Shown: positions 1-50,627 of the stretch, one piece after another
How the letters are laid out: each line of letters begins with the position of its first letter
How positions within the stretch are numbered: the stretch's first letter is position 1
Source: Salinivenus sp.
GTDB lineage: Bacteria; Bacteroidota; Rhodothermia; Rhodothermales; Salinibacteraceae
DNA length: 50,627 nt
Assembly: GCA_018609755.1 (NCBI GenBank)
Contig: JAHENZ010000180.1
Span: 1 to 50,627, forward strand
Reading direction: 5' to 3'
Made by a program: the position numbers and the translations under genes
Notes under the pieces: model-generated
Databases searched by the model: none
Seen by the model: the letters and a program-made list of their open reading frames with translations, nothing else
What the model was told of the DNA's origin: nothing

Positions 1-1
1 G

Positions 2-1486
2 AACCCGAATGACCCGGCGGAGGCGCCGTCCCGCCAGATTCTCTCCGGTCTGCTGGCGAACTTCTCCTATCAGATTGCCGGGAATGAGGCGGTCCGAGTA
101 CCATCCCTTTGGGTACAGCAGGTCTCTGAAAACGCCGATCCGCCGAACAATGATACGTATCAGTATCAGACGGCGGATCCCAATAATCTGTGGACCTTCT
201 GGCTGTACTCCGGAGCGACGAAAGATGCGAGAGTCTTGCAGGAAGCGGCCCGAGAGGAGGAAAACTTCGCCACAGTCGGGATTGGGCAACTCATTGAGGC
301 CTGGTGCTGGATGATTACGGCGGACCTGTTCGGAGACATTCCGGTGCAGGAGGCATTTCAGGACGACGAAATCACGAATCCGTCGTACGATAATCAGGAA
401 GTGGCGTATGACACCTTGTTCGCGAAGCTTGAGCGCGCCCGCCAGAATCTAAATGAAGGGAATGACGTTCCCCTCGGCGGCGAGGATCTCGTCTATGGAG
501 GGAATATCCAGAAGTGGCTCAGTCTTGCCTGGGCGTTGGAGGCGAAAGCGCACATCCACCTCACGGAGTCCGGCTACGGAGCGGGCCTTGATGGGTCGTC
601 GAGTCGACAGGCACGGGCGCAGGCGGCCCTCTCGGCGGTTCAAAACGCGTTCCCCAACGGAAATGCCGATAACCCGGCGTTCACGTATCCGGGAGGAGAG
701 GATGCTGAAAATCCGTGGTACCAGTTCACGATTCAGGGCGTGTGGGTCACCACGCACCAGCTGAGTTCGAACTACATTTCCCTCCTCAAGGGACAGGAAG
801 ACCCGCGCCTCGGAATTCAGGCCCGGCAGGTCGGCATGGTGGATGGTTCGAACAGTCCTCCGACTGCCGGAGCCGACACCGTCCGCGTTCCCTTCGATCC
901 GTCTACTCACTTTGATCTTGCCGACGATACCTATCTCGGCCACGTGAACGGAGCAGGGGCCGCGGGGGATGAGAACGTCTCCTCGATTGGCACCTACTAC
1001 AGTGCACCGGATGCCCCGCTGATCTGGATGAACTACGCTGAAGTCAAGTTCATCGAGGCGGAGGCGCGCGCCATCACCGGTACTGGAAGTGCTGCGCAGG
1101 CGTACGAGGATGGGATTCGGGCCTCGCTGGACCAGCTCAACGTCACTTCACTCGCTGGTGTCGATCAGGCGTTCGTGAACGACTTTGTGAGTGACCGGAT
1201 GGCGGAGTACAATAATTCCTCGAACAAAATCCGCGAGATCATTGAGGAAAAATACATCGCCAACTTCATCGGGCTTGAGCCCTTCAACGATTGGCGCCGG
1301 ACCGGGTATCCTGAGTTGACGCCGGTCGCGGATAGCGTTGCGGCGACGGAAGGAGGCGTAATTCCCCGCCGGTTCCCGTATCCTGAATCCGAGTACAACA
1401 ACAACTCCAATGAGGTCCCCACTGCCCTTGGCCAGGGGGTAAATGCACTGGATGCTCCTGTGGGCTGGGATCCGCAGTCCCAGTAA
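2..1486 (+). CDS. SusD/RagB-like nutrient-binding lipoprotein, 3' part
   Basis: The reading frame is open from the first bases of the window, so the N-terminus, signal peptide and lipobox are missing. What remains (about 494 residues) reads as a SusD-like_2 type protein: an early NPNDP...RQILSGLLANF segment, a helical TPR-like middle (IGQLIEAWCWMITADLFGDIP) and the usual C-terminal end with IREIIEEKYIANF, EPFNDWRRTGYP and IPRRFPYPESEYNNN. SusD proteins sit on the outer surface, bind oligosaccharides or peptides, and form the lid of a SusC TonB-dependent pore. The partner susC should lie just left of the window. The gene is followed by a MITE and a terminator, so it is probably the last gene of its operon. 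The ligand cannot be read from the sequence. Confidence 0.9.
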   Translation, partial: NPNDPAEAPSRQILSGLLANFSYQIAGNEAVRVPSLWVQQVSENADPPNNDTYQYQTADPNNLWTFWLYSGATKDARVLQEAAREEENFATVGIGQLIEAWCWMITADLFGDIPVQEAFQDDEITNPSYDNQEVAYDTLFAKLERARQNLNEGNDVPLGGEDLVYGGNIQKWLSLAWALEAKAHIHLTESGYGAGLDGSSSRQARAQAALSAVQNAFPNGNADNPAFTYPGGEDAENPWYQFTIQGVWVTTHQLSSNYISLLKGQEDPRLGIQARQVGMVDGSNSPPTAGADTVRVPFDPSTHFDLADDTYLGHVNGAGAAGDENVSSIGTYYSAPDAPLIWMNYAEVKFIEAEARAITGTGSAAQAYEDGIRASLDQLNVTSLAGVDQAFVNDFVSDRMAEYNNSSNKIREIIEEKYIANFIGLEPFNDWRRTGYPELTPVADSVAATEGGVIPRRFPYPESEYNNNSNEVPTALGQGVNALDAPVGWDPQSQ

Positions 1487-1508
1487 CTCCCACGTTGTGC
1501 TTCGACCC

Positions 1509-1636
1509 AAGTGGTGCGTCAAGTTTTCCATGTCGAGTAGAGCGCCGATCAATGAATGCTATTCAGGCCGTTGAAGCGGCATTCAAGTGGACGTATTCAA
1601 TTCGGTACCCGACACCTTCGGCTTGACTGACCACTA
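1509..1636 (+). mobile_element. Type A MITE-like element, copy 1
   Basis: A non-coding element of about 124 bp that closely resembles the copy at 3964-4091 and has the same length. It opens with GTGGTGCGTCAAG (from 1511) and closes with CTTGACTGACCAC (to 1634), which are imperfect terminal inverted repeats with 11 of 13 positions matching. The right end is followed by TA (1635-1636); the left flank reads AA instead of TA, which may be a mutated target duplication. There is no transposase. It lies between the susD stop and its terminator. Confidence 0.7.
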
Positions 1637-1657
1637 GTGGAGTTGAGAATCTTATCG

Positions 1658-1692
1658 AAGGCCCCAGCGTCTCGTGCGCTGGGGCCTTTTGG
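1658..1692 (+). terminator. Rho-independent terminator after the SusD-like gene
   Basis: A perfect 12-bp stem, AAGGCCCCAGCG (1658-1669) and CGCTGGGGCCTT (1677-1688), with a 7-nt loop, is followed by a short T run. The T run is on the plus strand only, so it ends the susD transcript, reading through the type A MITE. Confidence 0.85.
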
Positions 1693-1859
1693 TATTTTAA
1701 CTGGGGGGCGCAGCCACAGAGAGTGTTTTGGTTCTCTTCCTGTGGGAGAAACAGTGCTCGACTGTAGAAGATGCGCAGCCTGGGGGTGGTAGATGCTCTA
1801 TGCTGCGATCCCGAGTTCTGCCATTCTGGGGGACGAAAAGAGGGAATGGGCGAAGGGGA

Positions 1860-3053
1860 TCAGGACGGGATGGGGTCCGAGCGGCCGCGGGAGGGAATGA
1901 ACGAGTACAGAAGCACGCCGAGCATGCCGGTCTGTAATGCAGTGAGGCAGAGAAGGGCGGCTCCCCATCCGGAGGCGTCTGCGACAAGTCCCGTGACCAC
2001 GCTGCCACTCGCCCCGAGCATCATGTAGACGCTGCGGATGAGCCCAAACCCCACGCTGCGCTCGTCGGGCGCGAGGTGGTCCATAAACTTCGGCAGGAGC
2101 GCTGCGCCCCAGCTCATGGCGATTCCTGCACACACGGTCGCGATCGTCACCGCCCAGATGGCCGAGGATGAGATGAGCAAAAGATAGCCGCCGATGCCGA
2201 TCCCGAGCACGAGGGCCGCGGCCGGGTCTCGCCCCACGCGATCGGAGAAGGTGCCGAGGGCGGGCTGGACGAGGCCCTGGATGGCGAAGTAGCCCGAGAA
2301 GAAGACCCCGGCCATCGGTTCAGAATAACCGTGATACTCAATGAGAACGGTGGGAAGAAACGAGGCGGTCGCCTGCCACACGAAGGCCCCACAGGTTGAC
2401 AGTCCCATCGTGACGGCGATGGGTGGGCGCGCCAGCAAACGAAACAGCGGCCGAAATCGGAGGCGGCTCCACACCGACTCGTCGGGGCGGGCCGGTTCGG
2501 TGGGGTGCACGACCGCGTGAAAGAGCACTGCGCTGGGGAGGGCTACAGCCATCCCCAGCGCCACGGCCCATCGCCAGCCCATCCAGGTGCCGACGGCCCC
2601 GGCCCCGAGCGGAATGAGCAAGCCGGCCAGGGGGGCGCCTGCAGTGTGGATGCCGATGGCCGATCCGGTATTCGGAAGGGTACGCGTCAGCAAGGAAGTG
2701 GCTACACTGTAGTGCAGGCCGGCGACGCCTCCCAGGGCCACGGCGCCGGCCAGGAATACGGCGTACGTAGGGGCAACGGCCACGAGGCTGCTGGCTACAG
2801 CCGTTCCCATCACGGCAACGAGAATGATTCTCCGTTCGCCGTATCGATCGGCCAGGAGTCCACTGGGAAACTGGGCGGTCGCGTACGCCAGCCACATGCC
2901 CGACAGCGCAAGCCCAATGGCCCCATTCGAGACACTGAACTCAGTTCCAATGGCAGGCACCACCGGACTGATGGCCAGCCGGGCGGCCATCGTAGCAAAA
3001 AACGCAAGCGTGCAGACGCCCAACACGGCCCCCTGGTAGGACCACAGCTTCAC
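1860..3053 (-). CDS. MFS transporter
   Basis: A 397-residue polytopic membrane protein with about 12 hydrophobic segments, the usual size for the major facilitator superfamily. The loop after the second segment carries GLLADRYGERR, a good match to MFS motif A (G-x-x-x-D-R-x-G-R-R). The equivalent loop in the second half reads GTFSDRVGRDP. It should be a proton-coupled importer or exporter in the inner membrane; the substrate cannot be told. The gene is alone on the minus strand and points towards the susD terminator. ATG start at 3051-3053; no other start competes strongly. Confidence 0.85.
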   Translation of the reverse strand: MKLWSYQGAVLGVCTLAFFATMAARLAISPVVPAIGTEFSVSNGAIGLALSGMWLAYATAQFPSGLLADRYGERRIILVAVMGTAVASSLVAVAPTYAVFLAGAVALGGVAGLHYSVATSLLTRTLPNTGSAIGIHTAGAPLAGLLIPLGAGAVGTWMGWRWAVALGMAVALPSAVLFHAVVHPTEPARPDESVWSRLRFRPLFRLLARPPIAVTMGLSTCGAFVWQATASFLPTVLIEYHGYSEPMAGVFFSGYFAIQGLVQPALGTFSDRVGRDPAAALVLGIGIGGYLLLISSSAIWAVTIATVCAGIAMSWGAALLPKFMDHLAPDERSVGFGLIRSVYMMLGASGSVVTGLVADASGWGAALLCLTALQTGMLGVLLYSFIPSRGRSDPIPS

Positions 3054-3330
3054 AGCGGCGAAAGCGAATTAGTACAGGTACCGCGAGGGCATTCGGTACG
3101 ACTGTTCAGAGTTGGCGGTTCAGAATCGAATGACGTGAAATCGCTTTAGAGTTCGACCTTCGACCATTGTTCGCAGGACGGAGGGTAGGACGTAGGGGGC
3201 AATAGAGAATTTCGAGGCCGGGACGTGTGGAATTCACTAAGGAAAGAACGCGGTATTGGGTAGAAATGGAATAGACACATGAAGACATCATAGGACAGGG
3301 CCCTGAATGGAGGCAATGCGGACCGCTGAA

Positions 3331-3378
3331 GGGGACCGGCACGTGGTTTGTTGCTATTTGGGGCAACGTTTGGTCCCC
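3331..3378 (+). other. Nested inverted repeat in the 3054-3401 intergenic stretch
   Basis: The 348 bases between the MFS gene and the small ORF hold no gene that I can support. Near the right end, GGGGACC (3331-3337) pairs perfectly with GGTCCCC (3372-3378). Inside it GTTGC (3350-3354) pairs with GCAAC (3363-3367). The structure stops 24 bases before the small ORF at 3402, so it could be a leader hairpin. No known riboswitch class was recognised. Confidence 0.35.
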
Positions 3379-3401
3379 CGTTACCATGCCCCGAATGACT
3401 C

Positions 3402-3755
3402 ATGTCTTTCTCTCCATTGGTTCCGTTTCTGCTCGCTGCCTGCTGGGTGATCCCCGCGGTGATTATCGCCGTGGTCTATGGCACGCGGGTGGCAACGGAG
3501 GCACGGTCGAAGTCGAAATCAATGAACACGTCAGTGAAGGGACTCCGCGCAGATATCGCCCAGCTTGATTACGATGCTCGCGTTCAGGGGTGGCGAGAGG
3601 AAGGATGGGGCGGCCCCGAAGAGTACGTTCAGGCTCGAGTGCAAGAGTCGTCCCACGAGGTGATGCTCCTCGCGCCGTACGCTGAGGCGTCCGTCTCTGT
3701 TGCCTCCGAGAAAGCAGACGTCGAACAGCGACGATGCTCCCTCTGCATGAATTAG
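3402..3755 (+). CDS. Small single-pass membrane protein, unknown function
   Basis: A 117-residue ORF of unknown family. Residues about 5-27 form one strong hydrophobic segment (PLVPFLLAACWVIPAVIIAVVYG). A basic stretch (ARSKSKS) and then a charged, probably soluble tail follow, which fits a protein with its C-terminus in the cytoplasm. No Shine-Dalgarno sequence is visible before the ATG. It stands alone between the MFS transporter and the double MITE at 3794. The membrane-then-charged layout suggests a real gene, but the call rests on that alone and it could be spurious. Confidence 0.45.
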   Translation: MSFSPLVPFLLAACWVIPAVIIAVVYGTRVATEARSKSKSMNTSVKGLRADIAQLDYDARVQGWREEGWGGPEEYVQARVQESSHEVMLLAPYAEASVSVASEKADVEQRRCSLCMN

Positions 3756-3793
3756 AAAGAAACGCTCGATCGTTTTCGGGAGAGTCGTAGTTC

Positions 3794-3965
3794 TAGTGAC
3801 CTTGCACAACGACTCTGGCGGTTTTGAGCGTCGGTCCCCTGACGCCACAATCGTCCCCGTTTGCCGGCAGCGGTCGATCCTGAGCATATTCCGCGCAGGA
3901 GATACCGACGGAACCAGCGTCACGATCTCTGCGAGTTCTCGCGTTTCAGTTGTGCAAGCCCAGTA
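3794..3965 (-). mobile_element. Type B MITE-like element, copy 1
   Basis: A 172-bp element including a flanking TA at each end, in inverse orientation to the copies at 8306-8477 and 42649-42820 and of exactly the same length. The ends are TAGTGACCTTGCACAAC and GTTGTGCAAGCCCAGTA in outline, so the inverted repeat core is CTTGCACAAC. Its right-hand TA is also the left-hand TA of the type A element that follows. No convincing coding potential; the similar short peptides encoded by the three copies differ as expected from plain DNA similarity. Confidence 0.8.
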
Positions 3966-4091
3966 GTGGTGCGTCAAGTTTTCCATGTCGAGTCGAGCGT
4001 TGATTGGGGGCTTGTATTCAGGCCACTGAAGCAGCCTTCGGATCGACGTGTCCAATTCGGTACCTGACACCTCCAGCTTGACTGACCACTA
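3964..4091 (+). mobile_element. Type A MITE-like element, copy 2
   Basis: The second type A copy, 128 bp including TA on both sides (3964-3965 and 4090-4091). Its ends, GTGGTGCGTCAAG and CTTGACTGACCAC, are identical to copy 1 while the centre has diverged. Both A and B elements start with TAGTG. The element ends 88 bp before the start of the pabBC gene, so it may contribute to that promoter region. Confidence 0.75.
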
Positions 4092-4179
4092 GGGGAGAAA
4101 AGCGTGCTTCCCCCAACTCTTCCGCAGTGAGTGCGTAGAGGGACTGTGAATCCTGAGCTCAGTCCTATTCCCTCTGCGC

Positions 4180-6030
4180 TTGTGCCCTGTGTTTGATCCC
4201 GCCGTTCTTGCCCAGCCGGGGACCATTCTTCTCGACACGGCTCGGCCGACGCCCCCGAACCGGTGGAGCTGGTGTCTTGTGGAACCGCGCCGGATTCTGA
4301 AAGCGGACGAGCCAACGGACGTCCCAGCTCTACTCAAATCTGTCGAGTCTGTCACTGAGGCCGGACACGTGGCGGCGGGATACCTGTCCTATGAGGCCGG
4401 ATACCCCTTCGTTGATCTCGACGCCCCCGAGACTGGTGCTGGTCCCGTTGCGTGGTTTGGCGTGTACGACCGGCCGCAGCGCGTGGCCCCGCCCGACCTG
4501 GATCGAGGGCTCTCGACGCTCGACGGAACGCCGTCCATTGACGATCTGCAGCTAAGCATTTCCCGATCCGCCTACACTGAGGCCATCGATCGGGTCCGGC
4601 ACCACATCCGAGAGGGCGACGTCTACCAGATCAACTACACTGCCCCGGTTCACTTTCGGATGAACGGGGATCCCCGAAAGTTGTATCGGCGGTTGCGGCG
4701 GCAGCAGCACGTGCCGTATGGGGCATATCTGAATCTCGGCGATCGGCAGATCCTGTCGTGTTCTCCGGAGCTGTTTTTTCGGCGCAGAGGGGAGCGCGTC
4801 GTGACACGGCCGATGAAAGGGACGATCCGGCGGGGGCGGACGCTGGCCGAAGACCAGGCCCTCCGAGACGAGCTCACGTCGGATTCGAAGAACCGGGCGG
4901 AGAACCTGATGATCGTCGATCTTTTGCGCAACGACCTCTCCGTCTGCTGCGAGCCGGGGTCGGTACAGGTCCCGGATTTGTTCACCGCCGAGCGCTACGA
5001 CTCGGTGACTCAGATGACCTCCACCGTAGAGGGGCGCCTCCGGCCGGACCAGAACATCTCCGATCTCCTGCGAGCCCTCTTTCCCTGCGGGTCCGTGACG
5101 GGTGCGCCGAAGCGACGCGCGATGCACCTCATTCGATCCCTAGAGCCGGCCCCCCGGGGGGTGTACTGCGGCGCCATCGGCATGGTGGGGCCCGACGACT
5201 CCGCCGTTTTCAACGTTGCGATCCGAACGGTTGTGCTGGAGGAGAATCGCGGCACAATGGGCGTCGGTAGCGGCATTGTGTGGGACTCGGAGCCGACCTC
5301 GGAGTATGAAGAGTGTTCGCTGAAGACCCAATTCTTGACTCCGTCTATGCAGAGTGCGCAGGTGAACGCCGAAAACGACGAGCTACGATTGATCGAAACG
5401 ATGCGGTTCGACGGCTTACGGGTGCCGATGCTGGATCGCCACGTGGCGCGCCTGGCACGCTCGGCCCAGTACTTCGACTATTCCTTTGACGAAGCCCGCT
5501 TCCGACGGCGGGTACAGCGCGCCGTCTCGGGTCACGTCGGGGAGCCGGTTCTGAAAGTTCGGGCCACGCTCGACCGATGGGGGCGGGTTGACGTGGAGAC
5601 CACGACGCTTTCGGAGCCGCGGACGGAGCCCTGGACGCTCAGCATTGCAGAGGAGCGGGCCGACGCCTCGGATCCACTGTTTTATCACAAGACGACACAT
5701 CGTCAAGTGTACGATCGGGCGCTCCGGGCCGCTCGGCAGCAAGGCTTCGACGAGGCATTGCTGCTGAATGAGAGCGGGCAGGTTACCGAGGGGGCACACA
5801 GCACGCTCTTCGCTCGGGTGAACGATACGCTTGTGACTCCTCCTGTGGATTGCGGCCTACTTCCCGGCGTATACCGCGAATACGTGTTGGAGACGAAAGA
5901 GCAGGCCGAAGAACGGAGTTTAACGGTCGAGGATCTACGGGCGGCCGACGCGCTGTACTGCTGTAACGCCGTTCGGGGCTGGTGCCGGGCCGTTCTGCAG
6001 GAGGACCCTGTTCCGGCACATCAAGAGTAG
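4180..6030 (+). CDS. pabB: Aminodeoxychorismate synthase component I fused to aminodeoxychorismate lyase (PabB-PabC)
   Basis: A 616-residue bifunctional protein for 4-aminobenzoate, a folate precursor. Residues about 120-385 are the chorismate-binding domain, with EGDVYQINYT, SCSPELFF, RPMKGT, DLLRNDL, and GSVTGAPK...GVYCGAIG. Lys213 in PMKGT matches the lysine that in PabB attacks chorismate. Residues about 400-610 are a class IV (PLP) aminotransferase-fold lyase: the FYHKTTHR lysine (504) is the expected PLP anchor, and NESGQVTEG and LPGVYRE are conserved. The fusion makes aminodeoxychorismate and then releases pyruvate. The glutamine amidotransferase partner (PabA) is not in the window. 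The first frame codon is TTG at 4180; GTG at 4189 is an alternative. A MITE ends 88 bp upstream. Confidence 0.93.
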   Translation: MCPVFDPAVLAQPGTILLDTARPTPPNRWSWCLVEPRRILKADEPTDVPALLKSVESVTEAGHVAAGYLSYEAGYPFVDLDAPETGAGPVAWFGVYDRPQRVAPPDLDRGLSTLDGTPSIDDLQLSISRSAYTEAIDRVRHHIREGDVYQINYTAPVHFRMNGDPRKLYRRLRRQQHVPYGAYLNLGDRQILSCSPELFFRRRGERVVTRPMKGTIRRGRTLAEDQALRDELTSDSKNRAENLMIVDLLRNDLSVCCEPGSVQVPDLFTAERYDSVTQMTSTVEGRLRPDQNISDLLRALFPCGSVTGAPKRRAMHLIRSLEPAPRGVYCGAIGMVGPDDSAVFNVAIRTVVLEENRGTMGVGSGIVWDSEPTSEYEECSLKTQFLTPSMQSAQVNAENDELRLIETMRFDGLRVPMLDRHVARLARSAQYFDYSFDEARFRRRVQRAVSGHVGEPVLKVRATLDRWGRVDVETTTLSEPRTEPWTLSIAEERADASDPLFYHKTTHRQVYDRALRAARQQGFDEALLLNESGQVTEGAHSTLFARVNDTLVTPPVDCGLLPGVYREYVLETKEQAEERSLTVEDLRAADALYCCNAVRGWCRAVLQEDPVPAHQE

Positions 6031-6210
6031 CAAGCGGCCGGAGGAGGGGCTCGGATAACCCCAGGCGGCCGTTCGAGAGAGTAACGCTGTAACGTCACTG
6101 CGATCCAAAGGGATGCCACTCGGCTGCAGGGATCCCGCTTCCGGGGCGACAGTACAGAAGCCCTTGACTCAACTCCTGTCTCTTTTACCTGGCGTTCACT
6201 GCCCCGATAG

Positions 6211-8298
6211 ATGTTGATCTCTCGCTCTGGCGCACGTGTCTTCGGCCTGCTGGTCCTGCTTCTCGTCGGAGGACATTCGCTGGTTCCATCGGCAGAAGCG
6301 CAGGATCGGAGTGTGCCCCGCTTCGGGCCACTGGTCTCCCCAGATACGGTGCAAACGGGACCGTTTGATCTTGGGCGCCTGTGGTCGTTTGCCCGTCCCC
6401 CGTTCGATTATTTCAGTGAGCGGTATCAGGTATCCACGGACGAACGGGGGCTTCAGCACGCTAGACTCGGGACGGTGCGTTTTCCTGGCTGTTCGGGGGC
6501 ACTCGTCTCTCCGCAGGGCTTGGTACTCACAGCGGCCCGATGCGTGCGAGCCGGGACCGGACCGGATTCTCTACACACCTCATCGTTCTATGCCGAACAG
6601 CAACGGGATGAGCTGGAGCTAGAGGGGATGCCTGTAGAGCGGGTGATGGAAGTCCGTGACGTTACGGCACGTGTGGAGTCGCTTCTGACAGAGGACGCTG
6701 GGGGCGAAGGGGACTCGTCCGGCACCTGGAGACAGGCAGTGGAACAGGTGCGGCGTCAATTGCAGGGAGAGGCCCCAGACGATCACACCGTGGATGTCGT
6801 TCGGGAGTCGGGGGGCATGCGATACGTCGCGTACTATGCCCGACGATACGAGGATGTGAGGCTCGTTTTCCTCCCCGATCCCGAAGTTCGCGTCGGAGCC
6901 AAGATGGATGACGTACTCACCTATCCTCAGTACACGTGGGACGTAGCGGCGCTTCGCATCTACGAGGACGGGATGCCTCTCTCTACCGACACCCACTTCG
7001 AGCTTCGGTCTCAAGGCGCTCGACCTGGGGACGCAGTATTTTCGGTCGGGTACCCGGACGACACCCGCCGCGTGGAGACCCATCATCAGATTGGGTTCCG
7101 GCGCGACGTGGAATATCCGGACCGGAGGGAGCGCCTGGAGGCCTGGACGACGCACCTGAAACAGTACGTCGACACTGCCGCGACCCACTCGGGGTGGGCC
7201 CATCGTCTTGCCACAGAGCAGAGCACCCTCAAGCGCGTTCGGGCACAGCTCGAAAGTCTTGGAAGTTCGTACGTTACGGCTCGGCTCCAGCGTCGAGACG
7301 CGGAGGTCCGAAACGAGTCCAGCCGGGCCTCCGAAATCATGGACGAGTTGGAGGCACTGCAAACGAAAAAGCGGACGTACGCGGAGTCGTACCGTGCGTT
7401 CTCGTTTCTCCTTCATCCGTCGTACAGCTCCGCCACGCTCCGCCGGGCCCTTCGCGCATACGGCGCCATGAACGACATTCCCAACGAATCATCCGGGACG
7501 CGGGTGGAGGCGGTCCCGGCGCAACCCCCGGCCCTCGATGCAGCACTGCTAGCCGACCACCTGGAGCAGATGCAGGCCCACGTGGAGGACGATAGTGCAC
7601 TCGTGTACACGCTCGACGAGTTTGACGCCGCGGCGGTCGTGCAGAATTCTGTGCTGTCGACTCCGGATGAAGCCCAGCGGGCGCTCCAGAACCGTCAAAT
7701 TCCCGACGACGACCCCGCCATTCGGATAATTGCGTCGCTGTACGACCGGTATGCGGCATTCAAAGATGCGTGGACGACGCTGCGGGCTCAGGAGCGGGCA
7801 CTCACCGACGACCTTGCGGAGATTCGCCACCGCAGAGTGGATCGTCCCGTTACACTACCGCAGTCGCGATCCCTCCGAATCTCGGACGGGCGGATTCAAG
7901 GGTATCCGTACAATGGAACCGTTGCCCCCCCCTTTACCACGTTCTACGGGCTCTACAGTCGGCATCTTTCTCCGTCCTCCTCTCAGGAAGATCCGCTTCC
8001 GCGGCGCTGGCGCACGCCGTCGAGCACGTTCGATCGCGCGACGCCGCTCACGACTGTATCGACTACGGATTTGGGGAGTGGGGCCTACGGCGGTCCTCTC
8101 CTGAATGCATCACTGCAGCTCGTGGGAATTGTCGTGGACGGCAACGTGCAGAGTGCGGCCGGCGACGTGCTCTTTCTTCCCCGCCGGATGCGAGCCGTCT
8201 CGGTGGACGTGCGGGGCGTGCTGGAGGGGCTTTCCTCCATCTACGGGGCCGAGTCGCTCGTGCAGGAGATGACGAGAGGCTCCGTTTCGGAGCAATAG
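6211..8298 (+). CDS. S46 peptidase-like protein lacking catalytic His and Ser (probable pseudoenzyme)
   Basis: A 695-residue exported protein (signal peptide about 1-30, ending AEA-Q) that follows the S46 dipeptidyl-peptidase layout along its whole length: PFDLGRLWSF near the N-terminus (compare GKLWPF next door), a trypsin-like first half, a helical middle and a second half ending SVDVRGVLEGL. At the His site, where the neighbour has TNHHC, it reads TAARC (Arg110). At the Ser site, where the neighbour has GGNSGSP, it reads SGAYGGP (Tyr626). The Asp equivalent (Asp244 in YTWDVAALR) remains. The frame is intact over nearly 700 codons, so it appears to be kept as a protein. It may be a binding or regulatory subunit for the active paralogue; this is inference. 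The genes were probably a tandem duplication, now split by a MITE. Confidence 0.85.
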   Translation: MLISRSGARVFGLLVLLLVGGHSLVPSAEAQDRSVPRFGPLVSPDTVQTGPFDLGRLWSFARPPFDYFSERYQVSTDERGLQHARLGTVRFPGCSGALVSPQGLVLTAARCVRAGTGPDSLHTSSFYAEQQRDELELEGMPVERVMEVRDVTARVESLLTEDAGGEGDSSGTWRQAVEQVRRQLQGEAPDDHTVDVVRESGGMRYVAYYARRYEDVRLVFLPDPEVRVGAKMDDVLTYPQYTWDVAALRIYEDGMPLSTDTHFELRSQGARPGDAVFSVGYPDDTRRVETHHQIGFRRDVEYPDRRERLEAWTTHLKQYVDTAATHSGWAHRLATEQSTLKRVRAQLESLGSSYVTARLQRRDAEVRNESSRASEIMDELEALQTKKRTYAESYRAFSFLLHPSYSSATLRRALRAYGAMNDIPNESSGTRVEAVPAQPPALDAALLADHLEQMQAHVEDDSALVYTLDEFDAAAVVQNSVLSTPDEAQRALQNRQIPDDDPAIRIIASLYDRYAAFKDAWTTLRAQERALTDDLAEIRHRRVDRPVTLPQSRSLRISDGRIQGYPYNGTVAPPFTTFYGLYSRHLSPSSSQEDPLPRRWRTPSSTFDRATPLTTVSTTDLGSGAYGGPLLNASLQLVGIVVDGNVQSAAGDVLFLPRRMRAVSVDVRGVLEGLSSIYGAESLVQEMTRGSVSEQ

Positions 8299-8305
8299 GA
8301 GTCGG

Positions 8306-8477
8306 TAGTGGACTTGCACAACTGAAACGCGAGAACTCGCAGATATCGTGACGCTGTTTTCGTCGGTATCTCCTGTGCGGAATAAGTTCAGGATCGACCG
8401 CTGCCGGCACACGCTAACGATTGTGGCGTCAGGGGACCGACGCTCGAAACCGTCAGAGTCGTTGTGCAAGGTCAGTA
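8306..8477 (+). mobile_element. Type B MITE-like element, copy 2
   Basis: 172 bp with TA at each end (8306-8307, 8476-8477). It starts 8 bp after the stop of the first S46 gene and ends 45 bp before the ATG of the second. The terminal inverted repeats share CTTGCACAAC / GTTGTGCAAG. An internal near-palindrome GCGAGAACTCGC follows the left end. A possible upstream GTG start of the next gene (8421) lies inside the element and is therefore unlikely to be used. Confidence 0.8.
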
Positions 8478-8522
8478 GGAGCGGCCGTGCTGTCTTTTTC
8501 ATTTTTCCTTCTATACAGAGTC

Positions 8523-10760
8523 ATGCGATCTCTCTTCTTCTGGGCCTTCAGTGTCGTTCTGACCGGCCTCCTCCTGGTGGCCGGATGTGGGACGCCGCGG
8601 CAGACCGTGACGGTGGCGGAGCGGCCGCCCGCATCTGAAGACACCGTTTCGATGACCGTCGACACGGCCGCGAATGCGGTTCCCATTCCTCAGGGGTACG
8701 ACACGGTCCAGGTGGGACGGTTCGACCGGGGCAAGCTCTGGCCCTTCGATCAGGTGCCCGCGGACTACTTTGAGTCGGCGTACGGGGTAACGCCGGACTC
8801 ACAGTGGCTCTCGAAAGCGCAGCGGGCCGCACTTCGATTTGGGGACGGGTGCTCGGCCTCCTTCGTGTCGGGACGAGGGCTCATCATGACGAACCATCAC
8901 TGCGCGCGCGACGCCATCGAGAAGGTAAGCCGACGGACCGAGAGTCTTATGGAGAACGGGTTTCTGGCGGACTCGCTCGGGCAGGAGCGGCGGGTGCCGG
9001 ACCTGCACGTCGACCAGTTGGTGAAGATCGAGGACGTGACCCGCCGGGTCAAGCGAGGGATGATTCCCAGTGGAGACACGCGCGGCGGGACGGAACAGCA
9101 ACGCATCGGCGCCCTCGAGGACGTTCTGACCGAAGAAGCAAAGAAGCGGAACGAGGCGCTTCGGGTGGAGGTCGCGTCCCTGTACAACGGGGCGAAGTAT
9201 TCGGCGTACACGTACCGGCGCTACGACGACGTCCGACTCGTCATGGCCCCCGAGTTGCAGGCGGGCTATTTCGGTGGGGAAGCAGACAACTTCACCTATC
9301 CCCGGTACTCCTTCGACGTCGCCTTCCTTCGGGCCTATACCGATGACGGCACGCCGCTCCAGCCTAGCCAGTATTTCTCTTGGGATTTGGAAGGGGCAGA
9401 GGTCGGGGAGCCGGTGTTTGCCGTCGGAAACCCGGGCTCCACCAGCCGACTCAAGATGGTTTCCCAGTTGGAGTACGAGCGGGACTATCACTTGCCCAAC
9501 CGGCTCGAAGTATTCGAGACGCGACAGTCCCTATTCCAGTCGTACATCGCGAATAACCCGGAAACGGCCGCCGAATACGGGCTGCGGAATACATTTTTCT
9601 CCATCGGGAATACGATTAAGAGCCTCAAGGGACAGCTCCGCGGCCTGCAGGATCCGTATCTGATGGCGCGGCGAGGGAAGGCGATCCGTTCCCTCGTTGA
9701 TTCGATGACGAAGATCGATTCCCTTCAACAGTACACCCGGGCCGTAGGGGAGATCGAACGCCTGCAGCAGTCGAAGCGCATTCTCGCGAGCAAACAGAAA
9801 GCCTTCTTCACGTTTGCCAATCTTCAGATCGGGTCTCGAATTTTGACACGGGCCGTTCACGGGTACTATCACGATTTTCTCCGAACCCGAGGGGCGCAGC
9901 CGGACCGCATACAAGACATTCGAGACGACGCCGAGCAGATTGAGAACTGGCCCGAGGACCTCGAAGCGTCCGTTCTCGCTGCCCAAATCAAGGAGCTCCG
10001 GACGGCCTTTGGGGCCGATCATCCGACCATCCAGCGTCTCCTTCGAGATGGAAGCCCCGATTCGCTCGCGACTCGTCTCGTCGAGAAGAGTGCTCTGATG
10101 GACTCCACCTCGTTCCTGAAGCTTCTGGACGAGGGCTATCTAAAGAGTAATGATCCGTCGGTGCCGGTGATTGAGGCCCTTGCCCCTCTGTTCTTGAATA
10201 CCAATCGGCAGATGGAAGACATCCGCAGCACCGAAAACAACATGAACGGTCGTTTATCGAAGGCGCGGCGAGTTCTCTATGGAGAGGCTGTTCCTCCCGA
10301 TGCGTCCTTCACGCTTCGCATTTCGGATGGAGTGGTGAAAGGCTACCCGTATAACGGCTCGACAGCACCGCCCTTCACCAATTTCTACGGGATGTACGAC
10401 CGCTACTACTCGCATGCCGGAGACGACTGGTCGCTGCCGGATCGGTGGATCTCGTCCCCGGACTCATTCGACCTCGGAACGCCGCTCAATCTGGTCTCGA
10501 CCAACGACATTTCTGGAGGAAACTCGGGGTCGCCCCTCCTGAATGCCGATTTGGAGGTCGTGGGCGTGGTGTTCGATAGCAACATGGAGGCCCTTCCGAA
10601 TGAGTATCTGTACCGGTCGCACTCGGCCCGAGCCATTTCGGTGGACGTACGAGGCATCGTTGAGGCCCTCCGCGACCTGTATGGAGCCGATCGCCTCGTG
10701 GACGAGATCACGGGAACGAGCGCGTCTGAGCAAGTATCGAGCGCGACGGTGCGGGAGTGA
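8523..10760 (+). CDS. S46 family dipeptidyl-peptidase (DPP7/DPP11 type), lipoprotein
   Basis: 745 residues from the ATG at 8523, which gives a clean lipoprotein signal (hydrophobic core, then LLLVAGC with the lipid-accepting Cys near residue 21). The upstream GTG at 8421 lies in a MITE. The S46 triad is intact: His126 in TNHHC, Asp265 in YPRYSFDVAFLR, Ser668 in GGNSGSP. S46 enzymes remove dipeptides from the N-terminus of peptides and feed amino-acid use in the periplasm or at the cell surface. In the family a residue near FDxN steers specificity (Arg in DPP11, Gly in DPP7); here it is Ser686 (FDSNMEA), so neither acidic P1 preference nor classic DPP7 behaviour can be assumed. The upstream gene is an inactive paralogue. 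A short inverted repeat follows the stop. Confidence 0.93.
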   Translation: MRSLFFWAFSVVLTGLLLVAGCGTPRQTVTVAERPPASEDTVSMTVDTAANAVPIPQGYDTVQVGRFDRGKLWPFDQVPADYFESAYGVTPDSQWLSKAQRAALRFGDGCSASFVSGRGLIMTNHHCARDAIEKVSRRTESLMENGFLADSLGQERRVPDLHVDQLVKIEDVTRRVKRGMIPSGDTRGGTEQQRIGALEDVLTEEAKKRNEALRVEVASLYNGAKYSAYTYRRYDDVRLVMAPELQAGYFGGEADNFTYPRYSFDVAFLRAYTDDGTPLQPSQYFSWDLEGAEVGEPVFAVGNPGSTSRLKMVSQLEYERDYHLPNRLEVFETRQSLFQSYIANNPETAAEYGLRNTFFSIGNTIKSLKGQLRGLQDPYLMARRGKAIRSLVDSMTKIDSLQQYTRAVGEIERLQQSKRILASKQKAFFTFANLQIGSRILTRAVHGYYHDFLRTRGAQPDRIQDIRDDAEQIENWPEDLEASVLAAQIKELRTAFGADHPTIQRLLRDGSPDSLATRLVEKSALMDSTSFLKLLDEGYLKSNDPSVPVIEALAPLFLNTNRQMEDIRSTENNMNGRLSKARRVLYGEAVPPDASFTLRISDGVVKGYPYNGSTAPPFTNFYGMYDRYYSHAGDDWSLPDRWISSPDSFDLGTPLNLVSTNDISGGNSGSPLLNADLEVVGVVFDSNMEALPNEYLYRSHSARAISVDVRGIVEALRDLYGADRLVDEITGTSASEQVSSATVRE

Positions 10761-10778
10761 CCCGGCCTCGGAATCGGT

Positions 10779-10797
10779 AGCCTGAGCGGAGCAGGCT
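10779..10797. terminator. Weak hairpin between convergent genes
   Basis: AGCCTG (10779-10784) pairs with CAGGCT (10792-10797) between the convergent S46 and metalloenzyme genes. There is no T run on either strand, so it is a weak candidate for a shared terminator. Confidence 0.25.
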
Positions 10798-10845
10798 CTC
10801 GTGAGCGTTCCTCCGGGAACCTGCGGTCCGTGTTCTGGAGGAGTA

Positions 10846-11760
10846 CTACGTCGTCGAGCGCAGTGCCGCCACAATCCTCGGAGTGACACCCGCAAGGCTC
10901 GTGGCCTCTGTAAAGAAGGGCGCTGCCCATCCGTACACGATCAGGGGCACTGGATTTCGTGTGTGCTGCGTGTGGGACATGTCCTCGAGGTTCCCGTGGT
11001 CGCTGGTGATGAAGAGGGCATCGTGCGCCGGGTCCAGGGTGTCGAGGAGGGAAGAGAGAAAAGTGTTCAGGCTCGTCAGGAGGTCTGCCGGGGCCGTGTC
11101 GATCCGGCGATGCCCGACCTTATCGGTCAGGAAGTACTCGAACAGTGTGAACGTGTGCTCTCGGGCAATGGAGTGGAGCGTCCGGGCGGAGGCCTCAATA
11201 GAGCGTTCGGGAACGTCAAGGTTCAGGTGACGTCGCCAGGTGGCGCCCGTCAGGTCGGCCGGAAGGGCCCTCCCGGCTCGGAGGCTGGAAATGTCCCGAA
11301 GAGGGACGGAGGCAGCGTTGCAGGTGTAGGTCGTTACGGTGACGCGGCGCCGGGAGGCATCGAAAAACTGCGGAGGGAAGGCGTTGGCGAAGGCCGTAGA
11401 GGGGGACGGAGCCGGTTCCAGATCGTGGAGTTTTCGAAAGACGTTTTCGTCGTCGAGTACACCGTGTGTCTTGGAGTGGGGGAACGGGCCGAAGTGACGG
11501 CCGACCACTTTCGCACAATTCACTCCAGTAAACAGTGTAGCCTGCCCAGTTCCGCTTTGCGGCAGGCCGTCGACCTCGAGCGTTGCGTCAATCTCACGGA
11601 CGAGGTGCTCGGCGGAGGTGCGCGGCTCGAATGGCTGGCACCAGCGCTGGTCACCGGCCAGTACCCGAAATGCAGATCCGCCGTGACGTGAAAAGGGGTT
11701 GTCTGCGCCGGGCGGCCCGATACCAACACCGTCCAGGAAAAGAAACAGGAGTTGCTTCAT
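10846..11760 (-). CDS. Alkaline phosphatase superfamily metalloenzyme, phosphoglycerate/phosphopentomutase-like
   Basis: A 304-residue protein with the metal-site signature of the phosphoglycerate mutase/alkaline phosphatase superfamily: LDGVGIG at residues 9-15 (metal-binding Asp10), QSGTGQATLFTG around Thr71 (position of the phospho-accepting Ser/Thr), and SDHGN at 253-257 with a later His266 in HTRNPVPLIVYG. It is much shorter than cofactor-independent phosphoglycerate mutase (about 510 residues) and lacks that enzyme's inserted domain, so it is probably not the glycolytic mutase. It may be a phosphatase or phosphomutase of unknown substrate. No signal peptide, so cytoplasmic. It is divergent from the comM gene, with about 205 bp between start codons. 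Confidence 0.75.
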   Translation of the reverse strand: MKQLLFLFLDGVGIGPPGADNPFSRHGGSAFRVLAGDQRWCQPFEPRTSAEHLVREIDATLEVDGLPQSGTGQATLFTGVNCAKVVGRHFGPFPHSKTHGVLDDENVFRKLHDLEPAPSPSTAFANAFPPQFFDASRRRVTVTTYTCNAASVPLRDISSLRAGRALPADLTGATWRRHLNLDVPERSIEASARTLHSIAREHTFTLFEYFLTDKVGHRRIDTAPADLLTSLNTFLSSLLDTLDPAHDALFITSDHGNLEDMSHTQHTRNPVPLIVYGWAAPFFTEATSLAGVTPRIVAALRSTT

Positions 11761-11965
11761 GGGGCTGCAGGTTCGCTACGAATAGGCCATACGTGTCGGA
11801 TGGACGGACTTCTTCCTCTTTTCATGATGGGGGGTAGTACGCTGAGGGACGGGATATTTGAGCACAGAGAATGGACGTGAGACGTTATGATCAGCGGCGA
11901 TTGTGTGTCTAGCGGGTCGGGGCGGATCGAACGTCGCACGTCGTTTCTGTCAATTCTCTCTTCTC

Positions 11966-13513
11966 ATGCTGAGTCAGGTTTGGAGCAGCGCCACGCACGG
12001 GGTCGAGGCACTTCCGGTCGAGATCGAGACGAACGTCGCATCTGGGATGCGCGGCCTGTCGGTGGTTGGTTTGCCGCGGGCGGCCGTTCGGGAAAGCTTT
12101 GATCGGGTGCGGGCTGCACTCGAAAACAATGGGGTTCCGGTCGAGTGGGGACGGATTACGATCAACCTCGCCCCGGCTGACGTCCCGAAAGAGAGTGCGG
12201 CCTTCGATCTTCCGATGGCCGTGGGGTGGGTGGCGGCAAGCACGGATCTCGTGCCCGAGACGGTACTGGACCGGTATTGGCTCACCGGCGAGCTCGCTCT
12301 CGATGGTACGGTGCGTCCCGTGAACGGTGTACTGCCAATGGCGATGAAGGCTCGTGAGGAAGGGTGCGACGGAGTTTTGGTTCCGGCCGAAAATGCAGCG
12401 GAAGCCGCCGTTGTGGAAGATCTTACCGTCTTTCCGATTGAAAACGTAACGGATGCCTTCGATGTACTGGAGGAGCCGGGTGGGGATTCGTCACCGTCCC
12501 CCTTCACGAACGACATGACGGCGCTGTACGAGAACGCCCGCCAGTACACACGCGACATGCAGGACGTGCGGGGGCAAGAAAATGTAAAACGGGCATTGGT
12601 GGTGGCTGCTGCTGGGGGACACAACGCGCTGATGGTGGGGCCTCCAGGGTCGGGGAAAACCATGTTGGCCCGACGAGTACCAACCATCCTGCCCCCTCTT
12701 TCGTCGGACGAAGCACTGGAAACGACGAAGATTCACTCTGTTAGCGGGGAATTGCAGAGCGAAAATGGACTTTTGGCTACACGTCCGTTCCGTGCCCCTC
12801 ATCACACGATATCCGATGCTGGGCTATGTGGAGGAGGGGCACACCCGTCCCCGGGCGAAATTTCGCTCGCGCACAATGGCGTTCTGTTTCTCGACGAACT
12901 CCCCGAGTTTCAGCGACGCGTGCTGGAGGTGCTTCGGCAGCCGATGGAGGAAGGCCGGATCACGATTAGCCGAGCACAGTCGACCGTAACGTATCCGGCA
13001 CAGTTTATGCTAGTTGCATCCATGAACCCGTGCCCATGTGGTCACTTGAACGACCCGAACCAGGAGTGTGTGTGCACGCCCTCTCAGGTACAACGGTACC
13101 TGGGAAAGATTAGCGGTCCCCTCATGGATCGGATTGACCTTCACGTTGAGGTGACGCCCGTCGATTTCGAAGACATGAGCGCCGAACGGACGGGGGCACG
13201 TTCTGAAACCATCCGCGAACGAGTAGTGGATGCCCGAACACAGCAGGAACAGAGATTTAGTGAAGAGGAGGTGCATTGTAACGCGCAGATGGGGGCACAA
13301 GCGGTACAGACACATTGTGACCTCGACGATGCAGGCTCAAACTTGCTGCGTACAGCGACAGACCGACTGGGATTGAGTGCTCGGGGATATACTCGAATTC
13401 TGAAAGTTGCACGAACGATTGCGGATCTAGAGCAAACATCGGAGATTCAGCCCGATCACGTCTCCGAAGCCATCCAGTACCGATCACTTGATCGCGACTG
13501 GTGGAACGGATAA
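11966..13513 (+). CDS. comM: YifB/ComM family Mg-chelatase-like AAA+ ATPase
   Basis: 515 residues from the ATG at 11966; this start matches the usual family N-terminus (MLSQVWSSATHGVEALPVEIE), whereas the upstream GTG at 11903 adds a poor extension. An N-terminal Lon-protease-like domain (about 1-170) contains VVGLPRAAVRES. The AAA+ core has Walker A GPPGSGKT at 225-232, Walker B VLFLDELPEF, the FRAPHHTIS motif and a cysteine set in MNPCPCG...CVCT. The C-terminal region is the Mg-chelatase subunit ChlI type. ComM proteins drive branch migration of single-stranded DNA during natural transformation, so the gene suggests the cell can recombine incoming DNA. It appears to be a single-gene unit. 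Confidence 0.93.
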   Translation: MLSQVWSSATHGVEALPVEIETNVASGMRGLSVVGLPRAAVRESFDRVRAALENNGVPVEWGRITINLAPADVPKESAAFDLPMAVGWVAASTDLVPETVLDRYWLTGELALDGTVRPVNGVLPMAMKAREEGCDGVLVPAENAAEAAVVEDLTVFPIENVTDAFDVLEEPGGDSSPSPFTNDMTALYENARQYTRDMQDVRGQENVKRALVVAAAGGHNALMVGPPGSGKTMLARRVPTILPPLSSDEALETTKIHSVSGELQSENGLLATRPFRAPHHTISDAGLCGGGAHPSPGEISLAHNGVLFLDELPEFQRRVLEVLRQPMEEGRITISRAQSTVTYPAQFMLVASMNPCPCGHLNDPNQECVCTPSQVQRYLGKISGPLMDRIDLHVEVTPVDFEDMSAERTGARSETIRERVVDARTQQEQRFSEEEVHCNAQMGAQAVQTHCDLDDAGSNLLRTATDRLGLSARGYTRILKVARTIADLEQTSEIQPDHVSEAIQYRSLDRDWWNG

Positions 13514-13761
13514 AAATCACCACTTGACATTCAGGTTTAGAACAGTGATGCTGAAACCTATTGGATACTGATCCTTACACCAACGGGCAGTACAGATTTG
13601 ATCAGCATTGAACTTATGGTGGAGAGGTGGCGAGTCGTCCTTGGCATAGGTGGATGCATTTGCCACTGACTAAGCCATTGGATAACATGGCGTAGTGTCG
13701 TCTCGGTATTCCGGTCTTCTTCAGCGCGCTCATTTACTCTGTTAGTTTTCAGGTGGGACCT

Positions 13762-14499
13762 ATGCTCATCACTCTGCCGCCTCGAGGGAAATCGTTGGTC
13801 CTGGTAGGATTCTTGTTCGCCCTGTTGGGGGGACATCAAGAAGTTGTCGGTCAGGTCGCTCCTGGGGGGCGTAACCCCCAGTCTGAGCAAGACCAAGCTT
13901 CTAGCGAACAGCAGTCCCAGACCGCAGCTCAACAGAGTGAGCCCTTCATTCATGGGGTGTCCATTGGGATTGGGTTGGCGGTTTATCAGGGAGACTTTAG
14001 TCGGAACCCGAATCACAATCTCATAAAGTATCTCGCGGGAAGTGGGGCGCTTTCCGCGCGGGTCGGGGTCGATCACAGGCTGGGACGCTTTGACCAGTAC
14101 GGTGTGGGAGCAGACCTCGTCTATAACCGGCTTTCGGGGGAGACGACGGGAGGATCCGGATTCAAGGCGAACTCGCTTGCACTCGACTTTTATGGCGATT
14201 ATGAGTTGCCGTACATCGCCCCCGGGCTCTTCCGGGTGTTTCTCGGAGGAGGGCCAAACTTCATCATCTCGCCTTCCTACCAAAACTTTCCGGATGACGC
14301 AGAAGAGAGGAATTATGATCCCTTAGGGACCAGGGTTTCTGCATCGTTCAAGGTAGGGGTCACCATTTACGATCAGTTTCGGGTCGGGACCCGTATTGCG
14401 GCCTCCGACCTTCTTGATGGGTACAAGGGGTTTGACCCAAATGGAGTCCCAGACTTCGTATCGTTCCTGAACTTCAGTTATCGGTTCGACCTAAACTGA
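13762..14499 (+). CDS. Outer-membrane beta-barrel protein next to the gld genes
   Basis: About 245 residues from the ATG at 13762 (a GTG lies three codons earlier). A signal peptide (LVLVGFLFALLGG...VVGQ) is followed by a Gln/Ser-rich linker (QSEQDQASSEQQSQTAAQQ). The rest has alternating hydrophobic residues typical of membrane strands (GVSIGIGLAVYQGDF, SALSARVGVDHRLG, GLFRVFLGGGPNF) and ends in an aromatic strand (FLNFSYRFDLN), a usual barrel end. It lies 52 bp before gldK and probably belongs to the same unit. It is shorter than PorP/SprF proteins (about 300 residues), so that name is not assigned. A role in anchoring or assembling the secretion complex is inferred from position only. Confidence 0.7.
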   Translation: MLITLPPRGKSLVLVGFLFALLGGHQEVVGQVAPGGRNPQSEQDQASSEQQSQTAAQQSEPFIHGVSIGIGLAVYQGDFSRNPNHNLIKYLAGSGALSARVGVDHRLGRFDQYGVGADLVYNRLSGETTGGSGFKANSLALDFYGDYELPYIAPGLFRVFLGGGPNFIISPSYQNFPDDAEERNYDPLGTRVSASFKVGVTIYDQFRVGTRIAASDLLDGYKGFDPNGVPDFVSFLNFSYRFDLN

Positions 14500-14551
14500 A
14501 GATCACGGGATAACTTTTCGTCGCGTATCAAAAAATATTCTCCTTCTCGAA

Positions 14552-16381
14552 ATGAAAGCTGGACGGTGGACAGCAAGGTTGGCGGTACTCATTCTCATCG
14601 CCTGGGGCGTTTGGGGTGGGGCAGAGGCCCTCTCACAGCGGTTGTATGTGAGTGGAGGTCCTCATCTTGCCTCTCAGTCGGTTGAGAGCTCGATTGCCGG
14701 AACGAATCCAGCCATCCAGGGAGGGGTGCAGCTGGAGTCGTCCGAGTATCTTCGTCTGCGGCTTGGAGGAACGTACCAGAACATCTTCACCGTGGAAGGA
14801 GCGATGCAGCTTCATTTTCTTGGCGACAGTGAGCCGGTGAATCCCTACCTGACTGCCGGGTATGGCTATTACGTTGGTGGGTCTAGAGAGCGAGGGGTGA
14901 TTCCGGTGGGGCTCGGCCTTGAATACGGCCTCGTGGAAAACTTAGCCCTCAGCGTTGAGATGAGTGGCCGATTCGGAGTAAACGAGGTGCGTAACGGTAA
15001 GAGACTCGACCTGAATGTGATGTCGGCCTTCTTCCCCAGCATCGGCTTTACGTATCGGCCCGAGAAAATCGACCGCCGTCCGGCACCCACTCCCGTGGAA
15101 GGAGCGGCGGGGGAGGTATCCGGAAGTGAACAGTTCGGTGGCCGGTCCGCCGAGAATGAGATCGATAGTCCGTTCAACGACCCGGTTTCTGGTTCGCAGA
15201 CGGCGATCCAGAAATTCGACATTCCTTACACCCTTGACTCGCTGAAGAAGATCGATCCTATAATCGTGCAGCGCGGCGATGCACCCTACGATGATCCGGG
15301 GCAGGTTCCCATTACCGGTTCTCCTACGCTCTCGAACGACGGAACGATGGTGCGGCTTCCCGATGGGTCCTTCATCATGGGGCTGACCGACGAAGACCCG
15401 CTTGATATTCAGAATGCCGGCCGGAAGAAGGTGACGGTGAGTTCCTTCTACATTGATCGATTTGAGGTGACGAATCAGGAGTATCGGGACTTCGTGAGTG
15501 ATCTTTCCGGGGAGGAGCGCGAGAGTCGACTTCCCGACTCCACTGCCTGGGATGAATCAGTTAGCCGTGCGAATTGGAAAACGTATTTCTACGGGTCCGA
15601 GCGTAGTGACTTTCCAGTGGTTGCCGTAACCTGGCAGGATGCGAAGGAGTTTTGCGAGTGGGAAGGAAAGCGTCTTCCGACCGAGGCGGAGTGGGAGTAC
15701 GCTGCCCGAGCCGGACGCGTTGGGGGAGTGTATCCATGGGCTGGCTTCTCTCCTCGTGATCCCCAGGGGCGTTATTTAGCAAACTTCAACCCTGGACGTC
15801 AGGGACAAGCAGCCGACGGATATGCGTTTACTTCTCCGGTGGGGACGTACCCGCCGAATAGATGGGGACTTCACGATGTCGCTGGCAACGTTGCAGAGTG
15901 GGTTGAGGATGCGTACACTCCTAGTTATTCGGCCCTCTCCGGCTTAGACCCGGTGTATGAGGACTCTGAAGAGGACCGACGCGTGGTTCGTGGAGGGTCC
16001 TGGGCGTCCAACGCATTCCAGATTGGAGTCGGTGTGCGAGACTTCCAGCAGATGGACCAGCCTTCGTCCCGCATTGGTTTCCGATGTGCGGCGGACGTTA
16101 GCTCCATTGAGGGACAGCAGGAGAGCCTCGGGCCTGAGCAGACCCCGCCTCCCCAGAATCAGCCACAGCCGGGCGCAGGACAGCCTGGAGGGAATGCGCC
16201 TGGTCAGCAGGGAGGACAGGCAGGACAAGGGGGGCAGCAGCCCACGCCTCAGACACCTCCTCCGAACCAGGGAGATGGTCAGACGCAGGGGCCTCCGAAC
16301 GCACCGGAAAACGAAGATGATGGAGGAAACGGTCAAGGAGGCACTGGCCAAGGCGGAAATGATGGTGGGGGGAACCTTTAG
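14552..16381 (+). CDS. gldK: GldK-like protein with N-terminal beta-barrel-like domain (type IX secretion/gliding)
   Basis: 609 residues in three parts. A signal peptide (1-29) and then about 140 residues of alternating strands (about 30-172: GGTYQNIFTVEGAMQLHFLG, PVGLGLEYGLVEN, AFFPSIGFTYRPEK) that look like a small outer-membrane barrel. Residues about 265-515 are a formylglycine-generating-enzyme/SUMF1-type domain as in GldK/GldJ, with GSFIMG, FEVTNQEY, PVVAVTWQDAKEFCEW, RLPTEAEWEYAARAG, DVAGNVAEWVED and RVVRGGSW. Residues about 520-609 are a Pro/Gln/Gly-rich tail. Usual GldK is a lipoprotein; here no lipobox Cys follows the signal peptide, so the barrel could be the membrane anchor. GldK with GldN forms the ring of the type IX secretion machine at the outer membrane. 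gldL, gldM and gldN follow. Confidence 0.85.
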   Translation: MKAGRWTARLAVLILIAWGVWGGAEALSQRLYVSGGPHLASQSVESSIAGTNPAIQGGVQLESSEYLRLRLGGTYQNIFTVEGAMQLHFLGDSEPVNPYLTAGYGYYVGGSRERGVIPVGLGLEYGLVENLALSVEMSGRFGVNEVRNGKRLDLNVMSAFFPSIGFTYRPEKIDRRPAPTPVEGAAGEVSGSEQFGGRSAENEIDSPFNDPVSGSQTAIQKFDIPYTLDSLKKIDPIIVQRGDAPYDDPGQVPITGSPTLSNDGTMVRLPDGSFIMGLTDEDPLDIQNAGRKKVTVSSFYIDRFEVTNQEYRDFVSDLSGEERESRLPDSTAWDESVSRANWKTYFYGSERSDFPVVAVTWQDAKEFCEWEGKRLPTEAEWEYAARAGRVGGVYPWAGFSPRDPQGRYLANFNPGRQGQAADGYAFTSPVGTYPPNRWGLHDVAGNVAEWVEDAYTPSYSALSGLDPVYEDSEEDRRVVRGGSWASNAFQIGVGVRDFQQMDQPSSRIGFRCAADVSSIEGQQESLGPEQTPPPQNQPQPGAGQPGGNAPGQQGGQAGQGGQQPTPQTPPPNQGDGQTQGPPNAPENEDDGGNGQGGTGQGGNDGGGNL

Positions 16382-16457
16382 GGTTTCAACTCAAGCTCCC
16401 ACTTCGGATTCTTACTCACATTCTTTACTGCATTAGTATAGTCCATTTAAAGACGCT

Positions 16458-17126
16458 ATGGCCACACCGAAGCAGAAAGCTGTACTAGAAAGAATAAAAA
16501 AGGTGCTGGGGTTCTTTATTGGGATCTTTGGGGCCCTGGCGATTCTGGGAGTCTTCTTCAAGATCCTCAAGTATCCCAACTGGGAGTTGTTCATGCAACT
16601 CGGCTTCATCGGCGAGGCAGCCACGTTTGTCATCATGGGAGCCTTGGAGTTGGGGCAGGCGTTCCTCATTACCGTCCCGGAAGATGGGGAGGGGGCTGGA
16701 GGTGCGTCATCGGCATCGGCGGCTGAGGGGAGCACCGATGTAGGGAAGCCTGTTCGCGCCTCTGCTCGGGAGATGATCCAGAAGAAGGTGAATGATGACC
16801 TGAACGTGATGATGGGGGCGTTAGGAAAGGAGATAAAGCAATTTGGAGGCGAGATCCACGAAATGGTGGGAGAAATGAAACAGGCCCGTGTTGCCGTGCA
16901 GGACATGAGAACGAAACTAAATGAGGTTGCAACGGGAGACCTCGCCGAAGACGCCGAGCGCTTGGGGAAAGGGATGAACTCTCTGGGGGCAGAGATGGAG
17001 AATGCCGGTACTGCCGTTGAGGAAATGCGGAACGACTTGGATGAGATGCTCCGACGGTTCCGCCAATTCAACGATCCCCAGGTCACACCCAATGGAGTTT
17101 CTGATACAAATCAAACCGTTAGCTAG
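16458..17126 (+). CDS. gldL: GldL, inner-membrane motor protein of type IX secretion/gliding
   Basis: 222 residues. Two membrane helices lie at about 17-34 and 44-63, followed by a long cytoplasmic tail that looks coiled-coil (MIQKKVNDDLNVMMGALGKE..., AVEEMRNDLDEMLRRF). In the membrane part Lys35 (FFKIL), Lys38, Glu53 (IGEAATF) and Glu64 (GALELG) sit where the Flavobacterium GldL has the charged residues needed for proton-driven rotation. GldL and GldM form the motor that powers type IX secretion and gliding. The gene ends two bases before gldM, so the two are co-translated or nearly so. Confidence 0.88.
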   Translation: MATPKQKAVLERIKKVLGFFIGIFGALAILGVFFKILKYPNWELFMQLGFIGEAATFVIMGALELGQAFLITVPEDGEGAGGASSASAAEGSTDVGKPVRASAREMIQKKVNDDLNVMMGALGKEIKQFGGEIHEMVGEMKQARVAVQDMRTKLNEVATGDLAEDAERLGKGMNSLGAEMENAGTAVEEMRNDLDEMLRRFRQFNDPQVTPNGVSDTNQTVS

Positions 17127-17128
17127 TT

Positions 17129-18181
17129 ATGGCACAAGGTGGAGGCGACATTAAACAGCTCCGGTACAGGGTGATGTTGGCGCTGTACCTTCCGATCCTA
17201 CTGTACTCGTTCAGCACGTTTGACCTTGAAGAGCAGAGCGTTGCTGCGGAAAAAGTGGAGCCCATCCTCGTTGGGGGGCAGGAGACTGTCGTTCTGGGAC
17301 AGGACTATTCGGCTAATGCCTACCTTAAGGCCTCTCAACTTGCGAAGGGAGGAGAGATCACCCTCAGTACCAGTGATCAGAAGGTGACCGTTGAAGGCAA
17401 TGAAAACATACAGATTGCGACGGCTGAACTGCTTGCAGAGGGAGAAAATGAGAAGGAGGTAGATTACTCCGTGACGATGGAATACAGTCAGTTGAAGGGG
17501 ACGGCCCGGCAAGAGTTGACCGGCTCCTTCACCGTTCGCCGTCCCGAACTGGTCGCCACTAGTGTTGCCACGAAGTCCCTGTACCGGCAAACGCAAAATC
17601 AAATCCGAATCGACGTGCCGGGACTTGAGGGCAGGCCACTCGAGTTGGAGTCTTCTTCGGGATCTCGTGTTGAGGGTCGGCAGTTGACGCTTAGCCCGTC
17701 TTCGAACAACGTAACGGTGCGGGCGTATCTGCCTACGGATGGAGAGAGCGTGTACTTGGGGGAGAAGGAATTTGCTGTTATTGATCCTCCCCGTCCCGAG
17801 CTCAGGGTCCTTGATCGACAAGGAGAACAGCTTGCGAACGGTGATAATATCTCTCGTGCGCGTCCTGAGCTTCAGTTCCAGGTTGAGCCTGATGCTGAAT
17901 TTGCCAAGAGCTATCCCCGGGATGCTAACTACCGGGTTCGGCGTGCCAAGGTATCGATCCGGAAGGGGCTGCAGGCAAGTGAGGAAATTGGCACATTCGA
18001 ACTTGGACAGAACTCTACGCTAAGCCGAGAACTCATCCGTGCCTTCGGAGAAGTTGGGGCGCAAGCGAAGGACCGGCTCATTATTCAGTTGCAGGACGTT
18101 GTCCGGGTCAACCACGCGGGGCAAGCCATTCCTGTGAATCTTAACGAATCTAGTCTCTCCTACAGCTTTATTCTCTCCTAA
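17129..18181 (+). CDS. gldM: GldM-like motor/shaft protein, short form
   Basis: 350 residues against about 515 in well-studied GldM. One N-terminal membrane helix (about 12-32, VMLALYLPILLYSFSTF) is followed at once by beta-rich periplasmic domains. YRQTQNQIRIDVPGLEGRPL and VRAYLPTDGESVYLGEKEFAVIDPPRPEL resemble the third GldM domain (pattern YRGVxNPVxISVPG...). The helical bundle (D1) that normally comes right after the membrane helix seems to be absent. GldM passes motion from the GldL motor to the GldKN ring, so a shorter shaft may mean a different envelope spacing or a different partner. Assigned from position after gldL and these partial similarities. Confidence 0.78.
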   Translation: MAQGGGDIKQLRYRVMLALYLPILLYSFSTFDLEEQSVAAEKVEPILVGGQETVVLGQDYSANAYLKASQLAKGGEITLSTSDQKVTVEGNENIQIATAELLAEGENEKEVDYSVTMEYSQLKGTARQELTGSFTVRRPELVATSVATKSLYRQTQNQIRIDVPGLEGRPLELESSSGSRVEGRQLTLSPSSNNVTVRAYLPTDGESVYLGEKEFAVIDPPRPELRVLDRQGEQLANGDNISRARPELQFQVEPDAEFAKSYPRDANYRVRRAKVSIRKGLQASEEIGTFELGQNSTLSRELIRAFGEVGAQAKDRLIIQLQDVVRVNHAGQAIPVNLNESSLSYSFILS

Positions 18182-18233
18182 CAAGACGTATCTAGGAGAT
18201 CTTGCGGTTTAATAAGTATAACAGATTAAAATT

Positions 18234-18881
18234 ATGACTACATCAAATCGTCCTGAGGCCTTTTGGGCATTAGTGTTTGCTTTTGTCCTTTTTGCAATTC
18301 CTGTCCAGCAGGCTGACGCCCAGCGTTGGCTTCAAACCTCGCAGTTGTACGTTGACCTGACGGAGATGCAGCGCAATAGCCCGCCACGTGCGCTCATGGA
18401 CACGCTGACCCAGGTTCTTACACGTGAGGACAGCATCATGGTGCGTCGTACGCCGGATGGGGAAAGGATGCCCATCTCCGATCTGAAAGATGAGCTCATC
18501 GATGGGCCCGCGATTGGCCTTGAAAGTGCAAACGGAATGTTCGTAAACTATCGATTCGAGATTCAGAATCGCGGATTCGAAGAGAGCATTGAAAGCCTTC
18601 AGTATATCTATCGCCCTCAAGGAGGGAACGAGGAGGATATCCAGATGCTCTATATTGACGCTTCTGACCAGTGGATAAAGGACCTTCTCCGTAACAAGGG
18701 AACGACGCTTGAGACGAACCAGGCGGCCCTGAAAACCTTCAAGGATCAGCTTGCATTTGCCCGCATGGCGAAAGATGGGCAGGTTGTGCAGATTGCCGGA
18801 GAGACGGTTCGAGAAGGGTTTGAGATGGAGAAGCGTCAGCTTGTTCAGAAAATTCAGCGGTTAACATACGAATCGATGTAG
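18234..18881 (+). CDS. gldN: GldN-like periplasmic protein of type IX secretion
   Basis: 215 residues with a signal peptide (about 1-29, ending ADA-Q). The mature part opens RWLQTSQLYVDLTEMQRNSPPRALMDTLTQVLTRED and contains a VRRTPDGERMPISDLKDEL segment, roughly in the manner of GldN/PorN, which bind GldK and GldM at the outer membrane. It is shorter than most GldN proteins (about 300 residues) and I identify it mainly by its place after gldM and its export signal. The 52-bp gap after gldM contains a small inverted repeat. No gene of this block follows it; a tRNA comes next. Confidence 0.65.
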   Translation: MTTSNRPEAFWALVFAFVLFAIPVQQADAQRWLQTSQLYVDLTEMQRNSPPRALMDTLTQVLTREDSIMVRRTPDGERMPISDLKDELIDGPAIGLESANGMFVNYRFEIQNRGFEESIESLQYIYRPQGGNEEDIQMLYIDASDQWIKDLLRNKGTTLETNQAALKTFKDQLAFARMAKDGQVVQIAGETVREGFEMEKRQLVQKIQRLTYESM

Positions 18882-18940
18882 AGCTTGTGCTCTAACTGCT
18901 GAGGCCTATCTCAGGACAAGATGTAGATTACTGACGTTTA

Positions 18941-19030
18941 GGTGGGGTGGCAGAGCCTGGTTGAATGCACCGGTCTCGAAAACCGGAGGGCCCGCTATGG
19001 GTCCCGGGGGTTCGAATCCCTCCCCCACCG
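18941..19030 (+). tRNA. tRNA-Ser (anticodon CGA)
   Basis: A 90-nt class II tRNA. The 7-bp acceptor stem GGTGGGG (18941-18947) pairs with CCCCACC (19023-19029) and the discriminator is G at 19030. The anticodon arm ACCGGT-CTCGAAA-ACCGG gives anticodon CGA (reads UCG, serine). A long variable arm (GAGGGCCCGCTATGGGTCCC) is typical of serine tRNAs, and the T loop reads TTCGAAT. The genomic 3' end is GCCC, so CCA is not encoded and must be added. No integrase or att-like repeat is seen nearby. Confidence 0.95.
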
Positions 19031-19037
19031 CCCACTC

Positions 19038-19075
19038 TCCCCTTTCAGCCTACGCTGAAAGGGGATTTCCTATTT
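19038..19075 (+). terminator. Rho-independent terminator after tRNA-Ser
   Basis: A perfect 12-bp stem TCCCCTTTCAGC (19038-19049) / GCTGAAAGGGGA (19054-19065) with a 4-nt loop, followed by TTTCCTATTTTTG. It begins 8 bp after the tRNA. Confidence 0.9.
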
Positions 19076-19114
19076 TTGCCCACTTCTCCCGCTCATCGTT
19101 ATGCGATCAACAGC

Positions 19115-20221
19115 ATGACAGAGATCCCGGACTCTTTCGACCCGAGCGATTTTACAGCGGAGGTGACGCGTGAGGGTAACGCCGTCGAAATTGTCGCCCC
19201 CGACTCATTGCCCAGTGGACAGCGGATTGACAAGTATCTGACACGCTTTTATCCAGAGGCTTCGCGAACGAAGATCCAACGGTCGATTCGAAAAGGGCAC
19301 ATCTCAGTGAATGGTGAGGAGGTTCAGAAATCGCATCTCGTGGAGCCCGGTGACTACATCCAATTCCGGCTCATTCGCAAGCCACCGATGCATGCAGAGC
19401 CGGAGGATATTCCACTCGACATTGTTTTTGAGGATGAGGAGTTGTTGGTGGTAAACAAGCCGTCTGGGATGGTCGTGCATCCGGCGCCCGGACATCGTTC
19501 AGGGACGCTCGTAAATGCTCTGCTCTATCACGTGGACGGAAACCACGTGTCCGCAGCAGATACTGACACTTCGTCTAGCGACCAAGACGTTGGGCTTTCG
19601 ATGGTCAACGCCCTCCCTGATTCTCCGGATCATCCCGTGGTCCGACCTGGAATTGTACACCGGCTTGACAAGGGGACCTCGGGATTACTCGTCGTTGCGA
19701 AACGGGATCATGCACACACGTCACTGGCTGAGCAATTTAAAGCCCATTCGGTCGATAGACATTACCGGGCCATCATCTGGGGACATTTTGATCCCCCGAA
19801 TGGGACGATCAGGGGGGCTATCGGGCGTGATCCGAATCACCGGCAGCGAATGGCAGTGGTGCCGGAGGAGAAAGGGAAGTGGGCTGTCACTCATTATGAA
19901 ACGATTGAGCGTCACGCGAACACCTCGGTAGTCGACTTCTGGTTAGAAACCGGTCGGACGCATCAAATTCGCGTTCACTCGCAACACCGAAACCACCCGG
20001 TGCTTGGGGATCCGAAGTATAGTGGGCGTGCAATTAGATACGGGACACAGAACAGCACGAGGCGTGACCGCTTCGAGCGTATATTTGAAATCCTGTCCCA
20101 TTCAGCACTTCACGCTTATCGGCTGGGGTTTACACATCCCACGACAACGGAGGAGTTACAATTCGAGGTCGAGCCGCCGTCGAATTGGAAGAAGGTAAGC
20201 GAACTTTTAGATGCTGAGTGA
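19115..20221 (+). CDS. rluD: RluD-family 23S rRNA pseudouridine synthase
   Basis: 368 residues from the ATG at 19115. Upstream in-frame codons run through the terminator into the tRNA and are not real. An N-terminal S4 RNA-binding domain (RIDKYLTRFYPEASRTKIQRSIRKGHISVNG) precedes the catalytic domain. HRLDKGTSG carries catalytic Asp185, and the later TGRTHQIRVH and GDPKY motifs are conserved. Residues about 140-172 (around AADTDTSSSDQDVG) look like an acidic insertion before the catalytic motif. RluD-type enzymes convert uridines in helix 69 of 23S rRNA to pseudouridine and aid ribosome assembly; RluC-type alternatives cannot be excluded. Confidence 0.9.
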   Translation: MTEIPDSFDPSDFTAEVTREGNAVEIVAPDSLPSGQRIDKYLTRFYPEASRTKIQRSIRKGHISVNGEEVQKSHLVEPGDYIQFRLIRKPPMHAEPEDIPLDIVFEDEELLVVNKPSGMVVHPAPGHRSGTLVNALLYHVDGNHVSAADTDTSSSDQDVGLSMVNALPDSPDHPVVRPGIVHRLDKGTSGLLVVAKRDHAHTSLAEQFKAHSVDRHYRAIIWGHFDPPNGTIRGAIGRDPNHRQRMAVVPEEKGKWAVTHYETIERHANTSVVDFWLETGRTHQIRVHSQHRNHPVLGDPKYSGRAIRYGTQNSTRRDRFERIFEILSHSALHAYRLGFTHPTTTEELQFEVEPPSNWKKVSELLDAE

Positions 20222-20368
20222 GGACTGAAGATGTTCTTTTCACAGCATCTCCGTTCAGAGGTTACAATACTGCGACGCTTCTCTCGTTTTTAGGCGCTGT
20301 GATTGAACGGCGTTGAAGGCTGTTCATTTTTTGAGCGTCTTAATCTCCCGCGAGCGACTTGTTGTCTC

Positions 20369-21331
20369 ATGGGCATCACCGCATCGAACCTCACGAAGGT
20401 CTACGGCACGCAAAAGGCCGTAGATCACATCAGTTTTGAGATGAACACGGGTGAGGTGCTCGGCTTTCTCGGGCCGAACGGGGCTGGCAAAAGCACTACG
20501 ATGCGCATTCTGACGTGTTATCTAAACCCCACGTCCGGAACGGCCACGCTCGACGGCTACGACATCCACGAGCATCCCCAAGAGGTACGGCGTCGCATCG
20601 GGTACCTTCCGGAGGACACGCCACTATATTCCGATATGCCGGTGGTTGAGTACCTGTGGTTTTCGGCTGACCTTCAGTCGGTGCCAGAGGGCAAAGTCGA
20701 TCGGCGGATCCAGAAGATGATGGAGGTTTGTGGGCTTGGGCCTGAGCGTCACAAGCGGATAGGGGAACTGTCGAAGGGATTCCAACAACGGGTGGGGCTC
20801 GCGCAGGCGCTGCTTCACGATCCACCCGTGCTCATCCTCGACGAACCAACGACGGGCCTCGATCCCAACCAGATTGCTGAGATTCGGGAACTCATCAAAG
20901 AAATTGGGCAGGAGAAAACCGTGATGCTCAGCTCCCACATTCTGAAGGAGGTGGAGATGACATGTGATCGGATCCTGATCATCGACCAGGGGCACATCGT
21001 GGCCGATGGGCCAACTGAACAGCTCCGGCAGCAATTTTTGGGAGGCACACGGCTCCGCGTGCAGGTCGACGCGCCCGACGAGGCCGACGTGATAGAGGCA
21101 TTCGAAGGGCTGTCCGGAATTGTCTCCGCACAGCGGATGAAAGGGAGGTATGAGCTTACTGCCGAGGGAGACACCAACCCCGCCGCGGACGTTTTTCACC
21201 TCTGTGCTGATCGTGGCTGGGTGTTGTCCGAGTTGACGCCCCTCGAGTCAAGTTTAGAAGATGTCTTCCGAGAGCTCACTGAGGATCCGAAAACCCCGGC
21301 AGAAGTGGAAGCGGCTCCCACCTCAGCCTGA
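20369..21331 (+). CDS. gldA: ABC transporter ATP-binding protein, GldA type
   Basis: 320 residues from the ATG at 20369 (MGITASNLTKVYG), the usual start for the family. Walker A GPNGAGKST, signature LSKGFQQRVGLAQAL, Walker B PVLILDEPTTGLDP and the H-loop LSSHIL are all present. A C-terminal extension of about 90 residues follows the ATPase domain. Together with the next two genes it matches the GldA-GldF-GldG arrangement, an ABC-2 exporter needed for gliding in Flavobacterium johnsoniae but absent from some gliders. In other bacteria very similar sets serve unknown export roles, so the gliding link rests on the nearby gldKLMN genes. Confidence 0.88.
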   Translation: MGITASNLTKVYGTQKAVDHISFEMNTGEVLGFLGPNGAGKSTTMRILTCYLNPTSGTATLDGYDIHEHPQEVRRRIGYLPEDTPLYSDMPVVEYLWFSADLQSVPEGKVDRRIQKMMEVCGLGPERHKRIGELSKGFQQRVGLAQALLHDPPVLILDEPTTGLDPNQIAEIRELIKEIGQEKTVMLSSHILKEVEMTCDRILIIDQGHIVADGPTEQLRQQFLGGTRLRVQVDAPDEADVIEAFEGLSGIVSAQRMKGRYELTAEGDTNPAADVFHLCADRGWVLSELTPLESSLEDVFRELTEDPKTPAEVEAAPTSA

Positions 21332-21405
21332 GGTGTTTTCCTCCTGTCTACAATTCGTGCACCGATTCACGACGATCCGTCTGATCAGAGACCGTCTTTA
21401 CGATC

Positions 21406-22131
21406 ATGTACGTCGTTTGGACGATCTGCAAGCGCGAAGTCAACGCGTTCTTCGACTCTCTGACCGCGTACGTGTTGCTGGTGATCTTCCTCGGGCTAAG
21501 TGGCACGTTCACGTGGCTCTTCGGGCAGGGGGACATCTTCTTCGTTGGACAGGCCTCGCTGAGCACATTTTTCAACGTGGCGTTCTGGACACTCTTTTTC
21601 TTCATCCCGGCCGTGACGATGGGGATGGTGGCAGAAGAGCGACGCAGCGGTACCCTGGAGTTACTGGCTACGAAGCCGCTGGATGATCTCCAGATTGTGG
21701 CGGGCAAGTGGCTGGCGGCCTGGGGATTAGTGGCCATCGCTCTCGTGTTCACGCTCCCGTATTACGTGACTGTTGCCCGGCTCGGACCGATTGATCACGG
21801 GGCCACTATTAGCGGCTACGTTGGACTTCTGCTCGTGAGCGCCGTCTACGCAAGCATCGGGATTTTCGCGTCAAGCCTCACGAGCAACCAGATTGTTGCC
21901 TTCCTCCTCAGCTTGTTGATTGCCGTCTTTCTCCACCTGCTGTTCGGACAAATGGCCAGCATTTTGCCGGAACGCGCGGCTGCTGTCGCCGAATTTTTGG
22001 ACTTGCGGAGTCACTTTCAAACGATGGCTCGGGGGGTAATTGACGCGGCGTCGGTGCTGTACGCGGGGACCCTCACCGTCGTTGCGGGGCTTGCAGCAAC
22101 GGTTTCCCTCAAGAGCCGGAGCTGGCACTGA
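21406..22131 (+). CDS. gldF: ABC-2 type permease, GldF type
   Basis: 241 residues with about six membrane segments. The conserved cytoplasmic stretch MGMVAEERRSGTLELLATKPLDDLQIVAGKW is typical of ABC-2 permeases (EExxGTLE motif). It lies 74 bp after the GldA-type ATPase and shortly before the GldG-type gene, so the three form an operon. It should form the membrane channel of the transporter. The substrate is unknown. Confidence 0.88.
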   Translation: MYVVWTICKREVNAFFDSLTAYVLLVIFLGLSGTFTWLFGQGDIFFVGQASLSTFFNVAFWTLFFFIPAVTMGMVAEERRSGTLELLATKPLDDLQIVAGKWLAAWGLVAIALVFTLPYYVTVARLGPIDHGATISGYVGLLLVSAVYASIGIFASSLTSNQIVAFLLSLLIAVFLHLLFGQMASILPERAAAVAEFLDLRSHFQTMARGVIDAASVLYAGTLTVVAGLAATVSLKSRSWH

Positions 22132-22190
22132 TGTTTTCTTTCTACCTTTGAGTGTCCACCCTCAATGCAAAATTAGAACCTTTTCGGCTC

Positions 22191-23780
22191 ATGTCGAACG
22201 CATTCGCAGGCTTTCTTGCGAACCGGCGCGAAGCGATCCTGCAGGTATTGCTCATTGCGGGCAGCCTCATTGCCCTCACCTATACGGCTCATCAGTTCGT
22301 CTGGCGAGCCGATCTCACGGAGAACAACCGGTACACGCTTGCCAGCGCGAGCCAGGACATCGCGCAGGACCTGGAGGATCCGGTGACGGTCACGGCCTAC
22401 TTCACGGCCAATCTGCCGTCTCGGTTCGGACGGACGAAGGAAGAGTTTCGGGCGCTGCTACAGGAGTTTCGGGCGGCGGCGGACGGAAACGTGGAGTTTC
22501 AGTTTGTAAACCCGAACGAAAGCGACGAGAAGGCTCGTCAGGCACGGGAGGCCGGCATCCGTCCCGTGACGATCGACGTGCGACAGCGGAACCAGATGAC
22601 GCAGAAACGGGCCTATCTCGGTGCGGTGTTTCAGTACCAGGATCAGCGAGAAGTGCTTTCGTTTCTTGAGCCCGGTTCGGCGCTGGAGTACACGATTGCC
22701 AGCTCAATGCAGAAGCTCACGCAAGAAGAACAAGCGGTGCTGGGTGTGTTGCAGGGGCACGGGGCGCCGGCGCTTAACGAGATGACGCAGCTCCGCGATG
22801 CTCTCAAGGGCCGGTACAATCTTCAAACGGTGTCGGGGATTGACTCAACAGGCGTACCGGCGAATGTAGACGTATTGCTCATCCCTCGGCCGACACGTCC
22901 GCTTTCTACACAGGCGGCACTTGCCGTAGACCAGTACGTGATGCGCGGGGGACGAGTGATTTTCGCGCTGAACCGCGCGGAGGCGAATATGCGGTTTGGT
23001 CGGTCTCGACCCCTCGACACTGGGCTTGACTCTCTCCTGCAGACGTACGGTCTACCCGTTCGGGCCGATCTCGTGCGCGATCGGAACGCAACGGCCGTCC
23101 GCATGCAGCAGCAGCGTGGCGGCTTCAACGTAGTAAACCGCATTCGATACCCGTACATTCCACAGGTCGCAAACTTTTCGAGTCACCCGATTAGTGCGGG
23201 GCTCGATCAAGCCATCTTCCGTTTTGTCTCGTCGGTGGACACAACGCAGGTAGATACGACTGCCAGCCTGACAGTGCTCGCCCGTTCGTCGGAGCAGTCG
23301 GCCCGCGCTCCGTTGCCGGCGAGCATTCGACCGCAACAGGAATGGACGGTGTCGGACTTCTCGGAGGCCAATATCCCAATTGCTGGGCTCCTGGAGGGCA
23401 CCTTCACGTCGGCCTTTGCGAATTCCGATACCCTGTCGGTTGAGCGCACGAAGAGTCCCGAAACGAAGCTGATCGTCATTGGCGATGGAGACTTCATCGT
23501 CAACGGCTCGGGTCAGCGCAAACGGCGGCTCCCCGAAGGCAACATCAACCTCCTGGTCAACAGTGTCGACTACCTTGCGAACGATACGGAGCTCATCTCT
23601 CTCCGAACCCAGCGGGTCACGAGCCGGCCGTTGATGCAGATTGCGCCCACCACACAGACGATTTTGAAGTACGTGAACGTGCTGGTTCCGATCGTACTGG
23701 TGATCGGATACGGGCTCGTTCGGTATCGGCGCAACCAGGCGCAACGCCAGCGCTGGAAGGAGGAGGGAGTGACTGCTTAA
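22191..23780 (+). CDS. gldG: GldG-type ABC transporter auxiliary protein
   Basis: 529 residues from the ATG at 22191 (a GTG at 22152 is an alternative). An N-terminal membrane helix (AILQVLLIAGSLIALTYTA) is followed by a large extracytoplasmic domain of the ABC_transp_aux/GldG type, which opens with FVWRADLTENNRYTLASASQDIAQDLEDPVTVTAYF. It has LLIPRPTRPLSTQAALAVDQYVMRGGRVIFAL and VIGDGDFIVNG...NLLVNSVDYLA. A second helix near the C-terminus (YVNVLVPIVLVIGYGLV) anchors it again. It works with the GldA/GldF transporter at the inner membrane. Confidence 0.88.
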   Translation: MSNAFAGFLANRREAILQVLLIAGSLIALTYTAHQFVWRADLTENNRYTLASASQDIAQDLEDPVTVTAYFTANLPSRFGRTKEEFRALLQEFRAAADGNVEFQFVNPNESDEKARQAREAGIRPVTIDVRQRNQMTQKRAYLGAVFQYQDQREVLSFLEPGSALEYTIASSMQKLTQEEQAVLGVLQGHGAPALNEMTQLRDALKGRYNLQTVSGIDSTGVPANVDVLLIPRPTRPLSTQAALAVDQYVMRGGRVIFALNRAEANMRFGRSRPLDTGLDSLLQTYGLPVRADLVRDRNATAVRMQQQRGGFNVVNRIRYPYIPQVANFSSHPISAGLDQAIFRFVSSVDTTQVDTTASLTVLARSSEQSARAPLPASIRPQQEWTVSDFSEANIPIAGLLEGTFTSAFANSDTLSVERTKSPETKLIVIGDGDFIVNGSGQRKRRLPEGNINLLVNSVDYLANDTELISLRTQRVTSRPLMQIAPTTQTILKYVNVLVPIVLVIGYGLVRYRRNQAQRQRWKEEGVTA

Positions 23781-23830
23781 CGCGTCAGCGGTCGTTCATT
23801 CGAGCGTACCCCTTGAAATTTGCCAGTGCC

Positions 23831-24835
23831 ATGACAAACGCGACGAAGACCCTGTCGATTATTTTTGCTGGGACGCTAGCGCTTGCCCTCGTCACTTCGT
23901 GGAATTGGAGTGATCCGTCAAGTGCCGCCTTTCAGGGAAGGCTGTTATCTGTGGATACCAGTGCCGTGCGGGTGGTGCAGATTGATCGGTCGGGCGGGCC
24001 GTCCGTGCGACTCAAACGGGGCGCTGATGGCTGGAGGGTGGCTTCAGGGGATACCACTTCCGGATTCCCTGCAAGCAGAGATGCAGTACACAACCTGCTC
24101 GAATCGCTCCCCTCACTGCAGGTGGATGCTGTGGTGACCCGCCAGTCGAGCAAGCATCCGCGATACGGGGTCGATTCGACCGGTACGACCATAACGATGC
24201 TCGGGGATGGAGGAGAGGCGCTCGGGCAACTGATTGTCGGGCGTACGCGGATCCGTCGCCCGCAGTCGGGAGGGCAGGGACGCTCGCGAAGGCGCCGGCA
24301 AGGGGGCACGCCCATCACGTACGTTCGCACGCCTGAACAGGCCGAGGTGTACTCCGTCGAGCGGTCGCTCCGCTCCTTTGCTTCGCGAAGTGTCGAAGAG
24401 TGGCGGGACAAAGTGATCTGGGATGTCGATCGGGCAGACATCCAGCGAGTCGATTTTACATTCCCAGGGGATAGCTCCTTTACTATGCGTCGTCCATCGG
24501 TCGGGGATACGGCCTCGACTGTGGGGCCGGCCACCTGGGTCGCTGAGGGAGATACGCTCGCGAGGTCCAAGGTCTCTTCCACGCTGCGCACACTCGCGAC
24601 CCTCGAAGCGGACGGATTTGCGACGGGTACGTCGCCCAGCGAGGTAGGTCCCTCACAGTACGAAATCCGTCTTCACCTCTCCGATGGGGCAAAGCGGACC
24701 CTCCGGCTTCGCTCCGCTCCCGAGGGCTCCGGCTATTACGGGACCACCGACGAGTTTGAGTATGTAGCCCGCTTTCAGCAGGACACGTGGGATCGCATAC
24801 TTCGGGGCCGCACGGCGTATCTCGACGCGAACTGA
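23831..24835 (+). CDS. DUF4340 domain protein of the gldAFG operon
   Basis: About 334 residues from the ATG at 23831 (a TTG six codons earlier is less likely). An N-terminal membrane segment (LSIIFAGTLALALVTSW) leads into an extracytoplasmic domain with the DUF4340 pattern: VRVVQIDRSGG...VRLKRGADGWRVASG, a serial repeat of similar strands, then WRDKVIWDVDRADIQRVDF. Genes of this family commonly follow GldG-type genes, and it starts 50 bp after gldG. Its role is unknown. An Arg-rich loop (RSRRRRQGG) interrupts the domain near residue 160. Confidence 0.8.
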   Translation: MTNATKTLSIIFAGTLALALVTSWNWSDPSSAAFQGRLLSVDTSAVRVVQIDRSGGPSVRLKRGADGWRVASGDTTSGFPASRDAVHNLLESLPSLQVDAVVTRQSSKHPRYGVDSTGTTITMLGDGGEALGQLIVGRTRIRRPQSGGQGRSRRRRQGGTPITYVRTPEQAEVYSVERSLRSFASRSVEEWRDKVIWDVDRADIQRVDFTFPGDSSFTMRRPSVGDTASTVGPATWVAEGDTLARSKVSSTLRTLATLEADGFATGTSPSEVGPSQYEIRLHLSDGAKRTLRLRSAPEGSGYYGTTDEFEYVARFQQDTWDRILRGRTAYLDAN

Positions 24836-24938
24836 TGCCGGCTCGGTCCAGGGCTGCGGTCCAAACGGGGGACGTGATGTAGCGGTAATCCGGTCATAAT
24901 CGCGAGATAACGGTCGAGGCCTAGGTTGGAAGCGACGG

Positions 24939-26213
24939 ATGTCTTCCTCTCGGCCCCCTCTCGTGAACCGGATTCCCATTATGTCCGACTCTACGGTTGC
25001 TCGCCTGAAACGCGCCGTTCATCAAAATCATCGCCTGTCGCGCGAGGGACTGCTGGAGCGGCTCTTCACCCTGTGGTTTCAGGGGCTCGTCTACACGCAG
25101 ATTTGGGAGGATCCGCGCGTGGACGCTGAGGCCCTTCGGCTTGACGATACAAGTCGCATTCTCACCATCTCTTCGGCGGGGTGTAACGTTCTAAACTATC
25201 TCGTACACGAGCCGGAACGCATCCTGGCGGTAGACCTGAACACCGCCCACATGGCGCTCACACGTCTCAAGATCGCTGCTCTCGAACAGCTTCCGGACCA
25301 TTCTCACTTCTTCCAGTTTTTTGGGAAGGGATCGGGGCGAGAGAATGTAAAGGCCTATCACGAGTATATCCGTCCGTCTCTGGACTGCACGACGCGAGCA
25401 TTCTGGGACGAGCGACCGTGGGCCGGACTCCGGCGTTCCCGCATCCACGCGTTTGAGCGAGGATTCTACGAACACGGCGTCCTTGCTCGATTTCAGGGCT
25501 TTGCGCGGCTCATGTCCCGACTCGTGCAGGGACGATCTCCAGAGGAGTTGTTGGACGCCGACAGCCGGAAAGAGCAACAGCAATTCTTCGAGGACTGCGT
25601 GGCCCCATTTTTTGACCATCCAGTCGTTCGACGGCTTGCCCGCCAGCCTACCACGCTCTACAGCTTTGGCATTCCGCTCCGCCAGTACGAAAGCCTCTCT
25701 GCGGCCGCTGACGACTCGATCGTGGATCTGTACCGCGATCGGCTCGAACGACTGGTGTGCGGCTTTCCGCTCTCAGACAACTACTTTGCTTGGCAGGCCT
25801 TTGGACGACAGTACGACATCGACAACCGAGAAGCCCTTCCGTCCTATCTTCGAGCCGAGTGTTACGGGCAGCTTCGGTATCATCTCGACCGCATCGAGAC
25901 TCGAATCACGTCCCTGAGCGATGCCCTTCAGGCCCAGCCCGACAACAGCTTCGACAGCTTCGTCCTTCTCGATGCGATGGATTGGATGACCCCGGACGCC
26001 ATTACCTCTCTCTGGGCAGAACTAGCGCGGGTGGGGGAGCCGGGGGCACGCATTATCTTTCGCACCGCCGGCCCTCGGTCAGTCGTTGAGCCGGCCCTTC
26101 CCTCCGACCTGCGTGATCGATTCACGTACGAGCGCGACCGGTCCGAAGCCCTACACGCGCAGGATCGATCTGCAATTTATGGCATGTTTCACCTGTACGT
26201 ACTCACGGGCTGA
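24939..26213 (+). CDS. btaA: BtaA-type S-adenosylmethionine:diacylglycerol 3-amino-3-carboxypropyltransferase (DUF3419)
   Basis: 424 residues, or 410 from the second ATG at 24981, which matches the usual BtaA length better. The DUF3419 signature is clear: GLVYTQIWEDPRVDAEAL, ILTISSAGCNVLNYLVHEPERILAVDLNTAHMALTRLKIAAL, FFQFFGKG, FGIPLRQYESL and FDSFVLLDAMDWM. BtaA moves the 3-amino-3-carboxypropyl group of S-adenosylmethionine onto diacylglycerol to give diacylglyceryl-homoserine, the first step to the betaine lipid DGTS. The methyltransferase for the second step follows 78 bp downstream, and two lipase/phosphatase-like genes come next, which supports this role. Confidence 0.87.
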   Translation: MSSSRPPLVNRIPIMSDSTVARLKRAVHQNHRLSREGLLERLFTLWFQGLVYTQIWEDPRVDAEALRLDDTSRILTISSAGCNVLNYLVHEPERILAVDLNTAHMALTRLKIAALEQLPDHSHFFQFFGKGSGRENVKAYHEYIRPSLDCTTRAFWDERPWAGLRRSRIHAFERGFYEHGVLARFQGFARLMSRLVQGRSPEELLDADSRKEQQQFFEDCVAPFFDHPVVRRLARQPTTLYSFGIPLRQYESLSAAADDSIVDLYRDRLERLVCGFPLSDNYFAWQAFGRQYDIDNREALPSYLRAECYGQLRYHLDRIETRITSLSDALQAQPDNSFDSFVLLDAMDWMTPDAITSLWAELARVGEPGARIIFRTAGPRSVVEPALPSDLRDRFTYERDRSEALHAQDRSAIYGMFHLYVLTG

Positions 26214-26291
26214 GACGGGTTCGGGCGACGGCCAATAGATTCCACGTCCCTGTAGTTGGACATCGGTTCTCTTCGCTGACTCCACCGTGCT

Positions 26292-27029
26292 ATGTCTGTC
26301 AAGACAACTCAGGAACCTATCGAAGACCCGGTTCAGAAAATGAACCGAATGTACCGGTGGACGCGTCACGTGTACGACGGATCGCGTCGCTACTATTTGC
26401 TCGGGCGGGATCGGTTGCTGGACGCGATTGCCGAGCGCCCCGGGGAGCACGTTCTTGAGATTGGGTGTGGAACGGCCCGCAATTTACGGATTCTCGGTCG
26501 ACGTGCGCCGCAGCACACCCTCTACGGGATCGACGCGTCCCTCTCGATGCTCGCCACGGCCCGCGCGAAATTGGGACAACGAGCCGCCTCGGACAAAATT
26601 ACCCTCGGCCACGGTCTCGCACAGGACTTCAAACCCACGGCGCATCTCGGTGTAGATCGAGACTTCGACGTGATTTTCTTTTCATATGTTTTGTCCATGA
26701 TCCCCTGCTGGCCCGAGGCGCTCGAGGCCGCACTCGCACATCTGGCGCCGGACGGACAGCTCTACATTGTCGACTTCTGGGACCAGGCGGGACTGCCCTC
26801 GTGGATCGCGGTTGCACTCCAGCGCTGGTTGGCCCTCTTCGACGTCTATCCGCGGCCCGCTCTCGTGGACACCCTTCAGCGGTTTGATGAGATTGACGGG
26901 CTCTCCGCCGCACTGATGCCCATCGCGCACCGCTACGCCTATCTCGCAACGATCCAAGCCTCTGGTTCCGTCCCGGCTGAGGCGTTTGAGGGGTTGAAGG
27001 GCGAGGAGCGAAGAATCAAAACGGTTTGA
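26292..27029 (+). CDS. btaB: BtaB-type SAM-dependent methyltransferase
   Basis: 245 residues. Class I methyltransferase fold: motif I VLEIGCGTARNL, an acidic residue at the end of strand 2 (LYGIDASLSMLATA), and FFSYVLSMIPCWPEAL as a motif IV-like segment. The N-terminal MNRMYRWTRHVYDGSRRYYLLGRDRL is typical of BtaB-like methyltransferases. In this role it would methylate the amino group of diacylglyceryl-homoserine three times to DGTS. It sits directly after btaA. A general methyltransferase role is possible on sequence alone; context makes BtaB likely. Confidence 0.82.
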   Translation: MSVKTTQEPIEDPVQKMNRMYRWTRHVYDGSRRYYLLGRDRLLDAIAERPGEHVLEIGCGTARNLRILGRRAPQHTLYGIDASLSMLATARAKLGQRAASDKITLGHGLAQDFKPTAHLGVDRDFDVIFFSYVLSMIPCWPEALEAALAHLAPDGQLYIVDFWDQAGLPSWIAVALQRWLALFDVYPRPALVDTLQRFDEIDGLSAALMPIAHRYAYLATIQASGSVPAEAFEGLKGEERRIKTV

Positions 27030-27117
27030 TAGCGACCGAGTAATCGCTGCTTAATTCCGCGTCTGTAGGTTTTGGGGCGAGTATTCGTTGGCTCCTTGTG
27101 TTGCTGTTTCCCACTCC

Positions 27118-27960
27118 GTGTCTCAACGTTACCGAACGATCTGGATTTCAGACATTCACCTCGGCACACGGTCGGCAAAAGCCGAGGGGGTTCTCGACTT
27201 TCTCAAGCATCACGAAGCGGATCGGTACTATCTGGTCGGAGACATCGTGGACGGCTGGGCGCTACAGCGTTCCTGGTACTGGCCGGCATCCCACAACGAA
27301 CTGGTGCAGGTATTGCTGGAGCGGGCCAGCGAGGCCGAGATGATCTACATCCCTGGCAACCACGATGAGGCCGCCCGGCAGTTTCCCGGCCTCCAGCTTG
27401 GGGACGTCACGATTCGGACGAGCACAACGCACACCACAGCGGATGGCCGTCGCCTGCTGGTGCTCCACGGGGATGAATTTGACGGCGTCGTTCGCCACGC
27501 GCGCTGGCTCTCCAAAATTGGTGGCTGGGCGTACCAGACTCTTCTCACGATCAACCGGCACGTCAATCGTGTGCGGCGATGGATGAACAAGCCGTATTGG
27601 TCGCTGGCGGCCGCCGCAAAGACTACAACGAAGCGGGCGGTGCAGTACGTGGCCGATTTTGAGCAGGCCGTGGTACAACGAGCCGGACGCGAAAACGTGG
27701 ATGGAGTGATCTGTGGACACATTCACGTGCCCGAATTGCGGCCGATCGACGGGGTGACGTACGCCAACACGGGCGACTGGGTGGAGAATTGTACGGCCCT
27801 GGTTGAGCACGGAGACGGGCGCCTTGCACTTCGGCGCTGGGCCCCCGTTTCCAATCCGCCATCGTGGCAGCCCTCCGCACGCTCGTTGGGGGATGGAGCA
27901 CTGGGAGAGGATAGACCCGTACCCACGCCAGGCGGCACGGCTTCGTCGGCGCAGGTCTAA
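27118..27960 (+). CDS. LpxH/PlcP-family metallophosphoesterase, copy 1
   Basis: About 280 residues from a GTG at 27118; this start aligns with the ATG of the second copy (YRTIWISD follows within a few residues in both). Calcineurin-type metal motifs are intact: SDIHLG, VGDIVDGW, PGNHDE, LHGDEFD and GHIHVPE. The family includes LpxH (lipid A) and PlcP, a phospholipase C that releases diacylglycerol from phospholipids during phosphorus limitation. It follows btaAB, so PlcP activity supplying diacylglycerol to BtaA is the better guess. No signal peptide. The C-terminal 40 residues are a low-complexity tail. Confidence 0.8.
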   Translation: MSQRYRTIWISDIHLGTRSAKAEGVLDFLKHHEADRYYLVGDIVDGWALQRSWYWPASHNELVQVLLERASEAEMIYIPGNHDEAARQFPGLQLGDVTIRTSTTHTTADGRRLLVLHGDEFDGVVRHARWLSKIGGWAYQTLLTINRHVNRVRRWMNKPYWSLAAAAKTTTKRAVQYVADFEQAVVQRAGRENVDGVICGHIHVPELRPIDGVTYANTGDWVENCTALVEHGDGRLALRRWAPVSNPPSWQPSARSLGDGALGEDRPVPTPGGTASSAQV

Positions 27961-28363
27961 TTGTCTCTAGTCGAAACGGGATCTGGCAACCGATCCTCGT
28001 TGAATATTTGGCTCAGTACCAAAAGTCATTGAGCGATATGGTGTTACAAGAAGGGGCCGTGGAGCATTGTCGGTTCCAGGTTGCGTGCCCTCGACATGTT
28101 GGGCAAAGCACGTTCTCAGAACGCCGGACTCGGAATTAGAAGGGATGAGATTCAGTTTGCGATCCTCTTCGGGCCGATATGGCGTCCTTCTGAAGAGAAC
28201 ATTTCCCCAGCATGAAGCTATCGTCAATCCCCAAAAATGGTGGAAAGGAGGGGGAGAACGGACGGTACATCATCCGGACCGTAAGCGACGTGGTCCGGTC
28301 GGCGCCCCGAGGGTCCTGGGGTGGCTTTGCCTCGCATTGCTGCTTTTTTAGATTCCCCGGCAC
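27961..28363 (+). other. Intergenic stretch between the two phosphoesterase genes
   Basis: About 400 bases without a supportable gene. No terminator, transposon end or known riboswitch was recognised. The T-rich end (GCTGCTTTTTTAG) just before the second copy has only weak dyad symmetry upstream. The length suggests that copy 2 has its own promoter. Confidence 0.4.
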
Positions 28364-29194
28364 ATGGAGCCGACAACCCATTACCGTACGATCTGGATTT
28401 CTGACGTCCATTTGGGGACTCCACAGGCGAAGGCTGACTTTTTGCTCGACTTTCTGCGGCATCACGAGGCCGATCGCTATTACCTCGTGGGGGACATCTT
28501 CGACGGCTGGGCGTTGCAGCGCTCTTGGTACTGGCCCTCGACCCATAACGACGTCATTCAGGGGCTCTTGAAAAAGGCCAAGAGTACCACCGTTACCTAC
28601 ATTCCGGGAAACCACGACGAGGTAGCGCGCGACTTTCCCGGTCTCCAGCTTGGCGGCATCACGATTCAGAAGAAGGCCATCCACACCACCGCCGACGGCC
28701 GCCGCTTCGTGGTTGTGCACGGGGACGAGTTTGAGGGCGTGGTGCGGCACGCAAAGTGGCTTGAGTTTCTTGGCGGCTGGGCCTACGTCGGAGTCTTAAA
28801 AATGGACCGCTGGTTCAATCGAATCCGACGCCTCTTCAATCTGCCCTACTGGTCGCTCTCCAGCTACTTGAAGCATTCGACGCAACGGGCGCTGCAGTAC
28901 ATTGAGGAGTTTGAGGAAACGGCGGCACTGGAGGCAGCAGAAAAAGAGTACGACGGGGTGGTCTGTGGGCACATCCACCATCCTCGGCTTCGCAGCATTA
29001 ACGGTACGCAGTACGTGAACACGGGCGACTGGGTCGAGAGCTGCACGGCGCTGGTTGAACACCTTGATGGGCGGCTGGAGCTCCTGCGGTGGATTCCGAG
29101 CGGGCACGGGGCCCAGGAGGCCATCGCCACGGAAGCCCCATTCAGCCGCGACGGCCAACAGGTTCCTGCCGAGGCGCTCAACTCCGAGGGGTAG
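28364..29194 (+). CDS. LpxH/PlcP-family metallophosphoesterase, copy 2
   Basis: 276 residues, strongly similar to the gene at 27118 along its full length (YRTIWISD.HLGT...KA, LDFL.HHEADRYYLVGDI.DGWALQRSWYWP, IPGNHDE, FPGLQLG). The metal motifs SDVHLG, VGDIFDGW, PGNHDE, VHGDEFEG and GHIHHPR are intact. It is a tandem duplicate, about 400 bp from copy 1. Two active copies could differ in substrate, for example one for lipid A precursor (LpxH) and one for phospholipid turnover (PlcP); the window has no other lipid A gene to help decide. It ends 23 bp before the stop of the convergent HMG-CoA lyase gene. Confidence 0.8.
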   Translation: MEPTTHYRTIWISDVHLGTPQAKADFLLDFLRHHEADRYYLVGDIFDGWALQRSWYWPSTHNDVIQGLLKKAKSTTVTYIPGNHDEVARDFPGLQLGGITIQKKAIHTTADGRRFVVVHGDEFEGVVRHAKWLEFLGGWAYVGVLKMDRWFNRIRRLFNLPYWSLSSYLKHSTQRALQYIEEFEETAALEAAEKEYDGVVCGHIHHPRLRSINGTQYVNTGDWVESCTALVEHLDGRLELLRWIPSGHGAQEAIATEAPFSRDGQQVPAEALNSEG

Positions 29195-29217
29195 CCACGC
29201 GACGAGGACGAGATTCG

Positions 29218-30105
29218 TTAGAGTCGGTGCAGCTTCCCCGGGAATTGTTTGCCGAGCTCATTCTCGATCCGTCGCGCCGCTTTCCCGACCGCTGCTCGGC
29301 CGATGCCCGTGTCAATGTTGAGGCCGTCGAGCAGGTAGACCGTATCCTCGGTCGCGATATTGCCGGTCGCGCCCTCAATAAACGGACAGCCGCCCATGCC
29401 GGCGAGGGACGTGTCGAAGCGATTCACTCCGCATTGCAGCGCGGCATAGACGTTCGCCAGCCCGAGGCCGCGCGTGTCGTGAAGGTGGAGGACGAGGGGC
29501 ACGTTGCCGATGGCCTCCAGAACGGCCTCCGCGCACTCCTGAATCATGCGTGGATTGGCCAGGCCGGTCGAATCCGCCAGCGAAATCGACTCGACGCCCA
29601 TCTCCGCAAAGTGCCGACTCATCTCCACGACCTGCGTGAGTGGGGTGTCCCCGGGCTCATTGTAGCCGAACACCGTCTGGAAGCCCATCTGCACGTCTAG
29701 TCCGTGATTGTGGGCGTGCCGGATCATGTCCTCGGCCTGCACCACCGCCTCATCCACGGTCATGTTGGCATTTGCCCGGCTGTGGGTATCGTGCGTGGCA
29801 ATTGAGAGATCCACCTGCGAGAGGCCGGCGGCGTGGGCCCGTTCCAGCCCTTTCTGGTTGAGGGCGAGCCCCGCGTACGTTACGTCGTCGCGCGCCGGCA
29901 ACCGCTCGCAGACGGTCTCCGCATCCTTCATCTGCGGCACCCACTCGGGGTGCACGAAGGAGGTGACCTGAATGCGCGGCACCCCCGCATCGGCGAGGGC
30001 CGTGATGGTCTCGACCTTCCGGTCCGTGGGAATGAACTGCTCCTCGAACTGAAAGCCGTCGCGGGGCCCGACGTCACAGATCTCGACCCGAGAGGGAAAG
30101 GACAT
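29218..30105 (-). CDS. mvaB: Hydroxymethylglutaryl-CoA lyase
   Basis: 295 residues from the ATG at 30105; a longer upstream frame reaches the next gene's terminator and is not real. HMG-CoA lyase/DRE-TIM type barrel: CDVGPRDGFQ with metal-binding Asp near the N-terminus, TSFVHP, HLHDTRGLG with metal-binding His, and the cysteine loop GMGGCPFIEGATGN near the C-terminus that marks true HMG-CoA lyases. It cleaves HMG-CoA to acetoacetate and acetyl-CoA in leucine breakdown. No other leucine-pathway gene is next to it. Confidence 0.92.
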   Translation of the reverse strand: MSFPSRVEICDVGPRDGFQFEEQFIPTDRKVETITALADAGVPRIQVTSFVHPEWVPQMKDAETVCERLPARDDVTYAGLALNQKGLERAHAAGLSQVDLSIATHDTHSRANANMTVDEAVVQAEDMIRHAHNHGLDVQMGFQTVFGYNEPGDTPLTQVVEMSRHFAEMGVESISLADSTGLANPRMIQECAEAVLEAIGNVPLVLHLHDTRGLGLANVYAALQCGVNRFDTSLAGMGGCPFIEGATGNIATEDTVYLLDGLNIDTGIGRAAVGKAARRIENELGKQFPGKLHRL

Positions 30106-30185
30106 AGGGGAAATGCGGAAGCATAGAAAAAGATACGCGCCCTTCAAACGGGGAGGAAGGGCGCAGCGTTCGGTCCTCTTCCACA

Positions 30186-30221
30186 ACAAAAATGCCCGAG
30201 GCTCGACAAAGAGCCCCGGGC
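30186..30221 (-). terminator. Rho-independent terminator of the M16 peptidase operon
   Basis: On the minus strand an 11-bp stem with one mismatch (plus strand GCCCGAGGCTC at 30194-30204 and GAGCCCCGGGC at 30211-30221) is followed by a T run (30186-30193 region). It lies 29 bp past the stop of the inactive M16 gene. Confidence 0.8.
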
Positions 30222-30249
30222 GTTGAACGAGCGACATGTGGAGAAGGAC

Positions 30250-32415
30250 CTACTCCGAGGAGGTCTCCATCGTGAACAGACCCTCGTCCAGGTCCGAGTT
30301 GATGGAGATCTTCTGGACGGTACTCGTCATCAGCTTCTTCCCGTCCCGGTACGTCACCGTCTTGTGAGGAATCGACATGCCCTTGACGGTCGTGAAGTCG
30401 CTGTAGACCGAGGTGGTGGGCTTCGGTCCCTCCCGGGTCTGGGCCTGGTAGGACATCCGGGCCGGGCGCATGGAGTCGGGCTCCAGGTAGAGCGTGTAGG
30501 CACTACCGGCCGGGGGGGTCACCTTTACGGCACGGTACGTCGTGTTCTCCACCGTTTCGGTGCCCTGATCCTGTACCGTCAGCTCCTCGTGGTCGAGGTT
30601 GCTCATCAGGTACGTGAGGTCGCGCCAGAGCTGCCCTTCAAAGCGGCCCAGGATCGATGAGGGAAGCGTGCGGGTCTGGCCGCCGCGCTTCATCTTGGCG
30701 GTTTCGCCGTTGCTGACGATTGTCATAGGCCCACGTTCCACGCGCAGTTTGTTCGGCAGGGCCACGACGAGGGTCACGTCGCGCTCCCCCTGCGACGTCA
30801 CGACACGCATGTTTTCGAGCGAACGGAACGCGTCCGGACCGCCGAGCGTCTCCCGGGCCTGCTTGAGCGCTGCGAGACCGGCCTTCTGTGCTTCTGCGCT
30901 CACGGCGTCCTGCTCGCCGGGGGGCGTCTTGGGAATGGAGATGTCCAGCTCGTTGACCGATCCGTCTTTCGTCAGCGTCGAGAGGGAGTCGCTGAACTGA
31001 TCGCGCTTCCCAACGATGAGGATGTGAGCCTGCTCGGGGTAGAGGTACTTTTGGGCCACCTGCTGAACGTCGCTGGAGGTCACCTCCTCAATTTGATTTT
31101 TGGTCTGCTCCAGGAAGTCGGACGGATAATCGTAATATTCGTAGGTCATAAGGCGGCTCAGAATTTCCCGCTTCGTGTCGAAATTGAACACGAAGGAGTT
31201 GAGGTAGCTGTCCTTGGCGAGGCTCAGCTCCTCGTCCGTCGGGGCGTTTTGCCGCATGCCCTCGACTTCGTCCATCACGGCGTTCGTGGCCTCTACGGTC
31301 GTCGCGCTCTTCGAAAAGACGCCCGCGAAGAACCGGCCGGGACGGTCGTAGCCGGCGGAGTAGCTGCCGAAGACCGAGTACGCGAGGCCTTGTTCCCGCC
31401 GTACGTTCTGGAAGAGACGGCCCGAAAATCCACCGCTCAGCACCTCGTTCATGACAGTAACCGCGGGGTAATCGTCGTCGTCCCGCGTAAGGCTGCCGGG
31501 ATGGCCCATCAGAATGGTGCTCTGGTTCACGTCGTCCTTCTGAATGAAGTTGACCGAGTACTCGCGCGAGGTGGTGGGCTGAGGAGGGGTCGGCGGTTCA
31601 AAGCCGTCGGGGGCCGACCAGTCGCCGAACTGATCGCGAATCTTCTGCTTCATCGTCTCGGTGTCGAAGTCGCCCCACACACTCAGAATGACGTTGTTCG
31701 GGTGGAAGTGCTCGTCGTGAAAGTCAGCGAGGTCCTGGCGGGCGATGCGGTCGACGGTGTAGTACTCCGGAATTCGGGCGTACGGGCTGTCCTCTCCGTA
31801 GATCAGCTGGTCGAATTCGCGGTAGGCGATGCTGCGCGCGTTGTCGTTGCGACGCGAAATGGACGACTTCTGCTGGCTTTTGGCCTGCTGGACTTTTGCG
31901 TCGGCAAAGGCGGGGTGTCGCAGCACCTTGGCGAACACAGGAAGCACGGTGTCCACGTGGTCGGAGAGGGTGGACATGAACGCTGAGCCGGACGTTTCGC
32001 CGATGCTGGTTTCGACGGTTGCCCCGATGTTTTCGAGCGTCTCGTTGAGGCTGTCGGGCGTCATCGACTCGGTGCCGCCGGTGCGCATGACGGTGCCGGT
32101 GATGGAGGCAAGGCCGCGCTTCTCGGACGGTTCGTAGACCGAGCCCGTCCCGATTTGGGCAACGGCGTTCACCTGTGGTAGCTCGTGGTCTTCGAGCAGG
32201 AAGACCGTCAGGCCGTTGTCAAGGGTCATGCGTTCCGGCTCCGGCGCCTCAAAGTCACGGAGATCCGGATATGAGAGGTCTTGCACGTCGTAGTCCGCCG
32301 TTTGGATCGGGTCGCCCTCATCCTGAGCGAGGGCCGGTGCGGCACCAAAAGCGAGTAGGGCGAAGGCCAGAAGGCCTGCGGAAAGAACGGAAGGGAGAGA
32401 AGAACGGGTCATCAT
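30250..32415 (-). CDS. Inactive M16-family peptidase subunit with C-terminal LolA-like domain
   Basis: 721 residues with a signal peptide ending ALA-Q. It has the two M16 domains, but where the catalytic partner reads GLAHMFEHM this one reads GLASITGTV, so all HxxEH zinc residues are lost. It keeps the Arg/Tyr segment GGFSGRLFQNVRREQGLAYSVFGSY that inactive M16B partners contribute to the active site. After about residue 500 comes a further domain of about 220 residues, beta-rich (NKLRVERGPMTIVSNGETAKMK..., SMRPARMSYQAQTREG...TTVKGMSIPHKTVTY), resembling LolA/lipoprotein-sorting folds; this last match is tentative. It is downstream of and co-transcribed with the active subunit. Confidence 0.87.
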   Translation of the reverse strand: MMTRSSLPSVLSAGLLAFALLAFGAAPALAQDEGDPIQTADYDVQDLSYPDLRDFEAPEPERMTLDNGLTVFLLEDHELPQVNAVAQIGTGSVYEPSEKRGLASITGTVMRTGGTESMTPDSLNETLENIGATVETSIGETSGSAFMSTLSDHVDTVLPVFAKVLRHPAFADAKVQQAKSQQKSSISRRNDNARSIAYREFDQLIYGEDSPYARIPEYYTVDRIARQDLADFHDEHFHPNNVILSVWGDFDTETMKQKIRDQFGDWSAPDGFEPPTPPQPTTSREYSVNFIQKDDVNQSTILMGHPGSLTRDDDDYPAVTVMNEVLSGGFSGRLFQNVRREQGLAYSVFGSYSAGYDRPGRFFAGVFSKSATTVEATNAVMDEVEGMRQNAPTDEELSLAKDSYLNSFVFNFDTKREILSRLMTYEYYDYPSDFLEQTKNQIEEVTSSDVQQVAQKYLYPEQAHILIVGKRDQFSDSLSTLTKDGSVNELDISIPKTPPGEQDAVSAEAQKAGLAALKQARETLGGPDAFRSLENMRVVTSQGERDVTLVVALPNKLRVERGPMTIVSNGETAKMKRGGQTRTLPSSILGRFEGQLWRDLTYLMSNLDHEELTVQDQGTETVENTTYRAVKVTPPAGSAYTLYLEPDSMRPARMSYQAQTREGPKPTTSVYSDFTTVKGMSIPHKTVTYRDGKKLMTSTVQKISINSDLDEGLFTMETSSE

Positions 32416-32466
32416 GGCGTAAGGGATGCAATTCGTCGGGAAGAGCGGAGAGGAGCGGTCAGGCCA

Positions 32467-34023
32467 CTACTTTTCGGCCGTGGGCTGCTCGCCGGACGGA
32501 TCCGTCGTCTTGATCATGGCCACGGTGCGGTTGCTGCGCTCGAAGGTCTTCTTCGCCACGCGCTGCACGTCGTCGACCGTCACGGCTTCCAACTCGTCCA
32601 GCTGCCGAAAAATATTTCGCCAGTCGCCCGTTAGGGCCTCCATTTCGGCAAATCGAGCGGCCAGGCTGGAGTTGGAGTCGAGATTACCGATGAGGTCGGC
32701 TCGGGCCCGGGTCTTAGCTCGCTCAAGCTCCTCTTGCGTGATCCCCTGGGTTTTAATCTTCTCGAGTTCGTTGTAGATCATGTGCTCCACCGTGTCGGGC
32801 GACACGCCTCGATTGGGGACCCCAAAAATCCCAAACAAGGTTTCGTGCTTGCTGCCCGGATAGCTCGGCACGACCTGCACGTTGAGGGCCTTTTCCTTTT
32901 CGACGAGGGCCTGGTGAAGGCGGCTCGTGCGCCCGCGCGAGAGCACGTCGACGAGAATGTCGTAGACCGGGTCGTTCTCGCTCTGCACGCTCCCGCGATG
33001 ATAGCCGATGAGCACGAAGGGTTGCGTTTGCTCGCGGATGATGACGCGCCGCTCGCCGATCTGCTCCGGCTCCTTGGTTGTGACCGGAAGAGGATCGTTG
33101 CCTTCGGGCAATTGACGAAAGTATTCATTCGCCAATTCTTTCATGCGATCCGGCTCCACGTCCCCTGCGATGCCGATGGTCAGGTTATTGGCCCCGTAGT
33201 ATTTCTCAAAGAACTGCCGTGCGTCGGTGCGAGAAAGATTCTGCAGGTCGGACATGTGACCGATGGTCGGCTGGCCGTACGGATGAGCCTTGAAGGCCGT
33301 CGTGAGAAACTCCTCAATGAGCCGACCGGTGGGGTTCGATTCGGTGCGCTGGCGACGTTCTTCCATCACCACGTCACGCTCGGTGTAAAATTCGCGCATC
33401 ACCGGGTTGCGGAAGCGATCGGACTCCATCGCGAAGAAGAGCTCGACCTTGTTGGCGGGAAGGCTATACATGTAGCCGGTGGCGTCGGAGCTCGTGTAGG
33501 CATTCATGCCCGTCACGCCTTCCCGCTCCAGGATGTTTTCGTATTCACCCTGCTGCATGTAGGACTCGGCCTCCGCTTGTGCCTTCTTGAACTTCTTCTG
33601 GAGCTCTGCGATGCGCGCCGAGTCGGCCTGCGGGCCTTTGGCCTTTTCCCGTCGCAGCTGCAGGTAGATCTCCTCCTGGCGTTGGAGGGCGGCCATTTCG
33701 TTCTCAATGTTCTTGGTGCCGATGGATGTGGTGCCCTTAAAGGCCATGTGCTCAAACATGTGGGCGAGGCCCGTGCGTCCGGCGGGCTCATTCACCGACC
33801 CCACGTCGGCGTACGTGTGGAAGGACACCACCGGCGCGTCGTGGCGCTCGACGACGACAAACGTAAGTCCGTTGTCGAGAGTAAATGTCGTGACCTTCTC
33901 CTCGAACTGAGAAAGCAGGTCTTGTCCCTGAACTGGAGGAACGGCGAGGAGAAGAAGCACGGCCAAGGCGCCAAGCCACGAGCCTGCCGCCCGACCGGCT
34001 GATTGAGTTGCAGTGATGGGCAT
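32467..34023 (-). CDS. Active M16-family zinc peptidase subunit
   Basis: 518 residues with a signal peptide (AVLLLLAVPPVQGQ). The inverted zinc motif is intact: His88-Met-Phe-Glu91-His92, with the downstream glutamates in the YTERDVVMEER segment. An insertion at about 105-170 (MAALQRQEEIYLQLRREKAKG...ARIAELQKKFKKAQAEAESYMQQ) looks like a coiled coil and is unusual for short M16B enzymes. It should pair with the inactive subunit 51 bp downstream to form a periplasmic peptidase that degrades unfolded peptides. Confidence 0.93.
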   Translation of the reverse strand: MPITATQSAGRAAGSWLGALAVLLLLAVPPVQGQDLLSQFEEKVTTFTLDNGLTFVVVERHDAPVVSFHTYADVGSVNEPAGRTGLAHMFEHMAFKGTTSIGTKNIENEMAALQRQEEIYLQLRREKAKGPQADSARIAELQKKFKKAQAEAESYMQQGEYENILEREGVTGMNAYTSSDATGYMYSLPANKVELFFAMESDRFRNPVMREFYTERDVVMEERRQRTESNPTGRLIEEFLTTAFKAHPYGQPTIGHMSDLQNLSRTDARQFFEKYYGANNLTIGIAGDVEPDRMKELANEYFRQLPEGNDPLPVTTKEPEQIGERRVIIREQTQPFVLIGYHRGSVQSENDPVYDILVDVLSRGRTSRLHQALVEKEKALNVQVVPSYPGSKHETLFGIFGVPNRGVSPDTVEHMIYNELEKIKTQGITQEELERAKTRARADLIGNLDSNSSLAARFAEMEALTGDWRNIFRQLDELEAVTVDDVQRVAKKTFERSNRTVAMIKTTDPSGEQPTAEK

Positions 34024-34223
34024 GCGGTCAAGGGAGAGTAGATGGGAAATAAAGCGACGTTTTGGAAACCATAATATCTTAGGAGAGCGAGAGGCTCCTC
34101 AAAAGAGAACCGGCCCGTTTTTTGTTGGATTTTACGTCTCCGTCACGGTGTAATCCCTCGAACGAGGCACAGGGTCACCCGTACGAAGGTAATCCGCACT
34201 CTTTTGAAGTCTGTTGCTCTCCT

Positions 34224-34517
34224 ATGCAGTTCATCAATCAGCCCGAGGCCGAAAACGACGAAGAATGGTGGAGCCGATTTAAAGAACTTCTCGACGATCA
34301 GAACGACTGGCCCACGCGCTATACGTTCAAATTTATCGCTCCATCCGGGCAGGTCGATGAGCTGAAGACCGTGTTCGGGGATCATCCCGTGCGCGTGCGG
34401 GAATCAAGCAAAGGCAATTACAAGAGCGTGACGGCTCACCTTCAGATGTCATCAAGCGAAGAGGTCGTTGCCATCTACGAGGAAGCCTCCAGCATTAAGG
34501 GCGTCATCTCCCTTTAG
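34224..34517 (+). CDS. DUF493 family protein (YbeD-like)
   Basis: 97 residues from the ATG at 34224 (a longer upstream frame has no support). Small cytoplasmic protein with the DUF493 pattern: YTFKFIAPSGQVDELKTVFGDHPVRVRESSKGNYKSVTAHLQMSS. The fold is ACT-like and its role is unknown; YbeD lies next to lipoylation genes in Escherichia coli but no such gene is here. A stand-alone gene divergent from the M16 operon. Confidence 0.85.
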   Translation: MQFINQPEAENDEEWWSRFKELLDDQNDWPTRYTFKFIAPSGQVDELKTVFGDHPVRVRESSKGNYKSVTAHLQMSSSEEVVAIYEEASSIKGVISL

Positions 34518-34705
34518 GGGATTCCAGTCGGGAGCGGTTCAGGAGCGACGAGGGAGGAATTTTCTGATTTGCATCGCCAGTATTGTGAGGCCCTCCGAAT
34601 CGGTAGCACGGGTTCCTTCCGGCGGTCGCGAGGGAGCACTCAGCTGTTTTCTGTGCCAGCACACTTACGGCCATACTCGGTCCCTTTGATCAGAACCCGA
34701 CATTG

Positions 34706-35275
34706 ATGCGAAAACTGACGGCCTCTGCTTTGTGCCTGCTTGCCGTTCACCTCGGGTGCTCAGAGGAGCTGACCTGGTCGGCCGTCGATCGTATGATCAC
34801 GGCGAATTATCCGGGGGTTCCCACCATTACGACAGACTCGCTGGCCGAACGCCTCGCGGACAGCACCCGCACGCATCCCTTGTTGTTGGATGCACGGACC
34901 TCCGAGGAGTACGCCGTGAGTCATTTGCCCGGTGCCCATCGTGTTGACCCGAAGGCCACGTCGTTTCCGGGACTCGACTCGCTGGCACTTGAGGCCCCAA
35001 TAGTCGTTTATTGCTCGGTGGGATATCGTTCGGCCCGAATCACTTCCCGCCTCCAAGAGCGAGGATTCACGAACGTGTCCAATCTGCAGGGCTCCATCTT
35101 TCGATGGGCGAATGAGGGCCGTCCGGTCGTGCGGGACGGCACTCCGGTGCGGGCCGTTCATCCGTACGATGCATCCTGGGGGCAGCTGTTGCACGACAAT
35201 CTGCACGCGTATTCGCCGATAGAACCAGGGGAGGCTCCCCGCAGCACTTCTCCTCAGGAAGATCATAGAGAGTGA
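34706..35275 (+). CDS. Rhodanese-like lipoprotein
   Basis: 189 residues from the ATG at 34706 (the preceding TTG is an alternative). A short hydrophobic signal ends AVHLGC, a borderline lipobox. A single rhodanese domain follows: LLLDARTSEEYAVSHLPGAHRVDP and the active-site loop VVYCSVGYRSAR with Cys103 for persulfide transfer. It is probably periplasmic or attached to a membrane. The physiological sulfur donor and acceptor are unknown. Confidence 0.8.
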   Translation: MRKLTASALCLLAVHLGCSEELTWSAVDRMITANYPGVPTITTDSLAERLADSTRTHPLLLDARTSEEYAVSHLPGAHRVDPKATSFPGLDSLALEAPIVVYCSVGYRSARITSRLQERGFTNVSNLQGSIFRWANEGRPVVRDGTPVRAVHPYDASWGQLLHDNLHAYSPIEPGEAPRSTSPQEDHRE

Positions 35276-35639
35276 AAAAGGTTCCTCTCAGTGTTCAAGA
35301 GAGTAACGGAATAGATCCTCATTCAATGAGTGTACAACTGGACGACTGCTTCCAGGGAGGGCTGACATGCCCACGTTGTGTCCGCGGTCTTTCGAAAATT
35401 GAGGGGTAGACGTCATTGCTACTTTCTGGGACCGAGCACGGGGGACGGAAAGTTCACCCGCAGGGAATCAAAGAGAAATCTGACTTTTATCTTCCATTCT
35501 TTGCAGATTGGTCTTCTCCCGCGCATCAAGCGCCAATTGCCTCCCTCTTTTGGATAAGAACCGAGGGTATGGGGACAAAAGCCGCTGCTCTTCAGTTTGT
35601 GCTTTAACGTGTGATGGGCCTTAGTCATAAAAGGACCCC

Positions 35640-35669
35640 TTGACAAAGTCTTGTCGTGCGCGTTATAAT
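35640..35669 (+). promoter_or_regulatory. Near-consensus sigma70-type promoter
   Basis: TTGACA (35640-35645), an 18-bp spacer and TATAAT (35664-35669). Transcription would start near 35676, leaving an untranslated leader of about 340 bases before the SusC start. Confidence 0.55.
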
Positions 35670-35684
35670 GGCAAACACGAATTC

Positions 35685-35700
35685 TGAAAACGGTTTTGGA
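35685..35700 (+). promoter_or_regulatory. LacI-type operator-like site 1
   Basis: TGAAAACGGTTTTGGA contains the dyad AAAAC-G-GTTTT (35687-35697). It sits just past the predicted transcription start, the usual place for a repressor of the LacI family. The regulator gene is not in the window. Confidence 0.4.
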
Positions 35701-35891
35701 AAAGGGCCGACCTCATCTAACCGTTCCGAAATTTGTCGGGCGGTTTTGTTCTTTTTCAGAAGCTGAGGTCTTGACTTCCGTCTGGAGTACCTGCTACTTC
35801 CCACTGGTAGCACGTCTCCTGATCGGTTCTCGGCCTTTCTGAATTCCCTTTCCTCCTTCCTTTGAGTCCCATCCTTACTGAAAATATCTCC

Positions 35892-35905
35892 TGAAACCGG
35901 TTTCT
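35892..35905 (+). promoter_or_regulatory. LacI-type operator-like site 2
   Basis: TGAAACCGGTTTCT, a perfect 12-bp palindrome GAAACCGGTTTC (35893-35904) with one near-symmetric extra base pair position. It lies about 206 bp downstream of site 1, a distance that would allow looping. Confidence 0.4.
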
Positions 35906-35907
35906 GA

Positions 35908-35919
35908 GGTCATATTATG
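35908..35919 (+). promoter_or_regulatory. GGTCATAWWATG motif, copy 1 (SusC-1)
   Basis: GGTCATATTATG, 101 bp before the SusC-1 ATG. The same 12-mer is at 44617 and a two-base variant at 46662. It may be a regulator site or a -10 element (TATTAT). Confidence 0.35.
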
Positions 35920-36019
35920 GGTTTTGATTGTGGTGGAAGCGTTTGTGGGAGAAGTCAGGCCGGGTGGAGACACGGGAAGTGCATTCGCAAGCAATTTTTT
36001 ACATTACGGAGGGCCAATC

Positions 36020-39000
36020 ATGAGACTTGAACGGCTACTATTGTTTTTTCGAAGCAGAGAGGTGCCCCCAGAAGACAGGCACTTGGTGAGCGCGGTGGGG
36101 AAGGCGATCCTCGCGCTTTTTGTATGTTTTATCGGGGTCGCGACGCTTTCTCTTTCCGCACACGCGCAGGAAGTTGACGTGTCCGGTCAGGTTGTGGACG
36201 CAGAGAATGAAGAGCCGCTTCCCGGCGTGAACGTCGTGGTTCAGGGAACTACCATCGGTACCACGACAAATGCGCAGGGAGACTATTCCCTCACCGCGCC
36301 GAGTGGCGACGCAACGCTGGTCTTCTCGTTTGTGGGGTATGAGACACAGCAGGTCCCTCTTGAGGGCCGGTCCACGGTGAATGTCGAACTGGCGGTGTCC
36401 TCGGAGATGCTCGACGAGGTGGTTGTGGTCGGGTACGGGACGCAGAACCAGGCGGAGATTACCGGATCTGTGTCGTCGGTTTCCTCGGCAGATCTGGAGG
36501 ACGACGTGAGCTCGACGATTGACCAGGCCCTTCAGGGCCGAACCGCTGGCGCAATGGTCGTTCGGAACAGTGGCCGCCCTGGGGGAGACGTATCCATTCG
36601 GATTCGCGGGCTCAGCACCCTCAACACCGGCTCGGATGAGCCGCTCTACATCGTCGACGGGGTGCCGCTCAACGGGGACTCTGATAATGCGATTACGAAC
36701 CCTCTGGCCACCATCAATCCCCAGGACATTGAGTCCATCGACATTCTGAAAGATGCGTCGGCGGCCGCGATCTACGGCTCCCGTGCCTCGAACGGAGTCG
36801 TCCTCATTACGACCAAGCGTGGTGAGGCCGGCCAGCAGCGTGTTGATTACAGCGCATCCGTCGGGGTCGACCAGTTGGCGAAGCATTTGGATGTCATGAA
36901 TCTTCGAGAATACGCCCAGTTTGTGACCCGGCGGGCCGAGATTGTGGGGTATAACAATCAGCCGCAGTTGAACAACCCGGATCTTCTCGGAGAGGGAAGT
37001 GATTGGCAGGAGGCACTTTTTCGGACTGCGGTGACGACGGACCACTCGCTCGCCGTGAGCGGGGGAACGGAGAGTACACAGTATCGTCTCTCCGGAGGGT
37101 ATACCTACCAGCAGGGCGTCGCCATCGAGTCCAACTTCGAGCGGTATTCGCTCCGGCTCAACCTGGACAACCAAACCACCGAGTGGTTGGAGGTGGGAAC
37201 GAGTCTCAACCTCAGCCGGACGCATGAAGACATCGGCGTGAGCCAAGATGACCTCGTCCTTACGGCCATTCGCCAGCGCCCGAATGTGCCGGTGCGGACC
37301 CCGGGTGGAGGATTTGGCGGTCCGGATCAGTCCAACTTCCAGCTCAACAACCCGGTGGGGCTCGCTGAGCTCAACACCAACGAGGTGATGCGGACGCAAG
37401 GGGTTGGAGAGGTTTTCGCCAACGTCGACCTGTTGGACAATCTCAAACTCAAAAACGAGATCAATGGGCAGGTCTCCTTTAACAACAACTACACCTTTAA
37501 TCCCACCTGGCAGTTTGGTGCGCGGAGCAACGATCAGGCGGAAAGCACGCGCTCGTCCGGTCACAGCACGTACTGGCAGATTCGGAACTACCTGAACTAC
37601 AACACGAACTTCGAAGGATTGAAGGTCGACGCCATGGGGGGGCACGAGGTTCAGCTTACCACCTATGATGGGTTGGATGCGGCTCGAACGGGGTTCCCAA
37701 GCAACAACGTGCAGGAGCTTGGGGCAGGAGACGCAGGAACGGCCACAAATGGAAGTTACGCCGGCTCGAACTCCATGGAGTCTGTCTTCGGACGGGTAAA
37801 TCTGTCCTATGACAACCGTTATCTGCTCACCGGAAACCTCCGAGGAGATGCCTCCTCGAACTTCTCGCCCGAAAACCGTTGGGGGGTCTTCCCGTCGCTT
37901 TCGGCGGCGTGGCGCGTGACGAATGAGCCGTTTCTCGAGGGATCGTCGATCCTCGACGTGGTGGATCAATTCAAGATTCGCGGCGGATGGGGATACGTGG
38001 GCAACCAAGACATTGGAGGATACCGCTACGGAGACACGTACACCATCATCCCGACGGACTTCGGAAATGGGGTGCGTGCCTCAAACCTCGGGAATCCCGG
38101 CATTCAGTGGGAGTCTACCGAGTCCATCAACCTGGGGGTTGACGTTTCGGTCTTCGATCAGCGCGTGAGCCTAGCCGTCGACGCCTATCAGAAGAGGGTG
38201 CAGGAGCTTCTGCTGGAGGTGCCGCTTCCCTTGTATTCTGGGACCTCCGGGAATGGCTCGATCAACAACCCGCTTGATAATATCGGGGCGATGGAGAACC
38301 GCGGAATTGAGTTTAGCCTCAATACCGTGAACGTCGATAGCGACTTCCGGTGGACGACCGATGTCGTCTTCTCGCTCAATCGCAACGAGGTGACGGAGAT
38401 GAACGACGATGATGACTTTCTGGATCGTTCCATCGGATTCTTCGACACCGCGAGCCGGACCGTCGTAGGGGAGCCGGCCGCCCAGTTCTACGGATACGTG
38501 GCGGACGGCATCTACACCAGTGCCGAGAAGCTTCGGAACGCGGCAAATAACCCTGAGCAGAGCCCCTACGCCCTTCCGGAGGGGAACTCCATTAATGAGA
38601 CGCAGGGCACCTGGCTCGGAGACATCCGGTTCCGGGACCTCAATGACGATGGCGTCATCAACCAGGAGGACCGGACCTTTATCGGGAATCCGACCCCTGA
38701 CTTCACCTACGGGATTACGAACCGGTTCAACTACATGGGAGTTGACTTTTCCTTCTTCCTGAACGGAAGCTACGGGAACGACATCTTCAACCAGGTGCGT
38801 CGCCAGACCGAGGACCCGTCGGCCGATCAGGGCATGCTGGCGGAGGTGTTCAACTATGCCCGCATTGGGCCGATTGACGACAGTCAGCCGGCCACTCTCG
38901 ACAACCTGGAGGTAAAGAACCCAGGGACGGACGTTCCTCGCATTACCGATACTGATCCGAACAACAACCAGCGCGTGTCGTCGCGCTTCGTGGAGGACGG

Positions 39001-39274
39001 ATCGTATCTGCGCATTCAGAACGTGACCCTTGGCTACACGCTCCCTTCGGATCTGACGCAGCGATTCAACCTGCGGCGGTTCCGGGTGTACGGGACGGTC
39101 TCGAACGTATACACGTTCACCGGCTACTCGGGCTACGACCCGGAAGTTGGCGCGGTGATGTCCCAGGCCGCCCGTGACAGTGGACAGGCGAGCGATCCGC
39201 TGCTGCGTGGCATTGACGCGGGGCGCTACCCGACCCCGCGAACGTTCACCTTCGGGATCAACGTCGGGCTGTAA
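36020..39274 (+). CDS. SusC/RagA-family TonB-dependent outer-membrane transporter, first copy
   Basis: 1084 residues from the ATG at 36020, chosen because a GGAGGG ribosome binding site lies just before it. A long N-terminus of about 25 residues precedes the signal peptide core (AILALFVCFIGVATLSLSAHAQ). Then a carboxypeptidase-regulatory-like domain (VSGQVVDAENEEPLPGVNVVVQGT...SFVGYETQ), the TonB box and plug start (LDEVVVVGYGTQ), the plug (GRTAGAMVVRNSGRPGG, SIDILKDASAAAIYGSRASNGVVLITTK) and a 22-strand barrel ending PRTFTFGINVGL. It imports oligosaccharides released at the surface, with SusD as its lid. It heads the operon with susD and a glycan-binding lipoprotein. Confidence 0.96.
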   Translation: MRLERLLLFFRSREVPPEDRHLVSAVGKAILALFVCFIGVATLSLSAHAQEVDVSGQVVDAENEEPLPGVNVVVQGTTIGTTTNAQGDYSLTAPSGDATLVFSFVGYETQQVPLEGRSTVNVELAVSSEMLDEVVVVGYGTQNQAEITGSVSSVSSADLEDDVSSTIDQALQGRTAGAMVVRNSGRPGGDVSIRIRGLSTLNTGSDEPLYIVDGVPLNGDSDNAITNPLATINPQDIESIDILKDASAAAIYGSRASNGVVLITTKRGEAGQQRVDYSASVGVDQLAKHLDVMNLREYAQFVTRRAEIVGYNNQPQLNNPDLLGEGSDWQEALFRTAVTTDHSLAVSGGTESTQYRLSGGYTYQQGVAIESNFERYSLRLNLDNQTTEWLEVGTSLNLSRTHEDIGVSQDDLVLTAIRQRPNVPVRTPGGGFGGPDQSNFQLNNPVGLAELNTNEVMRTQGVGEVFANVDLLDNLKLKNEINGQVSFNNNYTFNPTWQFGARSNDQAESTRSSGHSTYWQIRNYLNYNTNFEGLKVDAMGGHEVQLTTYDGLDAARTGFPSNNVQELGAGDAGTATNGSYAGSNSMESVFGRVNLSYDNRYLLTGNLRGDASSNFSPENRWGVFPSLSAAWRVTNEPFLEGSSILDVVDQFKIRGGWGYVGNQDIGGYRYGDTYTIIPTDFGNGVRASNLGNPGIQWESTESINLGVDVSVFDQRVSLAVDAYQKRVQELLLEVPLPLYSGTSGNGSINNPLDNIGAMENRGIEFSLNTVNVDSDFRWTTDVVFSLNRNEVTEMNDDDDFLDRSIGFFDTASRTVVGEPAAQFYGYVADGIYTSAEKLRNAANNPEQSPYALPEGNSINETQGTWLGDIRFRDLNDDGVINQEDRTFIGNPTPDFTYGITNRFNYMGVDFSFFLNGSYGNDIFNQVRRQTEDPSADQGMLAEVFNYARIGPIDDSQPATLDNLEVKNPGTDVPRITDTDPNNNQRVSSRFVEDGSYLRIQNVTLGYTLPSDLTQRFNLRRFRVYGTVSNVYTFTGYSGYDPEVGAVMSQAARDSGQASDPLLRGIDAGRYPTPRTFTFGINVGL

Positions 39275-39325
39275 ACGACGGTCGCCCAGGGTCCAACGCA
39301 ATCGAATGCATCAATCTACGTAGTT

Positions 39326-41044
39326 ATGAGATATTCTAAGACAATCTTGACGACCGTCATTGTCGCGCTGGTGTTCAGTGTGACAGGATGCGGGGATTCC
39401 TTCTTTACTCGCCCGCCCGAAGGGGAGCTGACGGCGGACAACTTCTACAACAGTGAGCAGGACCTCCGGATGGCGACGGGGGCCCTGTACAACCAGGTGT
39501 GGTTTGACTGGAACGACAAAGCGTCGTTTGTCATCGGCGACGCCCGGGCCGGAAATATGTGGTCCACCGACCAGGGATACTCGCAGTTCATTGAGTTCAG
39601 TGTGACGAGTGAGAATCCGCGTCTCAATGAGGCCTGGCGGTCCCTGTACCTGGCCATCAACCAGTCCAATCTGGTGATTCAGAACATTCGGCAGCAAGCC
39701 GCTGGTGACATCCCGGAAGAGGCGGTAAACCAGGCCATTGCCGAGGCGCGCTTCATTCGCGGGTACGCTTACACGTACCTCGGGCAGCTTTGGGGACCGG
39801 CTCCCATCGTGACGAACACGCCCCGACTCATTGATCAGCCGGATCGGCGACGGAATCGGAGGGCGGACGTCTTCCAGTTTGCGATCAATGACTTTGAATT
39901 TGCGGCCGAACACCTGCCTCCATCCGCTGAGGAGGCCGGTCGGGTGACGGAGTGGTCGGCGAAGGGCATGCTTGCGCGCACGTACTGGACGCTCGCGACG
40001 TTCAACGGGATGGATCAGCAGTATCTGGATCAGGCCCGCAGCTACTCGCGAGAGGTCATTACCCAGAGCGGCATGAGTCTCCGCGACAACTATGGGGATC
40101 TGTTCCTCCTCTCCGAAGAGGAGACCAACAACACGCAGGAGGCGCTCTTCGCTTTGCAGTGGACGTATGAAGGCAACACCTGGGGGACTCAGAACACCAC
40201 CCAGGCGTACTGGGCCGCGTCTTCCGACCTCACCGGCTTTGCCGACGGATGGGGGGGGGGAACCGGCGTCCAGGGGTGGGTGATTGAAGCCTTCGGAGAA
40301 AATACCAACTCCGAGTCCTTCGACTACTCTCAGAACTACCCCGCCTTTCAAGGAGAGGCGGGCGACGCGCGCCGGACAGAGACCTTCATGATGAACGGCG
40401 ACCAGTATCCCGAGCTGCTTCCCAATGGGTACACGTACTCCCTCGACGATCCATCGGGAGCGTACTCGGGGAATGCAACGTCCCTGAAGAAGTACGTCAT
40501 CGGGCCGCCGTCCGTGAACGATGGGCGAGTGGGGGAGATGCGGACGGGCATCGACACCTACATGCTGCGTCTGTCGGAGATTTATCTGACGTACGCGCAG
40601 ACCTTCGTCGCCGAAGGAGGCGGATCCACCAGCAATTCCGACGCGCTGCAGTACTACAACATGGTGCGACAGCGGGCCGGTCTGGATTCCGATCAGGATG
40701 GGACGTTGACCCGCGACGAGGTCTTTATGGAGAAGTGGCGTGAGCTTGCCTTCGAGGGGCAGTGCTGGTTCATGCTGGTTCGCTGGCACGAGTATCAGCC
40801 GGAGGCGGCCAAAGACTTCATCCGGGCGCAACGTCGTGGATATTCGGTCAGCTACAACTCCAGTGCGGAAATTCTGGTCTCCGAGCCGGATGATTACCAG
40901 TCCCTGGATGTGCCGGATAATCCCGACGACCGGGCGAATAACGTCTTTCTGCTTCAGTATCCAGAGCAGGATCTGCTCCAGAACGATCTGATGACGGAGG
41001 ATCCGGTCGAGTACGACTTCTCCGAGCAGAGGGCTGATTCCTAA
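39326..41044 (+). CDS. SusD/RagB-family glycan-binding lipoprotein, partner of SusC-1
   Basis: 572 residues with a lipoprotein signal (IVALVFSVTGC, lipid-accepting Cys near residue 22). SusD pattern: RPPEGELTADNFYNSEQDLRMATGALYNQVW, EARFIRGYAYTYLGQLWGPAPIV, DFEFAAEHLPP, then WREL-AFEGQCWFMLVRWHEY near the C-terminus. It lies 51 bp after SusC-1 and forms the lid of the pore. A perfect hairpin follows its stop. Confidence 0.95.
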   Translation: MRYSKTILTTVIVALVFSVTGCGDSFFTRPPEGELTADNFYNSEQDLRMATGALYNQVWFDWNDKASFVIGDARAGNMWSTDQGYSQFIEFSVTSENPRLNEAWRSLYLAINQSNLVIQNIRQQAAGDIPEEAVNQAIAEARFIRGYAYTYLGQLWGPAPIVTNTPRLIDQPDRRRNRRADVFQFAINDFEFAAEHLPPSAEEAGRVTEWSAKGMLARTYWTLATFNGMDQQYLDQARSYSREVITQSGMSLRDNYGDLFLLSEEETNNTQEALFALQWTYEGNTWGTQNTTQAYWAASSDLTGFADGWGGGTGVQGWVIEAFGENTNSESFDYSQNYPAFQGEAGDARRTETFMMNGDQYPELLPNGYTYSLDDPSGAYSGNATSLKKYVIGPPSVNDGRVGEMRTGIDTYMLRLSEIYLTYAQTFVAEGGGSTSNSDALQYYNMVRQRAGLDSDQDGTLTRDEVFMEKWRELAFEGQCWFMLVRWHEYQPEAAKDFIRAQRRGYSVSYNSSAEILVSEPDDYQSLDVPDNPDDRANNVFLLQYPEQDLLQNDLMTEDPVEYDFSEQRADS

Positions 41045-41071
41045 GGAGGCTCGTAGTGGATACACGTTTTT

Positions 41072-41101
41072 CGTCGAGGAGGCTTTTTCGCCTCCTCGAC
41101 G
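41072..41101 (+). other. Perfect intercistronic hairpin without T run
   Basis: CGTCGAGGAGGC (41072-41083) and GCCTCCTCGACG (41090-41101), a 12-bp perfect stem with loop TTTTTC, 27 bp after the SusD stop and 63 bp before the next ATG. There is no T run after it, so it is more likely an mRNA-stabilising or processing element than a full terminator. It could set a higher level of SusCD than of the downstream gene. Confidence 0.6.
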
Positions 41102-41164
41102 GATACGTGGCTCTGATGAGTGCCCCACTGATGTAGGCATTTCCATTAATTTCGAGGTACCATT

Positions 41165-42520
41165 ATGCAATTTTTTGATACCAAACGAGCAATGGGTGTA
41201 GCCACGAGCCTTCTGGTGGTGGCGGTGGCCCTTGCGCTGGTCTCGTGTGATGGGCTTTCCGGGGAATCCGGAAATCCCACTCAGGATCTCAACGAATCTC
41301 TCTCAATTTCGGGCGTCCAGTACCAGAATGCGGACTCTGTAGATGCGAACGGGAATCCCATCGTCCCTGACACATTGAGTCCCGGAGACCGGATTGCGAT
41401 TCAAGGAAGCAACATGAATTCGGTCGCCAACGTGTACTTTCTCGGCTATGAGGCCGACTTCAATTCGGCCCTTGCCTCCGAGAATTATTTGATTGCCACG
41501 ATTCCGGGCGATCTTCCGTTCGGAGAACTGACGCCGGCGGAGGTGGAAGGGGATAGTCTTCCCGAGATCCAGGTCACGAATAACGCCAGCGAGGCCCGGT
41601 ACGATGAGGCCCCGGTGCGGCCCCCGGCCCCGGAGCTTGCGAGTATGAGCAACGAGTATGCTGATCCCGGAGAACAGGTCACGGTGTTCGGGAACTTCCT
41701 GTATCTCGCACAGTCCGTTACGCTTCCTGATGGGACGACCATCCCGAGCGAAGAGATTGACGCGACGCCCGACGGAGGAGAGGCAACCTTCACCATTCCC
41801 AGCAGTGCTGCTCCGCAGGCAGGACCTATCACGTTCACCACGGCCAGTGGGACGGCTAACTCTGGACTGGCGTTCAGGTACCGCGAATCGCGAGGCATGC
41901 TCCTCAATTTCGACGACCAATCAAACTGGGCGGGCTGGGGCGCCACGGTGGCGACGAGTGCGGACTCAGACTTTGGAAGTGGGGCTGAGGGCTCGTTTGC
42001 CATTCTGGGCGGACAGGGAGAAATTGCGGTCGGCGACAACTCGTGGTATAATGGCAGCCAGGCCATCAATCTCAGCAATCAGGAATGGGTTGCTCCGGAG
42101 AATCTTAACGAGTCTCCCGAAAACTTTGCGGTGAAATTCGAGCTCAATATTCAGGAGGAGTGGAATACCGGCAACATCATCATTCACATCCACGAGACGA
42201 CGGAAAACTATCAGTCGGGCTATGGCTACCGCGTACAGCCCTGGCGCCAGTCAGACGGTAGTGTTCAGGCCGTGAGTTGGCAGGGATGGCGTACGTTCAC
42301 GGTCCCGCTCAGCGAGTTTACGGATGGATACGGCGATCCCGAGGGATCGGCGGTGCCCGACCTCACGACACTCCTGGGTGAGGATGGAAGTGCGGGTCCT
42401 GGTGGCCCGGACAACAACCCCTCATCGTTCCGTCTCAATAACATTGGCGGCAACGCTCCGATTCCGGCAAGCCAGGCCTTTGCCGTGGACAACATTCGGG
42501 TTGTGAGGATTTCAGAGTAG
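41165..42520 (+). CDS. Surface glycan-binding lipoprotein with IPT/TIG-like domains
   Basis: 451 residues with lipoprotein signal (LVVAVALALVSC, Cys near residue 29). Two Ig-like IPT/TIG-type domains (SLSISGVQYQNADSVDANG...DRIAIQGSNMNSVANVYFLG and APELASMSNEYADPGEQVTVFGNFL) precede a C-terminal beta-sandwich of about 210 residues (RGMLLNFDDQSNWAGWG...VKFELNIQEEWNTGNIIIHIHE...AFAVDNIRVVRISE). This layout matches SGBP-B proteins of xyloglucan loci, which hold the polysaccharide at the surface. It is the third gene of the SusCD operon. Confidence 0.87.
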   Translation: MQFFDTKRAMGVATSLLVVAVALALVSCDGLSGESGNPTQDLNESLSISGVQYQNADSVDANGNPIVPDTLSPGDRIAIQGSNMNSVANVYFLGYEADFNSALASENYLIATIPGDLPFGELTPAEVEGDSLPEIQVTNNASEARYDEAPVRPPAPELASMSNEYADPGEQVTVFGNFLYLAQSVTLPDGTTIPSEEIDATPDGGEATFTIPSSAAPQAGPITFTTASGTANSGLAFRYRESRGMLLNFDDQSNWAGWGATVATSADSDFGSGAEGSFAILGGQGEIAVGDNSWYNGSQAINLSNQEWVAPENLNESPENFAVKFELNIQEEWNTGNIIIHIHETTENYQSGYGYRVQPWRQSDGSVQAVSWQGWRTFTVPLSEFTDGYGDPEGSAVPDLTTLLGEDGSAGPGGPDNNPSSFRLNNIGGNAPIPASQAFAVDNIRVVRISE

Positions 42521-42596
42521 AGACCGGAGGTTCGGAGCCCCGGGGGCCCGAGGTTTGATCTCTTCGTGCCGGGGTTGGTTCTACCTGTGATTGTCG

Positions 42597-42636
42597 ACAC
42601 GTCGCCCCTTCCCTTTCCGGGGGAGGGGCGTCGTGT
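42597..42636 (+). terminator. Strong hairpin closing the SusCD-SGBP operon
   Basis: A stem of 16 pairs with one T-T mismatch: ACACG-T-CGCCCCTTCCC (42597-42613) pairs with GGGGAGGGGCG-T-CGTGT (42620-42636), loop of 6 nt. No T run follows, so termination is likely but not certain. A type B MITE begins 13 bases later. Confidence 0.55.
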
Positions 42637-42648
42637 ATTGGCCCATTC

Positions 42649-42820
42649 TAGTGGGCTTGCACAACTGAAACGCGAGAACTCGCAGATCTCGTGACGTTGT
42701 TTCCGTCTGTCTCTCCTGCGCGGAATCTGCTCAGGATCGACCGCTGCCGGCAAACGCTGACGATTGTGGCGCCGGGTGACCGACGCTCGACATCCCCGGA
42801 GTAGTTGTGCAAGGTTACTA
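42649..42820 (+). mobile_element. Type B MITE-like element, copy 3
   Basis: 172 bp including TA at both ends (42649-42650, 42819-42820), same orientation as the 8306 copy. Ends TAGTGGGCTTGCACAAC and GTTGTGCAAGGTTACTA. It ends 49 bp before the GH44 start, much like copy 2, which ends 45 bp before its gene. Confidence 0.8.
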
Positions 42821-42869
42821 AATTGTCAATACCCACTCTCGTTTGTGTCTCACCGTCCGAAGTCAACTC

Positions 42870-44555
42870 ATGCGCCTGCGGTACGTGTTTTCCATCGTTC
42901 TTGCAACTGTCGCGCTTGTCTTAGCGCTCGGCGCCTGTGATAGTGGGTCCGGTCCCTCACTGCCGGAGGATTCGGAAGAATCCCCTCCTGGGAACGACGG
43001 GCCGGACGTAGAGGGAACCGCCACGGTCTCCATCCACACGGGCGAGGACCGTTCCGACATCAGTCCCTACGTTTACGGGTCGAACCAGGCCCAGTCCAGT
43101 GGGAACGACTTTACGGTGCGCCGGCTGGGCGGCAATCGTCTGACGGGGTACAACTGGGAGACCAACTACTCGAACGCCGGCAGCGACTACCAGCATTCCA
43201 GTGATGACTTTCTGCTCCGAAACGAGGGCATCCCGGAATCCGAGTGGCGTGAGCCCGCGAAGGTCGTGACCCACTTTCACGAGGAGGCGATGGACATGGG
43301 GGCCGAGACGGTAGTAACGCTCCAGATGGCTGGCTGGGTCTCGGCCGACAATGACGGCACCGTCACGGAAGAGGAAACGGTCCCGTCTCCGCGCTGGGAC
43401 TCAGTCGAGTACCGGAAGGGCGCCTCGTACACACAGTCGCCGGATACGGAGGACGGCACCGTATACATGGACGAACTCGTGCATCTCTTGACGGAGCGGT
43501 ACGGTGGAGCGTCCACAGAAGAGGGCGTGCGCTGGTACTCGCTCGACAACGAGCCCGCCCTCTGGTCGTCCACGCATCCTCGCATTCATCCGGAGCAGAC
43601 GGGGGCACAGGAGATCGTCAACCGCACGACTGAGTTGGCCTCGGCGGTCAAGGCGGTGGATCCGGAAAGTCAGATCCTCGGTCCGGTCCTCTACGGGTTT
43701 GGAGCCTATCTGGACTTTGAGGGACCCTCGGACTGGAGTTCTGTAAGCGGGGGCCACGACTGGTTCGTGAGTTACTACCTCGACCAGATGCAGCAGGCCG
43801 AGCAGACCCACGGTACGCGTCTGCTGGACGTGTTGGACGTGCACTGGTATCCCGAAGCACGAGGCGACAACCGCATTGTTTTTAATGACGGCAACACGGA
43901 GGCCGACATTGAGGCGCGGCTGCAGGCGCCCCGAACGCTGTGGGACTCGACGTACACCGAGAATAGCTGGATTGCAGATTGTTGTAGCGAGGATCTGCCC
44001 ATCCTGCCCCGCCTCCAGCAGGCGATTGAGGAGCATTATCCCGGGACGAAACTCGCCATCACCGAGTACGAGTACGGGGCGATGAACACCATCTCGGGCG
44101 GGCTCGCGCAGGCGGACGCGCTCGGCGCCTTCGGCAAGTATGGGGTACACCTCGCCACGCTCTGGGGAATTGAGGACGGAGACGAGTACGTGGCGTCGGC
44201 CTTCGACCTGTATCGGAATTACGACGGAGAGGGAGGAACGTACGGAAATACCGACGTGCGGGCCACCACGGACGATCGACAGAATGTTTCGGTGTATGCC
44301 TCCATCGAAGACGAGGACCCCTCGACACTGCACGTGATTCTGATCAACAAGAATCGGGACGGTCCCTTCCAAATTCAGTTCGATTTGCAGGGCAGTGCCT
44401 CCTACTCCACCGGCGACGCGTGGCAGTTCGACGCAGAAGGTGCATCGATTGACGAAGTCGAATCGTTTGGTGACGACGTAGATCTCTCCGGAGACTCCTT
44501 CTCCTACGTTGCTCCTCAGGAATCGGCGACTCACCTCATCCTCCGGACTGAGTAG
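42870..44555 (+). CDS. GH44 family glycoside hydrolase lipoprotein
   Basis: 561 residues from the ATG at 42870 (upstream GTG unlikely). Lipoprotein signal ends VLALGAC. A Ser/Pro/Glu-rich linker leads into a (beta/alpha)8-type catalytic domain with GH44 features: RRLGGNRLTGYNWE, YSLDNEPALWSSTHPRIHP with acid/base Glu228, VLDVHWYPEA and ITEYEYGAMN with likely nucleophile Glu399. A small beta domain ends the protein. GH44 enzymes cut xyloglucan, beta-glucan or related chains internally. The lipid anchor puts it on the cell surface near SusCD. A type B MITE sits directly upstream. Confidence 0.9.
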   Translation: MRLRYVFSIVLATVALVLALGACDSGSGPSLPEDSEESPPGNDGPDVEGTATVSIHTGEDRSDISPYVYGSNQAQSSGNDFTVRRLGGNRLTGYNWETNYSNAGSDYQHSSDDFLLRNEGIPESEWREPAKVVTHFHEEAMDMGAETVVTLQMAGWVSADNDGTVTEEETVPSPRWDSVEYRKGASYTQSPDTEDGTVYMDELVHLLTERYGGASTEEGVRWYSLDNEPALWSSTHPRIHPEQTGAQEIVNRTTELASAVKAVDPESQILGPVLYGFGAYLDFEGPSDWSSVSGGHDWFVSYYLDQMQQAEQTHGTRLLDVLDVHWYPEARGDNRIVFNDGNTEADIEARLQAPRTLWDSTYTENSWIADCCSEDLPILPRLQQAIEEHYPGTKLAITEYEYGAMNTISGGLAQADALGAFGKYGVHLATLWGIEDGDEYVASAFDLYRNYDGEGGTYGNTDVRATTDDRQNVSVYASIEDEDPSTLHVILINKNRDGPFQIQFDLQGSASYSTGDAWQFDAEGASIDEVESFGDDVDLSGDSFSYVAPQESATHLILRTE

Positions 44556-44616
44556 TTCTACGAGCAACGCGCGTTGAACCATCCTCCCGAAAAATCCGTC
44601 GGAATGTATGACTGGG

Positions 44617-44628
44617 GGTCATATTATG
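44617..44628 (+). promoter_or_regulatory. GGTCATAWWATG motif, copy 2 (GH10)
   Basis: GGTCATATTATG, 96 bp before the GH10 ATG, identical to the site before SusC-1. Its right part forms TCAT-N3-ATGA. Confidence 0.35.
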
Positions 44629-44723
44629 ATTTTATCGGTCCTATAGAGCACGAACATTGTTCGCGTAGCGTCCGAGTTGGGGGGGGCGAATTGCTCACGT
44701 CTTGCAAGATCCACGATTCACTC

Positions 44724-45854
44724 ATGACCTACCGCTCGCTCGTCGGGTTCCTTTTGCTCGTGTCCGCCCTTCTCTTGGCCGGCTGTGATTCCAACGAGTC
44801 GCCTACGCTTCCCCCTGAGGAAGAAGAGCCTCCACCGTCCGACACCACCGGTACAGGCGACCCTCCGTCCGATACCCTCCGCGTGCTCGCCGACGAGCGA
44901 GGCATCGAGTTTGGTACGGCTGTGGCTGCGGACCCGTTAATGACGAACGACACGTACGCGGAGGTCCTGGCTCGGGAGTTTAATGCGGTGACCCCGGAGA
45001 ATGCCATGAAGTGGAGTCCCCTGCGCCCGAGTCGGGACGAGTTCACGTTCGCCGATGCAGACTCAATCGTTGCGTTCGCGGCCCGGCACGACATGAGCGT
45101 TCGGGGGCACACTCTCGTGTGGCATCGGCAACTGCCCAACTGGCTGACCGAAGGAGATTGGTCTCGCGAGGAGCTCATCACCATCCTCGAAACCCATATC
45201 CAGACGGTCATCAACCATTACGAAGAGGAGTATCCCGGTCAGATCACGAAGTGGGACGTGGTGAACGAAGCCATTGTCGACGGAGGAGGGCGTCGGAATA
45301 ACATTTGGCAAGAAACGATTGGAGACGAATACGTCGCCATTGCCTTTCGGGCGGCGGAAGAAGCCACCGATTCGGATGCGAAACTATATTACAACGACTA
45401 TGGCATCGCAGGCGGGGGATCAAAAGCGGACGGAGTGTACGAGATGGTGAGTGGGCTCGTGGAAAATGACGTTCCCATTGACGGCGTTGGATTTCAGTCT
45501 CATTTGTCGACGCAGTATGGGGCGCCGAGCGATCAGGTCCTGGCCGACGAAATGGGTCGATATGAGGAGCTCGGCCTAAATGTGGCGATCACGGAGCTGG
45601 ACGTGCGAATTCCCCTCGGGGACGACGGCGAGCCGAGTGAGGAGCAACTGTCTCAGCAGGCCGACTACTACACCCGCTTCCTCAACAACTGTCTCTTCGC
45701 CGAGAATTGCACGGAGTTTCGGGCGTGGGGCTTCACTGACGCTTATTCCTGGGTGCCGGACGAATTTGACGGGGAGGGGGCGGCTCTGATCTTCGACGAA
45801 AACTACGAGCCGAAGCCGGCCTACGACGCGCTCATTGAGACGCTGAAAAACTAG
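44724..45854 (+). CDS. GH10 endo-beta-1,4-xylanase lipoprotein
   Basis: 376 residues from the ATG at 44724; longer in-frame starts give no signal peptide. Lipoprotein signal ends SALLLAGC. A Pro/Glu/Asp/Thr-rich linker of about 45 residues leads to a complete GH10 barrel: FNAVTPENAMKWSPLRPS, VRGHTLVWHRQLPNWL, ITKWDVVNEAI with acid/base Glu182, GVGFQSHLS and VAITELDVRI with nucleophile Glu291, then FRAWGFTDAYSWVP. It cuts xylan chains internally. No T9SS C-terminal domain is present, so surface location depends on the lipid anchor. Confidence 0.95.
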   Translation: MTYRSLVGFLLLVSALLLAGCDSNESPTLPPEEEEPPPSDTTGTGDPPSDTLRVLADERGIEFGTAVAADPLMTNDTYAEVLAREFNAVTPENAMKWSPLRPSRDEFTFADADSIVAFAARHDMSVRGHTLVWHRQLPNWLTEGDWSREELITILETHIQTVINHYEEEYPGQITKWDVVNEAIVDGGGRRNNIWQETIGDEYVAIAFRAAEEATDSDAKLYYNDYGIAGGGSKADGVYEMVSGLVENDVPIDGVGFQSHLSTQYGAPSDQVLADEMGRYEELGLNVAITELDVRIPLGDDGEPSEEQLSQQADYYTRFLNNCLFAENCTEFRAWGFTDAYSWVPDEFDGEGAALIFDENYEPKPAYDALIETLKN

Positions 45855-45959
45855 CAGCTCAGCGACGACTGACTACAAATCTCGCAGGCGGAGCGGACTC
45901 CACTCATTCTGAGGAATGGCATTCCGTCACGTCTGTACTTCTTCTGGGCGGTGATCCCG

Positions 45960-45977
45960 TTTCCCGAATTCGGGAAA
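45960..45977. other. 18-bp perfect palindrome
   Basis: TTTCCCGAATTCGGGAAA, with no spacer, 105 bp after the GH10 stop. It may be an RNA hairpin ending the GH10 transcript or a binding site for a dimeric regulator; no T run follows. Confidence 0.4.
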
Positions 45978-46204
45978 ACGAAGCAGAACCGGAAAAGAAC
46001 GGCCGTCTGCGTGGTAGACAATGAGGTGCCGTTCGTCTCCAATGGCGCTTCTTTAACAGATGTAGAGAGCCCCCAGCTCACCTACTTGGTTGATTATTAT
46101 ATTGCCGGCCCTGAGGTAGCGCGCTCTCCAATCTGCGCCTTCCGCCCGAGAAATACAGGTCTGTGGCGGTCGTGTCTGGAGTCCGACGATGTCTTCTCCA
46201 CTCG

Positions 46205-46261
46205 CTCTCCTTTTTCGAAAGGAGAGATGCCCTCCACTCCTCTCGTAGTGAAAACGAGAGG
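46205..46261 (+). other. Two tandem hairpins, the first with a TTCG loop
   Basis: CTCTCCTTT (46205-46213) pairs with AAAGGAGAG (46218-46226) across a TTCG tetraloop, which is very stable in RNA. CCTCTCGT (46239-46246) pairs with ACGAGAGG (46254-46261). They may close the GH10 transcript or protect its 3' end. Confidence 0.45.
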
Positions 46262-46534
46262 GGGACAGCGGGGGCAGTCTCAAGAATCCCCCTCGTCCAG
46301 ACTGATCGAGGGACTCTCACTTCGCATTCTTTGGTTCATTTTTTTTTCACATATACAAAGGTGTCGAAGGGAGAAGTCAGAAAATCGAGCCTGAGAGGCG
46401 AAACGAAGAGGGGGCAGTGGTCGGAAGAAAAGAATTCCATTCGAGATTGAAGCCCCCTTCAATCCTCTCAATCCCCTTTTATTGTGACCACTTGCAATTC
46501 ATAGGTATTGTTCATTTTATGAATTTGTGGCGTT

Positions 46535-46783
46535 TGGAACCGCTTACAACATTCTGTTCCCGGTCGGCTCCTAGAAGATGAAAGGAATGTAGGGAAAACA
46601 TTAGCCTGACTTGATATTGTCGAGCGGAAGCGTTTTCTATAGGAGGCGGCGAATGTGGTAAGGTCATAAAATGACTTAGATACATTACCGACGGACGGCT
46701 TTTTGAGGACTGATTTTCCCACGATCCGTCCTGGTTTGTCCTTCTAGACGCGGATAGCATGTTGCCGTCGAAAGCGTTTGCAA
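46535..46783 (+). promoter_or_regulatory. Cluster of three LacI-core sites before SusC-2
   Basis: TGGAACCGCTTACA (46535-46548), CGGAAGCGTTTTCT (46625-46638) and TCGAAAGCGTTTGCAA (46768-46783). All share the core AANCGNTT also found in the SusC-1 sites. Individually they are weak dyads; the spacing over 250 bp before one gene is the main reason to report them. Confidence 0.3.
46662..46673 (+). promoter_or_regulatory. GGTCATAWWATG motif, copy 3 (SusC-2)
   Basis: GGTCATAAAATG, 157 bp before the SusC-2 ATG, differing in two central bases from the copies before SusC-1 and GH10. With the following A it forms TCAT-AAA-ATGA. Confidence 0.3.
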
Positions 46784-46829
46784 GGTGGGGGTCACTCGCG
46801 TTCATGATCACCGTAACAGCAAAGCTGAC

Positions 46830-49800
46830 ATGCAAGAACCTTCACAAAATCAGTTTCCATTACTGACGGCCGTTTGGCGTTTGCTCGAGACGGAGCAGAA
46901 GCACGCCATTGGGACCTTGGGGATGTGTATCTGCCTCGGCCTTCTGGGAGGAGGGAATGCCCTCGCTCAAGATACAGGAACCATTCGGGGCACAGTGACC
47001 GACGGATCGACTGAAGAACCCCTTCCGGGGGCGAACGTCGTTCTCGTTGGTACACAGCAGGGGGCTGCGACCAATGCAGAGGGGGGATACACCATTCAAG
47101 GTGTGGATCCCGGCACGTATTCGGTTCAGGCCTCCTTCCTGGGATATCAGCAGACCGTGCGGGAGAACGTTCAAGTGAATGCCGGCGAGAGTACGACGGT
47201 CAACTTCTCGCTCCAGCAGCAACAGCAGGCGCTCGATGAGCTGGTTGTCGTTGGATATGGCGAGCAGCAACGTGAGAGCGTAACGGCAGCCGTAAGCAAA
47301 GTCGACGGAGCGGACCTTGCCGAATCCTCGGCGTCGGACATGAGCGAAGCGCTGCAGGGTCGTGTGTCCGGAGTTACGGTGGCAGGCGATGCCCCAGGGG
47401 AAGCCCCGCAAATTCGCATTCGTGGGCTCACGACCCCAAACAGCAACGATCCGCTGTTTGTGGTGGACGGCGTGCCCGTGGGGAATACCCTCGGCGTCAA
47501 TACGAGCAACATCGAGTCGGTTGAGGTGCTGAAGGATGCGGCCTCGGCGTCGATCTACGGCTCGCGCGCCTCCGGAGGCGTCATCCTGGTTACGACGAAG
47601 CGGGGAAGCGAGGGGCAAAACCTGCAGGTGGACTTCGACTCGTACACGGGATTTCAGGAAGTGACGAACACCGTCGACCTGCTGAATGCCTCTCAGTACG
47701 TTGAGGAGTGGAGTGAAATTCACCAGGAGTCCGGACAGGAGGTCCCGACCGTGCTTCAGAACCTGGGGTCAAACCCGGAGAGCTATGACTATCAAGACCT
47801 CACCTTTCGGCAGGGAATGATCATGAGTCACAACCTTGGGGTGAGTGGCGGAAACGAGACGGCAAAATATCGCGTCTCGGGTGGGTATCTGAGCCGCGAA
47901 GGGACGATAGTCGGCAGCGGATACGAGCGCTACTCGCTTCGGGTAAATACCGACTTTGACCTCGGGAGAGTACGGTTGGGAGAGTCGCTCTCGCTCAACC
48001 ACTCGCTTCGTCAGAATATTACGGAGTCGCAGGGACGCTCGATCATTGAGCACACGGTGAAGTTTGCTCCGTACCTGCAGCCCTACGACGAGAGCCTGAA
48101 TGGCGGATTCAACGGGCCGGACCAGGTAGACCAGAACGACGCTCAGAACCCGCTGAGGCTGCAAATGCTCGGGGAGGATGAGACCACACAGACGGTGATT
48201 ACCGGAAATGCGTTCGCCGAAGTCGACATTCTGGAGTCGCTCATGTTGCGCGGCGTCGTCGGGGTGGACGCGGTGTTTTCCGACGACTACGACTTTCGGC
48301 CGAGCTTTGAGACGGGCTCGTTTTTCAGTGAAACTCAGTCGGATCTAACCGAGACGCGGACGACGATTTTCGACCCGGTGGGAACGCTAACGCTGAACTT
48401 CAACAAGGAGGTTGGCAATCATGACCTTTCGTTCGTTGGGGGAGGAGAGCTCGACATAAGTCAATCTCGAAGTACGGGGGCGTCGGGGACCAATGATCTT
48501 TCGGATGCGCTCCAACAGCCCGGAACGGTAAATGACGACATCGCCATCGGAGACAAGTTTCGGAGTGTCTTGGTTTCTGGGTTCGGGCGATTCAACTACA
48601 ACTACGATGGACGATATCTCGCGCAGGTCTCCTTTCGTCGGGATGGCAACTCGCGGTTTGGAGAGGGCAACAAGTGGGGGAATTTCCCGGCCTTCTCGCT
48701 GGGCTGGAATATGGCGGAAGAGGCCTTTCTGGAGGACCTTCCCGTCTCGATGCTCAAGCTGCGCGGGAGTTGGGGGCAGGTCGGAAATGCTAGCGCCGTG
48801 GGGGAATACGCGACCCAGTCCACGTACAACACCGACATGTTCTACGTCGGGGGCGACGGATCGCAGATTGTGGCCGGAACCATTACGGGTCTAAACAACT
48901 CCGCGCTGAAGTGGGAAACCACCACGATGACGAATGTGGGACTGGACGTGGGACTGCTCAACGGCCAGTTGAATTTCTCCGGAGAGTACTACGAAAACTC
49001 GACCGAAGACATTCTCCTGACGGTTCCGGTGCCGGGCTCCTTCGGCTACACTGGCGATCCGGTATTCAACACCGGGACGGCCACGACGAGCGGATTCGAG
49101 TTTAGTGCCGACTACTCGGGGAGTACGGGAGAAGTGGATTGGACGCTGTCGGGGAATTTTGGCACGTCGACCAACGAGGTGGAGTCGCTCGGTCGAGGGT
49201 CTCCGATCACGGGCGCCGATTGGCAGGGATCGTCCATCACGCGCGTGGCCCAGGGCGAGCCGATCTATCACTTTTACGGATATAGGATGGATCGCCTGTA
49301 TCAGGAGAGCGACTTTACCGACGATGGGCATCTGAATCCTGATCTTGCGGATCCCACGCCCGAAGACGAGGGGGATCCGGAGGAAACTGTCGTACAGCCG
49401 GGGGACATCAAGTGGCATGACGTAAATGGCGATGATGCCATCACGACCGCGGACCGGGCGAAGATCGGCAATCCCCTGCCGGACTATACCTACGGGTTCA
49501 CCGCCGATCTGCAGTGGCAGGGCCTCGACGTCTCCACGACCTTCCAGGGCGCCGGGGGACACCAAATCTATCGGGCCTGGGCATACTGGACGGAAGGAAT
49601 GGGCCGGATGTTTAATGCCGAAACGACCATCCTGGATCGGTGGACGCCCGAGAATACGGACACGAATGTGCCCCGTGCCACCCTCAGTGATCCGGCGAAC
49701 AATCGGCGGGCCGATTCCGACCGCTGGGTGGAAGACGGCGATTATCTTCGCCTCAAGCTCGTGACGCTGGGGTACTCCATCCCGACGGAATTTGCGCCGC

Positions 49801-49988
49801 GGATCCGAAATCTGAGAGTGTACGTGCAGGCCCGCAACGCTCTCACCTTTACGGGGTACGACGGCTTCGATCCGGAAGTGGGCGTGTGGAGCGACGATCC
49901 GTCCGACGCTACGTCCAACTACGGCGTCGATTACGGCCAGACCCCGCAGGCGCGGAGCTTCAGCATCGGCGTCCAGCTCGGCTTCTAG
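46830..49988 (+). CDS. SusC/RagA-family TonB-dependent outer-membrane transporter, second copy
   Basis: 1052 residues from the ATG at 46830 (an earlier in-frame GTG would add 15 residues without benefit). Long N-terminus, then signal core (IGTLGMCICLGLLGGGNALAQ), regulatory-like domain (IRGTVTDGSTEEPLPGANVVLVGT), TonB box region (LDELVVVGYGEQ), plug (GRVSGVTVAGDAPG, SVEVLKDAASASIYGSRASGGVILVTTK) and barrel ending ARSFSIGVQLGF. It differs clearly from SusC-1, so it probably handles another oligosaccharide or another part of the same glycan. Its own SusD follows 54 bp downstream. Confidence 0.95.
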   Translation: MQEPSQNQFPLLTAVWRLLETEQKHAIGTLGMCICLGLLGGGNALAQDTGTIRGTVTDGSTEEPLPGANVVLVGTQQGAATNAEGGYTIQGVDPGTYSVQASFLGYQQTVRENVQVNAGESTTVNFSLQQQQQALDELVVVGYGEQQRESVTAAVSKVDGADLAESSASDMSEALQGRVSGVTVAGDAPGEAPQIRIRGLTTPNSNDPLFVVDGVPVGNTLGVNTSNIESVEVLKDAASASIYGSRASGGVILVTTKRGSEGQNLQVDFDSYTGFQEVTNTVDLLNASQYVEEWSEIHQESGQEVPTVLQNLGSNPESYDYQDLTFRQGMIMSHNLGVSGGNETAKYRVSGGYLSREGTIVGSGYERYSLRVNTDFDLGRVRLGESLSLNHSLRQNITESQGRSIIEHTVKFAPYLQPYDESLNGGFNGPDQVDQNDAQNPLRLQMLGEDETTQTVITGNAFAEVDILESLMLRGVVGVDAVFSDDYDFRPSFETGSFFSETQSDLTETRTTIFDPVGTLTLNFNKEVGNHDLSFVGGGELDISQSRSTGASGTNDLSDALQQPGTVNDDIAIGDKFRSVLVSGFGRFNYNYDGRYLAQVSFRRDGNSRFGEGNKWGNFPAFSLGWNMAEEAFLEDLPVSMLKLRGSWGQVGNASAVGEYATQSTYNTDMFYVGGDGSQIVAGTITGLNNSALKWETTTMTNVGLDVGLLNGQLNFSGEYYENSTEDILLTVPVPGSFGYTGDPVFNTGTATTSGFEFSADYSGSTGEVDWTLSGNFGTSTNEVESLGRGSPITGADWQGSSITRVAQGEPIYHFYGYRMDRLYQESDFTDDGHLNPDLADPTPEDEGDPEETVVQPGDIKWHDVNGDDAITTADRAKIGNPLPDYTYGFTADLQWQGLDVSTTFQGAGGHQIYRAWAYWTEGMGRMFNAETTILDRWTPENTDTNVPRATLSDPANNRRADSDRWVEDGDYLRLKLVTLGYSIPTEFAPRIRNLRVYVQARNALTFTGYDGFDPEVGVWSDDPSDATSNYGVDYGQTPQARSFSIGVQLGF

Positions 49989-50042
49989 CAGCAGAGCACG
50001 AGCTCACCGAGCGTTATTCAGACATGTTTTAGTCCCCTAGTT

Positions 50043-50627
50043 ATGAAATTACGAACTCCACTTACTCTCGTCGTTTGTGTACTCACACTAATCGGGCTCT
50101 CGTCGTGCGATTCCGGGAATAACGGCCTCTTGACGGAAAACAACCCCAATGAACTTTCCACGGCGACGTTCTACGAGAATCAGGCGCAGATTGAGGCGGC
50201 GGTGAACGCCGCGTACGCCAATCTGCAGTCCGTAGGGCTCTACGCTCGAATGTACTTCTATCATCACGACATCATGTCCAATGAGGCGGAAGCGTTGGGT
50301 AGCCTAGAGCGGAATAAAATGTTCTTCCATAACTATGACGCCTCGGCTGCAAATGGACAGTTGACCCGATATTGGGACGCCTACTTCCGTGGGATTAAGC
50401 GGGCCAACCTCGCCATCCAGAACATTCCAGAGTCGGATGCCCCCGGTGTGGGCCAGGAGCTCAAAGATCGGTACGTTGCGGAGGCGCGATTCCTGCGGGC
50501 GTGGTATTACTACGAGCTCGTGATGCACTGGGGCCCCGTCCCCCTCTACACCGAGCCCGCGACGCAGGAGAACATAGAAGGTGTGCCCCGTGCGTCGCAG
50601 GAAGAGGTCTTTCAGGTCATTCTTGAC
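50043..50627 (+). CDS. SusD/RagB-family lipoprotein, partner of SusC-2, 5' part
   Basis: Starts at the ATG at 50043 and is still open at the end of the window (195 codons seen). Lipoprotein signal LTLIGLSSC, with the Cys near residue 21. SusD features follow: NPNELSTATFYENQAQIEAAVNAAYANLQ, YWDAYFRGIKRANLAIQNI and VAEARFLRAWYYYELVMHWGPVPL. The second half, with the ligand-binding surface, is missing. Confidence 0.93.
   Translation, partial: MKLRTPLTLVVCVLTLIGLSSCDSGNNGLLTENNPNELSTATFYENQAQIEAAVNAAYANLQSVGLYARMYFYHHDIMSNEAEALGSLERNKMFFHNYDASAANGQLTRYWDAYFRGIKRANLAIQNIPESDAPGVGQELKDRYVAEARFLRAWYYYELVMHWGPVPLYTEPATQENIEGVPRASQEEVFQVILD

Follow-up and report, generated by a model that had tools for sequence, protein, structure and literature searches.

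In the canonical T9SS, GldL and GldM drive a ring with the proton-motive force. The ring subunit closest to the protein described here is GldK, or PorK (TIGR03525; PDB 9mzu, 9ots, 9p6h and 9myj), and the two are alike in having an FGE domain, in standing at the head of gldKLM(N) and, by homology, in a periplasmic ring role. The new protein is unlike GldK and PorK in lacking a lipobox and the cysteine of the RGCF motif, in having a predicted N-terminal barrel and in scoring below the family cut-off; its FGE domain is also without the canonical insertions.

How is the canonical ring attached to the outer membrane? A recent paper (PMC12635249, Liu 2025) describes a disulfide: C343 of GldK, or C356 of PorK, belongs to an RGCF motif that faces the membrane and is bonded to PorG, an 8-stranded barrel. 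PMC12635249 also reports that GldK C343 is disulfide-bonded to SprF as well, that PorG is essential for secretion while GldK is in molar excess, and that the ring of P. gingivalis is a 33-mer measuring 380 Å (inner) and 540 Å (outer). To the knowledge of its authors in 2025, such a disulfide attachment of PorG or SprF to GldK has no analogy in other mechanical systems (PMC12635249).

PorG (DUF6089, PF19573) is thus an outer-membrane barrel of eight strands with a physical bond to GldK, and a barrel so attached is predicted here as well. The differences are that the barrel of the present protein is fused in the same polypeptide, matches no DUF6089 profile and has no tail cysteine, and that a separate PorG-like gene lies upstream. 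Proteins of the OmpA/OprF type also have an 8-stranded barrel first and a periplasmic domain behind it, but in the present case that domain is a GldK-type FGE domain and not the peptidoglycan-binding OmpA domain. Finally, GldJ, the FGE lipoprotein of the gliding tracks, shares the FGE domain and an RGCF column without cysteine (0/6); unlike the present protein, it is a lipoprotein, has no barrel and forms its own clade.

A barrel-GldK fusion is not described in the titles and abstract openings of the literature on T9SS, GldK, PorG and Rhodothermia, among the matches listed, a scope outside which most subscription papers fall. A term search found neither Rhodotherm nor Salinibacter nor fused in the available part of PMC12635249.

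The gldK locus and its cluster

The window, that is, the whole stretch of DNA that was analysed, comprises 50,627 nucleotides of a Salinivenus genome (5.0 Mb, 328 contigs, 96% complete) in which the T9SS is represented by a nearly full-length SprA and 51 CTD tails. The features are as follows.

13753..14499, + strand: OMPup, a predicted outer-membrane barrel protein of 248 aa, PorG-like; opens the conserved cluster; below cut-off with OMP_b-brl_2 (E 9.5e-5)
14552..16381, + strand: GldK-type protein with a predicted N-terminal barrel; ATG start, single open frame, 609 aa, intact
14552..14632, + strand: signal peptide, residues 1-27, without lipobox; Sec-like by eye, cleavage site placed by eye
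14633..15061, + strand: predicted 8-stranded outer-membrane beta-barrel domain, residues 28-170; PF13505 in 13/14 homologues, PDB profile, low-confidence model of the homologue L028
15062..15343, + strand: linker, residues 171-264, from the homologue alignment; candidate ring-contact arm
15344..16090, + strand: FGE/SUMF-type GldK domain, residues 265-513; PF03781
16091..16378, + strand: P/Q/G-rich low-complexity C-terminal tail, about residues 517-609, from the sequence
16458..17126, + strand: gldL-type motor gene; matches GldL_N below cut-off (E 0.00071) and, by hhalign, canonical GldL at 96.7% across 52 columns
17129..18181, + strand: gldM-type motor gene of 350 aa, compared with 510-559 aa for the canonical protein; below cut-off with TIGR03517 (E 3.1e-16); hhalign 98.9%
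18234..18881, + strand: gene in the place of gldN, a candidate judged from its position and size only

A sequence-only reading of this DNA had seen a GldK-type FGE domain at about residues 265-515, preceded by a signal peptide without lipobox and followed by a Pro/Gln/Gly-rich tail, and all of this holds. FGE-sulfatase (PF03781) matches residues 265-513 with E 2.1e-61, the tail occupies residues 517-609, and PorK structures are among the PDB sequence matches of the 609-residue protein. Its match to TIGR03525 (E 3.1e-67) reaches 227.7 bits and is under the curated cut-off of 350. That reading had also considered that a wrong start or frame might conceal a lipobox. This was checked and is rejected: the frame can be extended back to the preceding stop by 19 residues, none of which is a cysteine, and a lipobox is impossible because Cys368 and Cys512, both in the FGE domain, are the only cysteines in the whole protein.

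The beta-rich domain ends in PSIGFTYRP at residue 170, and the second half of the linker behind it resembles, in the alignment, the segment that precedes the FGE domain in unfused lipoprotein paralogues (L025-L027 matched residues ~196-264). Purifying selection acts on the beta domain: over residues 28-176, dN/dS comes to 0.04 in the comparison with G009/L067 and to 0.18 in that with L028, with dS near saturation. The C-terminal tail is loosely constrained (0.16-0.23). The architecture is no assembly artefact, since it recurs in 14 loci, one of which lies in the 99% complete genome G009 on a contig of 4.3 Mb. Recurrence and purifying selection together led us to reject chance, a pseudogene or a misassembly.

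The neighbourhood gives the gene order gldKLMN, with K, L and M assigned by homology and N by position. PorM/GldM structures are matched by the gldM-type product (best E 1.1e-8), and none of Pfam, NCBIfam, the PDB profile and hhalign (2.5% to canonical GldN) confirmed the gldN candidate. Further downstream, gldA, gldF and gldG lie at 20303-23780. Across the relatives OMPup stands directly 5' of gldK in 14/14 loci, gldL and gldM follow in all 12 loci whose contigs continue, and the gldN candidate is found in 11/11; two contigs end inside gldK (L070, L072) and one inside gldM (L078).

Could the protein be an FGE-domain enzyme or a surface protein that has nothing to do with the T9SS ring? The score below the GldK cut-off would fit this, as would the trees of the FGE domain (48 and 52 rows), in which the GldK proteins of Rhodothermia form one clade (support 92/93 and 100/99) that is sister to GldK plus GldJ and not nested in GldK. 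There, GldK and GldJ hold together at 100/94 and 100/99, and GldJ is a clade of its own (100/99). However, gldL and gldM come next in every locus that continues, the fused copies of f17/f20 likewise belong to a gldL/gldM cluster (4/4), and the tree sets the window protein apart from three other FGE proteins of the same genome, so that we regard an unrelated FGE protein as very improbable. Of the five other FGE matches in the window genome, three were placed in the tree, and no GldJ was recognised among them.

What the gene most probably encodes, then, is a GldK-type subunit of the T9SS ring whose N-terminal barrel of eight strands, inserted as in OmpA, takes the place of a lipid in holding it to the outer membrane; our confidence in this is good, if not complete.

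Nature of the N-terminal domain

Residues 28-170 very probably form an 8-stranded outer-membrane barrel, as weak Pfam matches, a PDB profile, the beta-signal and, weakly, the model of one homologue suggest. Outer-membrane barrel families head the Pfam list for this domain. PF13505 (OMP_b-brl) is weakly matched by 13 of the 14 homologous N-domains, the best with E 1.7e-4; for the window the match has E 0.0073 and 16.9 bits, below the cut-off of 28.7. When a profile of the 14 members was compared with PDB sequences (E<=1), it gave three matches, all of them transmembrane barrels: the designed barrel 6x9z (8.8e-4), OprF (0.0058) and the designed TMB2.3 (0.035). We take these three chains to be 8-stranded. 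All 14 N-domains end in P..G..[YF], presumably the shape of the beta-signal recognised by BAM; its +5 position is hydrophobic in 11/14 and a proline in the window, L028 and L067.

The beta-strands in front of the FGE domain had earlier been called barrel-like from the letters alone, and the recurrent matches and beta-signal just described bear this out. The proposal to look for eight strands by structure prediction fared less evenly. AlphaFold (AF2) gave eight strands for the homologue L028 at low confidence (pLDDT 46.8, pTM 0.40), and for the window sequence a model with pLDDT 43.1. The poor models are due to the input, which consisted of the window and L028 sequences only. In Foldseek, where no E fell below 0.001, outer-membrane barrels took ranks 1-4 for the window model and were then mixed with actin-capping proteins; for the L028 model, nearly all of the 50 matches listed were transmembrane barrels.

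Might the domain be a soluble periplasmic barrel or sandwich instead, serving the ring as an adaptor and not as an anchor? By fold this has something to recommend it: the VIA-align Z of soluble avidin (9.3) is near those of a designed transmembrane barrel (10.1) and OprF (9.6), so that membrane insertion is not settled by fold alone. Sequence appears to do better at telling a membrane barrel from an avidin, because identity in VIA-align is 12-24% to the OmpA, OprF, NspA and designed TMB barrels and 2-7% to avidins. In addition, the PDB sequence matches are transmembrane barrels only, outer-membrane families lead the Pfam list, the beta-signal is present, and a ring subunit with neither lipid nor barrel would have no anchor. 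A soluble domain is therefore improbable. It should be added that a count of amphipathic segments, which did not separate the N-domain from soluble GldM, was dropped as proof of a barrel: GldM scored about as high as PorG, and shuffled columns often equalled the observed count.

The membrane barrel being the preferred reading, to which family does it belong? By hhalign the fused barrel reaches 92.0-97.4% with four PorG sets and 94.6% with a control set of four OmpA barrels, compared with 0.5% for PorP and 0.1% for GldM. None of the 14 members matches DUF6089 (PF19573) at E<=1; PF19573 was also found in 0/60 relatives, a result that is uninformative alone since the controls gave no match either. 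In 12 other Bacteroidota genomes, the HMM of the fused barrel produced 25 matches at E<=5, of which 11 were DUF6089/PorG, 3 OmpA, 6 RtcB and 5 others. The matches of 430-540 residues had looked like OmpA, an assignment that was rejected once 11 of the 25 places had been fetched and named by eye, giving 6 RtcB, 3 OmpA, 1 FadL-like and 1 other outer-membrane-like protein. The RtcB matches are chance. On this evidence the fused barrel would be of the OmpA/PorG type, and not provably PorG.

The linking cysteine and the predicted upstream barrel

In the alignments, the cysteine of the RGCF column is present in all 17 GldK proteins examined from outside Rhodothermia, in none of the 29 from inside the class and in none of six GldJ proteins. 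The 29 comprise 14 fused proteins of the window type, 2 of type E, 4 fused proteins of f17/f20, 4 lipoproteins of f17/f20/f21 and 5 unfused proteins of f1. In the window GldK the column is occupied by Arg407. The two cysteines of its FGE part are kept in 14/14 window-type fused GldKs and are presumably a structural pair of the fold.

The other side of the bridge should be sought in a PorG. DUF6089 proteins carry a cysteine within their last 14 residues in 17/19 cases, and the candidate here, OMPup, has none in its last 60 residues in any of 14 members. Thus, neither side of the bridge was found at this locus. The column cysteine is absent from the lipoprotein GldKs of the class too (0/4 in f17/f20/f21 and 0/3 among the lipobox copies of f1), and its absence is consequently a trait of the class and not a consequence of the fusion.

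OMPup has the motifs YxGD and DxLDG, as PorG does. By hhalign it reaches 94.8, 96.4 and 97.6% with three PorG sets, and 6.1% when the set consists of 4 flavobacterial PorGs; the values for other barrels are 4.8% (OmpA) and 3.2% (PorP). A search of 12 genomes known to encode DUF6089 proteins gave no significant match to its HMM, and no DUF6089 match was obtained among its 14 members. That OMPup is PorP/SprF, with which it shares its gene position in some canonical operons, is not favoured given the 3.2% in hhalign.

These data leave two ways in which the barrel may serve the ring. The first is that fusion of the two genes may do the work of the disulfide: the force of the ring would reach the barrel via a peptide bond, not via a cysteine bridge. 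According to PMC12635249, what would be replaced is an essential 8-stranded barrel, PorG, disulfide-linked to GldK C343/PorK C356. The distribution of the linking cysteine (17/17 outside the class, 0/29 inside) and of the tail cysteine (0/14 in OMPup vs 17/19) agrees with such a replacement, as do the 92.0-97.4% of the fused barrel to PorG and two genomes of the same genus (G005 and G006) whose GldK has an N-domain with the motif YTGD and no OMPup in 12-13 kb. However, OmpA aligns with the fused barrel equally well, DUF6089 is not matched, a separate PorG-like gene still adjoins gldK, the unfused lipoproteins of the class lack the cysteine too, so that its loss is not tied to fusion, and the domain of G005/G006 is not closer to PorG by profile. 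This proposal is put forward tentatively.

The second is that the barrel took over from the lipid and does no more than anchor the protein, while OMPup does the coupling by non-covalent contact. The constant place of OMPup directly upstream of gldK (14/14) suggests as much, together with its being nearer to PorG than to OmpA or PorP with 3/4 PorG sets, and the barrel-less lipoprotein copies of three relatives (G016, G018, G022) show that the anchors are exchangeable in evolution. It is at odds with this that the OMPup HMM has no significant match in the 12 genomes, that the flavobacterial PorGs gave 6.1%, and that no OMPup adjoins gldK in G005/G006. A plain anchor is a real possibility, if somewhat short of probable.

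Relatives and the proposed barrel-bearing ring

The sequence-only reading had suggested a search for the same domain order in related genomes, and the order is indeed there. Residues 1-264 were compared with 60 relatives and matched in 18; four were dropped, leaving 14 loci in families f1 and f2, with L028 and L068, which are the same gene, counted once. Left out were L011/L130 and L020 (both cut short where the contig ends), L023 (an unrelated barrel) and L024 (a match not followed). In 14/14 loci compared, the barrel is fused to GldK. When the GldK part was compared with 392 Bacteroidota genomes at E<=1e-38, 26 gave a match. In 8 of them, all Rhodothermia, the frame has at least 600 residues; in the other 18, which lie outside the class, it has 341-477. 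One genome outside the class with a match weaker than 1e-38 (G198) has a GldK frame of 685 residues with a lipoprotein-like cysteine at its start; its GldK core begins at residue 53, so that the extra length is internal and there is no N-terminal barrel.

Other N-domains are found in the same position. In f17/f20, a different one of ~340 residues is fused to the GldK domain within the gldL/gldM cluster (4/4: L083, L085, L086, L126); it is barrel-like by eye, and no Pfam barrel match was obtained for the four proteins, with hhalign weak. Two of the genomes (G082, G115) have a lipoprotein GldK on a separate contig, and in two more (G080, G061) the fused copy is the sole one found. G005 and G006 have a third kind, type E, with the PorG-like YTGD motif. 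OMP_b-brl is matched in 1/2 of these (7.7e-5), and hhalign gives 81.9 and 51.1% with the two largest PorG sets, 27.4 and 1.3% with the two sets of four, and 27.3% with OmpA; the type E domain is PorG-like by motif only. OMPup was not found in the 12-13 kb read around the type E gldK.

Copy number varies as well. In the window genome, G009 and G015 one GldK was found, which is fused; G014 has two in tandem, G018 and G022 have at least two and G016 has three, and barrel-less lipoprotein copies occur in G016, G018 and G022. At L071 a second, unfused gldK is placed between the fused gldK and gldL. Within the class clade, f17/f20/f21, with lipoprotein and fused proteins as sisters, split from f1/f2, where five unfused copies, of which three have a lipobox and two lack it, are nested within the fused proteins, several inner branches being weakly supported. 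This nesting suggests that in f1/f2 the fusion is ancestral and the lipid anchor was regained.

How would a ring of such subunits be built? The Sec signal peptide would be removed first, and BAM would then fold the barrel into the outer membrane, guided by the beta-signal of the last strand. The linker and the FGE domain would be left in the periplasm, where, to judge from PorK homology and gene order, they would polymerise side by side with a GldN-type partner into a ring; GldL and GldM would turn it by proton-motive force. Where a genome encodes unfused copies in addition, these could dilute the subunits that bear a barrel.

Is there room for so many barrels? An 8-stranded barrel is roughly 25-30 Å wide. 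Arithmetic on the P. gingivalis 33-mer, with the dimensions of PMC12635249, allows an arc of 36-51 Å per subunit, so that a barrel on every subunit is sterically possible. If every subunit does have one, models of a rotating ring must accommodate about 33 embedded barrels, or a dilution by unfused copies.

Several points count against a ring carried by its own barrels. Rotation would drag about 33 barrels through the membrane. The TIGR03525 score is below the cut-off, GldN is assigned by position only, and the clade stands beside GldK plus GldJ. For the barrel itself, the Pfam matches are weak, the VIA-align Z of avidins comes close to that of membrane barrels and the AF2 pLDDT is 43-47.

One may go further and ask whether the whole lineage joins its T9SS ring to a barrel by fusion and not by a disulfide between proteins. 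The cysteine is absent on both sides and there are at least two types of N-domain (f1/f2 and type E), possibly a third in f17/f20; the ring would then be an integral palisade of the outer membrane. As a general statement for the lineage this is speculative and rather doubtful. A lineage whose ring subunit itself bears a predicted barrel, and in which linking cysteines are missing, amounts to a natural experiment. It suggests that what matters is the physical joining of barrel to track, and not the chemistry of the disulfide or its reversibility. Two observations go beyond what had been read from the letters alone: the linking cysteine is absent together with the lipid, and some relatives keep extra lipoprotein copies.

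Translocon and motor in other genomes

How widely does the motor accompany the type 9 secretion system? GldM was without a match (E ≤ 0.01) in 18 of the 25 genomes searched, and six of these 18 (G001, G003, G010, G028, G029 and G037) were checked for the translocon SprA. Each encodes full-length SprA together with 15–83 CTD tails, and a GldK search at E ≤ 1e-45 also returned nothing in them. Apparently, these six possess the translocon without the known KLM motor.

Other forms of GldK

Two same-genus genomes carry GldK fused to an N-domain that differs from that of the window and resembles the outer-membrane barrel PorG by a motif, SDYTGDF:

L124, 6708-8300 (-), GldK with other fused N-domain, SDYTGDF
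L125, 7020-8588 (-), GldK with other fused N-domain, SDYTGDF

OMPup, the PorG-like gene upstream of fused gldK in window-type loci, was not found around either within the 12–13 kb read.

Two further loci hold unfused paralogues with a hydrophobic N-terminus, and both lipobox and barrel are absent; possibly, these are ring subunits lacking an outer-membrane anchor:

L080, 6937-8091, unfused GldK paralogue
L071, 8588-9760, unfused GldK paralogue

GldM and neighboring genes of the window

17129-18181, GldM, 350 aa
20303-23780, gldA-gldF-gldG

GldM has 510–559 aa in ten canonical operons, versus 350 aa here. Because the hhalign pairing past its N-terminus covers canonical columns 228–503 of 517, the periplasmic region is partly missing.

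The gldA-gldF-gldG genes (TIGR03522, 6.8e-113; TIGR03518, 1.2e-64; TIGR03521, 1.2e-87; all three score below cut-off) start 1.4 kb past the gldKLMN cluster; therefore, a gliding-type ABC transporter lies close by.

A glycan-related block

35924-39274, TonB-dependent receptor plug-domain gene
41165-45854, SGBP_B (xyloglucan-binding), GH44 and GH10 genes
46785-49988, TonB-dependent receptor plug-domain gene

With plug-domain genes flanking the SGBP_B/GH44/GH10 block on both sides, the whole looks like a plant-glycan use locus.
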